In this document: piece after piece, positions 1 to 64,000 of the stretch
Numbering within the stretch: the stretch's first letter is position 1
How the letters are laid out: every line of letters starts with the position of its first letter
Assembly (NCBI GenBank): GCA_003586005.1
Contig: NSKI01000010.1
Coordinates: forward strand, 1-64,000
Length of the DNA stretch: 64,000 bases
Source: Haloplasmatales bacterium 4B
Lineage (GTDB): Bacteria > Bacillota_I > Bacilli_A > Haloplasmatales > Haloplasmataceae
Direction: 5' to 3'
Translations under genes and position numbers: made by a program
The notes under the pieces: model-generated
What the model saw: the letters and a program-made list of their open reading frames with translations, nothing else
What the model was told of the DNA's origin: nothing
The model's database searches: none

Positions 1-221
1 TTTGGCTATCCATGGAAGGACAAGCTTGGGTAGGTTGCATAGCATACATTGAATGCATACTTTTCATAGCACTTTGGATATCCATGGAAGGACAAGCTTG
101 GGTAGGTTGCATAGCATACATTGAATGCATACTTTTCATAGCGCTTTGGTTATCAATGGCATGACCAGATTGGGTAGGTTGCATTGCATTCATTGGATGC
201 ATGCATTTCATAGCGCTTTGG
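1..221. repeat. 72-bp tandem repeat, three copies
   Basis: The motif TTTGG recurs at 1, 73, 145 and 217, giving an exact 72-bp period. The first two units are nearly identical and the third has diverged more. The array encodes the 24-residue repeats of the minus-strand protein and probably continues outside the window. Confidence 0.9.
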
Positions 222-265
222 TTATCTATTGTATTACATGGCATATTGATAGTATTCTTTTCCAT
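1..265 (-). CDS. Met-rich tandem-repeat protein, N-terminal part (runs off window)
   Basis: This reading frame starts with ATG at 265 on the minus strand, behind an AAAGAGG ribosome binding site, and stays open to the window edge, so only the first 88 residues are visible. After a short unique N-terminus the protein is built from 24-residue repeats rich in Met, Gln and Ala; a typical piece is NQSAMKSMHSMYAMQPTQ. Three full 72-bp DNA units are present and the reading frame is kept through all of them, which supports a real gene. The open frame on the other strand across the same repeats is a shadow. I do not recognise a family. Low-complexity Met/Gln/His repeats beside a sporulation protein suggest a spore-coat or surface component, but that is inference. 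Confidence 0.65.
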   Translation of the reverse strand, partial: MEKNTINMPCNTIDNQSAMKCMHPMNAMQPTQSGHAIDNQSAMKSMHSMYAMQPTQACPSMDIQSAMKSMHSMYAMQPTQACPSMDSQ

Positions 266-580
266 ATTAGAACCTCTTTCTGTATTATTCCAATCTATTT
301 TATGATTAAAAAAACTAATAAGTTCATAGCACAAATAAAATTATAAAAAAAGGGCTAAAATAATAATTTGTAAAATATAAATACTATTAACTCAAGTTTT
401 GGTAATGAATGATTCTATTTATTGCCATTCCAAAATAATTAAAATAAGTGGAACAATCTTAGTTTAACAAATACATCCATTGACATTAATACATTTCTTT
501 CCTTTTTACGCCTTTATAACTAGCAATAAGAAATAGAGTGAATAGAATATAATAAATTCACATTGAAAGGAGGAAGAGTA

Positions 581-694
581 ATGGCAGCTGGTGGATATGG
601 ATTTAACTCTGCCTTTATACTAGTATTATTTATCTTACTTGTTATTGTTGGATGCTCATGTGGTATCGGGGGACACGGTGGATACGGATACTAA
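581..694 (+). CDS. YjcZ-family tiny sporulation membrane protein
   Basis: A 37-residue protein preceded by an AAAGGAGG ribosome binding site (566-573). It has a Gly/Tyr N-terminus (MAAGGYGFNSAF), one hydrophobic helix (FILVLFILLVIVGCSCG), and a Gly/His/Tyr tail (GGHGGYGY). This is the pattern of the YjcZ/YoyG-type tiny transmembrane proteins found in spore-forming Bacilli and assigned to sporulation. The gene stands alone and is followed by a strong hairpin terminator. Its molecular role is not established. Its presence is one of the main hints that the organism can form spores. Confidence 0.9.
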   Translation: MAAGGYGFNSAFILVLFILLVIVGCSCGIGGHGGYGY

Positions 695-711
695 TATAAT
701 ATAAAAAAAAT

Positions 712-746
712 TACTAAATGATTGTTGTTCATTTAGTAGTTTTTTA
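712..746 (+). terminator. Rho-independent terminator after the YjcZ gene
   Basis: A 10-bp perfect stem (TACTAAATGA at 712-721 with TCATTTAGTA at 729-738), a 7-nt loop and a following T-run. Confidence 0.8.
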
Positions 747-861
747 TTTATTATCCAAGCATACAAATCAAGTTAAAAATACCAAAAATAAATGAAAAGG
801 TACCTTCATGTATTATGGGTGAATTAAACACTGAATTCATTCCAGGTAAATAAAAAACAAC

Positions 862-999
862 ATGTTCAATGTTACTGAGTGTATCGAAGGTAATTGAAAT
901 GGTTGTAAATTACTTAAAGATTATGCTTTTGTAGAGTTGCCTATTTTAATGCCTAATATTCGTTGTATGGTAGGTAATTCGAGAATCGACTGCCCCTAA
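862..999 (+). pseudogene. Decayed small coding fragment, unknown
   Basis: From ATG 862 one frame reads on to TAA at 997-999 with a single in-frame TGA at 895-897. Either side of the stop it has protein-like composition (MFNVTECIEGN, then NGCKLLKDYAFVELPILMPN). I do not recognise it. The stretch 750-1240 holds no other convincing gene. Confidence 0.25.
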
Positions 1000-1244
1000 A
1001 AAGCATAGGCTAATTTGTAAGTTGATCATAATTAACGAATAGAATCTCTTGGCTTAACAACAACATTGTGCTTGAAGCCGAGAAATAAAGTTTTCCAGCC
1101 TTAACTCATCCTTTAAATATTCCATATAAATCCTTCTCAAATGTTTTCGTAGTATAAAATATGTTGATATATATAACAAATAAATATGAAATACAAATAT
1201 CATATAGGTTTTAAAGTTGAACTATTTGTAGAAGATGAAGAATC

Positions 1245-1273
1245 TTATCAAGTTAGTTTTTATATGTTATAAT
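1245..1273 (+). promoter_or_regulatory. Promoter for the DsrE-like pseudogene and AhpD-like gene
   Basis: A -35 box TTATCA (1245-1250), a 17-nt spacer and a perfect -10 TATAAT (1268-1273) lie just upstream of the GGAGG site for 1300. Confidence 0.6.
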
Positions 1274-1299
1274 ATAAAAAAGTAAATGGAGGAGAGCTT

Positions 1300-1635
1300 A
1301 TGAACAAGTAAGTCGTATTATGGAAAACTGATAATCTAATTGATATTCAAGAAATGGTAATACCTTATATTCACAACTCGAAAAAAAAGAAATGGTGGGG
1401 TGAAGTGGAGGTAATTATTTGGGGGGCATCACAAAAAATTATTGCTGAAAAGTTTGACATTAAGCTAGATATTGAAGCAATAATTCATGATGGAGTAAAA
1501 TTTTCTGCATGTAAATCTTGTTCAGATAATTTATGTGTTACTAATCACTTAACAGCTTTAGGGGTAAATGTTCTTTATACAGGTGAATTACTTACTAATC
1601 GTCTTCAAAGTGATTGTACATTTATAACATTATGA
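1300..1635 (+). pseudogene. DsrE-like protein gene broken by a nonsense codon at codon 4
   Basis: A good ribosome binding site (GGAGGAG, 1288-1294) precedes ATG 1300, but codon 4 is TAA (1309-1311). The same frame then runs uninterrupted to 1635. Its first residues after the stop, VVLWKTDNLIDIQEMV, look like the N-terminal strand and helix of a DsrE/DsrF-type fold. Further on, ACKSCSDNL and VNVLYTGELL fit that small sulfur-relay-like family. A one-base change (AAA to TAA) would explain the damage. The next Met (1354) lacks a ribosome binding site and would remove the first beta strand, so I call it a pseudogene; a sequencing error is the main alternative. The AhpD-like gene follows 13 bases later, presumably in the same operon. 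Confidence 0.7.
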
Positions 1636-1648
1636 AAGAGGTATAAAT

Positions 1649-2179
1649 ATGGCTTGGATAAAAGAGGTAAATAGAAACGAAAATTTAAAATTAAAACAAA
1701 TATATGAAGATGCTGAAAAGAGAACAAATGAAGCAGTAGCAAATGTGTTAAAAGCGCATAGTGTTAATCCCGATGTACTAGAAATTCACATGAAATTGTA
1801 TGAAAGAATTATGTTTGGTGAAAGCGAACTTAGTCAAGCAGAAAGAGAAATGATTGGTGTTATAGTATCAAAATCGAATGAATGCCCTTATTGTGTTGAT
1901 CATCACAGTGAGGCATTATTCCATGTATCTCAAAACAAAGAGTTAATGGAAAAAGTATTAAATAATTATCAAGATGCTTTTCTATCTAATAGAGAATTAG
2001 CTATATGTATTTATGCTGAGAAGCTAACTAAAACACCTTATAAAATGGTTGAAGAAGATATTATGAAACTGAGAGAGATCGGCTTTAGTGATCGTGCTAT
2101 TTTTGACATTAACCAAGTATGCGCTTATTTTAATTATGTTAACAGAATTGTTTTTGGGTTAGGTGTAGAATTAGAGTAA
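1649..2179 (+). CDS. AhpD-like / carboxymuconolactone decarboxylase family protein
   Basis: A 176-residue protein of the peroxidase-related AhpD-like family. The family signature is a CxxC redox pair followed by His: here CPYCVDHH at residues 79-86, preceded by a conserved helix (LSQAEREMIGVIVSK). Family members are small all-helical proteins that act as thiol-dependent reductases in alkylhydroperoxide defence, but the substrate is not predictable here. The start is supported by GAAAGAGG upstream. It is separated by 13 bases from the broken DsrE-like gene, so the two once formed a small redox/sulfur operon driven by the promoter at 1245-1273. Confidence 0.85.
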   Translation: MAWIKEVNRNENLKLKQIYEDAEKRTNEAVANVLKAHSVNPDVLEIHMKLYERIMFGESELSQAEREMIGVIVSKSNECPYCVDHHSEALFHVSQNKELMEKVLNNYQDAFLSNRELAICIYAEKLTKTPYKMVEEDIMKLREIGFSDRAIFDINQVCAYFNYVNRIVFGLGVELE

Positions 2180-2180
2180 T

Positions 2181-2405
2181 TTAAAAAGTAGAAAGATACA
2201 AGTACTGGAAATTGTTGAAAAAAATATTTATCTCTTTTTCATTATTTAAAGCAGAATTTTCCACAAAAATAACTATTGACTCATCAATTTTGGTAAACAC
2301 ATAAATTAGAACTTGGCGCTCTTCAGGGTACTTTAAGCTTATGGATAGGCTATTAAAAATAATATGTATATTAATCAAATAACCAATTTTAAAACTCTCT
2401 TGTTA
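2181..2405 (-). pseudogene. C-terminal fragment of an AgrC/VirS-type GHKL sensor kinase
   Basis: On the minus strand an open stretch of about 74 codons reads ...SLKYPEERQVLIYVF...ESIVIFVENSALNN. This resembles the end of AgrC-like histidine kinase ATPase domains, where 'KYPEER' lies in the N-box helix region and 'IxVENS' is a strand leading to the G-box. A TAA lies just upstream in frame, and the sensor and dimerisation parts are absent. The nearest start (TTG 2378) has no ribosome binding site. I read it as a remnant rather than an expressed gene. Confidence 0.35.
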
Positions 2406-2516
2406 ACTAGTATAGACACGAGATATTCATTAAAGAAAATTTGACTTTTGAGTGGAGAGATATCTTTAACGCTTACGTTTAAAATTTCAATCTATAAAAG
2501 AAAAACTGTCATTAAT

Positions 2517-2558
2517 TGCATACTGTTCAGTTAGCACATATAAACTGAACAGTATGCA
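2517..2558. repeat. 16-bp perfect inverted repeat
   Basis: TGCATACTGTTCAGTT (2517-2532) is perfectly complementary to AACTGAACAGTATGCA (2543-2558) across a 10-nt loop. It lies 30 bases beyond the stop of the minus-strand gene at 2588, so it may terminate that transcript, although the T-tract is weak. It could also be a protein-binding palindrome. Confidence 0.6.
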
Positions 2559-2587
2559 TTATTTGACATTTTTTTATTGGACTATAT

Positions 2588-3052
2588 TCATTTATTATAT
2601 TTTTTGACATTCATTTCATTTTGTTTTTTTAAATCTTTGCTTAAAATATCCGCTACTAAATAACCATCTAAAACATTTTTTAAGAAAAATTTCCGATTAT
2701 CAGATAATAAAATTTTAAATGTTGTCATAAATTTATGTCTATCAAAGAAACTTGATTTAAAGTAAACACCAATTATTTCATTTAAGTTATAAGATTTAAT
2801 CCATCTAGGGTAATAGCCTTTTTGATATATAACTTTAGATTTAGTGATATAGACTTTATGAAAAAAGATTCTAAAACCATCTTTTAGAGTTTTATAAAGA
2901 ATAAATAAAAAAACAAATAATAGAAGAAAGGGAGTAATTTTTCCGGGATTTAACTTTGAAACAACAGATATAATCATTATTAAAAATAATATGTCAATAA
3001 ATAATATTCGTTTTGAGAATTTTACCTTATGAATAAGTTGCTCTTTTTGCAT
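2588..3052 (-). CDS. Two-helix membrane protein with bacterial PH-like (bPH) domain
   Basis: A 154-residue protein with an AAGGAG site before its ATG. Residues about 15-55 form two closely spaced transmembrane helices (ILFIDILFLIMIISVV and PFLLLFVFLFILYKTL). The C-terminal half has the layout of a bacterial PH domain of the YdbS/bPH_2 type: a strand with VYITKSKVIYQKGYY, then YNLNEIIGVYF, then a strand pair ending FFLKNVLDGYLVADIL. Such proteins are membrane-associated with unknown ligands. It is monocistronic. The family assignment rests on pattern only. Confidence 0.65.
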   Translation of the reverse strand: MQKEQLIHKVKFSKRILFIDILFLIMIISVVSKLNPGKITPFLLLFVFLFILYKTLKDGFRIFFHKVYITKSKVIYQKGYYPRWIKSYNLNEIIGVYFKSSFFDRHKFMTTFKILLSDNRKFFLKNVLDGYLVADILSKDLKKQNEMNVKKYNK

Positions 3053-3194
3053 GTTTTTCTCCTTGGGGTAAAGTCATGTCTATTATATCATACCATTACA
3101 TTTTACTCAATTTAAGAAAAATGTGAAATAGCCCATGTGCTTTTTGACTAATACACATATACTATACTAGATGTTTTTAGGAGGGGAAAATATA

Positions 3195-4010
3195 ATGAAT
3201 TTTTATAATCCAAATGAGCAGCCTGCAAGAATACGCTTTTTTCATGCTGGAGTAACTGCTCAACCTGTTGATATCTATTTAAATGATCGAATGATTGTAA
3301 GAGGTTTAAATTATCGACAGACTACTCAATATCTTCCAATTCCACAAGGAATGTATAGTATTAAAATATATGTTTCGGGTGAAAATAATTTATTAGCTAG
3401 CAGAAATGCTAATATAGAGGGAAGTAAATTAATTACCATATCACAAGATGGGGATAAATTTACACTTGCAGTTACTGAAGATATCCAACAAGTTGGTTAC
3501 CCAGAATCAACGATGCCACAAATGATGCAACCTGGTATGATGGGAGAACAACTTGGGCTACCACAATCAATGTATAGCCAACATCAGCAACAATACCCGA
3601 TAAATCCATATATGAAGCAATATGGATGTCAAATGCCACAATGCGGTTATAATCAATACCAAACGCCTTTACCAAAACCTATTCAGGATGACAAACGTGA
3701 TGGCGTGCAAAGTAAAGTAGGAAATATAAGATTTCTTCACTTTTCACCAAATTTACCTGCTGTAAATGTTGTCTTACAAAATGGTCGTGAATTGTTTAAT
3801 CAAGTACCATTTATGGGTGTAACTGAGTTTGTAGAAATGAAACCTGGAACTTACACATTTCAAGTAAAAGATGCGACAGGACAAATTTTATTAACAATTC
3901 CAAATGTCGTGATTAACCCTGAAGATGTAAAATCAATTAATTTAGTAGGACTATTAAATGATACACCAATGCTTGAAGCAGTTATTGTTAATGAAACAAT
4001 GATAAGTTAA
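3195..4010 (+). CDS. Protein with two DUF4397 domains, probably surface/spore-associated
   Basis: A 271-residue protein. I choose ATG 3195 because it follows TTAGGAGGGG at 3177-3186 with normal spacing; the in-frame ATG at 3171 lies upstream of that site. Two DUF4397 beta-sandwich repeats are visible: residues about 5-95 (IRFFHAGVTAQPVDIYLND; LPIPQGMYSIKIY) and about 180-265 (IRFLHFSPNLPAVNVVLQNG; MKPGTYTFQVKD). They are joined by a Met/Gln/Pro/Tyr-rich linker. DUF4397 proteins in Bacillota are often cell-surface or spore-envelope proteins. There is no signal peptide, which fits a mother-cell-made spore protein better than a secreted one. The upstream CATATACT (3156-3163) resembles a sporulation sigma-E/K -10 element, but a matching -35 is not clear. 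Confidence 0.85.
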   Translation: MNFYNPNEQPARIRFFHAGVTAQPVDIYLNDRMIVRGLNYRQTTQYLPIPQGMYSIKIYVSGENNLLASRNANIEGSKLITISQDGDKFTLAVTEDIQQVGYPESTMPQMMQPGMMGEQLGLPQSMYSQHQQQYPINPYMKQYGCQMPQCGYNQYQTPLPKPIQDDKRDGVQSKVGNIRFLHFSPNLPAVNVVLQNGRELFNQVPFMGVTEFVEMKPGTYTFQVKDATGQILLTIPNVVINPEDVKSINLVGLLNDTPMLEAVIVNETMIS

Positions 4011-4027
4011 AAAAATTTGTTATTTAG

Positions 4028-4049
4028 AAAAAAGCCATTAGGCTTTTTT
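4028..4049 (+). terminator. Terminator after the DUF4397 gene
   Basis: AAAAAAGCC (4028-4036), a 4-nt loop, then GGCTTTTTT (4041-4049). Confidence 0.85.
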
Positions 4050-4134
4050 GTTTATATACAACTACTTTAATTCTCGTATATAATAATGTATAATAAAGGT
4101 AGGTATTACAAATATTAATTTTAGGAGAAAATTA

Positions 4135-4497
4135 TTGAATTTAAATATTAGAATAAAATCATTATATGTGTGTGTAAAAGATATGGAAAGAGCAATTAGA
4201 TTTTACGAGCATTTATTAGAACAAAAAGTTACTTAAAAAGATGAAATATATAGTGTTTTTGATATTAATGGCTTTAGATTTGGATTATTCGCTTATGAAA
4301 TAATGAATGAGTCAAAGACATGGGGAAATAATTGTTTACCCAGTTTTGAAGTAAGAGATATTACTGTGTATCAGAAAAAATTGGAAAAATTGAATTGTCC
4401 AATAGTTTTTCCTTTAACAATAATAGGAGAGAATAAAGTTTTAGAGTTAACAGATAGTGAAGGTAATAATATAGAAATTACTTGTCCGTTAAAATAA
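4135..4497 (+). pseudogene. Glyoxalase/VOC-family gene broken by a nonsense codon
   Basis: Starting at TTG 4135 behind TTAGGAG, the frame reads IRIKSLYVCVKDMERAIRFY, the typical first strand and helix of a VOC (glyoxalase/bleomycin-resistance) domain. It hits TAA at 4234-4236 (codon 34), then continues in the same frame with a normal VOC remainder (VFDINGFRFGLFAYE; PSFEVRDI; VLELTDSEGNNIEITCP) to 4497. Only the stop separates the halves; no frameshift is needed. The downstream half from ATG 4303 has no ribosome binding site. I call it a recent pseudogene, with sequencing error as the alternative. Confidence 0.8.
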
Positions 4498-4530
4498 ATT
4501 TCTTTCTATTATCAAAAATTTAAAAACATA

Positions 4531-4559
4531 AAAAAAAACAGCTTAAAGAGCTGTTTTTT
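4531..4559 (+). terminator. Terminator after the VOC pseudogene
   Basis: An A-run plus CAGCT, a short loop, AGCTG and T6: a compact intrinsic terminator. Confidence 0.75.
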
Positions 4560-4745
4560 AGGGGAGATAAATTTTTTTGAAAAAAAGAGTTTAAGGGATA
4601 AGTATGAGTTTGTTGAGGGATTTTTTTAAAAATTATAGGGGGGGTAATATAAATTTGTTTGAGGGATTGATTATGAGTTTATAAGGGGTAATATATGAGA
4701 AACGACATTTAAAATGGTGTTTTCTCACACCAAAAATATCTTATC
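4560..4745. repeat. Imperfect G-run repeats in the uvrA upstream region
   Basis: In otherwise AT-rich DNA, short units built from G-runs recur: GAGGGATT, TATGAGTTT, and GGGGTAATAT appear twice or more each. No gene is seen between 4498 and 4899; the repeats, a cre-like box and the uvrA promoter fill it. Confidence 0.4.
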
Positions 4746-4779
4746 ACTATGAATAATTCATGTCAATAAAAACAAACTA

Positions 4780-4793
4780 TGAAAGCGTTTTAT
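4780..4793 (+). promoter_or_regulatory. cre-like box (CcpA) upstream of uvrA
   Basis: TGAAAGCGTTTTAT matches the catabolite-responsive-element consensus TGWAARCGYTWNCW at 13 of 14 positions. It lies about 100 bases upstream of the uvrA -10 box. Catabolite control of uvrA would be unexpected, so it may be fortuitous. Confidence 0.4.
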
Positions 4794-4875
4794 ATAAAAT
4801 GATAGTGTTTTCATTGTGAATAATTTGAAAAAAAATAAAATTAAATTCATAAAAACGAAAATTTGTTTGTTTTTG

Positions 4876-4884
4876 TGATATAAT
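4876..4884 (+). promoter_or_regulatory. Extended -10 promoter of uvrA
   Basis: TGATATAAT is an extended -10 element (TG-N-TATAAT) ending 15 bases before the uvrA ATG; the -35 is poor. No LexA box was recognised. Confidence 0.5.
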
Positions 4885-4899
4885 ATTTACGGTGATAAA

Positions 4900-7743
4900 A
4901 TGGTGAAAGAACAGGACTATATAGTTGTTAAAGGTGCAAGAGAAAACAACTTAAAAAATATTGACGTATATATTCCAAGAGGACAGCTAGTTGTAATGAC
5001 AGGGTTATCGGGAAGTGGAAAATCAAGTTTAGCTTTTGATACCATATATGCTGAAGGTCATAGAAGATATGTTGAGAGTCTGTCTGCTTATGCTAGACAG
5101 TTTTTAGGTAACATGGATAAACCAGATGTAGATGGAATTGAGGGTTTATCTCCTGCCATCTCTATTGATCAAAAATCGACGAATAGAAATCCCCGTTCAA
5201 CCGTAGGTACAGTTACAGAAATTTATGACTACCTTCGTTTACTATATGCTAGGATTGGACATCCAATCTGTCCTACACATAAAGTTGAAATAACTTCGCA
5301 AACAGTTGAGCAAATGGTAGATCGATTATATGAATATGGTGAAAAGTCAAGAATGCAAATTCTATCTCCAGTTGCTGCAGGTAAAAAAGGGACTTTTAAA
5401 AAGGAATTGGAAAGTTTAAAAAAAGATGGCTATGTTAGGGTACGAATTGACGGTGTATTACATGATTTAGAAGAAGATATCGAATTAGAGAAAAATAAAA
5501 AGCATAATATTGAAGTAATAATTGATCGAATTGTGATTAAAGAAGGTATATCATCAAGATTATCTGATTCATTAGAGACAGCTTTAAAATTAGGTAATGG
5601 GAAAGTTGTGGTTGATGTTATTGACAAAGAAGAAATTGTTTTTAGCGAGAAATTTTCTTGTCCTTTTTGTGATTTTTCTGTAGGTGAGTTAGAACCACGA
5701 TTATTCTCATTTAATTCACCATTTGGAGCTTGTGATGAGTGCAGCGGTTTAGGGTTCATGCGCAAAATAAGTCTTGATTTATTAGTGCCTGATAAAGAAA
5801 AATCAATATATGAAGGTGCAATAAGGGGTCTAGAAAATACCGATACTTACTTCTTTAAAGAACTTGCTACTACATGCAAGTTTTATAAAATCGATATTCA
5901 CAAACCTTTTAGTGAATTGAAAGAAAAAGAACTAGATATTATCATGTTTGGCTCAAAAGATGAAATAGACTTCAAATTTAAAGTTGAGGGCAATCTTAAG
6001 CATCAAAAGCGTAGCTATTTTGAAGGGGTTATTAATAATTACGAAAGACGATATAAAGAAACATACTCAAACTATATAAAAGATTGGTTTGAAAGTATGA
6101 TGGCCGATGAAATTTGTCCAACTTGTCGAGGACAACGTTTATCGAAAGTAGCTCTATCAGTTTATGTTGGTGATAAAAATATTTTTGAAATAACTAAGTT
6201 ATCAATAGGTGAAGTTTTAAAATATATAGAATCATTAAAATTATCACCTAAAGAAACTAAGATATCAGATATGATTTTAAAAGAAATTAAAGAACGGCTT
6301 AATTTTTTAGTTAATGTTGGGTTAGAGTATTTAACATTAAGTAGGAAAGCTGGGACATTATCAGGTGGTGAAGCCCAACGAATTCGCTTAGCCACCCAAA
6401 TTGGTTCTAGATTAACTGGTGTTTTATATGTATTAGATGAACCATCTATAGGACTTCATCAAAGAGACAATGATCGTTTAATCAATACCTTAAAATCAAT
6501 GCGTGATTTAGGGAATACTTTAGTGGTAGTTGAACATGATGAAGATACGATGCTTGATTCAGATTATATTATTGATATCGGTCCGGGTGCTGGAATTCAT
6601 GGAGGAGAAATTATTGCTGAAGGTAGCCCAGAAGAAATTATGGAAAATGAAAATTCTATTACAGGGCTTTATCTATCAGGTAAAAAAAATATTCCCATTC
6701 CTAAGAAACGGAGATTAGGTAATAGTAACTATTTAGAAATTATTAAAGCAAGTGAAAACAATCTTAAAAATCTTAATGTTAAATTTCCACTGGGGAAATT
6801 AATTGTTGTTACAGGAGTTTCTGGTAGTGGTAAGTCGACACTTGTAAACAATATATTATATAAAGGAATTGCTCAAAACTTATACAAAACTAGATCTAAG
6901 CCTGGAAGCCATAAAGAAATAAAAGGTTTAGATAATATAGATAAAATCATTGATGTTGACCAATCACCAATTGGTAGAACACCGAGATCTAATCCTGCAA
7001 CATATACCGGTTTGTTTGATCATATTCGTGATTTATACGCTGAAACTAATGAGGCAAAAATTCGCGGATATCAAAAAGGGCGATTTTCATTCAATGTTAA
7101 AGGTGGTCGTTGTGAAGCTTGCAGAGGTGATGGAGTTATTAAGATTGAAATGCATTTTTTACCTGATGTATATGTTCCTTGTGAAGTTTGTCATGGTAAA
7201 AGATATAATCGGGAAACATTAGAGGTTAAGTATAAGGGGAAAAATATTTCTGATGTATTAAATATGACAGTAGAATACGCATTAAGTTTTTTTGAAAATA
7301 TTCCTGCAATTAAACGGAAATTACAAACTATTTATGATGTTGGTTTAGGATATATAAAACTAGGTCAATCCGCAACAACACTTTCTGGTGGGGAGGCACA
7401 ACGGGTTAAATTAGCTTCTGAACTTCATAAGAGGATTACTGATAAAACGCTTTTTATTCTTGATGAGCCCACAACAGGTTTACATATGGATGATGTTAAA
7501 AGGTTATTAGAAGTTTTACAAAACATTGTTGATCAAAATGGAACAGTAGTTATTATCGAACACAATTTAGATGTCATTAAATGCGCTGACCATATTATTG
7601 ATTTAGGTCCTGAAGGTGGAGATAAGGGTGGTACTATAATTGCTACTGGAACACCAGAAGAAATTTCTAAAGTAAAATCTTCTTATACAGGGCAATATAT
7701 AAAAAAAGTCTTAGAAAAGACGAAAAATCGTAATATAAAATAA
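4900..7743 (+). CDS. uvrA: UvrA, excinuclease ABC subunit A
   Basis: A 947-residue protein of normal UvrA length and organisation. UvrA is the DNA-damage-recognition ATPase of nucleotide excision repair and acts in the cytoplasm as a dimer with UvrB. Visible features are the first Walker A (GLSGSGKS, 35-42), the UvrA signature near the start ([10 protein letters not shown]), the first zinc module (CPFC...CDEC), the first ABC signature ([12 protein letters not shown]), the second Walker A (GVSGSGKS), the second zinc module (CEAC...CEVC) and the second ABC signature ([12 protein letters not shown]). Both D-loop/Walker B motifs (LDEPSIGLH and LDEPTTGLH) are intact. uvrB, the usual upstream neighbour, is not in the window; here uvrA has its own promoter and terminator. 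Confidence 0.98.
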
Positions 7744-7759
7744 CTTTTAGTAATAAAAT

Positions 7760-7789
7760 AAAGATAGTTTTTATGAACTATCTTTTTTT
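7760..7789 (+). terminator. Terminator after uvrA
   Basis: AAAGATAGTT (7760-7769), a 6-nt loop, AACTATCTTT and a T-run. Confidence 0.85.
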
Positions 7790-7801
7790 ATGGGAGGATT
7801 T

Positions 7802-8395
7802 ATGAAAAAAATTCATATTAAAGTTCTTATATTAATATTTTCAGTATTGACTTCAAATATAATAAATGATATTTTTCTAGATTCTTTACTAGATATTTTT
7901 AATATAATGTCTTTTATTGCACTAGTCGCAAATAGAGTAGCTCTTGCTTTGTTTATCTATTTTTTTAGTAAATTAATATTTGTTGATAGTAATTTTAATA
8001 TGAATAGTATAATAAATAAATTATTTTTTATATATTGGATTTGGTTAGTGGGTTTGTTATTTGGTCGTTTTAATAACATAACTGATTATAATATTAATAA
8101 TCATTTTAACTTTGTTAGTTTTTTACCGGTTTGGATTCATCACCTAGATAATCCTTTGGTTTGTTATTATATATTTGGTAATATTATTGTGTATATTCCT
8201 TTTGGTTTGTTTATAAGGTACCATAAGGATTTATTTTATAGTCTATTTTACTGTATTCTAATAATATTGCTTCTTGAAACTATACAGGGGGTTACTAATT
8301 TTGGATATTTTGATATTGATGATATTTTTTTAAATGTAGTGGGAGGATTAATAGGGATAATAATTATGCAGTTCATTTATTTTTATAGGAAATAA
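7802..8395 (+). CDS. VanZ-family membrane protein
   Basis: A 197-residue, very hydrophobic protein with about five transmembrane segments. The start at ATG 7802 is chosen because GGGAGG at 7792-7797 precedes it; the in-frame ATG at 7790 lies before that site. The VanZ-like core is recognisable: GNIIVYIPFGLF, a helix with ILLLETIQ, then DIDDIFLNVVGGLIG. In the family the acidic residues of this last motif are conserved. VanZ-like proteins are linked to low-level glycopeptide resistance and envelope functions, but most have no known activity. It is alone between the uvrA terminator and the next gene. Confidence 0.85.
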   Translation: MKKIHIKVLILIFSVLTSNIINDIFLDSLLDIFNIMSFIALVANRVALALFIYFFSKLIFVDSNFNMNSIINKLFFIYWIWLVGLLFGRFNNITDYNINNHFNFVSFLPVWIHHLDNPLVCYYIFGNIIVYIPFGLFIRYHKDLFYSLFYCILIILLLETIQGVTNFGYFDIDDIFLNVVGGLIGIIIMQFIYFYRK

Positions 8396-8475
8396 TTTAC
8401 ATTAAAGATTATGTTAATCTATTTTGCTTTTAGTCAATTTATGTTAAAATTAAAACATGCATAGAAGGTGATTTA

Positions 8476-9117
8476 ATGAATAATAAAAATGAATTTAAAA
8501 ATCTAACAGAAAAAGAAAAGGAATATGATAACTTATTTGAAGAGTTTTTAAATAGTAGTGAAGAAAAGACCTTTTCTAAAATTGAAGTAGAAAAAATTAT
8601 AGAGGCGCATCTATTTAAAGAAGTTATTGGTAAATTTAGTCATGATGAGAAACGGAAAAAAAACAAAAACTTATTAGTTTCTACTAAAGAATTTGGATTA
8701 AGGATTTTTAATATAAAATCTTTATTAGATTTTTCTTTATCATATATATTTTACATCGGCTTTTTATTAGTGATTAATCAAATAATTTATCCAAATTTAT
8801 TTATGGATCGATTCTCAGTATTTATAATTGGTTTTGGTTTTACAATTATAGACAAGTTTATAAAACCTTTTGTTTTTATCGCCGACTTAATTTCTTTTAC
8901 TGTTCACAAGGTAGGATTGATAATATTAGCGATTTATGTAATTATCTTTATGTTAGTTAGTTATTATTATGATGTAAAGGTAACAGTAGAACAGGCACTT
9001 GTCGTTTCGCTAATTCTGTTATTAGCGATTTCTGTTATTGATGTTTTAAAAAAAGATGCTTTTTTTAGAACCGATTATGTTGAAGATGACCCAAGTGGAA
9101 GTGAATTGGATGAATAA
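8476..9117 (+). CDS. Four-helix membrane protein, YvlD-like candidate, upstream of hprK
   Basis: A 213-residue protein with an AAGGTGAT ribosome binding site. The first about 75 residues are charged and helical (TEKEKEYDNLFEEFL). Four transmembrane helices follow (YIFYIGFLLVINQIIYP; SVFIIGFGFTIIDKFIKP; a third near LIILAIYVIIFMLVSYYY; a fourth LVVSLILLLAISVIDV), with an acidic tail. The helix pair ending IDKFIKPF resembles YvlD/phage-holin-4-type proteins, and yvlD lies directly upstream of hprK in Bacillus. I infer a YvlD-like role from position and pattern only; the long N-terminal extension is unusual. Its stop overlaps the hprK start, so the two are translationally coupled. Confidence 0.6.
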   Translation: MNNKNEFKNLTEKEKEYDNLFEEFLNSSEEKTFSKIEVEKIIEAHLFKEVIGKFSHDEKRKKNKNLLVSTKEFGLRIFNIKSLLDFSLSYIFYIGFLLVINQIIYPNLFMDRFSVFIIGFGFTIIDKFIKPFVFIADLISFTVHKVGLIILAIYVIIFMLVSYYYDVKVTVEQALVVSLILLLAISVIDVLKKDAFFRTDYVEDDPSGSELDE

Positions 9118-10045
9118 TATTAAAGTACAAAATTTAGTTAAAGAACTAAATCTTGATGTTATTGCTGGTGAGGGTGGACTTAATCGGAAAATAACTTCTA
9201 AAATGTTGTCACGACCAGGTTTAGAACTTGCTGGGTTATTTGATTTTTATGAAGAAGACCGTATCCAAATAATCGGCAGTAAGGAAGTTACATTCTTTTA
9301 TTGGTTAAATGAAGAAGATCAAAATAAGCGAATAGAGATGTTGTTTAAAAACAAAGTTCCAGCGTTTATTTTTTCAAATAATTTCGATGTACCTGAGGTG
9401 TTTAAAGTTAACGCTGAAAAATATCAAATTCCGATATTACTAAGTAAAAAACATACCTCTACCTTAATGAATGATATAATAAGTTATTTAGCGGAAGAAC
9501 TAGCAGAAATGGTTAATATGCATGGAGTGCTAGTTGATGTTCATGGGGTTGGGGTATTGATTCGTGGTAGAAGTGGTATTGGCAAGAGTGAGGCAGCTTT
9601 AGAGCTTGTAAAAAGGGGTCATAAATTGATATCAGATGATAATGTCTTGATTTATGAAAAAGAAATAGGAACATTGGTTGGGAAAGCTCCAAAGTTATTA
9701 GAAAAATTTATGGAAATCCGTGGCATTGGAATTATTAATGTGGTACAAATGTTTGGAGCAAGTGTGTATCGTCATAAAAAACGAGTAACGTTAATAATCG
9801 ATTTAGAGTTGGCTGAAGATAGTAAAGATTATGATCGAATTGGTGTAGATGAAGAAAAAATTAAAATTTTAAATACAGATGTACCTTATATTAAAATACC
9901 AATAAGACCAGGTAGAAATATGGCTTCCTTAATTGAGGTAGCTGCTATCAATAGACGCTTAAGATATATGGGCTATAACTCAGCACAAGAGTTTTTAGAT
10001 AATTTAACTGAAGTAATTGATAATGATTCAGATGATGAAATTTAA
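9110..10045 (+). CDS. hprK: HPr kinase/phosphorylase
   Basis: A 311-residue bifunctional enzyme that phosphorylates and dephosphorylates HPr at Ser46. It is the sensor step of CcpA-dependent carbon catabolite control in Bacillota. I place the start at ATG 9110, overlapping the stop of the upstream gene; an upstream in-frame start at 9056 would add residues not seen in the family. The Walker A motif is GRSGIGKS (153-160), the HPrK signature is EIRGIGIINV (202-211), and the C-terminal motif RPGRNMASLIEVAA is present. The ISDDN segment holds conserved catalytic-site acids. It heads hprK-lgt-ppaX-trxB, the usual Gram-positive order. Its presence supports reading the cre boxes elsewhere in the window as real CcpA sites. 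Confidence 0.97.
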   Translation: MNNIKVQNLVKELNLDVIAGEGGLNRKITSKMLSRPGLELAGLFDFYEEDRIQIIGSKEVTFFYWLNEEDQNKRIEMLFKNKVPAFIFSNNFDVPEVFKVNAEKYQIPILLSKKHTSTLMNDIISYLAEELAEMVNMHGVLVDVHGVGVLIRGRSGIGKSEAALELVKRGHKLISDDNVLIYEKEIGTLVGKAPKLLEKFMEIRGIGIINVVQMFGASVYRHKKRVTLIIDLELAEDSKDYDRIGVDEEKIKILNTDVPYIKIPIRPGRNMASLIEVAAINRRLRYMGYNSAQEFLDNLTEVIDNDSDDEI

Positions 10046-10064
10046 TAGAATGGTGGAATAAAAC

Positions 10065-10946
10065 ATGTTTTTAATAGATCATAGTGAGATTAAACCCTTA
10101 GATAATGTCTTTTTCGAAATTGGACATATCACAATTATGTGGTACGCAGTTTTGATTTTGACAGGAGCATCAGTAGCTCTTTACTTAGGAATTAGAGAAG
10201 GTCGTAAAATAGGTGTTGATAAAGATTTTCTAATCGATTTAGTTTTATTCGGAATACCTATTTCTGTAGTGGGAGCAAGAATGTATTATGTAGTACTTGA
10301 ATGGAATTCCTATAAGGATGATTTAATTGGTATACTTAAAATTTACGAAGGTGGATTAGCGATTCATGGTGCAATAATTGCAGCTGTTATTTGGGGCTAT
10401 TTTTGGAGCAAGAAAAATAATGTAAATTTCTTAAAAGCCGCAGATTTAGGTGCTGTAGGATTTCTTGTTGCCCAAGCAATAGGTCGATGGGGGAATTTTA
10501 TGAATCAAGAAGCGCATGGAGGGGTAGTACCTGGCGCAACACTTGATGACCAAAGAGCTTTCTTAGTAAGCAAAGGGATACCAGATTTTATTGTTAATCA
10601 AATGTATATTCATGATTATGAATATGGAATTAATTATTTTCATCCAACGTTTTTATACGAATCAATATGGAACTTACTAGGACTCGCACTATTAATGTTG
10701 TTAAGAAGGACTAAATATTTATATATCGGTGATTTAGGTTTATTTTATTTAATGTGGTATTCAGTTGGAAGAGGAATCATCGAAGGAATGCGAACAGATA
10801 GTTTGTACTTAGGAAACACAGGTATAAGGATGGCACAATTAATAAGTATAACCTTATTTGTTTCAGCTGCAGTTTTCTTTATATTAAGACATTATAAAAA
10901 ATGGTATCCAAAGTATTATTATCAAGTTATTGAAGAAAATAATTAG
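10065..10946 (+). CDS. lgt: Prolipoprotein diacylglyceryl transferase
   Basis: A 293-residue integral membrane enzyme that transfers diacylglycerol from phosphatidylglycerol to the lipobox Cys of prolipoproteins, the first step of lipoprotein maturation. About seven transmembrane segments are visible. The Lgt signature GRWGNFMNQEAHG, the HGAIIA motif in an early helix, and HPTFLYESIWNL near the C-terminal half are conserved. Its length is normal for the family. It lies 19 bases after hprK and 8 bases before ppaX in one operon. Confidence 0.97.
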   Translation: MFLIDHSEIKPLDNVFFEIGHITIMWYAVLILTGASVALYLGIREGRKIGVDKDFLIDLVLFGIPISVVGARMYYVVLEWNSYKDDLIGILKIYEGGLAIHGAIIAAVIWGYFWSKKNNVNFLKAADLGAVGFLVAQAIGRWGNFMNQEAHGGVVPGATLDDQRAFLVSKGIPDFIVNQMYIHDYEYGINYFHPTFLYESIWNLLGLALLMLLRRTKYLYIGDLGLFYLMWYSVGRGIIEGMRTDSLYLGNTGIRMAQLISITLFVSAAVFFILRHYKKWYPKYYYQVIEENN

Positions 10947-10954
10947 GAGCAATT

Positions 10955-11611
10955 ATGATTTCAACAGTGTTATTTGATCTAGATGGAACGTTAATAAATA
11001 CAAATCCATTAATAATTAAATCTTTTGAGGAGACATTGAAGGTTTTTTTGCCAAATGAAAGCTTTTCGAAACAAAGGATTATGGATTTTATTGGTCCAAC
11101 TTTAAAAGAAACATTTGATGGTTTATTAAAGGTTAGAACGGATGAAATGATAAAGTATTATCGGATGATAAATCATAAATTACATGATGAAATGGTTGAA
11201 ATTTATCCAACTGTTAAATCTGGGCTGGCATTGTTAAAAAAACATAATTTTAAATTAGGAATTGTTTCTTCGAAGAAAAGTGATATGGTGTTACATGGTT
11301 TAAAACATTTTTCTATCGACCATTACTTTGAGTTAGTAATAGGTGAAAATAATGTCACAAAACATAAACCCGACCCAGAACCGATTTTAAAAGCAATGAG
11401 TTTGTTAAAAAGTAATCCTAATGAAGTAATATTTGTTGGTGATAATTCTCATGATATTGAAGGGGGAAAAAACGCAGGTGTAATTACTTGTGGAGTAGCT
11501 TGGGCTCTTAGGGGAGCAGAATACTTGAAACAATTTTCTCCAGACTATATACTTAAAGATATGAGAAATTTATTAACGATTATAGATGAGGTGAACTTAA
11601 ATGGAAAATAA
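10955..11611 (+). CDS. ppaX: HAD-family phosphatase, PpaX-like pyrophosphatase
   Basis: A 218-residue haloacid-dehalogenase-superfamily hydrolase. Motif I is FDLDGTLINT at residues 7-16 with both catalytic Asp residues, motif II is the VSSKK segment, motif III is the Lys of KHKPDPEP, and motif IV is FVGDNSHDIEGGKNAG. Its place in hprK-lgt-ppaX and its length match Bacillus PpaX, which hydrolyses pyrophosphate released by HPr phosphorylase. Phosphoglycolate phosphatase is the main alternative on sequence alone; the operon favours PpaX. Its last codons overlap the trxB start. Confidence 0.88.
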   Translation: MISTVLFDLDGTLINTNPLIIKSFEETLKVFLPNESFSKQRIMDFIGPTLKETFDGLLKVRTDEMIKYYRMINHKLHDEMVEIYPTVKSGLALLKKHNFKLGIVSSKKSDMVLHGLKHFSIDHYFELVIGENNVTKHKPDPEPILKAMSLLKSNPNEVIFVGDNSHDIEGGKNAGVITCGVAWALRGAEYLKQFSPDYILKDMRNLLTIIDEVNLNGK

Positions 11612-12527
11612 ACTATATGATGTAATAGTCATTGGTGCTGGTCCTGCTGGAATGACTGCTGCAGTTTATGCAAGTCGTGCTGGACTAAATGTTTTAATGC
11701 TTGAAAAAGGTGCTCCAGGCGGACAAATGGTAAATACTTATGAGGTGGAGAATTATACAGGATTTGAAAAAATATCTGGACCTGATTTATCGATGAAAAT
11801 GTTTGAACACACCCAAAAATTAGGTGTACAATACGCCTATGGAGATGTAATAGGATTAGTCGATGAAGGGAAAACAAAGGTTGTTTTAACTGATAGCTAT
11901 AAGTATCAAACCAAAGCAGTAATTATCGCAACAGGCACCATAAACAGAAGATTAAACGCTAAAGGTGAAGATAAATTAGCAGGTAGAGGTATTTCTTGGT
12001 GTGCTATTTGTGATGGCGCTTTTTACCGTAATAAAGATGTTGTTGTAATTGGTGGTGGAAACTCAGCCGTTGAAGAAGCTTTATATTTATCAGGAATATG
12101 TCGTAAGGTTACGATTATACATCGAAGAGATGAATTTAGGGCTGAAAAAATTGCACAAGAGCGAGTAGCGGCTTCTGAAAAAATTGTTTTTGAATTAGAT
12201 TCTGTTGTGGAATCATTTAATGAAATAAATGATAAATTAGGAAGTGTCACAGTCAAAAATGTAAAAACTAATAATACTAAAGATATTTTATGTGACGGTG
12301 CATTTATCTATGTAGGGCAAGATCCTGTTACTTCAATGTTTAAAAATGTGATTAGTTTAAATAAGAATGGTTATATAATTACTAATGATAAGATGGAGAC
12401 CAATTTATTAGGAATTTATGCAGCAGGTGATGTTACTGTGAAAGATTTACGACAAATTATTACCGCAACAAACGATGGTGCTATAGCTGCTCAAAATGCA
12501 TTAAAATATATTGAATCAATACATTAA
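11601..12527 (+). CDS. trxB: Thioredoxin reductase
   Basis: A 308-residue FAD/NADPH enzyme that reduces thioredoxin. It has the FAD-binding motif GAGPAGMTAAVYASRAGL near the N-terminus, the redox-active pair CAIC in SWCAICDGAFY, the NADPH motif GGGNSAVEEALYL, and the C-terminal FAD motif GIYAAGDV. Length and motif spacing match bacterial TrxB. The start overlaps the ppaX stop by 11 bases, so translation is likely coupled. The trxB position next to rapZ-yvcK-whiA is the common Bacillota arrangement. Confidence 0.97.
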   Translation: MENKLYDVIVIGAGPAGMTAAVYASRAGLNVLMLEKGAPGGQMVNTYEVENYTGFEKISGPDLSMKMFEHTQKLGVQYAYGDVIGLVDEGKTKVVLTDSYKYQTKAVIIATGTINRRLNAKGEDKLAGRGISWCAICDGAFYRNKDVVVIGGGNSAVEEALYLSGICRKVTIIHRRDEFRAEKIAQERVAASEKIVFELDSVVESFNEINDKLGSVTVKNVKTNNTKDILCDGAFIYVGQDPVTSMFKNVISLNKNGYIITNDKMETNLLGIYAAGDVTVKDLRQIITATNDGAIAAQNALKYIESIH

Positions 12528-12541
12528 TTGTTTCTAGTTAG

Positions 12542-12602
12542 CCACGTAAAACGTGGTATTACCATGTAAAATCTGGTATTATTACGTTTTACATGGTTTT
12601 TT
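12542..12602 (+). terminator. Double hairpin terminator after trxB
   Basis: A small hairpin CCACGT/ACGTGG (12542-12556) is followed by a stronger one, ACCATGTAAAA (12561-12571) with TTTTACATGGT (12587-12597) and T-run. The first stem's ACGTAAAAC can also pair with the downstream GTTTTACAT, so alternative folds are possible. Confidence 0.75.
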
Positions 12603-12700
12603 ATTTATTTATTAAATAAAATTAGTTAAGATTACATATTTTAATAGAGAATCATTACATCTTATATGATATAATAGTTAAAAGATGGATATGTTTAGTT

Positions 12701-12728
12701 TTGTGTTGCTAAAAGAACATGATATAAT
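12701..12728 (+). promoter_or_regulatory. Promoter for rapZ-yvcK-whiA
   Basis: TATAAT at 12723-12728 with a weak TTGTGT -35 (12701-12706, 16-nt spacer). A second TATAAT lies at 12670-12675. Confidence 0.45.
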
Positions 12729-12757
12729 GTTTTAGAATAAATTAAAGTGGTGATGGT

Positions 12758-13651
12758 ATGCCCAAATTAATCAAAAATTTACTTCTAGTTACTGGTATGA
12801 GTGGTGCAGGGAAATCTGTAGCTCTTAATTGTTTAGAAGATATTGGCTATTATTGTATAGATAATATGCCTGTTGTGTTATTAAACCATATTACTTCTCT
12901 AACTAGTGAAAATAATATGAATTATAATAACATTGAAAATTTTGCGGTTGTAGTTGATAGTAGAAGCCAAGATTTTGACTCATTAATTCAAGTTATAAAT
13001 GAATTAAGGAAAGAGAAACAGTTAAGTTTAAAAATTCTGTTTTTAGAGACAAATGATGATGTTTTAATAAAGAGATATAAAGAAACTAGAAGAATGCATC
13101 CATTGTCAAAACAAGGTTCAATTATTGAAGGCATCATTCAAGAAAGAAAGATTTTAGAGACTTTACGGGAAAAATCTGATTATCTTATTGATACTTCTTA
13201 CCTTAGTTCAAATCAATTAAAAAAAGAGATTGCCTCACGTTTTATTTTTAAACGGACTAATTTTGATATTAATTTAATGTCTTTTGGTTTTAAACATGGA
13301 TTACCAATTGATTGCGATTTTGTGTTTGATGTTCGATTTTTACCAAATCCTTTTTATATTGATGAATTAAAAGAACTTACTGGTCTTGATAAGGAAGTAT
13401 TTGATTATGTTATTGATCGTGAAGAAACTACTAATTTTCTTGAGAAATTAACGGCTTTGCTTAATTTTGTTATTCCTCGATTTGGGGAAATCGCAAAAAA
13501 CCAAGTAATAATTGGAATTGGTTGTTCAGGAGGACAACATCGATCTGTAGCAATTGCGGAAAAATTATGCGCATTATTATGTGATAAATACAATTGTTAT
13601 GTTTGGCATCGAGATATGGAAAAAAGGGGAAGGGGTAAAGAAAATGGATAG
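12758..13651 (+). CDS. rapZ: RapZ/YvcJ-family nucleotide-binding protein
   Basis: A 297-residue P-loop ATPase/GTPase. The Walker A motif is near the N-terminus in TGMSGAGKSVALN, followed by the diagnostic EDIGYYCIDNMP. C-terminal family motifs include SFGFKHGLP, DVRFLPNP and IGIGCSGGQHRSVAIAE. In E. coli RapZ is an RNA-binding adaptor controlling GlmS; in Bacillus YvcJ binds nucleotides and affects competence. The Gram-positive role is less clear. It overlaps yvcK by 8 bases, and the trio rapZ-yvcK-whiA is one of the most conserved gene orders in Gram-positive bacteria. Confidence 0.95.
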   Translation: MPKLIKNLLLVTGMSGAGKSVALNCLEDIGYYCIDNMPVVLLNHITSLTSENNMNYNNIENFAVVVDSRSQDFDSLIQVINELRKEKQLSLKILFLETNDDVLIKRYKETRRMHPLSKQGSIIEGIIQERKILETLREKSDYLIDTSYLSSNQLKKEIASRFIFKRTNFDINLMSFGFKHGLPIDCDFVFDVRFLPNPFYIDELKELTGLDKEVFDYVIDREETTNFLEKLTALLNFVIPRFGEIAKNQVIIGIGCSGGQHRSVAIAEKLCALLCDKYNCYVWHRDMEKRGRGKENG

Positions 13652-14612
13652 AGATCCTAATATTGTAGTAATAGGTGGCGGAACGGGACTTTCTTATTTG
13701 TTAAAAGGACTAAAAAAATATCCTCTAAATATAACCTCTATTATTACTGTTGGTGATGATGGTGGGAGTAGTGGTGATATTCGTAATTCCAATCATGTGG
13801 TACCACCAGGTGATATTAGGAAAGTTATGATTTCAATGAGTGAAACTGAACCACTTTTGAATACTTTACTTACTCATAGATTTGCCAATGACTCAATATT
13901 TGCTAATCATACAGTTGGGAATATTCTACTTACCGCATTGTTTCAGATTACAGGTGATTATGTACTAGCAATTAGGCAATTAAGTAAAGTCTTAAATGTT
14001 AAGGGAACTATTTTACCTGTTGCCCAAAAACCATTGACACTCTGTGCCCTAATGGATGATGATAAAGTTATCTGTGGGGAAACTAATATCACTTCTGCTA
14101 AAAAAACGATAAAGAATATATTTCTAAAAGAAGAAGGTGTCAAAGTGACACCTGAGGTAATAGAAGCTATTGCCGAAGCTGATATGATTGTATTTGGTCC
14201 TGGCAGTTTATATACAAGTATTATTCCTAATATTATAGTTCCGAATGTTACAGAAGAAATTAATAAATCTAAAGCCAAAAAGGTTTATATATGTAATGCC
14301 ATGACAGAGTCTGGTGAAACAGATCATTTTACTGTGAGTAAACATGTTAAAATCTTAGAGAAGTATTTAGGTGGAAATTCTATCGATATTATTGTCGCTA
14401 ATGATGATTCTTCTATAAATAAAAATGTTTTAGAATTATATCAAGAAAAAGATGCAGAATTAGTGGCAATTGATTATGATGAAATTGTTAAAATGAATAA
14501 AGAATTAATAACCGACAAATTTATTTATATAAATGATGAAAATCACATTAGACATAAAAGTAATAAACTAGCAGCATATATCTTAATGATGCTAATTGAA
14601 ACAATAGAATAA
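13644..14612 (+). CDS. yvcK: YvcK/CofD-like gluconeogenesis and cell-shape factor
   Basis: A 322-residue protein of the CofD-like family that binds UDP-sugars and is needed for growth on gluconeogenic carbon sources and for normal cell shape. I place the start at ATG 13644, overlapping the rapZ end with AGGGG upstream; the longer open frame from 13554 would add 30 non-family residues. Conserved segments include VVIGGGTGLSYLLKGLK, VGDDGGSSGDIR, PPGDIRKVM, VGNILL and FGPGSLYTSIIPN. It lies between rapZ and whiA as usual. Confidence 0.95.
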   Translation: MDRDPNIVVIGGGTGLSYLLKGLKKYPLNITSIITVGDDGGSSGDIRNSNHVVPPGDIRKVMISMSETEPLLNTLLTHRFANDSIFANHTVGNILLTALFQITGDYVLAIRQLSKVLNVKGTILPVAQKPLTLCALMDDDKVICGETNITSAKKTIKNIFLKEEGVKVTPEVIEAIAEADMIVFGPGSLYTSIIPNIIVPNVTEEINKSKAKKVYICNAMTESGETDHFTVSKHVKILEKYLGGNSIDIIVANDDSSINKNVLELYQEKDAELVAIDYDEIVKMNKELITDKFIYINDENHIRHKSNKLAAYILMMLIETIE

Positions 14613-14625
14613 AGTAGGTGATATT

Positions 14626-15585
14626 TTGTCATTTGCATCTGTTACCAAAAATGAATTAGTTTCTTTAGTTGTTTCTGATTGTTGCGCCAAAGCAGAATTA
14701 TCAGCCCTAACAAGGTTAAATGGTGTTATAAATATTTCTCATGAGGGACTTAGAATCGAGTTTCAAACTCAAAATGCGGCGATTGCTAGAAGATATGTTA
14801 AGTTATTAAGGCAATTATATGAGGTGCAAATTGATGTTTTAACAAGAAAACAAATGCGCTTAAATAAAGGAAATATTTATATCGTTCGTATTAACAGTTA
14901 TTCCAAAATGATAATCAATGATTTAATGCTTATGGATGATAATGGGTTTGTGCTAGGAACACCAAATGGTATTTTAGAACAAACATGTTGTCAAAGAGCT
15001 TACCTAAGAGGTGCTTTTTTAGCGACGGGTTCTGTCAATAATCCTGAAAGATCATCTTATCATCTAGAAGTTTTTGTGTTAGATAAAGAGCTGTCAGTTG
15101 ATATAAAAGATTTAATGAATGTGTTTAATTTAAATGCAAGAACAATTGCTAGAAAAAAAGGGTTTATAGTATATATAAAAACATCTGAAAAAATCTCTGA
15201 TTTTTTAAGGGTTATAAACGCAATAAACTCAGTGCTAGATTTTGAGGATATTAGGATTTTTCGAGACATCAATAATTCTGTAAATAGAATTAGAAATTGT
15301 GAAGTAGCTAATATTAATAAATCATGGAATGCGTCAAATCATCAAATTGATAATATTAATTTGATTGCTGACACTTTTGGTTTAGATATTCTTCCGCCTA
15401 AATTGTATGAAGCAGCAATTATTCGCTTGAATAACACTGATTCAACTTTTGCTGAATTAAGTGAACAATTTTATGAAGAGTATGGTAAAAGTATTAGTAA
15501 ATCTGGTTTGAATCACAGGTTTCGAAAGATTAATGAAATCGCAGAGAGAATTAGAAAAAGTGATTCTATTGATGAATTAATATAA
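14626..15585 (+). CDS. whiA: WhiA, sporulation/cell-division DNA-binding protein
   Basis: A 319-residue protein with an N-terminal degenerate LAGLIDADG homing-endonuclease-like domain and a C-terminal helix-turn-helix. It begins with TTG at 14626 behind AGTAGGTGAT; no ATG fits the family N-terminus. The start SFASVTKNEL, the central CCQRAYLRGAFLATGSVN and the C-terminal NHRFRKINEIAERIR are characteristic. WhiA acts as a DNA-binding regulator of sporulation in actinobacteria and affects cell division and chromosome segregation in Bacillus. In Bacillus crh follows whiA; here ridA follows instead, after a hairpin. Confidence 0.95.
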   Translation: MSFASVTKNELVSLVVSDCCAKAELSALTRLNGVINISHEGLRIEFQTQNAAIARRYVKLLRQLYEVQIDVLTRKQMRLNKGNIYIVRINSYSKMIINDLMLMDDNGFVLGTPNGILEQTCCQRAYLRGAFLATGSVNNPERSSYHLEVFVLDKELSVDIKDLMNVFNLNARTIARKKGFIVYIKTSEKISDFLRVINAINSVLDFEDIRIFRDINNSVNRIRNCEVANINKSWNASNHQIDNINLIADTFGLDILPPKLYEAAIIRLNNTDSTFAELSEQFYEEYGKSISKSGLNHRFRKINEIAERIRKSDSIDELI

Positions 15586-15590
15586 TTATT

Positions 15591-15630
15591 AACAAAAGAC
15601 GTATGAAATTCATACGACTTTTGTTATAAT
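15591..15630 (+). promoter_or_regulatory. Hairpin after whiA overlapping the ridA extended -10 promoter
   Basis: A 17-bp inverted repeat with one mismatch (15591-15607 with 15609-15625) sits between whiA and ridA. It runs directly into TGTTATAAT (15622-15630), an extended -10 promoter for ridA. The same DNA can act as a whiA terminator and as part of the ridA promoter, or as an operator. Confidence 0.55.
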
Positions 15631-15657
15631 TAAGGTATATATAGAGGAGGAAATTTT

Positions 15658-16038
15658 ATGAAAAAAGAAATTATTTATACTAATCTTGCACCAAATGCGA
15701 TTGGTCCATATTCACAAGCAATTAAAGCGGGAGATATGTTATTTATTTCAGGGCAAATTCCAGCAAACCCAGAAACAGGTGAAATTGTTTCAGGGAAAAT
15801 AGCTGAACAAACTCACCAAGTTTTAAAGAATTTAAATAGTATCTTAAAAGAAGCAGGATATGGTTTTAGCGATGTCGTAAAAACTACCATTTTCATAAAG
15901 GATATGAATGATTTTGGAACAATAAATGAGGTCTATGGACAATATTTTAGTGAACATAAGCCTGCAAGAGCTACTGTAGAAGTATCTAGGCTTCCAAAGG
16001 ATGTAAAAGTTGAAATAGAATTAATCGCTGTTAAGTAA
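15658..16038 (+). CDS. ridA: RidA family reactive-intermediate deaminase
   Basis: A 126-residue protein of the RidA/YjgF/UK114 family that hydrolyses reactive enamine/imine intermediates such as 2-aminoacrylate produced by PLP enzymes. Typical motifs are [12 protein letters not shown] at the N-terminus, [16 protein letters not shown], and the C-terminal [21 protein letters not shown]. The Arg that binds the substrate carboxylate is the one in this last motif. AGAGGAGG gives a strong ribosome binding site. The gene is monocistronic, with its own promoter and terminator. Confidence 0.95.
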
Positions 16039-16062
16039 AAACAGTTAGAAATGGCGGATAAC

Positions 16063-16112
16063 TACCCTGTAGGATAGACAATTTAAAAAAGTTTATCTTG
16101 CAGGGTATTTTA
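16063..16112 (+). terminator. Terminator after ridA
   Basis: A 17-bp stem with G-U pairs (16063-16079 with 16091-16107), loop of As, then TTTT. Confidence 0.7.
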
Positions 16113-16271
16113 TGTATAATATACATAATTAATTAAGTATTATTGATTAAAAATTAAGCAGACACAAGCAATTTTAGTTTGAAAAAAATTGTGCTTTTCT
16201 TATATATTAAATGATATTTAAATTTTCACATAATCAAATTAATATAATGACGGTAAATAAAGTATTTCACC

Positions 16272-16523
16272 ATGTAAACAGTTAATAATGGGATTAATAA
16301 AGTGGTTGTGTTAAATAAGCCAAGGTTATGGCGTGATGATTTTACAAAGGTATTTATTGTATAAGAATTAGAGAAATAAAAGGCAGATGTTATTTCAATT
16401 GAACAATCAACTTATACGATTTTTTTTTGAGACCTAAATAAATTCTTTTTAAATGGAATCGCAAAGCTACTAAATCAATATGAAAGATTAAATATTAATT
16501 TGAACATTTTCTTGATTTTTTAA
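16272..16523 (+). pseudogene. Decayed coding sequence, unknown, with several in-frame stops
   Basis: One frame gives protein-like sequence over about 80 codons but is cut by four stops, at about 16275, 16362, 16377 and 16428. Readable pieces are NNGINKVVVLNKPRLWRDDF, KADVISIEQSTYTIFF and LNKFFLNGIAKLLNQYERLN. I do not recognise the family. The rest of 16110-16534 shows only an AT-rich hairpin near 16158-16199. Confidence 0.35.
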
Positions 16524-16534
16524 ATTTAAATTGT

Positions 16535-16563
16535 TTGACTTTTCACAAACAAATTGCTATACT
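16535..16563 (+). promoter_or_regulatory. Strong promoter of the AhpD-like/lpdA pair
   Basis: -35 TTGACT (16535-16540), 17-nt spacer, -10 TATACT (16558-16563): a near-consensus vegetative promoter. Confidence 0.75.
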
Positions 16564-16569
16564 GATTAA

Positions 16570-16665
16570 GTGCTATTTTTTAGAATTACGGGAATTTTTA
16601 AGCTTCTAAGTATAAAATTCCGGGAACAAAGGATACTAATACTTAGCATAGCATGTAATTAATTT
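16570..16665 (+). promoter_or_regulatory. Structured 5' leader with two alternative stems
   Basis: The roughly 110-nt untranslated leader contains GGAATTTT (16591-16598) pairing with AAAATTCC (16614-16621). It also contains CTAAGTAT (16606-16613), which can pair with ATACTTAG (16639-16646). The two stems overlap, so both cannot form fully at once. No known riboswitch class was recognised. Confidence 0.45.
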
Positions 16666-16680
16666 TTGGAGGTGAAACCC

Positions 16681-17034
16681 ATGTCGAAAGATGTTAGAAA
16701 AATGTTAAGTGATTTTACAGGTGGATTAGAGACAATGGCGGAAACTAATGAACAGCATGTAGGTGCATTCATGAATTTATTAGGAGCAGCATATGAGCCA
16801 GGAGCAGTTGATTTAAAAACCAAAGAATTAATAAGTGTTGCAATTGGATGCTACAGTAGATGTGAATACTGTATAGTTTTCCACACTTACAAAGCACTTG
16901 AAGCAGGTGCTACAAGACAAGAAATAATTGAAGCAGCTATGGTTTCCGTAGCGTTTGGCGGAGGACCATCGATTGCTTATAGCGTTACATTATTAAAAGA
17001 CTCACTAGACGAGTTTGAAAAAGATTTTCAATAA
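16681..17034 (+). CDS. AhpD-like / carboxymuconolactone decarboxylase family protein
   Basis: A 117-residue protein. The start is ATG 16681, seven bases after GGAGGTG; the TTG at 16666 overlaps that site and is rejected. The AhpD-type active site is CEYC (61-64) followed by His68, preceded by the usual acidic helix (KELISVAIGCYSR). In Mycobacterium, AhpD passes electrons from a lipoylated protein, reduced by dihydrolipoyl dehydrogenase, to the peroxidase AhpC. Here the gene is 76 bases upstream of a dihydrolipoyl dehydrogenase that carries its own lipoyl-like domain, which makes that kind of relay plausible. The actual peroxidase partner is not in the window. Confidence 0.85.
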   Translation: MSKDVRKMLSDFTGGLETMAETNEQHVGAFMNLLGAAYEPGAVDLKTKELISVAIGCYSRCEYCIVFHTYKALEAGATRQEIIEAAMVSVAFGGGPSIAYSVTLLKDSLDEFEKDFQ

Positions 17035-17110
17035 TATAACCAGTAATCGCAATTAAGAGAGACAGTAGAGATGCTGTCTTTCTTCCTAAATATGAATTGG
17101 AGATGAAGAT

Positions 17111-18844
17111 ATGTTTGATTTTAAGCTTGAAAAGCTTTCTGGTCATGCTAATAGTGGCAAGGTAGGAAAGATATATAAAGGTGCTGATGAATTAATAAAT
17201 TCTGGTGAAGATTTTTTTGACATAGAATCAAATAAAGGAAATATTACAGTATGCGCTGACTTTAGTGGAATAATTAAGAGTATAGAAGTAAAAGTTGGTG
17301 ACACTGTTAAAAAGGGAGACACATTAGCTAAAATTGAAGGCGAGCAAGTAAAAAAGGAAAGAAAACAAGAAGGAATTCAAGAGACTAAGAATTCAGCTGG
17401 ATTTAATTATTTGGGGAATCTCATGAAGCCTAAAAAAGAGGAAGTTGATGTAGATATCACTATAATAGGAGCCGGGCCAGGTGGATATGTAGCTGCTATT
17501 CAAGCTGCTAAATCAGGTTTAAAAGTAGCTCTTGTTGAAAAGGAAATAATAGGTGGTACATGTTTAAATTGGGGATGTATTCCTACAAAAGCATTCGTTA
17601 GATCATCAGTTGTATTTAAAGACTTAAAAGACTCAGAAAACTTTGGATTATTTGCAGAAAATGTGTCTGTAGAAATTAATAAAGTAGTAAATAGGAAAAA
17701 TGCAATTGTTAAGCAATTAGTTGGTGGTATAGAATATTTAATAGAGAAAAATAATATATTACTATATAAAGGGAATGGTAAGATACTTGATAATAACACA
17801 ATATTTACAAAACAGGGTAATAAAGAAACTACTATTCACACTAAAAATATAATAATAGCTACTGGTTCTGAAAGTACATTGATTCCTCTGAAAGGCGTCG
17901 ATTCTCCAAATGTATTAACTAGTAAGGACTTGTTGGATATAAAATCAATGCCACAGAAGTTAGTTGTCGTTGGTGGCGGTGTAATAGGAATGGAATTTGC
18001 ATTCGTTTTTAGAAACTTTGGAGTTGATGTAACTGTTGTAGAATATGTTGATAATATATTAGCAACCTTAGATGATGATATTTCAAGTGAAATTACCGCA
18101 ATAGCAAAAGAAAAAGGAATAAAAGTATATACTAGCTCTAAGGTTGAAGAAATACTAGATACAGAAGAAAAACAGAGTGTATTAGTTTTTTCAAAAGACG
18201 ATAAGAAACATTATCTTACAGCAGACAAAATATTATTAGCTGTTGGAAGACAACCTAATATAGAAGGCTTAGATGTTAAAGAGCTTGGTATTAAGTTGAA
18301 TGATAGAGGTAGAGGGATTAAGGTAAATGAAAAAATGCAGACTAATATTCCTAACATCTATGCTATAGGGGATGTTACAAATATTATACAGCTAGCTCAT
18401 GTTGCATCTCATCAAGGAATAGTTGCAGTAGAAAACATATTAGGCAAAGATGTGAAAATGGAATATGATGTAATACCTAGCGCAATATTTACTGACCCTG
18501 AAATAGCGGTAGTAGGTATGAGTGAAAAAGATGCTAAGAAACAGAAACTCGAAATTGTTGTTGGCAAATTCCCATTTGCTGCAAACGGCAAAGCATTAAC
18601 ATTAGGTGAAGCTAGAGGGTTTGTTAAGATTATTAAAGATAAGACTTCAGATAAGATACTTGGCGCGGCAATAATAGGCCCACATTCAACTGACTTAATT
18701 CATGAATTAGCTTTAGCAGTGAAAAATGAACTAAAGGATATTGATATAATCAAAACTATTCATGCTCATCCAACCACATCAGAAGCGGTACACGAAGCTG
18801 CATTAGCTTCAACAAGTTTTGGAGCACTTCACTTCGCAGAATAG
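17111..18844 (+). CDS. lpdA: Dihydrolipoyl dehydrogenase with N-terminal lipoyl domain
   Basis: A 577-residue fusion. Residues 1-78 form a lipoyl/biotinyl-type domain with the hairpin Lys candidate K42 in ESNKGN and the typical end GDTVKKGDTLAKIEG. A linker follows, then the flavoprotein: FAD motif IIGAGPGGYVAA (about 118-129), redox disulfide C151/C156 in CLNWGC, NAD motif VVGGGVIGMEFA, second FAD motif IYAIGDV, and catalytic His-Glu region HAHPTTSEAVHEAA. The enzyme reoxidises dihydrolipoamide with NAD+. No E1/E2 dehydrogenase or glycine-cleavage genes lie nearby; the neighbour is an AhpD-like protein, pointing to a redox-defence role. The lipoyl motif is SNK rather than the common DKA, so lipoylation is likely but not certain. 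Confidence 0.93.
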   Translation: MFDFKLEKLSGHANSGKVGKIYKGADELINSGEDFFDIESNKGNITVCADFSGIIKSIEVKVGDTVKKGDTLAKIEGEQVKKERKQEGIQETKNSAGFNYLGNLMKPKKEEVDVDITIIGAGPGGYVAAIQAAKSGLKVALVEKEIIGGTCLNWGCIPTKAFVRSSVVFKDLKDSENFGLFAENVSVEINKVVNRKNAIVKQLVGGIEYLIEKNNILLYKGNGKILDNNTIFTKQGNKETTIHTKNIIIATGSESTLIPLKGVDSPNVLTSKDLLDIKSMPQKLVVVGGGVIGMEFAFVFRNFGVDVTVVEYVDNILATLDDDISSEITAIAKEKGIKVYTSSKVEEILDTEEKQSVLVFSKDDKKHYLTADKILLAVGRQPNIEGLDVKELGIKLNDRGRGIKVNEKMQTNIPNIYAIGDVTNIIQLAHVASHQGIVAVENILGKDVKMEYDVIPSAIFTDPEIAVVGMSEKDAKKQKLEIVVGKFPFAANGKALTLGEARGFVKIIKDKTSDKILGAAIIGPHSTDLIHELALAVKNELKDIDIIKTIHAHPTTSEAVHEAALASTSFGALHFAE

Positions 18845-18849
18845 TACAT

Positions 18850-18900
18850 AAAGGGTTTTCAATAATCATCGTAATAGATTAATAGAAAACCCTTTTTTTA
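18850..18900 (+). terminator. Terminator after lpdA
   Basis: AAAGGGTTTTC (18850-18860) pairs perfectly with GAAAACCCTTT (18885-18895), then T-run. The DNA from here to 19108 shows no gene. Confidence 0.85.
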
Positions 18901-19108
18901 TTTAGATACTAGGAACCCAACAAAAGTTTCCTAACCCAAGCAAGTAAATATTTAACCTTATTGGGAATACATTTTTTAATCCTTATCTACTTAATAAAAA
19001 TAAAAAAATTTAGATTCCTTTTTTTCTATCTATTACATGTAATAATCTTGATGAAAATAGTGATTAAATGTTATTATATTATTAATGAAGTAGAAATGTG
19101 GTGTAATA

Positions 19109-19657
19109 ATGATATTAGTATTAATTGGTTCACCTAATAAATTAGGTAATACTTATACAGTAGTTAATGAATTATTAAAGGATATTGATGAAGAAATCAT
19201 TTATTATGATGCTTATAAAAGTAAAATAAAAGCTTGTATTGATTGTAAGTATTGTTCATCTACAAGTGGATGTTCAATAAAAGATGAAATGCAAGATATT
19301 TATCAATTAATTGAAAAAGTTGATACTTTAATTATTGCTTCGCCACTGCATTTTGCAACATTTACAGGAGAATTAATTAATTTGTTAAGTCGTTTTCAAA
19401 CATATTATGCTGGTAAATATGTGCGTTTAGTTAATAACCCAACTATTAAAAAAGGATTACTTGTAGTAACTGCAGGTGGTCACTGGCCAAAGATGTTTGT
19501 TGGCGTGAAGGAAACCTTTAATGTTGTTAAATTATTATTTAATATAGATAAAACATTGGAGTTATTAATTGCTAAGTGTGATGAGGTTCTTCCTACATCT
19601 TCTTCTGAATTTAAGAATCGTAAACAAGAAATTCAATTATTTTTAGGTGAAAAATAA
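19109..19657 (+). CDS. Flavodoxin-like NAD(P)H-dependent FMN reductase
   Basis: A 182-residue protein of the flavodoxin-fold FMN reductase family. The FMN phosphate loop is GSPNKLGNT (7-15). Residues about 50-67 contain a Cys cluster (CIDCKYCSSTSGC) typical of the iron-sulfur flavoprotein-like subgroup. The LIIASPLHFATFTGEL segment binds the flavin ring in the family. Such proteins reduce quinones, azo compounds or unknown electron acceptors. The gene stands alone between the lpdA terminator and the hut operon. A weak hairpin (TGACTA/TAGTCA, 19747-19766) downstream may terminate it. Confidence 0.85.
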   Translation: MILVLIGSPNKLGNTYTVVNELLKDIDEEIIYYDAYKSKIKACIDCKYCSSTSGCSIKDEMQDIYQLIEKVDTLIIASPLHFATFTGELINLLSRFQTYYAGKYVRLVNNPTIKKGLLVVTAGGHWPKMFVGVKETFNVVKLLFNIDKTLELLIAKCDEVLPTSSSEFKNRKQEIQLFLGEK

Positions 19658-19784
19658 AGTGTCTTTTCACAATTTATTATAGCCGTTTATTGATAACTAT
19701 CCTTTATTATTATATAATAAAGATATAAATTAATTTAAAAAATGAGTGACTAGTTTTTATTAGTCATTTAAATTTGTAAATTAA

Positions 19785-19798
19785 TGAAAACGCTTACT
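19785..19798 (+). promoter_or_regulatory. Perfect cre box (CcpA site) upstream of the hut operon
   Basis: TGAAAACGCTTACT matches the cre consensus TGWAARCGYTWNCW at all 14 positions. Histidine utilisation is a classic catabolite-controlled pathway. The box lies about 85 bases upstream of the likely start of transcription. Confidence 0.75.
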
Positions 19799-19846
19799 TA
19801 ATTAATCGAGATATTTTGACATTAGTATTAAATAAGGCTCGAAAGA

Positions 19847-19875
19847 TTGTATTTCACTCAAATTAACTTTATAAT
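19847..19875 (+). promoter_or_regulatory. Probable hut promoter
   Basis: -10 TATAAT (19870-19875) with a weak -35 TTGTAT (19847-19852) and 17-nt spacing. A TTGACA at 19816-19821 has no -10 at proper spacing. Confidence 0.45.
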
Positions 19876-19929
19876 AATGTTATAAAAAATGGATAATAAT
19901 AAACTCAATTAGAAAGGTAGGAATAAGTA

Positions 19930-21456
19930 ATGGTTATTGTATTGGATGGAAATAGTCTTAAATTAGAAGATTTTATCCAAGTTGTAAGGTTCGGTGCTGA
20001 AGTAAAACTAAGTTCTGATGCCATAGCACGGATAAAATCAAGTAGAAAAATAATCGATAAAATAGTTGATGAAGAAAAAACAGTATATGGTGTTAATACT
20101 GGTTTTGGAAAACTTTCGAATGTCACCATAAATAGAGATGAGGTAAGTAAATTACAGGAAAATTTGTTGAAAAGTCATGCTTGTGGTGTAGGGAATTATT
20201 TTAATAGTGAGATAACTAAGGGTATAATGTTACTTCGCGTAAACGCACTTGCTAAAGGCTATTCCGGTATTAGACTTGAAGTATTAGAGAGGTTAATTTT
20301 ATATATTAATAAAGATATATGCCCTTTAATACCCGAAAAAGGTTCGCTTGGTGCTAGTGGAGATTTGGCTCCACTAGCTCATATGGCACTTACTATAATA
20401 GGTTTAGGAGAAGTAATGTATAAGGGTAAGACTACTTCAACTATCGACGTACTTAAAGCATTAGATATTAAACCTATTGAAAAGCTACAAGCAAAAGAAG
20501 GTTTATCACTAATTAATGGTACACAAGTAATGACTTCTGTTGGTGCAATAACAACTTATGATGCCATGGCCTTATCTAAACTTGCAGATATTGCTGGAAG
20601 TTTAACAATGGAAGCATTAAGTGGAATAAAGGATGCTTTTGATGAACGAGTTCATCTCATTAGAGGCCATAAGGGGCAGATAAATGCCGCTAAAAATGTA
20701 CGTACTTTAATAAATGGTAGCGAATATGTGACAAATCAAGGTGAAATACGCGTACAAGATGCTTATTCACTTCGTTGTATGCCTCAAGTTCATGGGGCGA
20801 GTAAAGATGCTTTAAAATATCTTGTTGAAAAAATTGAGATTGAAATGAATGCTGCTACTGACAACCCACTTATAATTGATGAGGATACAGTAATATCTGG
20901 TGGAAATTTTCATGGTCAGCCAATGGCAATTAGTTTTGATTTTTTAAAGGTTGCGATAGCTGAACTTGCTAATATATCCGAAAGAAGGATTGAAAGATTA
21001 GTAAATCCCCAATTAAGTGAAGGCTTACCAGCATTTTTAGTTAAGAAAAGTGGTGTTAATTCTGGATTTATGATTATGCAATATTCTGCTGCTGCTTTAG
21101 TTAGTGAAAATAAAGTTTTGGCACATCCAGCCAGTGTTGACTCTATACCATCAAGTGCTAATCAAGAAGATCATGTGTCAATGGGAACTATAGCTAGTCG
21201 AGGAGCTTTTGAAATTTTAAGTAATGCTAGAAATGTGCTGGCAATAGAGCTTTTAGCTAGTGCTCAAGCAATTGATTTACGAGTTGAAAAGAAATTAGGA
21301 AAAGGTACAAAAGCTGCTTATGATGAAATTCGAAAACATATCGATTTTATCGATGAAGATAAAATAATGCACCCATTTATTAATAAAATGGAAGAGCTAA
21401 TAAAAAATGAAGTGATTTTAAAAGTAGTTGAAAAAGAGATTGGCTCTTTAATATAA
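19930..21456 (+). CDS. hutH: Histidine ammonia-lyase
   Basis: A 508-residue enzyme that deaminates L-histidine to trans-urocanate, the first step of histidine degradation. The Ala-Ser-Gly triad that cyclises to the MIO electrophile is A142-S143-G144 in GSLGASGDLAPLAHMAL. Other conserved parts are VYGVNTGFG, SLINGTQ, QDAYSLRCMPQVHGA and the QEDHVSMG motif. Length matches bacterial HutH. It starts behind AAAGGTAGG and heads hutH-hutU-ftcD-hutI/fchA, with 15 bases to the next start. The cre box upstream implies catabolite control. No HutP or HutC regulator was seen. Confidence 0.98.
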   Translation: MVIVLDGNSLKLEDFIQVVRFGAEVKLSSDAIARIKSSRKIIDKIVDEEKTVYGVNTGFGKLSNVTINRDEVSKLQENLLKSHACGVGNYFNSEITKGIMLLRVNALAKGYSGIRLEVLERLILYINKDICPLIPEKGSLGASGDLAPLAHMALTIIGLGEVMYKGKTTSTIDVLKALDIKPIEKLQAKEGLSLINGTQVMTSVGAITTYDAMALSKLADIAGSLTMEALSGIKDAFDERVHLIRGHKGQINAAKNVRTLINGSEYVTNQGEIRVQDAYSLRCMPQVHGASKDALKYLVEKIEIEMNAATDNPLIIDEDTVISGGNFHGQPMAISFDFLKVAIAELANISERRIERLVNPQLSEGLPAFLVKKSGVNSGFMIMQYSAAALVSENKVLAHPASVDSIPSSANQEDHVSMGTIASRGAFEILSNARNVLAIELLASAQAIDLRVEKKLGKGTKAAYDEIRKHIDFIDEDKIMHPFINKMEELIKNEVILKVVEKEIGSLI

Positions 21457-21471
21457 AAATTGGAGGAAGAA

Positions 21472-23511
21472 ATGTTTAATAATGATATTGAAAAAGCAAT
21501 GACAATTAATTTTGTTTCGTTTTTTAATGAATTACCCGAATATCCAAAATTTGAAGAGGGAATTAGACGGGCACCTAAACGAGAATTTACTTTAACTCAA
21601 AAAGAAACAGAGTTAGCAATTAAAAATGCTTTACGTTACATTCCTGAAAAATGGCATGAAACCCTAGCTCCTGAATTCTTAGATGAACTTTTAACAAGAG
21701 GAAGAATCTATGGATATCGATTTAGACCAAAAGGTAATATTTCAGGAAAACCAATTGATGAATATAAAGGAAAGACAATTGAAGGTAAGGCACTACAAGT
21801 AATGATTGATAATAACCTTGATTTTGATATTGCCTTATACCCATATGAACTTGTAACATATGGTGAAACAGGGGCTGTAATGCAAAATTGGATGCAATAT
21901 CATTTAATTAAAAGCTATTTAGAAGTTATGAACGATGAACAAACCTTAGTTGTTCAATCAGGACATCCTTTAGGGTTATTTAAATCTCATGTTGAAGCAC
22001 CAAGAGCTATAGTTACAAATGGGTTAATGGTAGGCCTATATGATGATTTAGAAAACTGGAATCGGGGAGCTCAATTAGGTGTAGCATCTTATGGACAAAT
22101 GACAGCAGGTGGTTGGATGTATATAGGACCACAGGGAATTGTGCATGGAACATATTCAACTATTTTAAATGCTGGACGTGATAAATTAGGTATTCCTGAA
22201 GATAGGAATTTAGCGGGAGTGTTATATGTTACTAGTGGTTTAGGTGGTATGAGCGGGGCTCAAGGAAAAGCTTGTGAAATAGCCGGTGGAGTTTCAATTA
22301 TTGCCGAGGTTGATAAATCACGAATTGATACAAGATTTTCGCAAAATTGGGTAAGTTATGTAGCTAACACACCAAAAGATGCATTTTCAAAAGCCAAAGA
22401 ATACTTAGATAAAAAAGCACCAATTGCGATTGCCTATTGTGGAAATATTGTTGACATATTAGATTATGCAAACATTAATAATATTCATATAGATTTGTTA
22501 AGTGATCAAACTTCGTGTCATAATGCTTATGATGGAGGGTATTGTCCTGTTGGAATTACTTTTGAAGAAAGAACAGAATTACTTAAACATAATAAAGTTG
22601 AATTTATAAGATTAGTGAATGAAGGCTTAAAGAAACATTATTACGCGATAAAAGCTCTAACTAAAAAAGGAACTTACTTTTTTGATTATGGAAATAGTTT
22701 TATGAAAGCCATATTTGATGCAGGTGTAACAGAAATCTGCCTTAATGGGAAAAATCCTCTAGATGGATTTATTTGGCCAAGTTATGTTGAAGATATAATG
22801 GGACCAATTTTATTTGATTATGGCTATGGTCCGTTCCGTTGGGTTTGCTTAAGTGGGAAAGATAGCGATTTAGATAAAACTGATAAAGCAGCAATGGACT
22901 GTATTGATCCAAAAAGACGTTTCCAAGACCTTGATAATTATAATTGGATTAGAGATGCTAAAAAGAATAATTTAGTTGTTGGGACGAAAGCAAGAATTTT
23001 ATATCAAGATGCACTTGGAAGATTAAAAATTGCTTTAAAATTTAATGAATTAGTACGAAAAGGTGAAGTAGGACCAATCATGTTAGGCCGAGATCATCAC
23101 GACACAGGAGGTACTGATTCACCGTTTAGAGAAACATCAAATATTAAAGATGGCTCTAATATTATGGCTGAAATGGCTACTCATATTTTTGTTGGTAATG
23201 CTAGTAGAGGTATGAGTTTAGTTGCTCTACATAATGGTGGTGGTGTTGGTATTGGTAAGGCTATTAATGGTGGTTTTGGTATGGTACTTGATGGAAGTAA
23301 ACGAGTAGATGAAATTCTTAAAAGAGCAATACCATGGGATGTTATGGGTGGAGTTGCTAGACGTGCTTGGGCACGAAATGAAAATGCTGTTACAACTTCA
23401 ATGGCATATAATCAAATTAGTGATGAAAACCATATAACATTACCATTTGTTACTGATGAAAATTATATTAAAGAATTAGTTAAAAGTAATTACATCAAGG
23501 GAGGAAAATAA
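21472..23511 (+). CDS. hutU: Urocanate hydratase (long form)
   Basis: A 679-residue NAD+-dependent enzyme that hydrates urocanate to 4-imidazolone-5-propionate. I use ATG 21472 after GGAGG; an upstream TTG at 21460 overlaps that site. The NAD-binding region is GLGGMSGAQGKACEIAGG; the family region DQTSCHNAYDGGYCP and the C-terminal GGVGIGKAINGGFGMVLDG are present. At about 680 residues it belongs to the longer clostridial-type variant rather than the about 555-residue HutU of Bacillus and Pseudomonas. ftcD starts immediately after its stop. Confidence 0.96.
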   Translation: MFNNDIEKAMTINFVSFFNELPEYPKFEEGIRRAPKREFTLTQKETELAIKNALRYIPEKWHETLAPEFLDELLTRGRIYGYRFRPKGNISGKPIDEYKGKTIEGKALQVMIDNNLDFDIALYPYELVTYGETGAVMQNWMQYHLIKSYLEVMNDEQTLVVQSGHPLGLFKSHVEAPRAIVTNGLMVGLYDDLENWNRGAQLGVASYGQMTAGGWMYIGPQGIVHGTYSTILNAGRDKLGIPEDRNLAGVLYVTSGLGGMSGAQGKACEIAGGVSIIAEVDKSRIDTRFSQNWVSYVANTPKDAFSKAKEYLDKKAPIAIAYCGNIVDILDYANINNIHIDLLSDQTSCHNAYDGGYCPVGITFEERTELLKHNKVEFIRLVNEGLKKHYYAIKALTKKGTYFFDYGNSFMKAIFDAGVTEICLNGKNPLDGFIWPSYVEDIMGPILFDYGYGPFRWVCLSGKDSDLDKTDKAAMDCIDPKRRFQDLDNYNWIRDAKKNNLVVGTKARILYQDALGRLKIALKFNELVRKGEVGPIMLGRDHHDTGGTDSPFRETSNIKDGSNIMAEMATHIFVGNASRGMSLVALHNGGGVGIGKAINGGFGMVLDGSKRVDEILKRAIPWDVMGGVARRAWARNENAVTTSMAYNQISDENHITLPFVTDENYIKELVKSNYIKGGK

Positions 23512-24405
23512 ATGAAAATTGTACAATGTGTTCCAAATTTTTCTGAAGGAAGAGATTTAGAAAAAGTCGAGAAAATTGTAAGTGTATTAAAGAATCGAGA
23601 AAATGTAAAACTTGTTAGTTATGAACCAGATGCAAGTTATAATAGAACAGTTGTTACTTTATTAGGTGAACCAGACGCTGTTAAAAACGCTGTTATATCA
23701 ATGGTAGGAGTAACAACAGAATTAATTGATTTAAACAACCACACTGGTGAGCACTCAAGAATGGGGGCAACAGATGTTATTCCTTATATTCCGATTAAAG
23801 ATATGACAATGGAGGAATGTGTTGATCTAGCAAAACAAACTGCGAAAAAAATCAATGATTTATACAATGTACCTATCTTTTTATATGAAGAAGCTGCAAA
23901 AAATGAAGATAGGATTAATCTAGCTAATATCCGTAAAGGACAATTTGAAGGTATGAAAGAAAAAATCCAACTTGAAGAGTGGGCACCTGATTATGGCAAG
24001 AGTGAAATTCATCCAACTGCAGGTGCAACAGCAGTTGGGGCAAGATTACCACTTGTTGCGTTTAATATTAACCTAGATACTACTAATGTAGAAATTGCTG
24101 CTAATATTGCCAAGGCAATAAGACATTCTGGTGGTGGATTTAGATATATAAAAGCAGGCCCTGCAAGTATTGAAGATAAGGGTATCGTTCAAGTAACAAT
24201 GAATATAACAAACTATAAAAAAACAAGTATCTACCGCGTATTTGAAACTGTAAAAATGGAAGCAAAACGCTATGGAGTAAATGTTTTAGGTAGTGAAATA
24301 GTTGGCTTAGTTCCAATGGAAGCTCTAGTAGAATCAATAGAGTATTACTTAGGTCTTGAAGGGTTTAGTATGGATAAAGTTTTAGAAACGAATTTATTTG
24401 ATTAA
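23512..24405 (+). CDS. ftcD: Glutamate formimidoyltransferase
   Basis: A 297-residue stand-alone formiminotransferase. It transfers the formimino group of N-formimino-L-glutamate to tetrahydrofolate, releasing glutamate. The family N-terminus QCVPNFSEGRDLEKV, the NHTGEHSRMGATDVIP stretch with the catalytic His, and the ARLPLVAFNINL segment are conserved. The cyclodeaminase domain that follows this domain in the bifunctional mammalian enzyme is absent here; it is fused to HutI in the next gene instead. The start directly abuts the hutU stop behind GGGAGG. Confidence 0.97.
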   Translation: MKIVQCVPNFSEGRDLEKVEKIVSVLKNRENVKLVSYEPDASYNRTVVTLLGEPDAVKNAVISMVGVTTELIDLNNHTGEHSRMGATDVIPYIPIKDMTMEECVDLAKQTAKKINDLYNVPIFLYEEAAKNEDRINLANIRKGQFEGMKEKIQLEEWAPDYGKSEIHPTAGATAVGARLPLVAFNINLDTTNVEIAANIAKAIRHSGGGFRYIKAGPASIEDKGIVQVTMNITNYKKTSIYRVFETVKMEAKRYGVNVLGSEIVGLVPMEALVESIEYYLGLEGFSMDKVLETNLFD

Positions 24406-24418
24406 AGGTCGTGAATAA

Positions 24419-26335
24419 ATGAAAGCGGATTTAATTATTTATCATGTGTCGCAACTATATACTTTAAATGGTAATAATAACCTTCGCCAAGGTAATGAAA
24501 TGAAACAAGTTGGTATGATTGAAAATGGATTTATCGCTAGTTTAAAAGGTAAAATTATTGCAATAGGTAGTGGTGAAGACTACTTGTTATATAAAAGCGA
24601 AAAAACTAAGTTTGTTAATGGCTGGGGTTTAATTTTAACCCCAGGTTTAATTGATTCACATACTCATTTAGTTCATGGTGGCTCACGTGAACATGAATTT
24701 GAGCAAAAACTTAGTGGAGTGCCTTATTTAGAAATTTTAAAAGTTGGTGGCGGAATTTTAAGTACAGTTGAGGCAACAAAAAAAGCTAGTTTTTCTGAAT
24801 TATATGATAAAGCTAAGAAAAGTTTAGATATGATGTTAACATATGGGGTTACAACTGTAGAAGCTAAAAGTGGCTACGGCTTAGAACTTGAAACTGAGTT
24901 AAAGCAATTAAAAGTAGCCAAAAAGTTAAATGAAACCCATCCTGTTGATATAAAATCAACTTTTTTAGGAGCTCATGCTGTTCCTGTAAAATATAAAGAG
25001 AAGAAATCACAATATATAGAAGAGATAATTAAGATGATGCCAATTATTAAAGAAAAAGGTTTAGCTGAATATTGTGATGTATTTTGTGAAGATGAAGTTT
25101 TTTCAATAGAAGAAAGTCGCTATATATTAAATGAAGCAAAAAAGCATGGTTTTAAATTAAAAATTCATGCTGATGAAATCGTCCCTTTAGGAGGAGCAAC
25201 ACTTGCTTGTGAATTAGGCTGTGTATCTGCTGATCATTTAATGGCATCAACAAAAGCAGATTTTATTAATCTCGCCAAAAATAAAGTTGTCGCAAATCTT
25301 TTGCCAGCTACATCATTTAGTTTAAACAAAGATTTCGCTAAAGCTCGAGAAATGATTGAAAGAGGTTGTGGTGTTGCTTTATCATCAGATTATAATCCAG
25401 GTAGTTGTCCTTCCGAAAATCTCCAATTTGTGATGCAGCTAGGATCGATTAAATTAAAAATGTTACCAACAGAAGTTTTAAATGCGGTAACCATTAATGC
25501 TGCTTGCGCAATTAATGAAGAAGCACGAATTGGATCGCTTGAAGTTGGGAAAGATGCTGATTATATCTTATTTGATTGTCCAAATTTAGATTATTTACTA
25601 TATCATTTTGGAATAAATCATGTTAAGGATGTATATAAATTAGGTAAGTTGGTCGTTAAAGATCAAAAAGTTTGTTATAAGGATTGTGATAATATGAGTC
25701 TTATTGATTTAAAAGTTAAGGAATTTATAAGTGAAGTTGATTCAAATAGTCCAGCACCTGGTGGTGGTAGTGTCTCAGCGTTAGCATCTACATTTGGTGT
25801 AAGTTTATCAAGAATGGTCTCACATTTAACGATAGGCAAAAAAAAGTTTTTAGAATTAGATGAAAAAATTCGCATTGATTATGAAGATAATTTTATTACT
25901 TTAAATAACATTAAAGAAGAATTAATCCCATTAATTGATAATGATACTTTAGCCTATAACATTGTCATGAAAGCATATAAAATGCCTAAAGAAACAGATG
26001 TTGAAAAAAAATTACGAAATGAAGCGATTGAAAAAGCGACAATTGAGGCTATTAAAGTTCCTCATGAAATCGCAAGATTATCATATAAAGCTTTAGAGGT
26101 AATAATTAAGATGCTTCCTTATGGCAATAAAAATGCAATTAGTGATATCGGAGTTGGAACCTTATTGTTGTATACTGGTTTAGAAGGTGCTATCATGAAC
26201 GTAAAAATTAACTTGAGTAGTTTGAAGGATTTTGGTACCGCAAATATGTATCGTAATTCTTGTGAAGAATTATTAACATTAGGGATAAAATTGAAAGAAG
26301 ATATTTTAGCGAAAGTCTATCAAGGTATAGGTTAA
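24419..26335 (+). CDS. hutI: HutI imidazolonepropionase fused to formimino-THF cyclodeaminase (FchA)
   Basis: A 638-residue, uninterrupted fusion of two enzymes. Residues 1 to about 420 are imidazolonepropionase, a metal-dependent amidohydrolase with the metal-ligand motif DSHTHLVHGG (H81, H83), the substrate loop EAKSGYGLE, KIHADEIVPLGGA and SSDYNPGSCP; it converts imidazolonepropionate to formiminoglutamate. Residue 426 is a Met that looks like the former start of a separate gene, and 426-638 is a cyclodeaminase (NSPAPGGGSVSALAS glycine-rich folate motif) that releases ammonia from 5-formimino-THF. The linker is only a few residues. Together with ftcD this completes histidine to glutamate plus a folate one-carbon unit. 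I know these mostly as separate proteins. Confidence 0.95.
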   Translation: MKADLIIYHVSQLYTLNGNNNLRQGNEMKQVGMIENGFIASLKGKIIAIGSGEDYLLYKSEKTKFVNGWGLILTPGLIDSHTHLVHGGSREHEFEQKLSGVPYLEILKVGGGILSTVEATKKASFSELYDKAKKSLDMMLTYGVTTVEAKSGYGLELETELKQLKVAKKLNETHPVDIKSTFLGAHAVPVKYKEKKSQYIEEIIKMMPIIKEKGLAEYCDVFCEDEVFSIEESRYILNEAKKHGFKLKIHADEIVPLGGATLACELGCVSADHLMASTKADFINLAKNKVVANLLPATSFSLNKDFAKAREMIERGCGVALSSDYNPGSCPSENLQFVMQLGSIKLKMLPTEVLNAVTINAACAINEEARIGSLEVGKDADYILFDCPNLDYLLYHFGINHVKDVYKLGKLVVKDQKVCYKDCDNMSLIDLKVKEFISEVDSNSPAPGGGSVSALASTFGVSLSRMVSHLTIGKKKFLELDEKIRIDYEDNFITLNNIKEELIPLIDNDTLAYNIVMKAYKMPKETDVEKKLRNEAIEKATIEAIKVPHEIARLSYKALEVIIKMLPYGNKNAISDIGVGTLLLYTGLEGAIMNVKINLSSLKDFGTANMYRNSCEELLTLGIKLKEDILAKVYQGIG

Positions 26336-26407
26336 TATTTATATTGGATAAACCCCATGTTTTTTGGTGGTTTAATAAAGAGTTTATTGTTAGAAAACTT
26401 AAAATTC

Positions 26408-26448
26408 AAAAAGTTAGGAGATTTATTTTTAAAAATCCTAACTTTTTA
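26408..26448 (+). terminator. Terminator of the hut operon
   Basis: AAAAAGTTAGGA (26408-26419) pairs with TCCTAACTTTTT (26436-26447). The remaining DNA to 26832 shows no convincing gene. Confidence 0.85.
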
Positions 26449-26832
26449 TAAAGCAAAATAAAAGGAATACCCTTCTGTTTTTCATCTATCTTTTTCATGT
26501 TTACCACAAATATTGTAACTGTAGTTTGTAATTTCATACCAAAGAGACCTGAATATTTGATTGTTTCATATTAATAGATAATGTAACTTAACAAATTCCG
26601 ATTAATTATTTCATTATTTGTTTTTCTAACAAATAATTTAAGTTTCAAGAAAAATTCTCTGGGACACATAGCACTATGAAAAAATTCTTCTATGTAAAAT
26701 CGCTGGTGTATCAAGATGAATAAACATTGTTATGGATTAAAAATAGTATTAATTCATAAGAAAAGTTTTGAATTTGATAATTAGATAGATTACAATTAAA
26801 GTGTAAGCAAGAAGAATAGAGGAGGAAATAAA

Positions 26833-27624
26833 TTGAGTAAAAATAAAGAATATTGGGTAAATCAAAGCATGAGTTTTGATAAATCTTCAGATTATTATGA
26901 TAATTTTAGACCAAGTTATCCAGAAAAACTTATTAATGATATCGTAAATAAAACAGGTGTTAATTCTAAATCAGCTATATTAGAAATTGGTGCAGGTAGT
27001 GGAAAAGCGACAGAGTTATTTGTTAATAAAGGGTTTCAAATAACTTGTATTGAACCAGGTGAGAATTTAGCTAAAAAGGGAGAATTGAAATTTCAACAAT
27101 CAAATCAGGTAAATTATATTGTTAGTCGCTTTGAAGAATGGGAAGGAGAAAAAGAACATTATGATTTAATCTTATCAGCACAAGCGTTTCATTGGGTACC
27201 TAAACCAATTGGGTATGAAAAATGCTATAATGCATTGAAAGAAAGTAAATATATGTGTTTATTTTGGAATTATTACTTTGCAAGCGAAAATAATTATGAT
27301 GTTGAATTACAGGAGTTATTCAAGGAATATCCAATTGGATATTTGGATACTAAAGAAAGCTTAGAGAATAAAATAAATTATACAGTAGAAGAGATTCATC
27401 AAACTGGATTATTCAAAAACATTGAGGTTATCCAATATCCTTGGAGTCTAGAATATGATGACAATCAATACATAGGTTTTTTAAAAACTGGTAATGGATA
27501 TTTGACAATGGATGATAGAACAAGAGAAAAGGTAGAAAACAAAATAAGGGATATTATAAATAGAAATGGTGGAAAGATTACCCGCGAGTTTAAATGTACA
27601 ATGTTTATGGCACAAAAGAAATAA
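26833..27624 (+). CDS. Class I SAM-dependent methyltransferase
   Basis: A 263-residue protein starting at TTG 26833 behind AGGAGG. The SAM-binding motif I is AILEIGAGSGKATELF (about 49-64), followed by the acidic motif II ITCIEPGE and the motif IV region YDLILSAQAFHWV. This is the layout of the UbiE/Coq5-like class I methyltransferases, and the N-terminal DKSSDYYDNFRPSYP is typical of the subgroup. The substrate cannot be predicted. It is monocistronic and is followed by the remains of a second methyltransferase gene. Confidence 0.9.
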   Translation: MSKNKEYWVNQSMSFDKSSDYYDNFRPSYPEKLINDIVNKTGVNSKSAILEIGAGSGKATELFVNKGFQITCIEPGENLAKKGELKFQQSNQVNYIVSRFEEWEGEKEHYDLILSAQAFHWVPKPIGYEKCYNALKESKYMCLFWNYYFASENNYDVELQELFKEYPIGYLDTKESLENKINYTVEEIHQTGLFKNIEVIQYPWSLEYDDNQYIGFLKTGNGYLTMDDRTREKVENKIRDIINRNGGKITREFKCTMFMAQKK

Positions 27625-27631
27625 CATTTTC

Positions 27632-27780
27632 AATAGACCAGTTCCTCCTAGTATAATACAAGAAATTATTATTAATTATCTATAGAAAATTCCATTGCTG
27701 GTAGTTAATTTAGGTTGTGGTACATCTAGAACAATATTTTAAGAAAATGATTATAGCGTACAAATACTTGGTTAATATCC
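27632..27780 (+). pseudogene. Decayed SAM methyltransferase N-terminus
   Basis: In one frame the DNA reads RPVPPSIIQEIIINYL, stop, KIPLLVVNLGCGTSRTIF, stop, ENDYSVQILG. The order 'RPxPP...LVVxLGCGT' matches the beginning and SAM motif I of a class I methyltransferase different from the intact upstream gene. Two in-frame TAG/TAA codons and loss of everything downstream mark it as a remnant. Confidence 0.55.
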
Positions 27781-27805
27781 TCTTCCTGAGTTTCACAGTT
27801 AGAAA

Positions 27806-27857
27806 AACAAAAAACCAGAATTATTTACTAATATAGTAACAATTCTGGTTTTTTGTT
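27806..27857. terminator. Strong bidirectional terminator
   Basis: About a 17-bp perfect stem (AACAAAAAACCAGAATT with AATTCTGGTTTTTTGTT) with A- and T-tracts on both sides, so it can end transcripts from either direction. Confidence 0.85.
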
Positions 27858-27951
27858 TTATTTATTTGTTGTGAACTATTTTTCTTTTATAACTTTTCAA
27901 TTACGGAATATGAGCATGTTTTAAGTTTAATAAAAAAATTAAACACTTTTT

Positions 27952-28630
27952 CTATTTGATTAATTTGTATAACCCTTTATTAATTGCTAAACAATTAGTT
28001 CCGTTTAGTGCAACTTGTATTTGTTTTATTGAATATTAATAGTTTAACCTATATTGTAATATTCTTGATATTTTTAAGCGACATAACAGGTTAAGAAGTG
28101 TCTTCAATGTTACTTTGTGTCCAGACATAAACCGGTCTAACTTCTAAAGCGGATTTCATCAATCGAAATAATTCTTCAATGCTCGATAATCCTCGATACT
28201 TTTTCTTCTGTTAATTCATGATGTGATGATTCAGTAATAGCCATCTAATAGTTTGATACTTCACCTGTTTCATCATCTATTTCTAATGTATCTCTTGATG
28301 CCATATGCATTAGAAGCAGTATATTTTGGTGGATGAACTAAGAAAATTTGAATAAGTTCTTAGGCATCTCCCAGTTTATGCTTTTCTTTTAAGATTGTCG
28401 TTGTTTTATCTTTATTTTTTATGGTGCGTTCTCTTATAAAACTTTTCAATTTGAATGATCTATTGCCGTTAAAAACATTACCCGTATTACCTAATACATA
28501 ATCTATAAATTCTTTTTTGGTTGCTCGTATTTGTTGACTAACAATATAGCCATCATTTTTACTTGATAAGAATATTATGTTTCCGATACTATTTAATCCT
28601 AATAAGCAGTAATAATTATTTTACCCAAAT
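27952..28630 (-). mobile_element. Degenerate IS4/IS1634-type transposase remnant
   Basis: The minus strand reads, through several stops and frameshifts, as the C-terminal half of an IS1634-like (IS4 superfamily) DDE transposase. From upstream to downstream on that strand the pieces are YYCLLGLNSIGNIIFLSSKN, DGYIVSQQIRATKKEFIDYV, DGYY-IITS, YRGLSSIEELFRLMKSALE with VRPVYVWTQSNIE, and a tail GTNCLAINKGLYKLIK ending at TAG 27952-27954. The IEExFRxMK-type motif carries the catalytic Glu region. No intact reading frame or terminal inverted repeats were found, so it is an old relic. Confidence 0.7.
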
Positions 28631-28812
28631 TATATATTTCTCATAATTTTTTCCGTTGTGGATATCAGTGTGAAATAAAGATTTCAGCGAAAAGAATTAA
28701 ATACTCATAAATATAATAATAAGAAACAGAAATCAAAAAATCTAATTACTTATAGAAGCGATTGTGAATTAAAATATATGGATTATTATAATAATGACAT
28801 ATCTATGGAATC

Positions 28813-28838
28813 TAAAAAAGATGACTCTAATCATCTTC
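28813..28838 (-). terminator. Terminator of the asparaginase gene
   Basis: On the minus strand AAGATGA, a 6-nt loop, TCATCTT and T-run follow the asparaginase stop by about 20 bases. Confidence 0.7.
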
Positions 28839-28857
28839 TTAATTTTAATGAATTTTT

Positions 28858-29871
28858 TTAATTGTCCTTAACAAAGGGTATATTTAAGTTATCATCTTCA
28901 AAAATAGATTTTATATATTCATAATCATTTTTATAAGCAAGTGCTAACATTAATTTAATTCTTGCTTTAGGTCCACTTAAATTAGTTCCAAAGATAACGC
29001 CTAATTCACATAACATCTTTCCTCCGCCGTTGTAACCATAGCTTCCTGATACTCTTCCACTAGGACATCTTGAAACTAATATTATTTTTATGTTTCTTGC
29101 TATTGCTTGTTTTATACTGTTTACCATCATAGGAGGCACATTTCCTCTTCCAAATGCTTCGATTACAATACCTTTAGCACCTTTGTTTATATAATAATCA
29201 ATTAAGTCACCATCCATTCCAGAGGCTACCTTTATTAAATAAACTTTGTTTTCAAGAGTATTGGTTGGAATATGAATACTATTGTTAGTTGAATTACGAT
29301 AAAATAAAACTTCATCATTATCAACTATTCCTAAAGGTCCAAATTCTATCGATCTGAAAGTATTAAGTGACATGGTATGTGTTTTAATTACTTCATTTGC
29401 TGCATTTATATCACCATTCATAACAACCATAACACCTTTGTTTTTAGCAAATGGTGATGTTGCTGTCCTTATAGCTGCGACTAAATTAGATGGACCATCA
29501 TAGCCAAGTTCAGAGACACTTCGCATCGCTCCAACAAAAATAACTGGTTTTTCAGTTTTTATATATAAATCTAAAAAATAGGCAGTTTCTTCTAGTGTAT
29601 CTGTACCATGACTAATAACAACACCTGTAATATCATCTCTTGAAACGTACTCTTGTACAAGCTTAGACAAGTCCAACATAATATTAGGTGTGATAAATGG
29701 TGAAGGAATAGAAATATAATTATCTACGATAATATCAGCAAGTTCATCTAAATTATTAACATAAGAAACAATTTCATGACCATCAAGAGATGGAACAGCA
29801 GCTTTTATTTCGGGATCTATTTTCATTGAAATAGTTCCTCCTGTAAATATCATTACGACTTTTTCATTCAT
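28858..29871 (-). CDS. ansA: L-asparaginase
   Basis: A 337-residue enzyme hydrolysing asparagine to aspartate and ammonia. The first catalytic Thr motif is FTGGTISMK near the N-terminus; the second is VVISHGTDTLEETAYFLD with the Thr-Asp-Lys-type site, and MRSVSELGYDGPSNL contains the usual downstream motif. I choose ATG at 29871 because GAGGTGAT lies just upstream; an in-frame GTG at 29880 is part of that site. No signal peptide is present, so it is probably cytoplasmic (AnsA-like). It reads opposite to the neighbouring operons. It fits the amino-acid-catabolising character of the region. Confidence 0.95.
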   Translation of the reverse strand: MNEKVVMIFTGGTISMKIDPEIKAAVPSLDGHEIVSYVNNLDELADIIVDNYISIPSPFITPNIMLDLSKLVQEYVSRDDITGVVISHGTDTLEETAYFLDLYIKTEKPVIFVGAMRSVSELGYDGPSNLVAAIRTATSPFAKNKGVMVVMNGDINAANEVIKTHTMSLNTFRSIEFGPLGIVDNDEVLFYRNSTNNSIHIPTNTLENKVYLIKVASGMDGDLIDYYINKGAKGIVIEAFGRGNVPPMMVNSIKQAIARNIKIILVSRCPSGRVSGSYGYNGGGKMLCELGVIFGTNLSGPKARIKLMLALAYKNDYEYIKSIFEDDNLNIPFVKDN

Positions 29872-29949
29872 AAATATCACCTCAACATACTTATTTTAGC
29901 ACAATTAATGAAAGCGGTTAACTATTTTTAGATACTTTTTTGTTAATAT

Positions 29950-30108
29950 TCGACAAGATATTTTGTGTATATTATAATGTCTATATATAATTAGGATAAA
30001 GCTGAGGACATTATAAAAAAATATAAAAAATAAATATAGGAACATTTATCCAATCTTAGTAAAGTTTACAGATGAAGATTTAGCAAAGCTTTTCTTCATT
30101 TTTTTTAT
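29950..30108 (+). ncRNA. Promoter-to-terminator cassette: candidate small RNA or attenuated leader
   Basis: A near-consensus promoter (TCGACA 29950-29955, 17-nt spacer, TATAAT 29973-29978) is followed about 95 nt later by an intrinsic terminator (ATGAAGA 30072-30078 with TCTTCAT 30093-30099 plus T8). No reading frame with a ribosome binding site lies between them. It sits directly before the promoter of the large operon, so it could be a short untranslated RNA or a leader whose read-through feeds the operon. Confidence 0.45.
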
Positions 30109-30118
30109 GTAAATAAAT

Positions 30119-30148
30119 TTTACATTTTATGGCAAAAAATGATATAAT
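30119..30148 (+). promoter_or_regulatory. Promoter of the surface-repeat/TerY-P operon
   Basis: -35 TTTACA (30119-30124), 18-nt spacer, -10 TATAAT (30143-30148), about 70 bases before the first start codon. Confidence 0.65.
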
Positions 30149-30218
30149 GGAAAGTAATCAATAAATAATTTTTTGTTTTAAAATTATAAATAAATTATTT
30201 TAGAGGGGGTAATTATAA

Positions 30219-33200
30219 GTGAAAAAAAGTTTATATATAATGATTTTTGCACTTTTTTCTGTATTAGTTTTTGCATTCTCTAAATCAATTAATGTAGAAG
30301 GAACTAATGGGAGTGTTCCTACAATAAATTTAATTAATAGTGAAATTATATATTTAAAAATTGGAACAGAATATATTGAATATGGGGCTACAGCGATTGA
30401 TTTTGAAGATGGAAATTTAAATAATAGTATCCAAACCTATGATTCATCATTAGATATAAACAATGCAGGGACCTATGATATTACGTATTTCGTAACTGAT
30501 AGTGATGGTAACACTGCTTCTAAAACAAGGCAAATTATCGTTTTTGATACTGCAGATTACATAAAGATTAGTGAACCCATAAGTTTTCATAATGACAGTT
30601 TATACCCCTGGGTATTAGTGAATATTGATGGGAAAGCAGCTATGCAATCAAATAATAAACTTGGCAACACTACTTCTTCTTTATCAATTAATGTTAATAG
30701 TAAAGCCATATTAAGTTTTGATTGGAAAGTGTCAAGTGAATCTGGATATGATTTTTTGAAATATTATGTAAATGGCGTTGAACAAAGTAGAATAAGTGGC
30801 TATAAGGATTGGGAAACTGTAGTTATTGATCTAGATGAAGGAGATAATACAGTTACTTGGCAATATTCTAAAGATTACTCGGTAGATGTAGGAAGTAATA
30901 GTGGATTTATCGCCAATGTTAATGTAATTAGAATTGATTTTGATGACCTAACAACAACCATTAATGGTTCATTTAATTATTATGATGGACTTAAAATTAA
31001 CTGTAATAGATCTGAGGATTTAGATTTTTCCATTAATTCTGTTGACGGGTATGATAAGTCTTATGCAGGATATCAAGATATTAATTATAATATCGATGTA
31101 TTTTATCAGGGGCAAAGGATACCTTTTAATGTAACAAGAAGAATAACAGTTGAACCAATTATCAATAACATTGAAGATGGCGGTATATATGAAGATAATA
31201 TAAAAGTTACTTTTGATGGCGGAATAGCATCTCTTAATGGAAAAGATTATGAAAGCGGTTCAGAAATAAAGCAAATTGGCAATAATAGTTTAATTATTTA
31301 TGGAATGAACGACTATAGTAAGACAGTTAATTTTCAAGTTATCCCATCCCTAAATGATGGTGAAGTATTTTATGACACTTATACACCTAATATAAACGCT
31401 AGCTCGATGATGTTAAATGGGCAACCTTTTTATAATGACGAGATTACTGAAATTGGCAACCATACTTTAACTATTAATGGCCTTAATGAGTATACACAAA
31501 CAATTCATTTTCAAATTATTCCCTCGCTAAATGATGGTGAAGTATTTTACGAAACTTACTCGCCTAATATAAACGCTAAATCATTGATTTTAAATGAACA
31601 AGCTTATGCAAATGAAAAAATAACAAATGCTGGTAATTATGAATTGACTATAAATGGAGTAGGTAATTATAATCAGACAATTAATTTCACGATAGAGCCA
31701 GTTTATCGGGTTGTTGAAGAAGGAAGATATACAGGAAGTATAATTCCAATAATTTCAGAAATTGATGCAATGTATGAGTTAAATGGTAGTAGTTATAATG
31801 TTGGTGATAAAATTACTGAAGTTGGTAATCATACATTAAAAGTTATAGGTGAAAATGGCTATATTAAGAAAATTGAATTTACCGTTTTAGAACAAGTTAT
31901 AAATTTAAAAAATGAAGGAGTATACAAATACTTTTTAGCGCCAATTATTTCTAATGCTATATTAAAACTTGATGGAGAAGATTATACATCAGGGACAATG
32001 ATATTTACAGTAGGAGAACATACTCTTCAAGGGTATGGCTTAAATGGCTATACATTTACTTATACATTTACAATAACAGAACAAGTTATTAATTTAGAGG
32101 ATTCTGGGGTTTATGATAATTTTGTAACGCCTCATATTCCTAATGCACAATTATTTCTTGATAATGAAAATTATTTATCGGGTACAGAAATAAATACTAT
32201 CGGTGAACACCTTTTAACAGTCGTTGGAAATAACTATATAAATCATTATCATTTTACAGTAGAACCTGTAGTTAATGGAGCTGAAGACGGGAAAGAATAT
32301 TTTAGCCCTATTGCACCGAATTTTAGTGGAGGGACCCTTACTCTAAATGGTGAAGAATATATCAGTGGATCTATTATAAGTAAAATAGGTAATTATAGTT
32401 TAATAATAAGCGGTGTAAATGGCTATATAAAATCAATTAATTTTAAGATATCGCCAACAATTAAAGATTTAGATATTATAACCGGAACTTTTTCACCAAA
32501 CATTAATGCTAATTCTATGACATTAAATGATCAAGTTTATCAAAATGAAGAAATATCACAAATAGGTAATTATGTATTAATTGTCAATGGAGTTGGTAAT
32601 TATACCGAAATAATTAACTTTACTATTGAACCCATTTTTGGTGTTATTGATGGAAAAGATTGTGTAGGAAGAGCTATACCAGTAATAGATGGAAGCAGTG
32701 CCTCATACAAAATAAATGGTATGGATTATGAAATCGGTGATTTTGTTGAATTAGGGGAATATTCCTTAACTGTAATTGGTGAGAATGGTTATAATCGTAC
32801 GATTAATTTTAACGTTGTTGAGCATGAATCTAATTTATTAAATGATGGAATCTACTTTAATTCAATTACCCCTACTTCTAACTTATCAAGTTATACTTTA
32901 AAGCTAAATGGCAATTTAATCGAAAACGATATACCGATTACTAGAGTCGGTTATAATGAACTTACCATAATTGGCTCCAATGGATATCGTACTACGATAA
33001 AATTCACGCTTTTAAATAATGCTAATGTTGTTAATGGAAAAATTTATACACAACCATTATTGATAGAAAAAATTAACGCAAAAATGTTTTTGAATGGAGT
33101 TGAAATTACAGAAGATACTCTAGTTAATAAACAAGGTAAATATAAACTAGAAATTATAGGTGTTGGTGACTATAAAGAAATTATAAATTTTGAATATTAC

Positions 33201-33299
33201 AACTACAATTATGAACGTGCTGGAATTATCGCTTTACCAATCATAATTTTACTAGGTACAACATTATTGTTATTTAAGTTTAGAAAAAGTGTGATATAG
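30219..33299 (+). CDS. Large surface protein: signal peptide, Ig-like repeats, C-terminal membrane anchor
   Basis: A 1026-residue protein starting at GTG 30219 behind GAGGGGG. Residues 1-27 are a signal peptide (LYIMIFALFSVLVFAFS). Residues about 35-112 form a bacterial Ig-like/DUF5011-type domain (TEYIEYGATAIDFEDG; GTYDITYFVTDSDGN). Residues about 120-240 look like a beta-sandwich module (SSESGYDFLKYYVNG; LDEGDNTVTWQYSKD). About eleven repeats of roughly 60 residues follow, each with a LNGxxY-type strand, an 'IGNHTLTINGxxxY' core and a closing 'INFTIEP'. The end is a transmembrane helix (AGIIALPIIILLGTTLLLF) plus KFRKS, so it is exported and held in the membrane with repeats outside. It is the first gene of the operon and is followed one base later by another membrane protein. 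Adhesion or sensing is my inference. Confidence 0.8.
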   Translation: MKKSLYIMIFALFSVLVFAFSKSINVEGTNGSVPTINLINSEIIYLKIGTEYIEYGATAIDFEDGNLNNSIQTYDSSLDINNAGTYDITYFVTDSDGNTASKTRQIIVFDTADYIKISEPISFHNDSLYPWVLVNIDGKAAMQSNNKLGNTTSSLSINVNSKAILSFDWKVSSESGYDFLKYYVNGVEQSRISGYKDWETVVIDLDEGDNTVTWQYSKDYSVDVGSNSGFIANVNVIRIDFDDLTTTINGSFNYYDGLKINCNRSEDLDFSINSVDGYDKSYAGYQDINYNIDVFYQGQRIPFNVTRRITVEPIINNIEDGGIYEDNIKVTFDGGIASLNGKDYESGSEIKQIGNNSLIIYGMNDYSKTVNFQVIPSLNDGEVFYDTYTPNINASSMMLNGQPFYNDEITEIGNHTLTINGLNEYTQTIHFQIIPSLNDGEVFYETYSPNINAKSLILNEQAYANEKITNAGNYELTINGVGNYNQTINFTIEPVYRVVEEGRYTGSIIPIISEIDAMYELNGSSYNVGDKITEVGNHTLKVIGENGYIKKIEFTVLEQVINLKNEGVYKYFLAPIISNAILKLDGEDYTSGTMIFTVGEHTLQGYGLNGYTFTYTFTITEQVINLEDSGVYDNFVTPHIPNAQLFLDNENYLSGTEINTIGEHLLTVVGNNYINHYHFTVEPVVNGAEDGKEYFSPIAPNFSGGTLTLNGEEYISGSIISKIGNYSLIISGVNGYIKSINFKISPTIKDLDIITGTFSPNINANSMTLNDQVYQNEEISQIGNYVLIVNGVGNYTEIINFTIEPIFGVIDGKDCVGRAIPVIDGSSASYKINGMDYEIGDFVELGEYSLTVIGENGYNRTINFNVVEHESNLLNDGIYFNSITPTSNLSSYTLKLNGNLIENDIPITRVGYNELTIIGSNGYRTTIKFTLLNNANVVNGKIYTQPLLIEKINAKMFLNGVEITEDTLVNKQGKYKLEIIGVGDYKEIINFEYYNYNYERAGIIALPIIILLGTTLLLFKFRKSVI

Positions 33300-33300
33300 T

Positions 33301-35094
33301 ATGATAAAATTTTTTCAAAATGAAGCTTTTAATATCCTATTATTTTTTATAGGATTTGCACTTGTATTAGTTGTGATTGGTTTTATACGCGAATTTAAAT
33401 TAAAACATCGAAAAAAAATAAATTTTAAAAAATTTTTAAAATTGAAAAAGGCATTTGAATTAAGAATAAATAAAGCTTATCTTTTTTTCAATTTTCTATT
33501 TATTATTTTATCAACATATTATGCATTAGTCATCATCAGAAATCCGGTCTATAGTATTTATATAATAATCGTCGAGTTGTTAAATGTGATGCTATTTATA
33601 ATACTGTATTTACATATAAGCAGTGTTAAATATAATAAAGATATATCAGTATATAGTAATTATCATCGAATTATTAGTAAAAGTTTTGATAATAGAGTTC
33701 AGTTGTTAGAACAAATCAAAAATCTTAAACATATTTATAATACTTTAATTGTTGAATGTAACGATTTAAATACTGATTTTTCAAAATACTTTAATAGTTA
33801 TACTGGGATTGATAATTTACTAAGTACACTTCAACCTATCGATGAGGTTATCAAGTCGTATCAAGAACAGTCAAATAATTTTGATGAAAGTATTACTTAT
33901 AAATTTGATTACGCATTAAAAACATTTCTAAAAACAGGTGAGTATAATGCTTTAACTATAAATGAATTTAAATTTTTAGACAATGTATCATTTAAAAAAA
34001 TCTTAAACTCAATTAATAATGAACAAAAACAATGTATTTTTAGTTTTTCTTTAAATAAATTAAAGGAAAATCAAATTGTTTCATCTGAACAATTAATGGA
34101 AATGATATTGAAATTAAATTCACTAAAAATATCTATAACTGATGAATTTATTATTGAAATCTTGAATTATCTTCATTATCAAGCGGAATATAAGAAGCGA
34201 ATCCTTGCCTTTTTAACAGATCAAAAATTAATTTCTGTAAATGTTTTATGTAATTTTGTTCATGTGAAAGATTTATCGTGGATTTATGATTTGCCTTTAG
34301 CTAAAATTATTGATAAAAAAGATGCTTTAATGGTTTTTGCCTCTATGATTAATAATAATGCTACTAATTGTGCGTTTAAAATTTTAACAACATTTGACAT
34401 TAAATTTAATAGTGATTTAAAAAAAGCTGTAATACAAGAAAAGACAGAAAATGAAACTAGAAAAATGTTTGCTGTTTATAGTAGACTTTTAGTAACTGAT
34501 GATTTTGTTAATAGTAAATCAATAAAGTATGAGAATTTAGCTATAATATTAAATCATTATTATGAAGATTATTACCCTCAAGGCAATGATGCCGAAAAAA
34601 TTAGAGAAATAGTAAAACGTCAAACATTTGAAGAAAATGCCGAATATATTGAGACATCATATAATCATGTTAAGGATGAATATAAAGATTTCTTTATAAA
34701 TATTGTGAATACGCTGTTTATATACAGTAATAGTTCTTGTGTTGATAATGAGTTTATCAACTATGAAAAAATTTTAAATCAATTTTCGGAATATCGTAAA
34801 AATATCAACATAAAAGAATTGAATATTCTAGATGTATTTGTAAAAACGTTAATTCTAATTAATGAAGAAGAAATTAGTAAAATAAATAGAATTTATCAAA
34901 TGCTAGATGAAAATGTTTATAAAGCATTTAAAGGTAAATTGGCAAAAAGAGATTTACACTATGATAAGCGAGTTTATGTTGGGAAAACCATAATCAAAAA
35001 CCTAACAAGTAATAGTAATATTAAAAATTTTAAAAGAGTTTTATATAGAATTGAAAATAGTCGCGCGACATTGGATAAAGTAGTAAATATATAG
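33301..35094 (+). CDS. Membrane protein with large helical cytoplasmic domain, unknown
   Basis: A 597-residue protein. Residues about 12-30 form a first membrane helix (ILLFFIGFALVLVVIGFI), followed by a very basic loop and two more helices between about 60 and 105 (FFNFLFIILSTYYALVII; IIIVELLNVMLFIILYL). The remaining about 490 residues are charged, alpha-helical and Asn/Lys/Glu-rich, with no recognisable catalytic motif. It starts one base after the stop of the surface-repeat gene and precedes the first vWA gene by 12 bases. I infer that it links the surface protein to the cytoplasmic signalling proteins, possibly as a scaffold; the family is unrecognised. Confidence 0.7.
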   Translation: MIKFFQNEAFNILLFFIGFALVLVVIGFIREFKLKHRKKINFKKFLKLKKAFELRINKAYLFFNFLFIILSTYYALVIIRNPVYSIYIIIVELLNVMLFIILYLHISSVKYNKDISVYSNYHRIISKSFDNRVQLLEQIKNLKHIYNTLIVECNDLNTDFSKYFNSYTGIDNLLSTLQPIDEVIKSYQEQSNNFDESITYKFDYALKTFLKTGEYNALTINEFKFLDNVSFKKILNSINNEQKQCIFSFSLNKLKENQIVSSEQLMEMILKLNSLKISITDEFIIEILNYLHYQAEYKKRILAFLTDQKLISVNVLCNFVHVKDLSWIYDLPLAKIIDKKDALMVFASMINNNATNCAFKILTTFDIKFNSDLKKAVIQEKTENETRKMFAVYSRLLVTDDFVNSKSIKYENLAIILNHYYEDYYPQGNDAEKIREIVKRQTFEENAEYIETSYNHVKDEYKDFFINIVNTLFIYSNSSCVDNEFINYEKILNQFSEYRKNINIKELNILDVFVKTLILINEEEISKINRIYQMLDENVYKAFKGKLAKRDLHYDKRVYVGKTIIKNLTSNSNIKNFKRVLYRIENSRATLDKVVNI

Positions 35095-35106
35095 GAGGGG
35101 TTCTAT

Positions 35107-35766
35107 ATGGTCGATCAGAATAAAATTATTAATGGCATTAGAAATTGCAAGTTATTATTAAGCATTATAGTTGATAATAGTTCTTCTATGAAAGGCGAAA
35201 AAATCCAAAAATTAAAAGCTGCTATATCAGACTTCAATTATTATATGCTGACAACTAATTTAAGTAATTATTTTGAATATACATTAATTGTTTTTGATGG
35301 ATTACATTCTAAAAAGCTTAAAGATTTTAATAATAATAATTTTAATGTTGAGGAAATGGTTGAAGGAGGATTAGCCTTACTTGAAAATTCACTTCAGCTT
35401 GGGTTTGATGAACTATATAAACGCTTAAGTGAATTAAATTATGATGGCGTCCAATGTTTTAAACCATGGTTAATCCTCTTAAGTGACGGACAAAGTTATG
35501 AAAACATCGATTTAGCAGTAACTAAATTAAAAGATTTATACCAAAATGGTAAACTTACCTATTTTCCATTTTTACTCTCTAGTAATAAAATTGATGAACG
35601 TCTTGATGAATTAAAAAATGTCAAAAAACCGATATCTATTTTAAATAACCAATATGATCAATTATTTATGTGGATGTATGAAACAGTAAAAAAGCGAGTG
35701 GTTACACCAATAGAGAGGTCAATGAAATTAGAGAGTGATTGTTTTGATGGGTGGACGATGAAATGA
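35107..35766 (+). CDS. TerY-like von Willebrand factor A (vWA) domain protein
   Basis: A 219-residue protein that is almost all vWA domain. The metal-ion-dependent adhesion site (MIDAS) DxSxS motif is DNSSS (23-27) in IIVDNSSSMKG, and a second conserved Asp lies in LLSDGQSYE. TerY-type vWA proteins are cytoplasmic and commonly occur with a PP2C phosphatase and a kinase; exactly that order follows here. The ribosome binding site is GGAGGGG. The stop TGA overlaps the ATG of the phosphatase gene (ATGA), indicating tight coupling. Confidence 0.85.
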   Translation: MVDQNKIINGIRNCKLLLSIIVDNSSSMKGEKIQKLKAAISDFNYYMLTTNLSNYFEYTLIVFDGLHSKKLKDFNNNNFNVEEMVEGGLALLENSLQLGFDELYKRLSELNYDGVQCFKPWLILLSDGQSYENIDLAVTKLKDLYQNGKLTYFPFLLSSNKIDERLDELKNVKKPISILNNQYDQLFMWMYETVKKRVVTPIERSMKLESDCFDGWTMK

Positions 35767-36713
35767 TAATCGAAAAATGGAAACAAAGCCATACATATGT
35801 TATTGGTAAGGACCATGTGAAATTAAATCAATCATGTCAAGATCGAACCTATTATGCTAAAGAAGATGGTGTACATGTTATTGCTCTTGCTGATGGAGCA
35901 GGCTCTAGAAAAACTTCAGAAATTGGAGCTGAAGTTGTAACTAAATCAATATGTGAATTATTAGCAAGTGAATTCTTTAATTTCTTTATTGGCTGTGAAA
36001 AAAGAGGGAAAGATGAGTTAGATTATTTAAAAGATAATAAAATGTTAAAAAAAATAATTCTTAATACATTGTTAAATGAACTAAAAAAGCAATCTGAAAA
36101 AGTAGATGAATTATCATCGACATTATTGTTTTGCGCTCTTTATAAAAACAAATATATTATTGGGCATATTGGTGATGGAGTGATTGGAGGAATATTTGAA
36201 GAAGCTGATGGTTTAACAATTAGAACTTTATCAGAGCCTAAAAATGGTGGAGCTCCTAATATTACCTTTTTTGTTACTGATAATGACGCCATCGATCATT
36301 TACGAATTACCTCGGGAGAATTTACTAATTTAAGAGGAATTATCTTGATGTCTGATGGTCCTGCTGAAGTTATGTATAATAAAAATACAGGCCTAAATGA
36401 AAATGTAATCAAAATTTTTAATAATTTTGATAAAAAAACCCCCAGTGAGTATAATCAAATCCTTAGTAAGTTCTTATGTGAAAAAATAGCAAATTACAGT
36501 AGTGATGATTTAAGTTTAAATTTGTTGTATTTAGAGAGTCTATATGCATCGGTCCAAGATACATATACTTTAAACTTATTAAGCGATATTTCGTCAGTTG
36601 ATCAAATAACTTATAAATCAAAATATTGTGTGGAATTAGACCCAACAATTAAGTCAATAAATAAAAATTTCTCCTCAATCGATGATGTAAGGAGATACCT
36701 AAAATGGATTTAA
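35763..36713 (+). CDS. PP2C-type protein serine/threonine phosphatase (TerY-P set 1)
   Basis: A 316-residue PP2C phosphatase. ATG 35763 is preferred because it overlaps the vWA stop (ATGA); GTG 35751 is a less likely start. The metal-binding Asp residues are in NQSCQDRTYYA (D27), ALADGAGSRKTSEIGA (D44), LMSDGPAE and the late NYSSDDLSLNLL. The IIGHIGDGVIGG strand is also typical. It is expected to dephosphorylate targets of the adjacent kinase. The kinase start lies inside its last codons, so vWA, phosphatase and kinase form one translationally coupled triad. Confidence 0.9.
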   Translation: MIIEKWKQSHTYVIGKDHVKLNQSCQDRTYYAKEDGVHVIALADGAGSRKTSEIGAEVVTKSICELLASEFFNFFIGCEKRGKDELDYLKDNKMLKKIILNTLLNELKKQSEKVDELSSTLLFCALYKNKYIIGHIGDGVIGGIFEEADGLTIRTLSEPKNGGAPNITFFVTDNDAIDHLRITSGEFTNLRGIILMSDGPAEVMYNKNTGLNENVIKIFNNFDKKTPSEYNQILSKFLCEKIANYSSDDLSLNLLYLESLYASVQDTYTLNLLSDISSVDQITYKSKYCVELDPTIKSINKNFSSIDDVRRYLKWI

Positions 36714-38062
36714 AATTTGGAACAAATAATATTATTTTCATTGAAGAAAGTTGTTTTTTAGCTGATGAATTTAATCAATTTTTAATAAGTTTGTTTAAAA
36801 AACTTGATGGGAGAAATTTAACAATCTGCGTAGATCAAAATATTGACAAAACAATCGATAATTATAAATTGACTTTAAACGATAGGGATGCATATACAAT
36901 TGAAGGGTTCATTGACATTTTCGAGCACCTAGAGATTATTCAGAAAATAGATACAAGAGGTTATTTAGATTTTAATGATTTAGGGAATATCATTAGAAAT
37001 AATAAATTACTAAATGTATTAATTTTAACACAAAAAGAAAGTGTCTATAAGTCGTTTAAAAAACTAGAATTAGATTCTGAAAATCTTGCTTTAGCAAGAT
37101 TTAACAAAGAATTAATCGAATGGATTACTTATCCTAAAGTTGGTAATGATGCCTTTTTTATCGAAAAAGATATATATATAAATAAAGTAGATATTGATAA
37201 TATTGATTATGTCTTTTCTCCAAAATATGGTCACTTAAAATTAGATAAAAGGATCCATTTTAAGGGTGGAGAAGGAATTTTGTATAAAACATATAATAAT
37301 CAATTATGTAAACTTTATTATGATGAGCACCAGACATATGTTAATTATAAAAAAATTGAACAGATGTTAGAAATTGATATTAATAACCCATTTATAAATT
37401 GGCCAAAAGATTATTTGTTTTATAAAAATGATTTTGTTGGTTATCTAATGGATGAGATAAAAGGAGCTAGTAGCCTAGATGTCCTTAGAATTAATATGTT
37501 TGAAGGGTATAACATCTTTGATTTATATGTTTTAAGTTACAATTTATTATTGAATATTGATTATTTACATAATAAAAATATCCTTGTAGGTGATTTAAAA
37601 CTTGATAATATACTAGTGAAATCACCTGTTGAAGTTTATTTAATTGATTGCGGAAGTTATCAAATAAAAGATTTTTCATGCGATGTTTGTCATCCAGAAT
37701 ATACTAAAAAAGTATATACAAGTGAAGAGTTGAAAAAGAAGTTAAGGACAATAGAGGATGAATATTATCCAATCAATAAAATTATTTTTGAGTTATTGAT
37801 TGGTAAAAATCCAAATTATAATCGCGACTTAGGTGAAGTAGATATTGAAAATAAAAATAATTTTACTTTTCCGCTTGATTTAAGCCAAATAAAAACCTAC
37901 ACAAGAGATTTGGTATTATGGATTGGATTAAGCGAAAGGATGAGAGAATTTTTTTATTACTATTTCAAGGAAAATAAAATAACTTACCTATCAGAATGGT
38001 TAAATGAACTAGAAGTATATATAGAAAACGCAAAAGCAAAAAAAAGAAACGGAGAGAGATAA
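36704..38062 (+). CDS. Divergent protein kinase with N-terminal PIN-like domain (TerY-P set 1)
   Basis: A 452-residue protein. Residues about 1-140 alternate strands and helices (NIIFIEESCFL; LNVLILTQKESVYKSF; IEWI) in a way that suggests a PIN/NYN-like Rossmann domain, though I cannot confirm active-site acids. Residues about 170-435 are a kinase fold: glycine-rich FKGGEGILYKTY (186-197), candidate ATP Lys203 in CKLYY, catalytic loop VGDLKLDNILV (295-305) with Asp297 and Asn302, and DCG (315-317) replacing DFG. HRD has become VGD, as in many bacterial TerY-P kinases. It lies between a PP2C and a vWA gene, with AAGGAG for its start. Activity is likely but unproven because of the altered motifs. 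Confidence 0.8.
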   Translation: MDLKFGTNNIIFIEESCFLADEFNQFLISLFKKLDGRNLTICVDQNIDKTIDNYKLTLNDRDAYTIEGFIDIFEHLEIIQKIDTRGYLDFNDLGNIIRNNKLLNVLILTQKESVYKSFKKLELDSENLALARFNKELIEWITYPKVGNDAFFIEKDIYINKVDIDNIDYVFSPKYGHLKLDKRIHFKGGEGILYKTYNNQLCKLYYDEHQTYVNYKKIEQMLEIDINNPFINWPKDYLFYKNDFVGYLMDEIKGASSLDVLRINMFEGYNIFDLYVLSYNLLLNIDYLHNKNILVGDLKLDNILVKSPVEVYLIDCGSYQIKDFSCDVCHPEYTKKVYTSEELKKKLRTIEDEYYPINKIIFELLIGKNPNYNRDLGEVDIENKNNFTFPLDLSQIKTYTRDLVLWIGLSERMREFFYYYFKENKITYLSEWLNELEVYIENAKAKKRNGER

Positions 38063-38063
38063 T

Positions 38064-38759
38064 ATGAATACTAATAATGATTTCAATTTTGATTTATTTG
38101 GAGACTATAAATTACCAGATTTGGACAGTTCTTTAAAACTGCCACTATGTTTAGTTCTTGACCAAAGTGGTTCAATGGCTGAAAGAACAAGATCTAGTAA
38201 TGGCTCTATCGTAAAAATTGATGAATTAAACTCAAATGTTGAAAAGCTAATCAATTATATTAAGCATGATCCAAAAGCGAGCAAAATTTGCGATTTATGT
38301 ATAATTGCTTTTGGTGGAAGAGTTCAAGTAGTAACAAACTATAATAGAGTAGATCAAATAAGACCTTTTAAACTAGTTGCTGGTGGTAGCACACCATTAG
38401 GTGAAGCTGTGGGACTAGCCATTGATTTGCTTAATAAAAGAAGACAATATTACCGAGATAATGGGATTGAGCACTATAAACCATTGATGTTACTGATGTC
38501 TGATGGAGAACCTACTGACAGATATGATACTAGTGCTAGAATTTGTTCTGAAAAAGTTAGTGGAAAAGAGCTTAAAATTTATCCTGTCGGAATTGGGAAT
38601 AACTATAGAGAAGACATATTAAAAGAATTTTCGCCTTATGTAAATCCGAAACGAATTACTGATATGGCAGGGTTTATGAAATTGTTTGAACTTTTAAGTA
38701 GAAGTACAAGTAATCCTACCGATGACTCAATTGATAAATGGTTTAATGAAGATATTTAG
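38064..38759 (+). CDS. TerY-like vWA domain protein
   Basis: A 231-residue vWA protein closer to canonical TerY. The MIDAS motif is DQSGS (33-37) in LVLDQSGSMAER, the Thr position is in AGGSTPLGEAV, and the distal acidic motif is LMSDGEPTDRYD. The N-terminal about 27 residues are an Asp/Asn-rich tail. It starts one base after the kinase stop. It closes the first transcription unit: a strong terminator follows, then a new promoter. Two vWA proteins bracketing one phosphatase/kinase pair suggests they serve as different adaptors for the same signalling module. Confidence 0.92.
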   Translation: MNTNNDFNFDLFGDYKLPDLDSSLKLPLCLVLDQSGSMAERTRSSNGSIVKIDELNSNVEKLINYIKHDPKASKICDLCIIAFGGRVQVVTNYNRVDQIRPFKLVAGGSTPLGEAVGLAIDLLNKRRQYYRDNGIEHYKPLMLLMSDGEPTDRYDTSARICSEKVSGKELKIYPVGIGNNYREDILKEFSPYVNPKRITDMAGFMKLFELLSRSTSNPTDDSIDKWFNEDI

Positions 38760-38770
38760 AAGCAATTAGT

Positions 38771-38804
38771 GATGATTTTTGTTGTGGACAAAAATCATCT
38801 TTTT
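38771..38804 (+). terminator. Terminator splitting the locus into two transcription units
   Basis: GATGATTTTTGT (38771-38782) pairs perfectly with ACAAAAATCATC (38788-38799), followed by TTTTT. Confidence 0.85.
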
Positions 38805-38852
38805 ATACATTGTAAAAGTTAAGTTAACTGATTTCATTCACTTTAAACTTTG

Positions 38853-38881
38853 TTGACATTTGTCAATATTTGGGAGATAAT
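38853..38881 (+). promoter_or_regulatory. Promoter of the SPFH/ESCRT-like transcription unit, with palindrome over the -35
   Basis: Perfect -35 TTGACA (38853-38858), 17-nt spacer, -10 GATAAT (38876-38881). The -35 is half of the palindrome TTGACATTTGTCAA (38853-38866), which could be an operator. Confidence 0.75.
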
Positions 38882-38912
38882 ATTACTAATGATTAGTTGT
38901 AAGGAGGTATTT

Positions 38913-39764
38913 ATGAAAGAAGTAATTAAGTTTTTAGGGAAAAAAGATGATTTAGTTTGGATTTATCCAAAAACATCGATAAATAATGATGCCATGATTC
39001 AAGTGGATATGGGCTATCAAGCGATAATGGTCCGAAATGGTGAAATTGATATCCCTTATTTAACAGGTACTAATAAAGTTTTTGATGATAAACAAACAAA
39101 ATTTTCAATCTTTAATAATAAAAAATATGTTAGTGATTGTAGTATTTATTTTTTTAATAAATCTCGAGAAGTTAGTGCTAGAGAATGGGGAACTAAATAT
39201 CCAATAAAATATTTTGACAAAAGTTATAAAATAGAATTATCTATGCGGGGGCATGGAACATACAAGCTTTGTATAGAAAGTCCAAGATTGTTTTTAAAAA
39301 GTTTTAAAATCGATAACAATTCACTTTTTAAATTAGAGTCATCTATTAAGGATATGGTTATTTCAAAATTATCTGAAACATTAGCGAAAGAATTAACTAA
39401 GGGAAGTTATGATTTGTTGAGTATTCATGCTTTTTATGATGTAATTTCTAAAGCCGCGCAAGATACACTAAATGTTGAAATTGAGCAATATGGTTTCAGT
39501 ATTTATGACCTATCAATAGCGAATTTAACTCCAGTTGAAGAAGAACAAATACATGCTTTGAAAGAGGCTAAGTTTAAAGCAACTATTTTCGAAAATGAAT
39601 TTGAAATAGTTAATAAAGCAAGAAAAGCAAATAACGAAGATATCATAATGCAAAAGCAAATGAAACAACAAATTTGTACTAATTGTAATACTAATATAGA
39701 TAGTAACATGAAGTTTTGTCCTAATTGTGGTAAAAATTTAAATGAGAGTGAGTTTGGTGATTAG
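38913..39764 (+). CDS. SPFH-domain protein with C-terminal zinc ribbon (YdjI-like)
   Basis: A 283-residue protein. ATG 38913 is chosen because TAAGGAGGT lies just before it; an upstream in-frame start at 38850 lies within the promoter. Residues about 20-215 resemble the SPFH (stomatin/flotillin-like) domain of bacterial YdjI 'virion core'-type proteins (QVDMGYQAIMVRNGEI; SREVSAREWGTKYPIKY; a helix after QYGFSIYDLSIANLTP). A helical stretch follows, then a zinc ribbon with ICTNCNTNID and FCPNCGKNL. In Bacillus, YdjI-type SPFH proteins recruit the ESCRT-III-superfamily protein PspA and its regulators to the membrane. An SPFH protein heading a unit with an ESCRT-III-like protein fits that theme. 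Confidence 0.88.
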   Translation: MKEVIKFLGKKDDLVWIYPKTSINNDAMIQVDMGYQAIMVRNGEIDIPYLTGTNKVFDDKQTKFSIFNNKKYVSDCSIYFFNKSREVSAREWGTKYPIKYFDKSYKIELSMRGHGTYKLCIESPRLFLKSFKIDNNSLFKLESSIKDMVISKLSETLAKELTKGSYDLLSIHAFYDVISKAAQDTLNVEIEQYGFSIYDLSIANLTPVEEEQIHALKEAKFKATIFENEFEIVNKARKANNEDIIMQKQMKQQICTNCNTNIDSNMKFCPNCGKNLNESEFGD

Positions 39765-39765
39765 A

Positions 39766-40071
39766 ATGATATTTAGTAAACAAAATTCACAATTTAATAA
39801 AATTCAAAAAGATGTCTATAAAAAATTAAATGAACTTGAATCTATTGTTAAAGATCCTGTGATTAGAAAGAGAATTACCATTTTGATTGATAAAACATCT
39901 AGTTTAAAAAATACACAAAATAGTAAGATTATTGGTTTGCTTGAAGATACTTCGAACTATGTTCGAGAGTTAAAAAAAGAATTAATGAATCCTGTTGATT
40001 TAGTCTTAAGTAATTATCTTGATAAAATTGATTCATTATTAAATCAGATTAAGTATGAAAGTGAGGAATAA
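39766..40071 (+). CDS. Small coiled-coil protein, unknown
   Basis: A 101-residue, entirely helical, Lys/Asp/Leu-rich protein. ATG 39766 starts one base after the SPFH gene's stop; a longer start at 39742 would overlap it more and lacks a ribosome binding site. Heptad-like spacing of Leu/Ile is visible (IQKDVYKKLNELESIV; YLDKIDSLLNQI). No family is recognised. Its tight packing between the SPFH and ESCRT-like genes suggests it is a structural partner, possibly a short ESCRT-III-like or adaptor helix bundle. Confidence 0.7.
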   Translation: MIFSKQNSQFNKIQKDVYKKLNELESIVKDPVIRKRITILIDKTSSLKNTQNSKIIGLLEDTSNYVRELKKELMNPVDLVLSNYLDKIDSLLNQIKYESEE

Positions 40072-40072
40072 T

Positions 40073-40642
40073 ATGTTTTGGTTTAGTAAAAAGAAAAAAA
40101 TAAAAAATAAAGCAGAAAAGACATGGCGATTGGAAAATGAAATCTATCGACATATCCATGAACTTGAGAATTTATTTAAAACTTTAGAGGAAACAAAAGC
40201 AAAAGGTAAAAAAGAACAGAATATCAACTTGCAGCAATTAATTGCTAATGAGTATCTACTTATAGAGAATAAAATTAAGATACAAACAATTTCTTTAAAA
40301 GAGATGCAAAAAACATATTTGGAAAATCAAGATTATTTAAATAAAGAACAATTACTAAATACTTATAAAATGATTGATGACTTTACAATATCTAGTGTTG
40401 CTGATTTAAAGAAAATTGTGGTTAAAATTAAAGATATTCAAGAAAATAAGCAAGAAGAAGATAAAGAGCGGAAAAATGTTAGTGATGTTTTTGAAGATAG
40501 TGTAAACAGTTATAGTTCTAATCTGGAAAATGAACGGGCAAAACAACTCACAGAATCTTGGGCTAGAGAAAATGAAGATGAACAATTAATAAATGAATTA
40601 ATTAGTGAAGAAGCTTTAGTAGAAAACAAGGAGGATTTATAG
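40073..40642 (+). CDS. Helical protein, possible second ESCRT-III-like subunit
   Basis: A 189-residue, highly charged helical protein. ATG 40073 follows GTGAGGA and sits one base after the previous stop; the longer in-frame start is upstream of that site. It opens with MFWFSKKKKIKNKAEKTW, a basic amphipathic start like the next protein's MGMFKSKAEK. Long helices follow (YRHIHELENLFKTLEET; LIANEYLLIENKIKIQTI), and the last about 50 residues are acidic (SWARENEDEQLINELISEE). Basic N-terminal half and acidic C-terminal half is the ESCRT-III charge layout. I see no clear MIM motif. ESCRT-III-like is a hypothesis; generic coiled coil is the fallback. Confidence 0.6.
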   Translation: MFWFSKKKKIKNKAEKTWRLENEIYRHIHELENLFKTLEETKAKGKKEQNINLQQLIANEYLLIENKIKIQTISLKEMQKTYLENQDYLNKEQLLNTYKMIDDFTISSVADLKKIVVKIKDIQENKQEEDKERKNVSDVFEDSVNSYSSNLENERAKQLTESWARENEDEQLINELISEEALVENKEDL

Positions 40643-40645
40643 AAT

Positions 40646-41230
40646 ATGGGTATGTTTAAATCGAAAGCAGAAAAAGAACTTGATAGAAAAATGAAAATAA
40701 AGAAAACTATATCAGGTATGAATAAGTTTGTCTCTCAAATTGAAGCGAAAAAAAGCAAATTAATTGAACAAGCTAGTTTAGCTAAATTAAAGGGGATTGA
40801 TTCTCAATATAATTTAGCTGTTCAAGGTTTGAAAATTGCTTTAGCTCAACAAAAAAGAGTTGAAACGATGTTATTAAATTTTGAAATCACTAGTCAATTA
40901 AAAGATATATCTGCTATGACCCAGGGATTTTTTGAATCTATGAGTATTTTCTCTAAAGAATTGTCTACTGATACTAAAGGGAAAGACCTTTATAAAGTGC
41001 AACAACAATTTGAAAGAGCGATGCTTAAGTCATCAATGCAGACAGAAAAACTTGAGACGTTCTTAGATTCAACAGAATCATTATTTGAAAATTTAAGTGT
41101 TGATTCAAATTCTGTTACCGATTCAGAAATTGAAAAATTAATTGAAACACAAGCATCTAATATGACTGATGACTTAGATGTTCAAATTGAAGAGAAGTTA
41201 AAGAGTTTAGACAGCAAACAAACATTATAA
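40646..41230 (+). CDS. ESCRT-III/CHMP-like protein with C-terminal MIM1-like motif
   Basis: A 194-residue, all-helical protein with AAGGAGG upstream. The N-terminal half is basic and predicted to form a long alpha1-alpha2 hairpin (about 20-80: KFVSQIEAKKSKLIEQASLA; VQGLKIALAQQKRVETMLL). The pattern continues with FEITSQLKDISAMTQGFFES and KVQQQFERAMLKSSMQTEKL, then acidic helices with SEIEKLIETQ (160-169), closely following the CHMP/Vps24/Did2 layout. The last helix has D178-x-x-I181-x-x-K184-L185-x-x-L188, matching the MIM1 consensus [DE]xxLxx[RK]LxxL that eukaryotic ESCRT-III subunits use to bind Vps4 MIT domains. The next gene encodes a Vps4-like ATPase with an MIT-like domain. PspA/Vipp1-type homology alone would not explain this motif. 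Confidence 0.68.
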   Translation: MGMFKSKAEKELDRKMKIKKTISGMNKFVSQIEAKKSKLIEQASLAKLKGIDSQYNLAVQGLKIALAQQKRVETMLLNFEITSQLKDISAMTQGFFESMSIFSKELSTDTKGKDLYKVQQQFERAMLKSSMQTEKLETFLDSTESLFENLSVDSNSVTDSEIEKLIETQASNMTDDLDVQIEEKLKSLDSKQTL

Positions 41231-41244
41231 GAAGAGGGGATATT

Positions 41245-42390
41245 ATGGAGAATCAACAGTTTTTACTTGATGCATTTAATACTTACTATAATAACGGTAT
41301 GGAAGCCAAGAATAAGAATAATATACCTCTAGCTAAGAAAAATTTCACAAGATCAGCTGAAGCCTTAGTTAAACTGGCAAAAATGTCCACAGGAGAATTA
41401 CGTAAATCTCGTTATGAAAGGGCAAGCCGGCTTATTGATTATATTAATAATTTACAAGTTTCTGTAACAAGTGCTAATAAGATTAGTAATGCAAGTGCTA
41501 ATGTCTCGAAAAAAACTTCTAAAGAAGATAATAGCGAAACTATTTGGGAATCAGTTACTGTGCCTAAAATTAGTTTTGATGATATTGCGGGATTAGATGA
41601 TGTAAAAGAAGCTGTTCGAGTAAGAATTATTTTGCCAAGAAAGTATCCAGAAGTTTACCAAAAGTATAAAAAGAAATCTGGTGGTGGAGTATTAATGTAT
41701 GGACTACCAGGAACAGGAAAAACCATGGTTTCTAAGGCGATAGCTAAGGAAATTGATGCTAAGTTTTTTGAAGTTAAAAGTAGCGATATTGTTAGTAAAT
41801 GGTTTGGTGAAGCTGAAAAGAATATAAAAAGTTTATTTGAAACGGCTAGAAAAGAAAAGAACGCTGTAATATTTTTTGATGAATTTGAAGCATTAGGTGC
41901 TAAACGGGGAGGAAATTCAAGCGTTATGGCAAGAATTATTCCAGAACTTTTAGCCCAAATTCAAGGGTTTAATGAAACTGAATCAAATATTATGCTGCTT
42001 GCGGCAACTAATAGACCATGGGATATTGATAGTGCCTTTTTAAGACCAGGTCGTTTTAATGAGAAATTATATATACCACTACCTGATTATGAAGCTAGAG
42101 AATTTATAATTACAAGAGCTTTAGAAGAGCTCCCAGTAGATAACGATATTAATATCAACGAAATTGTAGAATTTACTGATGGTTTTAATGCTTCAGATGT
42201 TGTGGAGTTTTGCGAAAGATTAAAAGATGGACCGATTAAACGGACAATTGAGAGCGGTGGCAATGATATAAAAAATATAACATCAGAAGATGTTTCATTA
42301 ACTAAAGCTAAAGTAAAGAGTTCTGTAAATCCACAGGATGTAATTGCTTTAGAAAAATGGAAAAATAATTTTGAAGATGATAATAATTAA
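41245..42390 (+). CDS. Vps4/CdvC-like AAA ATPase with N-terminal MIT-like domain
   Basis: A 381-residue meiotic-clade AAA ATPase. Residues 1-70 are three amphipathic helices in MIT style (FLLDAFNTYYNNGMEAKNK; ARKNF-type ARSAEAL region at 30-45; ASRLIDYINNL). A Ser/Asn-rich linker follows (about 71-105). The ATPase shows FDDIAGLDDVKEAV (111-124), Walker A GLPGTGKT (153-160), the Vps4-type pore loop SKWFGEAEKN (184-193), Walker B VIFFDEFEAL (208-217), sensor 1 AATN (253-256) and LRPGRF (266-271) before LYIPLPD. The C-terminal helix (ALEKWKNNF) resembles the katanin/Vps4 C-terminal helix. It is not FtsH: there is no protease domain or transmembrane segment. In archaea and eukaryotes such ATPases remodel ESCRT-III filaments; here it directly follows the ESCRT-III-like gene. 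Confidence 0.88.
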   Translation: MENQQFLLDAFNTYYNNGMEAKNKNNIPLAKKNFTRSAEALVKLAKMSTGELRKSRYERASRLIDYINNLQVSVTSANKISNASANVSKKTSKEDNSETIWESVTVPKISFDDIAGLDDVKEAVRVRIILPRKYPEVYQKYKKKSGGGVLMYGLPGTGKTMVSKAIAKEIDAKFFEVKSSDIVSKWFGEAEKNIKSLFETARKEKNAVIFFDEFEALGAKRGGNSSVMARIIPELLAQIQGFNETESNIMLLAATNRPWDIDSAFLRPGRFNEKLYIPLPDYEAREFIITRALEELPVDNDININEIVEFTDGFNASDVVEFCERLKDGPIKRTIESGGNDIKNITSEDVSLTKAKVKSSVNPQDVIALEKWKNNFEDDNN

Positions 42391-42412
42391 TATTTAGATA
42401 AGGAGGGGCACT

Positions 42413-43315
42413 ATGGAAACTAATATTAAAAATTGTCCATTTTGTGGAACAATTTTAGATGAGAAAAGCATTTTATATAAAGGATATTATGTTTGTACAA
42501 GCTGTGCAAATACCGTAAATGATAGTAAAAATGCAGATTTAATCCGTAAGTATAGTAGTTATATTAGGAATTTAGAATTTAAGCGGGCAAATTTACTGCG
42601 GAACGAAATGCTTGATGAAGCTATTTTGGATGTAAATGAGCTGCAGTTATTTACTTTTTATTCCTCTATTTTAGATCTGTTTATTACTAAAGATCCTAGT
42701 AAAATTATTAAGTTTTTAAATGATAGTACAGCTATAGATATTGGAGTAGCAATTGAGGTAATTAATTTTTTAACTAGTTTGTCAATGTATATTGAAAAAC
42801 TAGGTAGATATATTTTGAAATACGCAAGTATGCAAGAAAAGTATTTAGCACATTTAAATAATCACGAGCTTGATATTGCTTTAATAGAATTAAGGAAACG
42901 TTATTTTAAATCAATCCAAAATAAGTCAAGTTTTATCCAAGATAGTTTTAAACAAAAGAAAATGAATCTAATTGAAATAGTTGAATTAGTTCGCAATAAT
43001 GATCCGGCTAATATCGCTTGCCTGTATGTAGTTTTTGATGATGTAGCTATTGAGGAATATCTTCCGGATGAAATAAATACTTATTTATTGACTTGTGATT
43101 ATGCCTTAGAATTATATTATGAAAAAAATAATCATGAAATAAGTAAAAACTACCGCGATTATTATAAAAAAGCTAATTCGTTAAGAAAATTACTTAATCT
43201 CAATGCAGAAGTAAAATATAAGTGGCAAAAAAGGATCACTAAAAATCTATGGAAAAGAGTAAGTTATCTTATACTACTAATTTTGTCTGTTGCGATAATT
43301 AGATTAGGGATGTAA
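42413..43315 (+). CDS. Zinc-ribbon protein with C-terminal tail anchor, unknown
   Basis: A 300-residue protein with an AAGGAGGGG ribosome binding site. The N-terminus is a zinc ribbon (CPFCGT...VCTSCANTV, about 8-36). About 220 residues of helical, Leu/Lys-rich sequence follow without known motifs (NELQLFTFYSSILDLFI; ACLYVVFDDVAIEEYLPDE). The last about 25 residues are a membrane helix preceded by basic residues (KRVSYLILLILSVAIIRLGM), so the protein is likely tail-anchored with its bulk in the cytoplasm. It lies between the Vps4-like ATPase and the second kinase. A membrane recruitment role for the ESCRT-like proteins is inference. Confidence 0.7.
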   Translation: METNIKNCPFCGTILDEKSILYKGYYVCTSCANTVNDSKNADLIRKYSSYIRNLEFKRANLLRNEMLDEAILDVNELQLFTFYSSILDLFITKDPSKIIKFLNDSTAIDIGVAIEVINFLTSLSMYIEKLGRYILKYASMQEKYLAHLNNHELDIALIELRKRYFKSIQNKSSFIQDSFKQKKMNLIEIVELVRNNDPANIACLYVVFDDVAIEEYLPDEINTYLLTCDYALELYYEKNNHEISKNYRDYYKKANSLRKLLNLNAEVKYKWQKRITKNLWKRVSYLILLILSVAIIRLGM

Positions 43316-43318
43316 TTA

Positions 43319-44590
43319 ATGTTTAAAAATGGTGAAATATTAAATAATTCAATAAAGATTATTGATTTTATTGGTTCAGGAGGACAGGGCGAGGTTTATA
43401 AAGTTCAATATCAAGATGCATTACTTGCTTTAAAATGGTATTATCCTAAATCGGGTACAAAGCAACTAAAAAAAACACTCGCTAACCTCATTTCAAAGGG
43501 TTCTCCAAATGATTTTTTCCTTTGGCCTCTAGCTTTAGTAGAATACAATAACCAATTTGGTTATTTGATGGAGTTACGTCCTAAAACCTACAAAAGTTTA
43601 CTTGATTGGGTTAGTTTAAAATTTGATATGAGTTTAACTTCGATTTCTAAAGCGTGTTTTAAATTAACCGATGCTTTTCATAAATTACATGCTAAAGGAT
43701 TAAGTTACAAAGATATTTCGTTTGGGAATTTGTTTATTGATCCAAATTGTGGTGATATCTTGATATGTGATAATGATAATGTTACAGCTAATGGTATTAA
43801 TGTAAGTGGACTTTTAGGAACTCCTAAATTTATGGCTCCCGAAATAGTGATGGGGAGTACGATACCTAATACGGAAACAGATCAGTTTTCATTAGCAATA
43901 TTACTTTTTTATATATTGTTGATATCACATCCTTTTGATGGAGCATTAGAAGCCAATATTAAATGTTTTGACGAGAGTTCATTAAGTAAGTTATATGGAA
44001 CTAATGCAATCTTTATATATGATAAACTAAATGATGTTAATCGTCCTGTTCCTGGAATTCATAATAATGCGATTAACTTATGGAAGTTATATCCACAGTA
44101 TATAAAAGAACTATTTAATAATACTTTTACTCTAGGAGTTAAAAATCCAGCTAAAAGAACAAGGGAAAGTCAGTGGAGAAATGCTTTTTTAAAATTATAT
44201 AATTCGCTTACAAAATGTTCGCATTGTGGAATGGAAAACATATATGATATAGAGGTCCTTAACACTAGAGGGAAATTAGAACCTTGTATTTTATGTAACG
44301 AAGAATATCCTATTGCACCAAGAATTCGCATCAATAATAATGTAGTAGTCTTAGATGATGAAAAACAATTATTTATAAGTCATATTAAAAAAAGTGATCC
44401 CTCTAATCTAAGTGTCATAGCTGAGGTTAGAGAATTAAATTCTGAGTTTTATCTTACTAATGTTTCTAAAGATATTTGGAAATATATTACAACTTCTGAA
44501 ACAATTAATATCTTACCTCAACAAGTAGTTAATCTAAAAGATAATAGCATGATAGATTTTGGATTAGTTAAAGGGGAGATAAGGTTTTGA
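43319..44590 (+). CDS. TerY-P-type protein kinase with zinc finger and C-terminal beta domain
   Basis: A 423-residue protein. The kinase domain covers about 10-290: Gly loop GSGGQGEVYKV (19-29), ATP Lys39 in LALKWY, catalytic loop SYKDISFGNLFID (129-141) with Asp132 and Asn137, DND (151-153) in place of DFG, and GTPKFMAPEIV (168-178). The substitutions are typical of kinases of bacterial TerY-P triads. Residues 300-326 hold two CxxC pairs (CSHC, CILC), a zinc finger. The C-terminal about 90 residues are beta-rich (LSVIAEVRELNSEFYLTN; SMIDFGLVKGEIRF) and may be FHA-like, which would bind phosphothreonine. Its stop overlaps the next phosphatase start. Confidence 0.88.
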   Translation: MFKNGEILNNSIKIIDFIGSGGQGEVYKVQYQDALLALKWYYPKSGTKQLKKTLANLISKGSPNDFFLWPLALVEYNNQFGYLMELRPKTYKSLLDWVSLKFDMSLTSISKACFKLTDAFHKLHAKGLSYKDISFGNLFIDPNCGDILICDNDNVTANGINVSGLLGTPKFMAPEIVMGSTIPNTETDQFSLAILLFYILLISHPFDGALEANIKCFDESSLSKLYGTNAIFIYDKLNDVNRPVPGIHNNAINLWKLYPQYIKELFNNTFTLGVKNPAKRTRESQWRNAFLKLYNSLTKCSHCGMENIYDIEVLNTRGKLEPCILCNEEYPIAPRIRINNNVVVLDDEKQLFISHIKKSDPSNLSVIAEVRELNSEFYLTNVSKDIWKYITTSETINILPQQVVNLKDNSMIDFGLVKGEIRF

Positions 44591-45366
44591 TGAATAATTT
44601 TCGTGTTTTTAGTGATAGTGCAAAAGGAATTATGCATGAAAATCAAGATGTTGGTTTAGCTAAGGTAAAAGCTAATCATGCTTATTTAATTGTAAGTGAT
44701 GGCCATGGAGGAAAAGATTATATCCGTAGTCACATTGGTGCTAAGCATGCAGTTCTTGCCTTAGAGGCAATATTTAATGATTTCGCAAGTAATTATAAAA
44801 ACTTTGATTCAATAAATCATGCTGAACAAACTTTAAAAGAAAAGATTATAACATCATGGAGAAAATTAACTATTGATCATTATATAAATAATCCTCTACC
44901 AAGTTATGAAATTGATCCTTATAAGCTTTATGGGGCAACGCTGTTAGGCGTTTTATTAAAAGATGATTATATGGTTGTAATTCAAATCGGTGATGGTAAT
45001 ATTCTTGCACTTTTAGAAAATGAGGATATAGTTCAATATTTTAAAAAGGATAAAAAATTAGTTGGCAATGAAACGACGTCAATTTGTGAAATTAATGCAA
45101 TTAAAGACTTACATGTTAAAATTGTAAAACTTAATGTTTTACCAATTTTAATAATGGTAACAACTGATGGTGTTATAAATTCATTTACAGATATTAATGA
45201 TTTTTACAGTTTACCTAAAGAAGTAGTTATGGAAATTAAATCATTAGGTTTTAATAAAACATGTCAAAATTTTAGGCAATTGCTTAATGATATGGTAAAT
45301 AAAGGCAGTGGAGATGATTGTACAGTTGCGATACTTTATAATTTTTCCCCTACTAATTTTAAATAG
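44590..45366 (+). CDS. PP2C-type protein phosphatase (TerY-P set 2)
   Basis: A 258-residue PP2C phosphatase starting at ATG 44590, which shares a base with the kinase stop (TGATG). Metal-site motifs are HENQDVGLA (D20), IVSDGHGGKDYI (D37-G40), VIQIGDGN, TTDGVI and the C-terminal SGDDCTVAIL. The family role is to reverse Ser/Thr phosphorylation by the coupled kinase. It differs in sequence from the phosphatase at 35763, so the locus contains two separate kinase/phosphatase pairs rather than a recent duplication. Confidence 0.92.
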   Translation: MNNFRVFSDSAKGIMHENQDVGLAKVKANHAYLIVSDGHGGKDYIRSHIGAKHAVLALEAIFNDFASNYKNFDSINHAEQTLKEKIITSWRKLTIDHYINNPLPSYEIDPYKLYGATLLGVLLKDDYMVVIQIGDGNILALLENEDIVQYFKKDKKLVGNETTSICEINAIKDLHVKIVKLNVLPILIMVTTDGVINSFTDINDFYSLPKEVVMEIKSLGFNKTCQNFRQLLNDMVNKGSGDDCTVAILYNFSPTNFK

Positions 45367-45383
45367 AGAGAAGATGAGTATAT

Positions 45384-46085
45384 ATGGGATTAAGGAAATT
45401 AGGAGTAGAAAAAATATCGGCTAGACCACTTGAGTTTATCTGGATTTTAGATGTTTCAGGCTCAATGCATGGAGAAAGAATAGCTGCATTAAATTATGCA
45501 ATAAAAGAAGCAGTCCCAGCAATGCAAGAAGCAGCACAAAGTAATGTGAATGCGGAAATTATGGTGCGGGTGCTTACTTTCTCTACTGATTTTACCTGGC
45601 ACATAAGTGAGAGAACTCCTGTTAAGGATTTTGAGTGGAGTGATGTTAGAGCAGAAGGTTTATCAAACCTGGGCTTAGCACTTACTGAACTCGCAAGTAT
45701 ATTAGATGAGGAAAAGATGCCAGAACGGGGATTACCACCTGTTTTAGTTTTAATTACTGATGGAGAACCTACTGATGATTATAAAGTTGGGTTAGACTTA
45801 ATAATGTCAAAGGTATGGGGAAAAAAATCAGTTCGCCTAGCAATTTCCGTAGGAAATGATGTTGAAAAAACAGTTTTAGAAGATTTTATTGGTAATAAAG
45901 ATATAGAACCATTTGAGGTTGAAAATGCTTCACAACTTACACAATATATAAAATTTGTATCTACGAAAGTTTTGTCAAGCGTTTCTTTGGTAAAATCTGA
46001 TGCTCATTCATTATTTAAGTTTGATTTTGAATTACCAGAGTTAGATGATGAATCGCCTAACAATGATGTATACGATAAGTTTTAG
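45384..46085 (+). CDS. TerY-like vWA domain protein (TerY-P set 2)
   Basis: A 233-residue vWA protein. The MIDAS motif is DVSGS (23-27) in IWILDVSGSMHGERIA; the conserved Thr region is EGLSNLGLAL and the distal acidic motif is LITDGEPTDDY. It ends in an acidic tail. It completes a kinase-PP2C-vWA triad in the order opposite to set 1 (vWA-PP2C-kinase). In Ter-dependent stress systems the vWA protein is thought to act as a metal-bound adaptor for the phosphorylation module. Confidence 0.93.
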   Translation: MGLRKLGVEKISARPLEFIWILDVSGSMHGERIAALNYAIKEAVPAMQEAAQSNVNAEIMVRVLTFSTDFTWHISERTPVKDFEWSDVRAEGLSNLGLALTELASILDEEKMPERGLPPVLVLITDGEPTDDYKVGLDLIMSKVWGKKSVRLAISVGNDVEKTVLEDFIGNKDIEPFEVENASQLTQYIKFVSTKVLSSVSLVKSDAHSLFKFDFELPELDDESPNNDVYDKF

Positions 46086-46102
46086 AGAGTTAGGAGAAAT
46101 TT

Positions 46103-47581
46103 ATGGAAACTAAAAAAATAGTTGAGATTTTAAAACAAATAGATATTAATATATTATTAAAACAAAATACGTTTAAGGCTGTTTTAGCCGATTTATTATA
46201 TGATTATGAAGCTGAACGAAAAATTTTAAATACAATTCACAATAGTGTAAATGTGATTGAAAAGCTTCATAAGAGTAATAATAAGATTTTAGAGTGCCAA
46301 AATATTAAAACAGAATTATTAAGTTATGGACTTAATAGCACTACTGTAGAATGGGCAATTGAAATATGGTCAGGTGTTTTAGGAATAAATAATGTAAGAA
46401 ATATTGAAGGTACATTTAATCAATTTATTAAACTGAGTGCAGGTGGTTCTTTTACTATCGCATTAAAAGACACAAAAGTTTATGCTTGGGGAAATAATAA
46501 ATGGGGTCAACTTGGTAATGGAACATTATTTGATTGTATTAGACCAGTTGAGATATCAAGCAATTTTAATTTTAATAATAATGAAAATATTGAAAATATT
46601 TTTACTTCATTTCGCTCAACGTACCTTTTAACTACAGAAGGAAGATTGTTCTCATGGGGAAGTAATGAATATGGACAACTTGGTGATGGAACAATTATCA
46701 GTAAGAATTATCCAATAAATATTACAAGTAAGTTTAGTCTACAAAATGGTGAAAAGATATTACATTTTAGTACCGGTGGTTTTCATTGTTTATTAATAAC
46801 ATCATTTGGTAGAGTCTTCTCATGGGGAAATAATGAGTATGGACAACTTGGTGATGAGTCAAATATTAATAAAAATTTACCTGTTGAAATTACAAACAAG
46901 TTTTCATTAGTAAATAATGAAAAAATTGAAAATATTAAAGTTGGCTTAGGACACTCAATGGTTACTACTTCAATGGGTAGAGTATATACATGGGGAAATA
47001 ATGAATATGGGCAGCTTGGTGATGGAACAAAAACTAAAAGGAAGAAACCTACTGATGTTACAAGGGATTTTTTATTCGCGGATAATGAGAAAATTAACTT
47101 TATCGCATTAGGTGCTCTTCATTCATTAGTTGTTACCTCTAGCCGAGTATTTACTTTTGGAAGCAATGAAAGTGGTCAATTAGGAGATGCAACTACTAAA
47201 ATGAGATATAAACCTGTCGATATAACAAATCGTTTTAGCCCTTTACCTGAAGAAAAGATAATCAAAATAGAAGCAGGAAGAAACTATTCCTTAGCGCTTA
47301 CTTCTATAGGTCGTGTTTTTTCATGGGGTAATAATAAATTTGGACAACTTGGTATCGCTGATTATATTACCGGTACCACAGGACCTATGGATATAACAAA
47401 CAATATTATTAATAATGATGAAGAGTTGATTGTTAATATCTTTACTGGAGCTAATTCAACTCATAGTTATGCCATAAGTAATAACGATAAAATTTATGCA
47501 TGGGGTAATAATGAATATGGTCAACTTGGAGAAGGATCAACAATTGAAAAAAGGTCTCCTATCGAGATAAAGATAGGTTAG
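46103..47581 (+). CDS. Seven-repeat RCC1-like beta-propeller protein
   Basis: A 492-residue protein. Residues 1 to about 105 are helical (VEILKQIDINILLKQN; IKTELLSYGLNSTTVEWAIE). The rest contains seven RCC1 repeats, each with a signature such as VYAWGNNKWGQLGNGT, LFSWGSNEYGQLGDGT or IYAWGNNEYGQLGEGS; seven copies are what one closed RCC1 propeller needs. There is no signal peptide, so it is probably cytoplasmic. Three neighbouring signatures are spaced exactly 168 bp apart (46654, 46822, 46990), suggesting expansion by duplication. It follows the second TerY-P triad by 17 bases and is the last gene of the unit. A scaffold or substrate-recognition role is inference. Confidence 0.9.
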   Translation: METKKIVEILKQIDINILLKQNTFKAVLADLLYDYEAERKILNTIHNSVNVIEKLHKSNNKILECQNIKTELLSYGLNSTTVEWAIEIWSGVLGINNVRNIEGTFNQFIKLSAGGSFTIALKDTKVYAWGNNKWGQLGNGTLFDCIRPVEISSNFNFNNNENIENIFTSFRSTYLLTTEGRLFSWGSNEYGQLGDGTIISKNYPINITSKFSLQNGEKILHFSTGGFHCLLITSFGRVFSWGNNEYGQLGDESNINKNLPVEITNKFSLVNNEKIENIKVGLGHSMVTTSMGRVYTWGNNEYGQLGDGTKTKRKKPTDVTRDFLFADNEKINFIALGALHSLVVTSSRVFTFGSNESGQLGDATTKMRYKPVDITNRFSPLPEEKIIKIEAGRNYSLALTSIGRVFSWGNNKFGQLGIADYITGTTGPMDITNNIINNDEELIVNIFTGANSTHSYAISNNDKIYAWGNNEYGQLGEGSTIEKRSPIEIKIG

Positions 47582-47594
47582 AATAAATAATTTC

Positions 47595-47629
47595 AAGGAA
47601 GAATGAGTTCATTCTTCCTTTAGATTTTT
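47595..47629 (+). terminator. Terminator after the RCC1 gene (copy 1 of a repeated element)
   Basis: AAGGAAGAATGA (47595-47606) pairs with TCATTCTTCCTT (47609-47620), then TTTTT a few bases later. The 34-nt stretch 47596-47629 recurs at 52686-52719 with one difference. Confidence 0.75.
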
Positions 47630-47666
47630 CATTGTATTGTGGATTTAATAAAATGACTGGATAATT

Positions 47667-47798
47667 TTAATGAGATAAAGTATGATAGAAAAAACCTTCT
47701 TTTTCATCTAATAATTCAAATATTTGTTCTCCAACTGTTAAAGGCGATTGAATTTGTGAAACAAAATTTGAGATTATTAAAACCAAACCTCTGATCAT
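47667..47798 (-). pseudogene. Fragment of an ABC exporter membrane domain
   Basis: A 43-codon minus-strand frame reads LVLIISNFVSQIQSPL followed by TVGEQIFELLDEKEGFF. This matches the end of the last membrane helix and the linker just before the nucleotide-binding domain of type IV ABC exporters, where 'QxxxAGERIFELLDE' is typical. Everything before and after is missing, and no proper ribosome binding site exists. It lies just upstream of two intact ABC exporters on the other strand. The rest of 47630-48048 contains no other gene. Confidence 0.4.
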
Positions 47799-48022
47799 CC
47801 CCTTTAAATGCATATTAATAGAGGTTTAGATTTAAATAAAAATAATTATAAAATTTACTTTATTTTATATATAGGCTTGATTATTAAAAATAGATTTGTT
47901 ATTATTCAATTGTAACAAAACATTGTTTCGATAACTTATTTTGTTAAAATAATTAATATATTTTTTTGTTGAATTAAATATTTTAATAAAAGAAGTTGAA
48001 ATATTTATGTAAAGCAAAGTAT

Positions 48023-48028
48023 TATAAT
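48023..48028 (+). promoter_or_regulatory. -10 box for the ABC exporter pair
   Basis: TATAAT 21 bases before the start codon; a TTGAAA at 47996-48001 is 21 nt upstream of it, longer than ideal. Confidence 0.4.
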
Positions 48029-48048
48029 AATGATAGGAGTGAAGGGAA

Positions 48049-49812
48049 ATGCCCAAAGAAGGTACTTTTTATCAGTTTAAAAAATTGATTAAAATCTTAC
48101 CCTATAGGAGGTACTTATTAATTGGAATAATGTTAATACTTGTATTAGCATTTTCAGAAATATTTACTTCCTATTTTATGAAAGGTATGATTGATTCCGC
48201 TAAAGAAAGAAACCTAGACAAATTTTACCAAATGTTATTTTTAATTATAGGTGCTCAAATTGTAAGTGTTATTTTGACATTTTATAGAACAAGAATATTG
48301 GGGAACTATTCAGAAAAGGGATTAAAATTATTAAGGAACAAATTAGCGATTAAATATAATAATTTAGATGTTGGAAGTTTATCAGAAAATCATTCTGGTG
48401 ATTATATTTCAAGAGCCACAAATGATGTAAACAAAGTGAAGAATTTTATCACTAATTCTTTGCCATTCCTTATAACAATACCAGTATCAGGCATAGGTGC
48501 CTTAATTTATTTATTAATATTAAGTTGGAAATTAACTTTAATTAGTTTAGCGATAATTCCACTCTTAATCTTAGTGGTTGGGGTTCTTAGTAAACCGCTT
48601 GGGCCAATTAGTAAGCGACTACAAGAAAAACTAGGGTTAATTAATTCATTGGTTCAAGATTATATTAAAGGAATTGAAGTGAGTAAGGCATATAAATTAG
48701 AAAAGGTGCTTGGTAAACAATATGATGATGCTGTGGAAGAGAGTGTAGTTTGTGGAAAACAATTAGCGAAAAGAAGAGCTACACTTCAATCATTTGCTGA
48801 ACTAATCTCTCTTATCCCGTTCTTTGTTACTTTTATTCTTGGTGGTTATTTCGTAATTCAAGGAGAAATGTCTATAGGGGGCCTACTAGCATTTATTAAT
48901 TTATTAAATCTTGTAACACATCCTTTTGTTCGAATGCCACAACTTATAGCTCAAACAAAAATTGATTTAGCAGGTTCATCTCGTATATTTGAAGTATTAG
49001 ATCATAAGGAAGAACGAGTTAACGGGGAAAATTATAATATTAATGGTGCGAGATATTTAGTAGAATTTAGTGATGTTGAATTTTCTTATCCAAATACACA
49101 AGGATTAGTACTAAAAGATTTAAATCTCAAGATTAAAAAAGGTGAGAAAGTAGCTTTGGTAGGACCAAGTGGTGGAGGGAAAAGTACAATTATTAAAATG
49201 CTTTTAGGTTATTATAATGAGTATGAAGGTAGTATTCATATATCAGGACATGAACTAAGAGAATGGAATTTGACTGGTATAAGAGATAAAATTGCTTTAG
49301 TGTCACAAGATGTCTTCTTGTTCCCAGAAAGCATCGAAGAAAATATTGCTTATGGAAAAAATGAGATAATTAGCAATAATGATATAAAACAAGCAGCCGT
49401 TTTAGCTAATGCTGATATGTTTATCACAAATTTAGATATGGGTTATCAAACAAATATTGGAGAATTAGGGAATAAACTATCTGGTGGACAAAGACAAAGA
49501 ATATCAATAGCCAGAGCGATAATTAAAGACGCGCCTATTCTACTATTAGATGAAGCAACTTCAGCTTTAGATAATGAATCAGAACATTTAGTTCAAGAAG
49601 CACTAGAACATCTTATGGAAGATAAAACAAGTATTGTTGTTGCACATAGATTATCTACGATTAAAAATGTAGATAGAATCTTAGTTGTAGATCATGGCCA
49701 AATTGTTGAAGAAGGAACCCATGATGAGTTGATGGGAAATAGCACTATTTATAAAGATCTTTGTAGTAAACAATTGAAATTGGATCATGATGAAGAAGGG
49801 AAGGTTGCGTAA
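48049..49812 (+). CDS. ABC exporter, fused membrane and ATPase domains (subunit 1)
   Basis: A 587-residue half-transporter of the type IV ABC exporter (MsbA/LmrA/BmrA-like) family. Residues about 15-310 form six membrane helices (for example YLLIGIMLILVLAFSEIF and LLILSWKLTLISLAIIPLLI). The ATPase domain has Walker A GPSGGGKST, Q-loop VSQDVFLFPESI, signature LSGGQRQRISIARA, Walker B ILLLDEATSALD and switch His in VVAHRLSTI. All catalytic residues are intact. The stop overlaps the start of a second similar gene, so the two probably form a heterodimer. Substrate is unknown; drug or lipid export is the family norm. Confidence 0.94.
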   Translation: MPKEGTFYQFKKLIKILPYRRYLLIGIMLILVLAFSEIFTSYFMKGMIDSAKERNLDKFYQMLFLIIGAQIVSVILTFYRTRILGNYSEKGLKLLRNKLAIKYNNLDVGSLSENHSGDYISRATNDVNKVKNFITNSLPFLITIPVSGIGALIYLLILSWKLTLISLAIIPLLILVVGVLSKPLGPISKRLQEKLGLINSLVQDYIKGIEVSKAYKLEKVLGKQYDDAVEESVVCGKQLAKRRATLQSFAELISLIPFFVTFILGGYFVIQGEMSIGGLLAFINLLNLVTHPFVRMPQLIAQTKIDLAGSSRIFEVLDHKEERVNGENYNINGARYLVEFSDVEFSYPNTQGLVLKDLNLKIKKGEKVALVGPSGGGKSTIIKMLLGYYNEYEGSIHISGHELREWNLTGIRDKIALVSQDVFLFPESIEENIAYGKNEIISNNDIKQAAVLANADMFITNLDMGYQTNIGELGNKLSGGQRQRISIARAIIKDAPILLLDEATSALDNESEHLVQEALEHLMEDKTSIVVAHRLSTIKNVDRILVVDHGQIVEEGTHDELMGNSTIYKDLCSKQLKLDHDEEGKVA

Positions 49813-51560
49813 TGAAAAAAAGAAATAGTTTTATCCGCACCTTTGGCTTTATGGAAAATATTTTTCCGGCATATATTATCTCTTTAATTGTGGTTTCAGG
49901 AGTATTATTATATGTACAATTGTCTATCGCGAAATTAGGCAAAGAATTATTTGATTTTATCATTTTAGAAGATTTTGAATTAATGATTGATACTGTTAAA
50001 TATTATGGTATTATTATTTTCTCATTGTTTTTCTTTATCTTTATCGCTATTTATATATTAAATAGAATAATTGCTATTACAACAGGAAAAGTTCGCAAGA
50101 CACTTTTTAGAAAATTAGAAAAACTACCTGTTTCCTATTACAAAAACAATCATAGTGGTGATATTGTTTCACGGATGACCAATGATGTTAGTGAAACTGA
50201 GAAAATTTATGATACTTATTTTGCAGATTTGTTTATACAAGTTGTTGTTGGAGTAGGTATGACAATTGCTATCTATTTCTATGATTGGCGATTTGCTATT
50301 TTTGCTGTAGCTGGTTCATGTTTAACGCTATATATAAATGTGCATTATGCAAAAATATTACGAATATTAAGTAAAGGAGTACAGGAAAAACTAGCAAGAT
50401 TAAATGAAACATTTACAAATTTATTAAACGGTGTATTCATTATTAAAAGTTTTAATATACAACATGTGATTATAGATAAAATAAGACATAATAATAAAGC
50501 TGTATATGATAATTCAATTGAGAGAATAAAAACACAGTCTGTTGTAGACGGACTAAATGTCTTGGTAGGATTTTTAAGTTTTGTAGGATTAACTTGTATG
50601 GGTTCTTATTTAGTAATTAAAGGCTATGGTAATGTCACAATTGGTGTTATTGTTGCTGTTGTTCAACTTTCAAATGGAACGAGAGCTTTAGCGAGAATGT
50701 TAGGTATGTTTATTACAAATATTCAAACATCGCTAGCTGCTGTTGATCGAGTGTTTGAGGTTATCGATGAAGAAGATGAACCTGCTCGATATAATCTAGA
50801 TTCAAATAATTTAATATCAAATAACGTAATCCAAATGGATAAATTGTCTTTTAAATACGATGACCAATTTGTATTAGAGCAGTTATCACTTGAGGTCCCT
50901 AAGGGGAAGGTGTATGCCTTAGTTGGGCCAAGTGGAGGGGGTAAATCGACAGTTTTTAAATTATTATTAAACTTCTATAAGCCTAATAGCGGTGATTTAA
51001 TTATTAATGGTAAGTCAATAAGCGAACAAGATATAAGTGATATCCGTGAACAAATGGCTTATGTTCCTCAAGATGCATATTTATTTACCGGTTCAATAAC
51101 GGATAATATACGTCATGGTAAAATGGATGCTAGCAGGGATGAAATTATTGAGGCAGCAAAATCAGCTAATGCTCATAAATTTATTATGGAGTTAGAAAAT
51201 GGGTATGACACAAAAGTTGGTGAAAGAGGAGCACAATTATCTGGTGGTCAAAGACAACGAATCGCAATTGCCCGCGCAATATTGAAAAATGCACCAATTT
51301 TATTACTAGATGAAGCAACATCAGCACTTGATACAGAATCGGAACATTTAGTTCAAGAAGCGTTAAAAAAACTAATGGTTGGTAAAACTACTTTGGTAGT
51401 TGCTCACAGGCTGTCTACCATTCAAAATGCTAATCAGATATTAGTATTAAAAGATGGCTGTATAGTAGAACAAGGAACTCATGATGAGTTACTTGTGATA
51501 GATGGTGAATATAAAAATTTATATAATAAACAATTTAAATTAGCTACAGAAGTGAGTTAG
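49812..51560 (+). CDS. ABC exporter, fused membrane and ATPase domains (subunit 2)
   Basis: A 582-residue partner of the preceding exporter, sharing one base with its stop codon (TAATG). The N-terminal about 310 residues hold six membrane helices. The ATPase domain has Walker A GPSGGGKST, PQDAYLFTGSI, LSGGQRQRIAIARA, LLLDEATSALD and VVAHRLSTI, all canonical. Since neither subunit has a degenerate catalytic site, homodimers are also possible. The gene ends inside a hairpin terminator. No regulator or substrate-biosynthesis gene lies next to it. Confidence 0.94.
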   Translation: MKKRNSFIRTFGFMENIFPAYIISLIVVSGVLLYVQLSIAKLGKELFDFIILEDFELMIDTVKYYGIIIFSLFFFIFIAIYILNRIIAITTGKVRKTLFRKLEKLPVSYYKNNHSGDIVSRMTNDVSETEKIYDTYFADLFIQVVVGVGMTIAIYFYDWRFAIFAVAGSCLTLYINVHYAKILRILSKGVQEKLARLNETFTNLLNGVFIIKSFNIQHVIIDKIRHNNKAVYDNSIERIKTQSVVDGLNVLVGFLSFVGLTCMGSYLVIKGYGNVTIGVIVAVVQLSNGTRALARMLGMFITNIQTSLAAVDRVFEVIDEEDEPARYNLDSNNLISNNVIQMDKLSFKYDDQFVLEQLSLEVPKGKVYALVGPSGGGKSTVFKLLLNFYKPNSGDLIINGKSISEQDISDIREQMAYVPQDAYLFTGSITDNIRHGKMDASRDEIIEAAKSANAHKFIMELENGYDTKVGERGAQLSGGQRQRIAIARAILKNAPILLLDEATSALDTESEHLVQEALKKLMVGKTTLVVAHRLSTIQNANQILVLKDGCIVEQGTHDELLVIDGEYKNLYNKQFKLATEVS

Positions 51561-51580
51561 GTTTAACCTAACTCACTTTT
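51550..51580 (+). terminator. Terminator overlapping the ABC exporter stop codon
   Basis: AAGTGAGTTAGGTT pairs perfectly with AACCTAACTCACTT; the TAG stop (51558-51560) lies within the left arm. Confidence 0.8.
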
Positions 51581-51631
51581 AAATGTATGCCAGGACCACT
51601 ACCTCATTTTGTTAAAAGCAGTACTCACTAA

Positions 51632-51796
51632 ATCTATTTTTGCTTTGATAATATCCTATCAAAGAAGAAATATACTTATCAGCAGTCAGTTGGTACGAAT
51701 ACAGAAGTAATTACATATGAATATACTGGTACATGGGAAGATCAACTAAGTAAACACAATGGAAAAAATTATTACCCTAACAAGTTTAACATCTAA
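51632..51796 (+). pseudogene. Coding fragment without a start, unknown
   Basis: Between in-frame TAA codons at 51629 and 51794 a frame reads 54 codons, including YTYQQSVGTNTEVITYEYTG and LSKHNGKNYYPNKFNI. It looks protein-like and runs up to the convergent methyltransferase stop, but has no start codon or ribosome binding site. Probably the tail of a lost gene; the family is not recognised. Confidence 0.25.
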
Positions 51797-52455
51797 TTCT
51801 GTTTTTTGTTAGCTATTATTACATAACCACATTTATACCATGATAGATATTCTAATGTAACATCCCAGCCTCTATTTTCTAATTGTTCTTTAATTTGAGT
51901 AGGTAACAGCTGGTTTTTCATTCGTTTATTATTTGACATATACCAGCCTATATGAACAACTCCTTTTGAAACTATATTTGTAATGTCATCAAAGTACTTT
52001 AAGGTGTCCTCAATAAACATAAATACATCTCGGTGAACTAAATAATCAACACTATTTGTTTTGAAGTGTTGAGTTAGTTCGCTAGCTCCAGCATGAATAA
52101 ATTGAATTTTTTTTTGATTAAGGTAGCTAATATTTTCTTCTACATCCTTATTTATATCAAGAGCTGAAATTTTAGTAACCTGGTTATTGTGAAGTAAATA
52201 GTTTGATAAAAATCCCCCTCCACAGCCTAAGTCAATAATATGTCCTGTAACATGACGATAATAACCATAAATTTTGTTATTATAATACTCTGCTGCTTTC
52301 TTTTGGTCTACAATTAACTGCTCTTTACAATTCGGGCAAATAATATGAATAGTAAAATCGGTTTTATCCCAAGGGTGAAACTTATTTTGTAAAATATAGT
52401 TCTTATACCCACAACCACATTTACTTCCCCAAATCGTATTGTTATGTTCTAGCAT
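51793..52455 (-). CDS. SAM-dependent methyltransferase with N-terminal zinc-binding segment
   Basis: A 220-residue minus-strand protein with a GAGGAGG ribosome binding site. Residues about 10-45 contain Cys pairs (CGCGY and IICPNCKEQ), suggesting a zinc finger that may recognise substrate. Residues about 70-85 hold SAM motif I (HIIDLGCGGGFLSNYLL), followed by motif II ISALDINKD and a VDYLVHRDVFMFI segment. It resembles small class I methyltransferases with an N-terminal rubredoxin-like knuckle, such as the RlmA type, but the substrate is not assignable. It is transcribed alone and converges on the ABC exporter genes. Confidence 0.85.
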   Translation of the reverse strand: MLEHNNTIWGSKCGCGYKNYILQNKFHPWDKTDFTIHIICPNCKEQLIVDQKKAAEYYNNKIYGYYRHVTGHIIDLGCGGGFLSNYLLHNNQVTKISALDINKDVEENISYLNQKKIQFIHAGASELTQHFKTNSVDYLVHRDVFMFIEDTLKYFDDITNIVSKGVVHIGWYMSNNKRMKNQLLPTQIKEQLENRGWDVTLEYLSWYKCGYVIIANKKQN

Positions 52456-52685
52456 TTTTCTCCTCCTCTATTAACTCTATCTTTATATATTGCCTTTTTT
52501 ATATATGAAAATGTGTACGACTAAAAAATAATTATTATATAAATATTTCTTTGTTGGTTTTTGTAAATTATAATACTCCTCCCAAAGAATATTCTAATAA
52601 CATTATATCAAATATGTATTTTTTAAAAAAGGTAAATATTGCTAATATATAAATAACAAAGTTCAGCTTCAAATTAAAGAAATAC

Positions 52686-52719
52686 AGGAAGAATGAATTC
52701 ATTCTTCCTTTAGATTTTT
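52686..52719 (+). repeat. Copy 2 of a terminator-like repeated element
   Basis: A 34-nt sequence 33/34 identical to 47596-47629, including the AGGAAGAATGA/TCATTCTTCCT stem and the TTTAGATTTTT tail. Here it ends no gene I can see. The surrounding region 52456-53104 is AT-rich and otherwise empty. Confidence 0.75.
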
Positions 52720-53116
52720 TAGGTATTTAGTTTAATGAATCTTTTGGTAATGCTTAAATAAAAGGAAATGCAACTACAGTTTTTTTAATTCAGTATTTTG
52801 GAATATAATATAAGTAAAAGGTAAAGATATTAAAAAAGTTTGTAATTTGGAAATCTAATAAATGAATCTTTATTATGTTAAGCAAGTTTAGATTTTAATA
52901 AAAAAAATTCAAAGAATATATTAACATTGTTTATTATATGTTAGATAATACTTTAGATATATGCATATTTAAATTAAGAATTATTTATGATACAAAATTA
53001 TATAGATATATTATAGAAATTTTTTGGTTTTTAGTTTATAATAGAACTAGGGTCATTTATTTGCTAATAAACGACAAAAGTAATATTGTTGTTTTTAATT
53101 AAGGATGGAGGTTGTT

Positions 53117-54178
53117 ATGAAGAATTCTGAAACAGACAATATGCATCAAGTAGCGGAAAAATATTGGGATTATATTACTCAAAATTATGGTACAGATTTT
53201 TGCGCACTTAAAGATGATGATAAAAATAATATTTATTTAAGGACATACTTTTCAAGATCTTTTCAAGAATCTTATACAATATTTAACAATTTATTTAGTA
53301 ATAATCTAATATTATCAACTCTCAATAAAAAAGATCTTATTAGAATTTTAGATATAGGTACAGGAACTGGTGGAGATATATTTGGTTTCATTGAAGTATT
53401 TGAAAGATATTTTGAGGGGAAAGATGTCAGGTTTTATCCTATTGAAGGGAATAAAGAAACTAAAAAAATTTTCATGAAAATTTTTTTTAATTTTATCAAA
53501 GATAGAAAAAACACCTATAAACTTGTTAAGACTCCAATAAAAACAATTACAGAGTATAATTCTGAGCAATTTGTTAAATATGTGAAAAAACATATTTCTG
53601 CTAAATTATTTGATATTATTTTAAGTTTTAAATTTATTTCTGAAAATGTTGTGAATTTATCATATTATGATTATATGGTTAGTTCAAATAGTTTAATTAT
53701 CGAAAATGGAATTGTTTTAATTGCTGATACAACTAATCATAGTAATGGAAATTATAATTCAATGATATTATTAAGAAACTTAAAAGAATATAAAAAGAAT
53801 ATATATGAAAGTAGAGATAATTTTCGCTTATTACCAATACTACCTAGACCATGTTCAAGGTTAGATAACAAAATTGATGTTAAATTTAGATATAAAAAAG
53901 GAATTTATAAATTTGAATCCAGGGATGTTTTATGTAATAGTAAAAATTCAATGAACTGTTTTCTACAACATGAATTTAGTTTTAATAATGATAATGACAA
54001 AGAGAGATTATGTTGGGTTTTATTATGCTCTGGAAAATTGGGAGAAGTTTTATCAGCTATTTATATGAAAAAAGATTCTAATAATAAATATATTATTGGT
54101 GAACGTGGATGCGAGAAAAATACATGCCAACTTATTAATGATAATATCTTTGATGAGAAATCAGCTTTATTTTTTTAA
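53117..54178 (+). CDS. Class I methyltransferase-like protein, divergent
   Basis: A 353-residue protein. ATG 53117 follows GGATGGAGG; the in-frame ATG at 53105 overlaps that site. The SAM motif is LIRILDIGTGTGGDIFGF (about 75-92), followed by a strand with YPIEGNKETKKIF, where an acidic residue may bind the ribose, and FDIILSFKFISENVV as motif IV. A late Cys cluster (CCSGKL-like region and GCEKNTCQL) could be structural. The overall layout recalls Rsm22/mitochondrial small-ribosomal methyltransferase-like proteins, but this is a weak guess. The gene is monocistronic with a TATAAT at 53037-53042. Confidence 0.7.
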   Translation: MKNSETDNMHQVAEKYWDYITQNYGTDFCALKDDDKNNIYLRTYFSRSFQESYTIFNNLFSNNLILSTLNKKDLIRILDIGTGTGGDIFGFIEVFERYFEGKDVRFYPIEGNKETKKIFMKIFFNFIKDRKNTYKLVKTPIKTITEYNSEQFVKYVKKHISAKLFDIILSFKFISENVVNLSYYDYMVSSNSLIIENGIVLIADTTNHSNGNYNSMILLRNLKEYKKNIYESRDNFRLLPILPRPCSRLDNKIDVKFRYKKGIYKFESRDVLCNSKNSMNCFLQHEFSFNNDNDKERLCWVLLCSGKLGEVLSAIYMKKDSNNKYIIGERGCEKNTCQLINDNIFDEKSALFF

Positions 54179-54213
54179 ATAGATAAGCAAATAATTCTTC
54201 ATTAATATTGGTT

Positions 54214-54250
54214 ATAAAGGAGCTAATTTATTTCATTTAGTTCCTTTTTC
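54214..54250 (+). terminator. Terminator after the methyltransferase-like gene
   Basis: AAAGGAGCTAA pairs with TTAGTTCCTTT (one G-U pair), then T-rich tail. Confidence 0.75.
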
Positions 54251-54336
54251 TTTTTTGGTATTAAACAACAATGTGATAAAGATTTATGGTTTTGACAGGT
54301 GCTTTTTGTTTAAAAATTAAAAGGATATCCATAAAA

Positions 54337-54350
54337 TGTAAGCGTTTATA
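54337..54350 (+). promoter_or_regulatory. cre-like box upstream of the methylaspartate operon
   Basis: TGTAAGCGTTTATA matches the cre consensus at 13 of 14 positions. It is centred about 70 bases upstream of the predicted transcription start, a position from which CcpA more often activates than represses; the direction is uncertain. Confidence 0.6.
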
Positions 54351-54378
54351 AAAATAAAAAATTAATAGGTATTTGCTG

Positions 54379-54407
54379 TTTACAATAGGGCATAGAAAGA
54401 GTATAAT
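54379..54407 (+). promoter_or_regulatory. Promoter of the cit/glm operon
   Basis: -35 TTTACA (54379-54384), 17-nt spacer, -10 TATAAT (54402-54407), about 37 bases before the citC start. Confidence 0.75.
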
Positions 54408-54444
54408 GCAAGTGTATACTATTAATATAGATTAGGTGTTAATT

Positions 54445-55479
54445 ATGTTTATAATTGAAGAGGTTTATTTAGAGAATCGCAAAAAAATTGGTGAATTGAA
54501 GCTATTTCTAAGTAAATTTAATTTAGAACTTGAAAATGATATAGACTATTCTATTGCGGTCTATAACAATGGGAGTATAATAGCCACAGCTTCTAAATCT
54601 AAAAACGTTTTAAAATGTTTTGCTGTAGATGAAGTCTACCAAGGTTTAGGATTGACTAACTCACTTGTTAAGAAAATTGAAGATCGCATGTTTTTAGAAA
54701 GTTTGTATCATTTTTTTATTTTCACGCCAAGTTATAATAAAGGGATATTTAAGAATGTTGGGTATAAAGAAGTCATTACTTCTAATGAGATTACAATATT
54801 AGAAAATGGTAATCAAAGTATTGATAATTTTTTAAAACAAAGAAAAGTTAGTAATAATATTAATGAAAGAAAAAATGGTTGTATTATTATTAATGGTAAC
54901 CCTTTTACATTAGGACATCTTTATTTAATTGAAGAGGCTGCCAAGAAAGTATCTAATTTATTAATCTTTGTTGTGACAGAAGACAAATCAAGTTTTCCAT
55001 TTTCTGTCCGGTTTAGATTAATAAAACAAGGCGTTAATCATTTAAAGAATGTTTTAGTCTTGGAAACTGGCCCTTATTTAATTTCTAATGCGACATTTCC
55101 TACTTACTTTTTAAAGAAAGACATTAATATTGCTAGATTACAAAGTGAAATTGATTGTGACATTTTTATTAAGTATTATAAACCATACTTTAATATCATT
55201 AAACGTTTTGTAGGAACTGAACCATATTGTGAAGTTACAAACGTATATAACTCAGTCATGAAAGAAATACTTCCAAAAAATGGCGTTGAAGTAGTTGAAA
55301 TTGAGCGCAAGGAAATTAATAATGAAATAATTAGTGCCTCAGTTGTTAGAAATCTGTTAAGAGAAGATAATTTAAATCTAGTAGCAAGTTTAGTTCCAAA
55401 AACTACTTTTGATTTTTTAATAAGTGATGAAGCTAAAGTAATTATAAATAAACTTAAAGAAAAAGATACGCGGCATTAA
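54445..55479 (+). CDS. citC: [Citrate/citramalate lyase] acetate:SH-CoA ligase
   Basis: A 344-residue enzyme that acetylates the thiol of the lyase acyl carrier protein, switching the lyase on. ATG 54445 follows AGGTG; GTG 54436 is a weaker option. The N-terminal about 110 residues are GNAT-like (KCFAVDEVYQGLGLTNSLV). The C-terminal part is a nucleotidyltransferase with the HIGH-like motif NPFTLGHLYLIEEAA and the later SASVVRNLL. It is the first gene of the operon. The genes that follow indicate its target is probably a citramalate lyase rather than citrate lyase. Confidence 0.94.
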   Translation: MFIIEEVYLENRKKIGELKLFLSKFNLELENDIDYSIAVYNNGSIIATASKSKNVLKCFAVDEVYQGLGLTNSLVKKIEDRMFLESLYHFFIFTPSYNKGIFKNVGYKEVITSNEITILENGNQSIDNFLKQRKVSNNINERKNGCIIINGNPFTLGHLYLIEEAAKKVSNLLIFVVTEDKSSFPFSVRFRLIKQGVNHLKNVLVLETGPYLISNATFPTYFLKKDINIARLQSEIDCDIFIKYYKPYFNIIKRFVGTEPYCEVTNVYNSVMKEILPKNGVEVVEIERKEINNEIISASVVRNLLREDNLNLVASLVPKTTFDFLISDEAKVIINKLKEKDTRH

Positions 55480-55980
55480 ATGATGAAAATATTAGAGGCT
55501 CGCGATAAACGGGTTGAATTTATTGAAAATCTAATACCTTTGAATAATGTAATTATCTCACTTAGAAGTAATTATCCTGGAACTAACAAAGATAATGAAG
55601 CTACAAGAAAAGTCATTGGTTATATGGATTTATACATAAGAGAAAACATTCCTGTAATGAAATTCCATAAATTGAACAATGGCGAAGGACTCACTTACAT
55701 ATATATTATTAATTCACAAGATGCTGTGAGTATTAAAAATAAAACAGTAGAAATTGAAAATACTCACAAATTAGGACGACTAATAGATATTGATGTTTAT
55801 TATAAATCCATTAAAAGTATCTCTAGAAGTGAACTAAATATCAGCAAAAGAAAATGTTTTATTTGTAATAAAGATGCTTTTTTATGTATTGTGGGGAAAA
55901 CGCATGATTTAGAATTGTTAACTAATTACTTTAAAAGGAACTTAATTGAATATGAAAAATCTCTGTTTAAACATAATTGA
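55480..55980 (+). CDS. citX: Holo-ACP synthase for citrate-lyase-type acyl carrier protein
   Basis: A 166-residue CitX: it transfers the 2'-(5''-triphosphoribosyl)-3'-dephospho-CoA prosthetic group to apo-CitD. Conserved parts are ISLRSNYPGTNKD near the N-terminus, HKLGRLIDIDVY, and a C-terminal RKCFICNKDAFLCI Cys cluster with a following His. The start codon directly abuts the citC stop. The citG start lies within its last codons, so the two maturation genes are coupled. Confidence 0.93.
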   Translation: MMKILEARDKRVEFIENLIPLNNVIISLRSNYPGTNKDNEATRKVIGYMDLYIRENIPVMKFHKLNNGEGLTYIYIINSQDAVSIKNKTVEIENTHKLGRLIDIDVYYKSIKSISRSELNISKRKCFICNKDAFLCIVGKTHDLELLTNYFKRNLIEYEKSLFKHN

Positions 55981-56773
55981 ATATACAAATCAAGCCATGC
56001 TCTATGAATTGTTTACTTATCCATCATTTGGTTTAGTTTCACCACATTCAAGTGGATCTCATCAAGATATGAACGCATTTAATTTTATAGATAGTATATC
56101 AGTATTAAATAAGTATATGTTTCAATTTGCAGAATTAGGTTTTAATTCAGGTAAGATAACGTCGATGTACAATGATGCTGTTGAAATTGGTATATCATGC
56201 GAAAAAGCAATGTTTAAGAAAACATCTGGAATAAATACCCATAAAGGATTAATATTTGTTTTAGGAACACTTGTAGTTAGTAGCGTGAAGGCATTATACG
56301 ATAATGATTCTTTTGAAACCATTTTTGAAAACTGCAAACATTTAGTTTATAGAAAAAGGGATGAAATATATCAGCTTAATGCAGCTAATAAACTAAGTAA
56401 TGGCGAAAAAATATTTTTGCAGTATCAAATTGAAGGTGTGAGAAAAGAAGCTTATTCTGGGTTTCCTATAATACAAAAAGCACTAAAATATATTGACCTT
56501 AATAATAAGGATTCATTAGTTGAGACATTAGTTTTTATAATGAGTTTATGTGATGATACAACTATCATCAACAGAAAAAAAATGAAAAGATTAGATACTG
56601 TTAAAAAGGAAATGAGTGAAATAGTTTCACTTGGGTTTCCTAAAGATTTAATCAATTCAACTAGCCAGAGGTATGAATTGGAAGGAATTAGTCCCGGAGG
56701 ATCAGCTGATTTACTTTGTGGAACAGTCTTTCTTTCATTGATAAAAAATAAGTTTTTAAAGAGGAGCGAGTAA
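55952..56773 (+). CDS. citG: Triphosphoribosyl-dephospho-CoA synthase
   Basis: A 273-residue enzyme that makes the prosthetic-group precursor for CitD from ATP and dephospho-CoA. Typical features are [21 protein letters not shown] with the downstream [25 protein letters not shown], and the C-terminal [10 protein letters not shown] list ATG 55952; TTG at 55946 is better spaced from AAAAGG and is an open alternative. The gene overlaps citX by about 29 bases and is 2 bases from glmS. In many species CitX and CitG are fused; here they are separate. Confidence 0.93.
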
Positions 56774-56775
56774 GT

Positions 56776-57192
56776 ATGAATAGTAAAACAATAGTTATTG
56801 GTGTCATAGGAGCTGATGTACACGCAGTAGGTAATAAGATTATTGATTACGCCTTAACTCAAGCTGGATTTAAAGTTGTAAATATTGGTGTATTATCTAC
56901 TCAAGAAGATTTTATAAACGCTGCAATCGAAACTAATGCAGATGCAATATTTGTATCATCTCTTTATGGGCATGGCGAGTTAGACTGTCAGGGACTAAGA
57001 GAAAAGTGTGATGAAGCCGGGCTCGAAAATATAATATTATATGTTGGTGGTAATATAGTTGTTGGGAAGCAAGACTTTAAAGAGGTTGAAGAACGTTTTA
57101 AAAAACTGGGCTTTAATAGAGCTTACGCCCCAGGTGTAAAAATTGAGACTGGAATTGAAGACATTAAATTAGATTTAAATATAGATAAGTAG
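56776..57192 (+). CDS. glmS: Methylaspartate (glutamate) mutase, B12-binding S subunit
   Basis: A 138-residue cobalamin-binding subunit of adenosylcobalamin-dependent glutamate mutase, which converts L-glutamate to (2S,3S)-3-methylaspartate. The base-off/His-on B12 motif is [11 protein letters not shown] (DxHxxG), with [10 protein letters not shown] and YVGGNIVVG forming the cofactor pocket. Length matches the clostridial S (sigma) chain. It is not glucosamine-6-phosphate synthase, which shares the symbol. glmL and glmE follow directly. Confidence 0.96.
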
Positions 57193-57201
57193 GTGATTAA
57201 A

Positions 57202-58593
57202 TTGGTTCATAATGCCTATCTATTAATAGATTTTGGTAGTACATATACAAAATTGACTTTAGTTGATATTGAAAATGAAGAAATAGTAGCAACGAGTAAA
57301 GCGATAACAACTGTTGAATCTAACATCATGATTGGCTTTGAAGAAAGTTTTGCGATGTTAAATTATGATAAGTCAAAATATCAAATTATCAAAAAATTGG
57401 CTTGTTCATCCGCTGCTGGTGGCTTAAAAATGGTAACTATTGGACTTGTTCCTGAATTAACAGCGGAAGCTGCTAAAAGAGCTGCATTAGGAGCAGGTGC
57501 AAGAGTTCTAAAGACATATAGTTATGAAATATCTAGCGCTGAAGTACAAGAGATTAACAATATGTCTGTTGATATCTTGTTGCTTTCAGGAGGAACAAAT
57601 GGTGGCAATAAAAAAACAATTATAGCGAATGCAGAAATAATTGCTAAAAATTTTAAGAATATTCCAATAATTGTTGCTGGTAATAAATGTGCAAATGATC
57701 AAATTAAAGTGATTTTTGATAAAGCAAAATTGAACTATATTATGACTGAAAATGTTATGCCAACATTAAATGAAATTAATGTAATACCTGTCAGAGAAAA
57801 AATCAGAGAAGTGTTTATGCAAAATATCATAAAATCAAAAGGAATGGATGTTGCGGAAAACTTTATTGATGATATATTAATGCCAACACCTGCTGCTGTA
57901 TTAAAGGCAAGTGAAGTGTTGTCAAGGGGTACTGATAAAGTTGATGGAATTGGTGATATTATTGTGGTAGATATTGGCGGGGCAACAACTGATGTACACT
58001 CTATAGCGGAAGGTAATCCAACAAAACCAGGAATTAATTTAAAAGGCTTGCAAGAACCAATAGCAAAACGCACGGTTGAGGGAGATTTAGGGATGCGTTA
58101 TTCTGCGCTAGCACTCTTAGAAGCTAGTGGAGAGAAATTAATTTCAACTTATTATCCATATGAAGAAATCGTTGAAGCTTGTAAGTATAGACATGATTTC
58201 ATTAATTTCGTACCTGAAACAAATAACGATATTGCCATTGATGAAGTACTTGCAAAAATTTGCACTAAATTAGCGATGAATCGCCATGTGGGATATGTTG
58301 AAATAGCTTATACACCAATAGGTGATGTGTATAATCAATATGGGAAAGATTTACTTGAAGTAAAATATTTAATAGGCACAGGGGGAGTCATTATTCACAG
58401 TGATAATCCTAAAGATATTTTATTAGAAGGAAAGTTTTCTAGTCAAGAACCTACCTTGTTAAAGCCAAAGATTCCGCATATTTGTGTTGATAAATATTAC
58501 ATTTTATCAGCCATGGGATTACTTGCATATGATTTACCAGATAAAGCTTTTAGAATAATGAAAAAATACATTATTGATAAATTGGAGGATTAA
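57202..58593 (+). CDS. glmL: Glutamate mutase reactivating factor MutL/GlmL
   Basis: A 463-residue ASKHA-fold ATPase associated with methylaspartate mutase. The N-terminal phosphate loop is LLIDFGSTYTKLTLVD and the second nucleotide motif is VVDIGGATTDVHS. KLACSSAAGGLKMVTIGLV is diagnostic for the family. I favour TTG 57202, which follows AGGTGA with normal spacing; GTG 57193 overlaps that site and is the alternative. In clostridia the gene lies between the S and E subunits as here; its role is thought to be exchange of damaged cobalamin. Confidence 0.92.
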   Translation: MVHNAYLLIDFGSTYTKLTLVDIENEEIVATSKAITTVESNIMIGFEESFAMLNYDKSKYQIIKKLACSSAAGGLKMVTIGLVPELTAEAAKRAALGAGARVLKTYSYEISSAEVQEINNMSVDILLLSGGTNGGNKKTIIANAEIIAKNFKNIPIIVAGNKCANDQIKVIFDKAKLNYIMTENVMPTLNEINVIPVREKIREVFMQNIIKSKGMDVAENFIDDILMPTPAAVLKASEVLSRGTDKVDGIGDIIVVDIGGATTDVHSIAEGNPTKPGINLKGLQEPIAKRTVEGDLGMRYSALALLEASGEKLISTYYPYEEIVEACKYRHDFINFVPETNNDIAIDEVLAKICTKLAMNRHVGYVEIAYTPIGDVYNQYGKDLLEVKYLIGTGGVIIHSDNPKDILLEGKFSSQEPTLLKPKIPHICVDKYYILSAMGLLAYDLPDKAFRIMKKYIIDKLED

Positions 58594-58596
58594 GAA

Positions 58597-60063
58597 GTGG
58601 AACTAGAGAATAAAAAACTCACTATGGATGAGTTTCTAAAAACTAGAGAAGAAGTTTTAAAAACTTGGAGTACAGGTGAACAAGTTGCAGATTTAGAGAA
58701 AAATATAGAGTATGCTAGAAGCATACCAAAATCCAAGAACTTTGCTTTAAAATTAAAAAAAGCAAAACACAATCAAATTACATTAACACAACCACGTGCT
58801 GGTGTTGCATTGGTTGAAAATCATATTGGATTACTAAGGTATTTATCTGAAGAGGGAGAAGCAGATTTATTACCAACAACAATTGATTCCTACACAAGAC
58901 TTAACCGTTATGAAAACTGTGAATTAGGTCTTGAGGAGTCAAGACGTAATGGGCGTTCAATGCTTAATGGTTTTCCTGTTGTTAATCATGGAGTATTTGG
59001 AGCTAGAAAAGTTCAGGAAAATTTAGATAAACCAGTTCAAGCAAGACATGGAACACCTGATGCACGTTTAATGTCAGAAATTATTCATGCTGCTGGATGG
59101 ACTTCAAATGAAGGAGGAGGAATTTCTTATAATATTCCGTATTCAAAAGATGCTCCTTTAGATAAAACAATTAAAGATTGGCAATATTGTGATAGACTTG
59201 CTGCCATTTATGAAGAAAATGGTGTACCAATTAATCGTGAACCTTTTGGACCGTTAACAGGAACACTCGTTCCACCATCAATGTCGAATGCGGTAGCGAT
59301 AATAGAGGCTTTACTTGCAGCTGAACAAGGAGTCAAGCATATAACAGTAGGATATGGACAGTGCGGTAATCAACTCCAAGATATCGCCGCTATTAAAGCA
59401 TTAGAACAATTAACAGAGTATTCTTTAGAGAAATTTGGTTATAAAAATAGAATTATTACAACAGTATTCCATCAATGGATGGGAGGATTTCCAAAAGATG
59501 AAGCTAAAGCGTATGCGGCTATTTCAAACGCTTCTGTAACTGCAGCTTTAGCAAGGGTTACTAAAGTAATTGTTAAAACTCCACATGAAGCCTTTGGGAT
59601 TCCCACAAAAGAAGCGAACGCAAATGGCTTAAAATGTACTAAAATGGTACTTAATTTAATGGCTGATCAAAAGTCCTATATGTCAAAGAAATTAAAAGAA
59701 CAGCTTAATATAATTAAGGAAGAAACAGAATGTATTCTAGATGCAGTATTTGATGCAGGAAAAGGCGATATGGCTAATGGAGTAGTAGAAGCATTCAAAC
59801 GGGGAATTTTAGATATTCCATTCGCTCCAAGTAAGCATAACGCAAATAAAATATTACCAGCAAGAGATGCTTATGGAGCTGTAAGGTATTTAGACAGTGG
59901 AAATGTTCCATTAACTAAAGAATTAAAAAGTTATAATCGGTATATGTTAGAGAAACGAGCTATTGTTCAAAAACGACCAGTAGATTTTCAAATGACAGTT
60001 GATGATATTTTCGCAATTAGCGAAGGAAGACTTGTTGGGAAACCAGATTTTAGTAAAAGATAG
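58597..60063 (+). CDS. glmE: Methylaspartate (glutamate) mutase, catalytic E subunit
   Basis: A 488-residue catalytic TIM-barrel subunit of glutamate mutase. It starts with GTG behind GGAGG. Segments such as [51 protein letters not shown] and [20 protein letters not shown] (Arg residues binding glutamate) are strongly conserved. It forms E2S2 with GlmS and adenosylcobalamin. The product, 3-methylaspartate, is the substrate of the next gene. Confidence 0.97.
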
Positions 60064-60072
60064 GAGATAACA

Positions 60073-61332
60073 ATGAAAATAGTTGAAGTTTTATTAAGTG
60101 AAGGAACTACAGGATTTTACTTTGATGACCAGAGAGCAATAAAAAAAGGTGCTAAACAGGATTTATTTATGTATGAAGGTGATGCGATTACCGGTGGATT
60201 CACTAACATTAGACAAAAAGGCGAATCAATTTCTGTTATGTTGGTATTAGAAAATGGACAAATAGCTCATGGTGATTGTGCAGCTGTTCAATATTCAGGA
60301 GCAGGTGGACGTGATCCACTATTCTTAGCGCAAGAATTTATTCCGTTCATTAAAGAAAATATTAGTCCATTATTAATTAATACTGAATTAACATCTTTTA
60401 AGGAATTATCAGAAAAGATTGATCATTTACAAGTGAATGGAAAAAGAATTCATACAGCGATTCGTTATGGAGTAACTCAAGCGATTTTAGATGCTTTTGC
60501 CAAAGCTAGTAATATTACAATGGCTGAAGTTATTCAAAAAGAATATAATATTGACCACGATATATCTAGAATTCCGATTTTTGGTCAATGTGGGGATGAG
60601 CGCTACACAAATGTTGATAAGATGATAATTAAGGGTGTTGATGTAATGCCTCATGCTTTAATAAATAATATTGAAAAGAAGTTAGGATATCAAGGAGAAT
60701 TATTATTAGAGTATGTTACATGGCTACGCGACAGAATTATGAATAAACGTGTAGATACTAATTATTTACCTATATTACATATTGATGTTTATGGGACTAT
60801 TGGAGCGATATTCAATACAGATAATGAAAAGATGGCTGATTATATTGAAACTTTAGCCAATGCTGCACGCCCTTTTAAATTAAGAATTGAAGGTCCTATG
60901 GATGTTGAAAATCGCGAACAACAAATTGAAGCTTTAAGAGCTTTAACAGAGGAAATTGATTTAAGAAATATACCTGTTGAAATAGTTGCTGATGAATGGT
61001 GTAACACTTTAGAAGATATAAAATTATTTGCTGACAAAAAAGCAGGACATATGGTGCAAATTAAAACTCCGGATTTAGGCGGAGTGAATAATATTGTTGA
61101 TGCTGTTTTATATTGTAAAGAAAAAAATATTGGCGCTTATGTTGGTGGAACATGTAATGAAACTAATCGATCTGCTGAAGTAACAACGAATATTTCACTT
61201 GCGTGTGGCGCTGATCAAGTATTAGCTAAACCAGGTATGGGATTTGATGAAGGATATATGATTGTAAATAATGAAATGAATCGGGTAATTAAAATAACAG
61301 ATTATCATAATAATATTAAAAAGGGTGAATAA
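60073..61332 (+). CDS. mal: 3-Methylaspartate ammonia-lyase
   Basis: A 419-residue enolase-superfamily enzyme that deaminates 3-methylaspartate to mesaconate and ammonia. Family segments are EGTTGFYFDDQRAIKKG, GDCAAVQYSGAGGRDPLF, the metal-ligand strands LHIDVYGTIG, LRIEGPMD and VADEWCN, and the catalytic Lys in HMVQIKTPDLGG. A His in this last region is also typical. It lies 9 bases after glmE. With glmS/E it defines the methylaspartate pathway of glutamate fermentation. Confidence 0.97.
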   Translation: MKIVEVLLSEGTTGFYFDDQRAIKKGAKQDLFMYEGDAITGGFTNIRQKGESISVMLVLENGQIAHGDCAAVQYSGAGGRDPLFLAQEFIPFIKENISPLLINTELTSFKELSEKIDHLQVNGKRIHTAIRYGVTQAILDAFAKASNITMAEVIQKEYNIDHDISRIPIFGQCGDERYTNVDKMIIKGVDVMPHALINNIEKKLGYQGELLLEYVTWLRDRIMNKRVDTNYLPILHIDVYGTIGAIFNTDNEKMADYIETLANAARPFKLRIEGPMDVENREQQIEALRALTEEIDLRNIPVEIVADEWCNTLEDIKLFADKKAGHMVQIKTPDLGGVNNIVDAVLYCKEKNIGAYVGGTCNETNRSAEVTTNISLACGADQVLAKPGMGFDEGYMIVNNEMNRVIKITDYHNNIKKGE

Positions 61333-61333
61333 A

Positions 61334-61600
61334 ATGCAACTAGTAAAACCATCAAAAGCGGGAACATACGAATCTAATGATATTTATATTATGTTATTTC
61401 CTGGGAATGAAACAAAAATTGAAGTAGAAAGTATTGTTTATGAAACTTATGGAGATAAAATTGAGAATGTTATTTTTAAAACTCTAAATGAGTATAAAAT
61501 TGAAAATGTCTTAGTTAAGGCTATAGACAAAGGAGCATTAGATTTTACAATTAGAGCTCGATTGATTACCGCAATTAAGCGAGGTGCTACAAATGACTAA
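61334..61600 (+). CDS. citD: Citrate/citramalate lyase acyl carrier protein (gamma subunit)
   Basis: An 88-residue acyl carrier protein. ATG 61334 follows AAGGGTGA; a start at 61325 would overlap the mal stop more. The prosthetic-group Ser is S14 in AGTYESND, matching the AGTxES motif of CitD. The second conserved region is DKGALDFTIRARLITAIKRG. It carries the phosphoribosyl-dephospho-CoA thiol that CitC acetylates. Its last codons overlap the citE start. Confidence 0.93.
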   Translation: MQLVKPSKAGTYESNDIYIMLFPGNETKIEVESIVYETYGDKIENVIFKTLNEYKIENVLVKAIDKGALDFTIRARLITAIKRGATND

Positions 61601-62453
61601 TATTAGGAGAAGTATGTTATTTATACCTGGGAATAATCCAGGAATGTTACAAAGCGCTGATGTGTTTAATGCCGATAGTATTATTATTGACTTAGAAGAC
61701 AGTGTTGCGATAGATGAAAAAGATTCTGCAAGGACTTTAGTTACAGAGCTATTAAAATCTGTACCTATAAATAATGTTGAAACAATAGTTAGAATTAACC
61801 CGTTTGATACCCCTTTTTATGAAAAAGATATAGAAGTAATTAAAAAAACAAATATTGATATGATTCTTTTACCTAAGGCGACAATTGAAAGCATAAAAGA
61901 CTTAGATGAAAGGTTAAAGGATACCAAGATTCAGATAATGGTTTTAATCGAAACATCCCTTGGTGTTCATCAAGTATTTGATATTTTAAATACAACAAAC
62001 CGTTGTTTAGGACTTATGCTTGGTGGAGAAGATTTATGTGTAGATTTAAACTGTGCACGTACAAAATCTGGCGAAGAACTATTATACGCTAGGATGCATG
62101 TTGTTAACTCTAGTCGTGCTTTAAGAAAATTTGTTATTGATACTCCGTTTACGGATACTAATGATTTTGAAGGTTTAACAAAAGATACCTATTTTGCTAA
62201 GAGTATTGGATTTGATGGAAAAGCATCTATTAATCCTCGACAAATTGATACCATTAATTCGGTATTTAATCCAACAGAAGCTGAAATTAATCATGCAAAG
62301 AGAGTGATTGAAGCAAAAGATCTTGCCTTAGAAGCGGGTAAAGGAGTTTTTTCTTTAGATGGGAAAATGGTAGATTTACCGATAATAAAACGAGCAGAAA
62401 AAGTGATTGATACAGCTTTAAAAATAGGATTAATGAAAATAGGTGAAGAGTAA
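61593..62453 (+). CDS. citE: Citrate/citramalyl-CoA-type lyase beta subunit
   Basis: A 286-residue HpcH/HpaI-type TIM-barrel lyase. ATG 61593 follows GAGGTG. Motifs are RRSMLFIPGNNPGML, DSIIIDLEDSVA (metal-binding acids), VRINPFDTPFY, LIETSLGVHQVF and GGEDLCVDL. It cleaves the thioester-bound citryl or citramalyl group. Methylaspartate-pathway genes immediately upstream make citramalyl (releasing pyruvate) more likely than citryl (releasing oxaloacetate), but the family sequence does not decide. It shares one base with citF. Confidence 0.94.
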   Translation: MTNIRRSMLFIPGNNPGMLQSADVFNADSIIIDLEDSVAIDEKDSARTLVTELLKSVPINNVETIVRINPFDTPFYEKDIEVIKKTNIDMILLPKATIESIKDLDERLKDTKIQIMVLIETSLGVHQVFDILNTTNRCLGLMLGGEDLCVDLNCARTKSGEELLYARMHVVNSSRALRKFVIDTPFTDTNDFEGLTKDTYFAKSIGFDGKASINPRQIDTINSVFNPTEAEINHAKRVIEAKDLALEAGKGVFSLDGKMVDLPIIKRAEKVIDTALKIGLMKIGEE

Positions 62454-63964
62454 TGGATATATTAGGTTATAAAAAAGATTATCAGTTATTTGCAGGTACT
62501 CGCAGCAAAATTAAGCCAAGCATCATTAAATCATCTAAAAACAATCAGAGTAATAATAAAAAAAGACTAAGTATAAAACATGTTTTAGATGAAATTGCAC
62601 TAAAAGATGGGATGACTTTATCTTTTCACCATCATTTACGTAATGGTGATTATATTTTAAATATGGTAATGGAAGAAATAACAAGAAGAAACGTAAAAGA
62701 TGTAACTATTTTTGCTAGTTCAATATTTCCGTGCCATAAGGATTTAGTTAAATATATTGAGCAAGGAATTGTGACACAAATCTATGCCGCATTTATTTCG
62801 GGACCAGTCTCAGAAGCTATTAGCGAAGGAAAATTAAAAAAAGTTGCGGTTATGCATACACATGGTGGGAGAGCTCGAATTGTTGAAAGCGGAGAATTAA
62901 CAATAGACCTTGCCTTTATCGGTGCCCCAACTTGTGATCAAACCGGTAATATAACTGGAAAAATCGGTAAAAGTGCATGTGGGTCTATTGGGTATGCTGT
63001 AACAGATGCTCATTTTGCGAAGACTACAATCGCAATTACAGATAATTTAGTTGATGAGCTAGATGATTTTCAAATAGGTGGTCAATATATTGATTATATT
63101 GTTGAAGTTGATGCAATTGGTGATAGCAAGGGAATCGTTTCTGGAACTACGGAAATTACAAAGAATCCGATTGGTTTAAAAATAGCTAAATTAGCTACAG
63201 ATGTTATTAAATATTCAGGATATTTTAAAAATGGTTTTTCATTTCAAACTGGTGCTGGAGGAACAAGTCTTGCGGTATCGGAATATCTAAAGAAACTAAT
63301 GAAAGATGAAAATATAAAAGGAAGTTACGCTTTAGGGGGAATTACTTCGTATATCGTAGATATGCTTAAGGAAGGCTTGTTTGAAAAATTATATGATGTG
63401 CAATGTTTTGATCTAGGTTCAGTAGAGTCTATTGCCACAAACCCAAATCATATTGCGATAAGCGCTTCAAAATATGCCAACATTTTAGATGATTGCCTTA
63501 TTAACAATTTAGATTTTGTTATCTTAGGAGCTACAGAAATAGATTTAGATTTTAATGTAAATGTGACTACTACCTCAACTGGTGAAATTATGGGTGGGTC
63601 TGGTGGTCATAGTGATACTGCTTATGGTGCTAAGGTTACGATTGTTGTATCGCAATTATTTAACGCGAGAATTCCCGTTATTAAAAATAAGGTTATTTGT
63701 AAAACAACTCCAGGTGAAACAGTAGATGTATTAGTAACTGAACGAGGAATTGCGATAAATCCTCTTAGAACAGATTTAGTAGAGAAATTTAAAAACACTA
63801 ATCTACCAATAAAAACAATCGAAGAATTAAAAGCAATAAGTGATAATTTAGTCGGTATTCCAAAAGAAATAGACTTTGATGATAAAATAGTTGCTGTTGT
63901 TGAATATCGTGATGGGACAGTTATTGATGTTATTCATAAAAAAAATATAAATAACAAGGGCTAG
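62453..63964 (+). CDS. citF: Citrate/citramalate lyase alpha subunit (CoA transferase)
   Basis: A 503-residue alpha subunit that swaps the acetyl group on the carrier protein for the substrate acid. Visible family parts are GMTLSFHHHLRNGDYILNMV, VMHTHGGRARIVESGEL, GAPTCDQTGNITG, NGFSFQTGAGGTSLAVSEYL and GEIMGGSGGHSDTAYG. Full length and in frame to TAG 63962-63964. It is the last complete gene in the window; the final 36 bases show no start of another gene. The enzyme that would hydrate mesaconate to citramalate (mesaconase) has not been seen and may follow. Confidence 0.96.
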   Translation: MDILGYKKDYQLFAGTRSKIKPSIIKSSKNNQSNNKKRLSIKHVLDEIALKDGMTLSFHHHLRNGDYILNMVMEEITRRNVKDVTIFASSIFPCHKDLVKYIEQGIVTQIYAAFISGPVSEAISEGKLKKVAVMHTHGGRARIVESGELTIDLAFIGAPTCDQTGNITGKIGKSACGSIGYAVTDAHFAKTTIAITDNLVDELDDFQIGGQYIDYIVEVDAIGDSKGIVSGTTEITKNPIGLKIAKLATDVIKYSGYFKNGFSFQTGAGGTSLAVSEYLKKLMKDENIKGSYALGGITSYIVDMLKEGLFEKLYDVQCFDLGSVESIATNPNHIAISASKYANILDDCLINNLDFVILGATEIDLDFNVNVTTTSTGEIMGGSGGHSDTAYGAKVTIVVSQLFNARIPVIKNKVICKTTPGETVDVLVTERGIAINPLRTDLVEKFKNTNLPIKTIEELKAISDNLVGIPKEIDFDDKIVAVVEYRDGTVIDVIHKKNINNKG

Positions 63965-64000
63965 GAAGAGATGATATTATACCTATAGAGTAGACACATA

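Follow-up and report, generated by a model that had tools for sequence, protein, structure and literature searches.

Why should two sets of kinase, PP2C phosphatase and vWA genes stand on either side of a group of ESCRT-like genes in a bacterium, and would either set act on the proteins between them? In the window (the whole stretch of 64,000 nucleotides analysed here), set 1 runs vWA-PP2C-kinase-vWA (35107-38759) and set 2 runs kinase-PP2C-vWA (43319-46085), with SPFH, coiled-coil, ESCRT-III-like and MIT-AAA genes between them. The preliminary description of both sets holds for gene content and coordinates: all seven genes lie on the + strand, and the mirror order that it noted is an order along one strand, an inverted repeat being ruled out. 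The overlapping stops and starts attributed to each set occur at three of the five junctions within sets (vWA-A/PP2C-A, 16 bp; PP2C-A/kinase-A, 10 bp; kinase-B/PP2C-B, 4 bp); the other two are gaps of 1 bp (kinase-A/vWA-B) and 17 bp (PP2C-B/vWA-C).

The ESCRT-like core

The label "ESCRT-like" given earlier to the middle genes gained support from a CdvC model, an MIT domain, MIM1-like tails, a CdvB profile and an AAA tree. All genes of the core are on the + strand. An SPFH/Band_7 protein with a C-terminal zinc ribbon (38913..39764, ATG at 38913; Band_7_1 2e-13, Zn_Ribbon_1 1e-6) is followed by a 109-aa helical protein (39742..40071), an ORF with a counterpart in the sister genome and, in relatives, small genes at comparable positions, and by a 195-aa coiled-coil protein (40055..40642) that weakly resembles the ESCRT-III-like protein (hhalign score to the ESC194 family 24.6 vs 14.6 for the reversed control). 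The ESCRT-III-like protein itself, ESC194 (40646..41230), aligns to archaeal CdvB with an hhalign E of 1e-4, a probability of 58% and a score of 37 vs 14 for the reversed control (control scores 14-25), and has no Pfam Snf7 or PspA match. Its structure model (pLDDT 72) has four long helices; the top Foldseek rows are CdvB, but at E 0.1, and fold comparison, with Z 8-9.5 for ESCRT-III and Z 10.4 for BAR domains, does not separate the two folds. As in ESCRT-III proteins, a MIM motif is found at the C-terminus, the MIM1-like DVQIEEKLKSL (41177..41209); such tails occur in 5 of 18 ESC194 homologues by a strict pattern and in 12 of 18 by a relaxed one, vs 0.06 and 0.57, respectively, in shuffled sequences.

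The adjoining gene (41245..42390) encodes a Vps4/CdvC-like MIT-AAA ATPase, matched over its full length by the NCBIfam CdvC model (7e-63). Because the score of that model alone does not separate it from archaeal Cdc48 (212 bits vs about 200), its identity was taken from the MIT domain and the tree: solved MIT domains are the top PDB matches of its N-terminal profile, CdvC N-termini match at 9e-7, and the tree places the bacterial proteins beside CdvC and separates them from Cdc48 and FtsH (99/95). The protein is thus an AAA ATPase of the Vps4 branch with an N-terminal MIT domain, as in ESCRT systems. A helical, C-terminal membrane protein with weak zinc-ribbon matches (42413..43315, predicted as an ORF) comes next.

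Separate origins of the two sets

Set 1 comprises vWA-A (35107..35766; a weak Pfam VWA match of 3e-3, below the cut-off, and a BLAST match to vWA-B at 1e-10), the phosphatase PP2C-A (35751..36713; PP2C_2 6e-38), kinase A (36704..38062; Pkinase 2e-8) and vWA-B (38064..38759; VWA 5e-11, with the DxSxS metal-binding motif). Set 2 comprises kinase B (43319..44590; Pkinase 3e-16), with a putative C-terminal zinc ribbon and a beta-rich region, the phosphatase PP2C-B (44587..45366; PP2C_2 3e-26) and vWA-C (45384..46085; VWA 2e-9). As described previously, the kinases differ in their motifs (VGDLKLDN/DCG in the translation of kinase A, YKDISFGN/DND in that of kinase B); both retain the catalytic Asp, the Asn and the metal-binding Asp. 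In kinase A, the kinase domain with its VGD/DCG motifs is preceded by a 165-aa N-terminal domain; three of its relatives have PIN_4 at the N-terminus, and no PIN domain was matched there in kinase A by Pfam (hhalign gave 0.5%, with only two sequences). The structure model of kinase A was unusable (pLDDT 33). Past its kinase domain, the translation of kinase B reads CxxC...CxxC, which kinase A lacks.

Since the two sets share three domain types in mirrored order, set 2 might be thought a duplicated, rearranged copy of set 1. The trees refute this reading, leaving it a negligible probability, and uphold the earlier view that no simple recent duplication is involved: bipartitions divide set 1 from set 2 among kinases (99/98), PP2C phosphatases (99/98) and vWA proteins (98/98), and AU tests reject trees in which the sets are held together (p 1e-61, 7e-5 and 1e-70, respectively). 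The outside relatives are also separate. Set 1 clusters with triads of Fusobacterium and Lysinibacillus and with YegI-PphC-YegL of E. coli, kinase A and both of its vWA proteins falling in the subtype-A clade and PP2C-A with those triads and PphC; set 2 clusters with TerY-P triads of Methylomonas and Prevotella (kinase B is 42% identical to the Methylomonas TerY-P-type kinase over 96%, and vWA-C 50% identical to the vWA of the Methylomonas triad). Mirror order was rejected as an ancestral arrangement because gene orders differ among relatives, being kinase-vWA-PP2C in all relatives of set 2 except the Klebsiella ter cluster, and kinase-vWA-PP2C or vWA-PP2C-kinase in those of set 1. By sequence comparison, both sets are predicted TerY-P-type phospho-switches of different subfamilies.

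Predicted transcription units

The two sets do flank the ESCRT-like genes by position, as first described, but not equally. A terminator-like hairpin (38771..38799, + strand; a 13-pair stem, then T5) follows set 1, and a promoter-like site (TTGACA-17-GATAAT, 38853..38881, + strand; 11 of 12 matches) precedes the SPFH gene. The sister genome has a hairpin of different sequence at the equivalent position and a promoter-like site with identical hexamers and spacing. Because both signals keep their place in the relative, set 1 is probably its own transcription unit, together with an Ig-like surface protein with a C-terminal membrane segment (30219..33299, + strand; Pfam Bact_surface_Ig-like 2e-16), whose gene is the first of the unit and is present in the sister locus also. 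Between this gene and vWA-A lies a gene for a 597-aa protein with N-terminal membrane segments and no known domain (33301..35094, + strand).

Set 2, by contrast in this respect, is predicted to lie within the transcription unit of the core, judging from the 3-bp gap between the membrane gene (42413..43315) and kinase B and from the placement of hairpins: none that is terminator-like was found on the + strand from the SPFH gene to kinase B, and one with an 11-pair stem (47595..47620, + strand) closes the unit after an RCC1-repeat beta-propeller gene (46103..47581, + strand; RCC1 5e-78). Weak hairpin-like sites also occur inside genes of the kinase region, at 44756 and 45722.

Distribution among genomes

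Whether genomes with the ESCRT-like pair always carry both triads had been posed as a check, and many such genomes with one triad or neither had been named as the refuting outcome. That outcome is what the survey gave. Among 20 pair-bearing genomes, both sets occur only in the window and its sister, where the set-2 phosphatase is missing (locus L016), and a linked kinase, PP2C or vWA gene is absent from 16 of the 20; many have a TIR or RelA/SpoT gene in place of the sets. In G128 and in the genome of L031, both pair-bearing, Pkinase, PP2C_2 and VWA matches are all missing throughout, and some core-bearing genomes lack any Hanks kinase. A fixed two-triad architecture was accordingly rejected: the sets are lineage-specific attachments rather than constant components of the machine, as their restriction to the window and sister and the two genomes free of such domains indicate. 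Since the majority of bacteria with the ESCRT-like set do without them, the signalling modules are add-ons. The survey removes the notion that the sets are always needed together and is compatible with two inputs in this lineage.

Phosphorylation genes at other cores are an FHA-kinase with PP2C (L023) and a Ser/Thr kinase (L051); an RCC1 gene also adjoins the cassette in L023. A defence-island setting was rejected, the flanks of L023, L024, L027 and L028 looking like housekeeping genes by eye, and the TIR proteins of the cassettes had hardly any PADLOC match.

Proposed mechanism and alternatives

Our preferred reading, which we consider about as likely to be right as wrong, is that of a core with two TerY-P-type phospho-switches placed alongside, set 2 being the likeliest direct regulator and set 1 supplying an envelope signal. 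The SPFH anchor, the helical proteins, the MIM1-tailed ESCRT-III-like subunit and the MIT-AAA ATPase of the Vps4/CdvC lineage would together remodel membrane. Each phospho-switch would have arrived as a whole kinase-PP2C-vWA unit. Set 2 would act from within the predicted transcription unit of the core: kinase B and PP2C-B would determine how far core proteins or vWA-C are phosphorylated, and this state may in turn govern assembly of the polymer or its ATPase-driven disassembly at the membrane. Set 1, probably transcribed with the genes of two membrane proteins, one of them the Ig-like surface protein, would probably bring the envelope signal. In favour of this reading are the neighbourhood of both sets and the core in two genera, the phosphorylation genes at other cores, and the kinase and phosphatase genes of archaeal ESCRT loci; the many cores that have neither set, the loss of PP2C-B from the sister, the likely separate unit of set 1 and the weak hairpin-like sites at 44756 and 45722 weigh against it. 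Gene content, homologies, the separate origins of the sets, the likely transcription break and the dispensability of the sets elsewhere were obtained by computation; the substrates, the direction of control, any cross-talk and the action of either set on the core are what we infer.

It is possible, though we doubt it, that only set 2 serves the core, set 1 being a TerY-P-type neighbour that works independently through a surface receptor of its own. This account fits the terminator-like and promoter-like signals that part set 1 from the core and are kept in the sister, and the occurrence elsewhere of subtype-A triads without any ESCRT-like genes; against it, two genera of the family keep both sets adjacent to the core at protein identities of 40-82%, kinase A has no close counterpart elsewhere among 296 genomes of the class, and the 597-aa gene is found only in the window and its sister among 247. 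The suggestion in the preliminary description of two inputs or two opposing controls is conjectural and is weakened by the likely separate unit of set 1 and by the many cores without sets. In its stronger form, with assembly of a single polymer promoted by one kinase and its disassembly by the other, it would explain two kinases of different subfamilies, with different extra domains, beside one core; separate transcription units and the absence of the sets from most cores make it improbable. Slightly more improbable still is an origin of the sets as mobile TerY-P-type defence modules inserted here without any link to the core, for although plasmids and the surroundings of mobile-element genes harbour related triads, and an antiphage role has been reported for TerY-P-like modules (PMC11090510), no transposase or integrase turned up in the genes scanned with Pfam at this locus, kinase B is coupled at 3 bp to the membrane gene of the core, and PADLOC TerY models barely match (9e-4, vWA-B only).

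Systems combining vps4 and ESCRT-III, the machinery that cuts membranes, have been published as confined to archaea and eukaryotes; this locus and those related to it are candidate exceptions. On a broader view, to which we give even weight, bacteria own complete ESCRT-III/Vps4 systems, in the form of an SPFH-helical-ESCRT-III-MIT-AAA cassette that occurs in Bacilli, in Clostridia and in at least one planctomycete and is connected to signalling parts that can be swapped: here TerY-P-type phospho-switches, elsewhere zinc-ribbon-TIR proteins or RelA/SpoT-type synthetases. Such exchangeable parts, if real, would suggest that ESCRT-like membrane remodelling underlies a response to envelope damage or an immune response, and the small genomes of these bacteria make the kinase, TIR and RelA/SpoT partners comparable. 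Should the polymer prove to be a target of the phospho-switch, a bacterium would offer a place to test how kinases control ESCRT-like assembly, and naturally switch-free cores would serve as controls.

Comparison with known systems

The TerY-P triad consists of a TerY-like vWA protein, a PP2C phosphatase and a Ser/Thr kinase (Anantharaman 2012, as summarised in PMC11090510 and PMC4978471). Both sets resemble it in encoding these three proteins in compact operons, and their relatives carry annotations as VWA/PP2C/kinase operons, in some cases with TerY-C. Kinase B has a putative C-terminal zinc ribbon, and among its relatives are such TerY-C operons and, on enterobacterial plasmids, the ter cluster; TerY-P operons of CoCoNuT systems likewise have duplicated vWA genes. 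The window differs in that the partner is an ESCRT-like core rather than ter or restriction/nuclease genes (the 16 operon proteins have no Pfam match of the TerD, TerB or TerC type that marks a tellurite resistance system), that two subfamilies occur together, and that kinase A lacks the zinc-ribbon tail. The kinase, PP2C and vWA proteins of set 1 fall on the side of E. coli yegI-pphC-yegL in all three trees; that system is nevertheless distant (22-33% identity) and has no ESCRT-like genes nearby. In the third theme of GAP1-N2 systems, a kinase with a zinc ribbon and a beta-rich domain stands beside PP2C and a standalone vWA protein, as is predicted for set 2, and the set adjoins a proposed membrane-proximal assembly (PMC7159879); the window locus differs in having no GTPase.

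The ydjFGHI/PspA loci of B. subtilis (PMC11237479, PMC10936438) encode, like the core, an SPFH-zinc-ribbon protein, an ESCRT-III-superfamily protein (a putative one in the core) and a zinc-ribbon membrane protein; the core differs in possessing an MIT-AAA ATPase and in the lack of any Pfam PspA_IM30 match in 39742-41230, ESC194 included. Archaeal ESCRT loci (Main, Halo_FHA and Meth_adaptin) differ from the window system, which is bacterial, has an AAA ATPase on a separate branch beside CdvC and lacks a recognised winged-helix partner; vWA genes go unmentioned in the section of PMC10936438 on the archaeal loci. According to that section, the archaeal loci resemble the window in having Vps4 with MIT and ESCRT-III (ESCRT-III-like in the window) upstream of Vps4, with a Ser/Thr kinase and phosphatase (STK/STP) in some loci and SPFH-zinc-ribbon and Ig-like proteins in others.

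Gene block and probable transcription units

The host genome of the window (G000, 2.26 Mb) carries at 30219-47581 a gene block lying entirely on the plus strand, in which open reading frames and Pfam matches give the following order: an Ig-like surface protein, a 597-aa membrane protein, vWA-A, PP2C-A, kinase A and vWA-B (the last four forming set 1, 35107-38759); an SPFH-zinc-ribbon protein, three helical proteins, a MIT-AAA ATPase (AAA, 41245-42390) and a zinc-ribbon membrane protein; and kinase B, PP2C-B and vWA-C (set 2, 43319-46085), followed by RCC1 repeats. The coordinates and motifs in the preliminary description were correct on re-examination; the coupling by overlapping stops and starts that it described within the sets is present at three of five junctions and absent from the other two. 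No family matches the N-terminal 165 aa of kinase A (36704-37198), a position at which relatives of the kinase have a PIN_4 domain.

The interval from vWA-B to the SPFH ATG at 38913 contains a hairpin of 13 pairs with a run of Ts after it (38771-38799) and, 3' of these, a promoter-like TTGACA-17 bp-GATAAT (38853-38881); a second hairpin (47595-47620) follows RCC1. By these elements, set 1 and the Ig-like and 597-aa genes probably form one transcription unit, and SPFH to RCC1, including set 2, a separate one. Because promoter-like sites, scored as consensus matches, are frequent in this AT-rich stretch (149 observed versus 130 in shuffles), the weight rests on conserved position: the sister genome (G003) has a hairpin of differing sequence at the equivalent position, and identical promoter-like hexamers and spacing before SPFH.

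Identity of the ESCRT-like pair

AAA matches the NCBIfam CdvC model along its full length (7e-63, score under the curated cut-off), and archaeal Cdc48 domains score about equally with this model, so the case rests on three other tests. A profile of the AAA N-terminus has as its top three PDB matches (0.002, 0.0025 and 0.06) chains that, judging by entry titles, are MIT domains (one from chitin synthase and two archaeal ones of the p60-katanin type), and it matches CdvC N-termini at 9e-7 (reversed control, 0.002). The AAA-domain tree separates cassette proteins and CdvC from Cdc48 and FtsH (99/95), with the cassette proteins as a lineage beside CdvC. The helical protein ESC194 (40646-41230) matches archaeal CdvB (E 1e-4, score 37; reversed CdvB 14, CdvA 19) and has a C-terminal MIM1-like motif far above shuffle frequency; its predicted model has four long helices at modest confidence, and fold comparison does not settle its identity. 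Together, the MIT matches, AAA tree, CdvB match and MIM1-like motif make it likely, though short of proof, that AAA and ESC194 are an ESCRT-III/Vps4 pair in a bacterium. Published work (Makarova et al.) restricts systems that combine vps4 with ESCRT-III to eukaryotes and archaea.

Related AAA proteins of ~600 aa occur without an ESC194 partner (L018, L038-L043, L064, L067, L069), those placed in the tree forming a neighbouring branch. AAA genes on archaeal gut MAG contigs (L033-L035, L037) share the branch of the bacterial ones, which may reflect transfer or misbinning. At L061:2856-5289 the AAA gene has an ESC194 paralogue on each side, resembling a composite polymer.

Origin of the two sets

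Triads of relatives were gathered by querying plasmids with tblastn and by searching other genomes from the class. Those with kinase-A relatives (Fusobacterium, Lysinibacillus, Paenarthrobacter, G071, G058, G193) have adjoining PP2C and vWA genes nearest to PP2C-A and vWA-B; among those with kinase-B relatives, the closer ones (Methylomonas, Prevotella, G123, G109, G037) have neighbours nearest to PP2C-B and vWA-C, and in the Klebsiella ter cluster, distant from kinase B, the PP2C breaks this pairing and is placed on the set-1 side. Maximum-likelihood trees split set 1 from set 2 for kinases (99/98), PP2Cs (99/98) and vWAs (98/98), with long branches that limit the details and not the split; E. 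coli YegI, PphC and YegL fall on the set-1 side of the respective trees. AU tests reject trees that join the two sets of the window, for kinases (p 1e-61), PP2Cs (7e-5) and vWAs (1e-70), which supports the preliminary view of something other than a simple recent duplication. The separate trees, AU tests and matching neighbours indicate that both sets are TerY-P-type triads (TerY-like vWA, PP2C and Ser/Thr kinase encoded together) of different subfamilies, each having been moved as one unit. The mirror order noted in the preliminary description is not ancestral, because gene orders in relatives rule this out.

Linkage of the sets to the pair

An ESC194 family gene adjoins AAA in 20 genomes (the window, G003, G024, G128, G524, G259, G142, G204, G212, G377 and those of L023, L025-L031, L046 and L051). 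Many genomes have the pair with one set or none, the outcome that the preliminary description named as refuting it: in 16 of the 20, the pair is not linked to any kinase, PP2C or vWA gene, linkage being a lower bound where the cassette sits at the end of a contig (L023, L024/G128, L028, L030, G212). In G128 and the genome of L031, family searches across the entire genome gave no hit to Pkinase, PP2C_2 or VWA. The sets are dispensable in other genomes. G003 has the 16-gene block except PP2C-B, with 17 bp between kinase B and vWA-C and its only PP2C_2 match in set 1. L023, a Bacillota MAG, has genes for an FHA-zinc-ribbon kinase, a PP2C and RCC1 directly before the cassette (3224-6927), the kinase and PP2C being of families different from those of the window. 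In the planctomycete L051 (9242-15512), ESC194-like and AAA genes lie with genes for an SPFH-like protein, a membrane protein and a Ser/Thr kinase, and a second AAA is upstream.

Kinase B and PP2C-B may set the phosphorylation of core proteins (SPFH, helical, ESC194, AAA) or of vWA-C, and this state would in turn determine the assembly of the ESC194 polymer. Set 1, on the other side of the likely transcription break, would relay a signal that originates at the Ig-like surface protein encoded in its own probable unit; alternatively, it could be an independent neighbour of the core, or the two sets could oppose each other.

Other partners of the cassette

A TIR-domain protein is linked in nine cassettes (G024, G524, G259, G142, G204, L046, L026, L031, L030), and in six of these it is the sole TIR_2 match in the genome. 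Zinc-ribbon/TIR/helical proteins of ~1000-1100 aa, most with terminal membrane segments, adjoin the cassette at L017:4516-7524, L062:5894-9028, L057:5830-9138, L059:10730-13969 and L046:7200-10256. A RelA/SpoT-domain gene lies immediately 3' of AAA in two cassettes (L025:3661-5091, L027:4599-5804), and one has a BrxL gene between AAA and the TIR gene (L017:7528-8952). With such varied partners, the core seems to be a platform that takes up a range of signalling or effector genes. The literature searched, mostly non-subscription papers, yielded no account of this combination; Vps4-like transfers to bacteria without Snf7 were noted in a 2024 survey (PMC11237479).

Follow-up and report, generated by a model that had tools for sequence, protein, structure and literature searches.

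Does a bacterium possess an ESCRT-III filament protein together with a Vps4 motor? Systems of Vps4 plus ESCRT-III are confined to archaea and eukaryotes according to Makarova et al. 2024 (PMC10936438), and a 2023 review (PMC7615534) describes bacteria as lacking a clear Vps4. According to Ravi et al. 2024 (PMC11237479), Vps4-like ATPases have moved to bacteria, where a TPR/6TM gene displaces snf7, and PspA or Snf7-clade proteins of bacteria occur with other AAA+ ATPases. The window, by which we mean the whole stretch of 64,000 nucleotides analyzed, comes from a gut bacterium of the class Bacilli and encodes both core ESCRT parts, the filament-type protein J and the Vps4-type motor K (Table 1). 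The two open reading frames named in a preliminary description of this DNA were found where it placed them, 14 bases apart and each with a strong ribosome-binding site. The identity that it proposed for them is supported computationally by homology, domain architecture, conserved pairing, and a conserved tail. We consider J and K likely to be a bacterial ESCRT-III/Vps4 pair that works by the membrane mechanism proposed below, including tail-MIT docking and phospho-control.

Table 1. Features of the J-K locus and its surroundings, in window coordinates
Feature	Coordinates	Strand	Description
Upstream genes	35107..38759	+	Weak VWA (35107), PP2C (35751), kinase (36704), VWA (38064)
Predicted terminator	38771..38799	+	Between upstream VWA/PP2C/kinase genes and J-K unit
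Predicted promoter	38853..38881	+	Before G; TTGACA-17-GATAAT, 11/12; consensus match only
G	38913..39764	+	SPFH/Band-7 with C-terminal zinc ribbon; Pfam Band_7_1 1.4e-13, Zn_Ribbon_1 1.2e-6; first gene of J-K unit
H	39742..40071	+	Helical, 109 aa; small gene at matching position in several other loci
I	40055..40642	+	Helical, 195 aa; most Bacillota loci have a gene at the corresponding position; possible second ESCRT-III, diverged
J	40646..41230	+	ESCRT-III (Snf7/CdvB-like), 194 aa; helices 7-49, 52-110, 113-148, 159-193 (profiles, model)
MIM1-like tail codons of J	41177..41209	+	DVQIEEKLKSL, residues 178-188; conserved between variable linkers
K	41245..42390	+	Vps4/CdvC-like AAA ATPase, 381 aa; MIT residues 2-68, AAA about 108-340, C-terminal Vps4-type helix 344-379
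MIT domain of K (residues 1-68)	41245..41448	+	Three-helix model, MIT profile match
L	42413..43315	+	N-terminal zinc-ribbon-like cysteines; one predicted C-terminal membrane segment
M	43319..44590	+	Ser/Thr protein kinase domain; Pkinase 2.5e-16
N	44587..45366	+	PP2C-type protein phosphatase; PP2C_2 3e-26
O	45384..46085	+	VWA (TerY-like), intact DxSGS MIDAS; VWA 1.5e-9
P	46103..47581	+	RCC1-repeat beta-propeller; RCC1 4.9e-78; last gene of unit
Predicted terminator	47595..47620	+	After P; 11-bp stem, T tail

Homologues of J were collected first from 11 loci and then by whole-genome searches. Because a sequence search of the PDB with the J profile gave no significant match, structure and profile comparison were used. 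Snf7 was the Pfam family most often matched by single J relatives (26 of 35, with the runner-up family at 4 of 35), and the best of these matches (6e-6) was collinear across nearly the whole model. The window's own J, taken alone, fell below Snf7 detection in Pfam, and the matches come from its relatives only. Snf7 scores of the family are near those of many accepted archaeal ESCRT-III proteins; an S. acidocaldarius control also fell under the Pfam cut-off. In hhalign comparisons, the bacterial J profile matched TACK archaeal ESCRT-III with a probability of 93.3 and a score of 53.8, against a maximum of 25.0 among 200 block-shuffled or reversed decoys, and this comparison is not circular because the TACK set was picked via Pfam Snf7. 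The match was also obtained with Bacillota-only (score 36.1) and Planctomycetota-only (33.0) subsets of J. Thermoplasmatota ESCRT-III proteins encoded near Vps4 gave a probability of 96.0 and a score of 61.4, a comparison that is partly circular because this set was picked via J-profile matches. The positive control, Thermoplasmatota versus TACK ESCRT-III, scored 46.5.

The predicted model of J, of medium confidence (pLDDT 74), has the ESCRT-III helix order, a long alpha1-alpha2 hairpin and then alpha3-alpha5. Its top five Foldseek matches among 350,542 PDB chains were Sulfolobus CdvB/CdvB2 (probability up to 0.99, with a weak E value of 0.07). Together with the TACK match above decoys, these best matches bear out the assignment of J to ESCRT-III, and the basic-to-acidic charge layout of CHMP proteins was likewise present (net +8 in the N half, −9 in the C half). 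An all-helical protein could also be of the PspA/Vipp1 type, or a generic coiled coil, lying beside a Cdc48-derived AAA ATPase and resembling ESCRT-III by convergence. The J profile did not match PspA (PspA_IM30, PF04012), the hhalign probability being 1.5 and the score of 19.3 at the decoy level (19.5), and membership in PspA was rejected for want of a profile match. Nor would five-for-five CdvB top fold matches and a conserved MIM-like tail be expected of a random coiled coil. In view of these results and those for K given below, we regard convergence as quite improbable.

The MIM1 pattern at the C terminus of J that had been pointed out from the sequence is there at residues 178 to 188 and is conserved among relatives. 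In a 12-member J alignment, I181 is invariant and D178, E/D182, and L/I185 are nearly invariant; the entropy of the tail is 1.51 versus 2.36 in the preceding linker, and the residues on both sides are variable. A strict MIM1 motif ends 16 of 51 J relatives, while shuffles of the same tails averaged 0.6 and never exceeded 4. Such a conserved island between variable linkers is what would be expected of a docking motif, and by analogy with established ESCRT biology the J tail would engage the MIT domain of K.

K has the pore loop SKWFGEAEKN that had been reported for it, a Walker A motif of GLPGTGKT, and a complete AAA domain. The proposed N-terminal MIT fold was recovered in the predicted model as a three-helix bundle (helices 2-23, 27-47, and 50-68; pLDDT mostly >90), and the K N terminus matched the archaeal Vps4 MIT domain in a profile comparison (probability 92.4, score 37.1, 72 columns; decoy maximum 21.1, n = 100). 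Pfam MIT gave poor scores with single K-type sequences (best 0.006), K showed no signal against the one yeast MIT sequence compared, and a PDB search with the MIT region of K alone found nothing. The best NCBIfam model for K was CdvC (NF041006; E value 7e-63, residues 1-377 on model positions 1-369 of 370). K was filed as Vps4-like rather than CdvC because its 212.7 bits lie under the equivalog cut-off of 650 bits, which was also missed by the tested Thermoplasmatota Vps4 (229.7) and a TACK Vps4 (536.9). The Vps4_C terminal helix was matched by 11 of 12 K relatives at E values up to 1 (best 1.3e-4); the window's K, at 0.022, was below the curated cut-off. The motifs of K are mixed, with a Vps4-type PW (NRPWDID) and a Cdc48-like LRPGRF, and because of the latter its placement with Vps4 rests on phylogeny and not on every motif.

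That phylogeny comprised 103 AAA domains rooted on FtsH, with a database chain sequence as yeast Vps4 both here and in the MIT comparison, and it replaced a first tree that lacked Thermoplasmatota, contained very long branches, and was poorly resolved. K fell inside the Vps4 clade (98/91) with yeast Vps4, archaeal Vps4, and Planctomycetota ATPases, to the exclusion of Cdc48, whose D1 and D2 domains formed a separate single clade (98/89). Descent of K from Cdc48, the second half of the convergence argument, draws on p97/Cdc48 D2 being the closest PDB sequences to K; archaeal Vps4 proteins, however, also have p97 as their next-best PDB match after Vps4, and trees forcing K to group with Cdc48 were rejected (p-AU 0.005 and 0.002). 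Within the Vps4 clade, Bacillota K (95/97), Planctomycetota K, and Thermoplasmatota Vps4 formed one group (97/94), which would fit either acquisition from archaea or an origin before the split, the two histories named in the preliminary description. The AAA domains of some gut archaea (loci L016, L017, L018, and L181; 100/98 among themselves) nest within the Bacillota K clade. These archaeal proteins have other N termini, and J was not detected in L016 or L018; the nesting has the appearance of transfer between archaea and bacteria of the gut.

Of the bacterial loci examined, which come from Bacilli, Clostridia, and Planctomycetota, nearly all have J directly beside K, as the window does. With centre genomes included in each count, the J family was found in 10 of the 395 genomes sampled from the window's class, as 3 good matches among 341 Clostridia genomes, and in 39 of 199 sampled Planctomycetota, about a fifth; in Bacilli and Clostridia the occurrence of J-K is sporadic. 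Several of the sources are metagenome bins and the nearest non-bacterial Vps4 relatives of K are from Thermoplasmatota, as might be seen if archaeal DNA had been misbinned into bacterial genomes or very recently transferred from an archaeon. The operon, however, has a GC content of 28.2-28.5%, near the 29.8% of its flanks, and is syntenic in a second Haloplasmataceae genome, in which J is 81% and K 73% identical to those of the window. Moreover, the pair is spread over many unrelated genomes of the three groups, and Bacillota K and Planctomycetota K each form their own clades. Contamination by archaeal DNA was rejected on these grounds, and we give an archaeal source of either kind hardly any weight.

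In Planctomycetota, J often has another MIT-AAA protein on the side away from K, with an AAA domain that lies on the TACK/yeast branch (96/83, with a weak inner placement). Two different MIT-AAA genes thus flank the ESCRT-III gene in L130, L131, L132, L137, L139, L152, L154, and others, the upstream copy branching with TACK and yeast Vps4 and the downstream copy with Thermoplasmatota and Bacillota. Some Planctomycetota loci have extra helical genes of 205-209 aa upstream of the second Vps4-like gene (L034:5740-6369, L034:6400-7026, L220:7915-8532, and L226:6008-6625); by eye these look like further ESCRT-III-type paralogues, and Pfam gave no support for them as ESCRT-III. Tandem J genes occur in L217 (genome G087), the second within a 623-residue protein. 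One Bacilli bin from reindeer gut has another MIT-like AAA protein after J-K (L012:11826-13064), with an SPFH gene beside it.

The ten genes from G to P are predicted to form one transcription unit, bounded by a promoter-like site and two terminators. I may be a second ESCRT-III protein: it matched Thermoplasmatota ESCRT-III with an hhalign probability of 42.6 across 164 columns, which is suggestive only, and, its direct relation to J being weak (probability 8), it is listed as a candidate. L is a possible membrane anchor. Nearly all Bacillota loci have an SPFH (flotillin-like) gene close to J-K. VWA/PP2C/kinase sets stand on both sides of the J-K core (35107-38759 and 43319-46085), and in the kinase of the upstream set a simple pattern search showed no HxDxxxxN catalytic motif. 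Farther upstream, positions 30219-35094 encode two proteins that are syntenic in L005, one of 1026 aa with hydrophobic ends and a bacterial surface Ig-like domain, the other of 597 aa with hydrophobic segments.

Signaling genes in this arrangement could also belong to an anti-phage or conflict system in which K is an IetA-like defense enzyme, the kinase, PP2C, and VWA proteins are TerY-type signaling components, and J is a substrate or sensor. PADLOC matched K to IetA (2.5e-38), the kinases to mad6/PD-T4-6, and one VWA protein weakly to TerY, and the sporadic occurrence of the family in Bacilli and Clostridia would suit such a role. The CdvC match of K nevertheless exceeds that to IetA (213 versus 130 bits) and covers the MIT domain, no IetS-like protease was seen in the gene annotations of the unit, and no close match to J was found in phage or plasmid records. 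The kinase/PP2C/VWA genes are also not common to all J-K loci, some of which keep the core without any being detected. We therefore think a defense system unlikely; it concerns purpose more than mechanism, because the J-K mechanism could still serve defense.

For the ESCRT-III/Vps4 pair itself, we infer the following by analogy with established ESCRT biology. J, perhaps with the possibly related I, would polymerize on the inner surface of the membrane, where the SPFH-zinc-ribbon protein G marks the site. With its tail (DxxIxxKLxxL), J would dock on the MIT domain of K; J subunits would then be threaded through the pore of the K hexamer in an ATP-driven extraction, so that the polymer is remodeled or disassembled. 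Phosphorylation, through the kinase, PP2C, and VWA proteins of the unit, could switch the process. The most probable role of J-K would be envelope repair or membrane scission/vesiculation under stress, chosen because of the SPFH link and because no match to PF04012 was detected in the window's genome. Such a task for an SPFH protein has a parallel in YdjI, by which PspA is localized to the membrane (cited in PMC10936438).

We regard J-K as a new branch of the ESCRT-III/Vps4 kind in bacteria, because Makarova et al. 2024 confine the pair to archaea and eukaryotes and the bacterial Vps4-like systems of Ravi et al. 2024 have snf7 replaced. No published report of a bacterial pair of this type was found in the literature searched; preprints and most subscription papers were outside its scope, and priority is not certain. 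We put forward more tentatively, as somewhat more doubtful than probable, that bacteria own an old ESCRT branch in which filaments of J, perhaps with I, are recruited by SPFH proteins, cut or bud membranes, and are disassembled by MIT-Vps4. This branch would be common in Planctomycetota, many of which have the ESCRT-III gene between two different Vps4-like ATPases, and sporadic in Bacillota, with kinase/phosphatase control at the present locus. A bacterial pair alters the inferred history of the machinery, which would either have arisen early or have been transferred long ago. Such a pair offers bacterial hosts for tests of ESCRT function and bears on membrane shaping in Planctomycetota, which are unusually compartmented bacteria.

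Among known systems, the ESCRT-III/Vps4 of Thermoplasmatota (clade name from Makarova et al. 2024, PMC10936438) is nearest to J-K in both the AAA tree and the J profile comparison, and like it has an MIT-Vps4 of ~370 aa close to a CHMP-like ESCRT-III. J-K differs in its bacterial host, in the SPFH gene kept close, and in the kinase/PP2C/VWA genes of the window's locus. Crenarchaeal CdvB and CdvC resemble J in fold and K over the full length of the CdvC model, but no CdvA was identified at J-K and K lies outside the TACK Vps4 clade. Archaeal "Meth_adaptin" loci (PMC10936438) place an SPFH protein with a coiled coil and zinc ribbon beside ESCRT-III/Vps4, as the SPFH-zinc-ribbon protein is placed here, and other archaeal ESCRT loci described there contain kinases and phosphatases, as does the J-K unit; the adaptin-appendage proteins of the former were not identified at the J-K locus. 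The ydj operon of Bacillus subtilis (Ravi et al. 2024, PMC11237479) likewise combines an ESCRT-III-superfamily protein with an SPFH-zinc-ribbon protein and a zinc-ribbon membrane protein, but its polymer protein is PspA and no Vps4 is listed for it. The bacterial Vps4-like ATPases in the same study resemble K; in those systems snf7 has been displaced by a TPR/6TM gene, whereas J-K keeps ESCRT-III beside Vps4.
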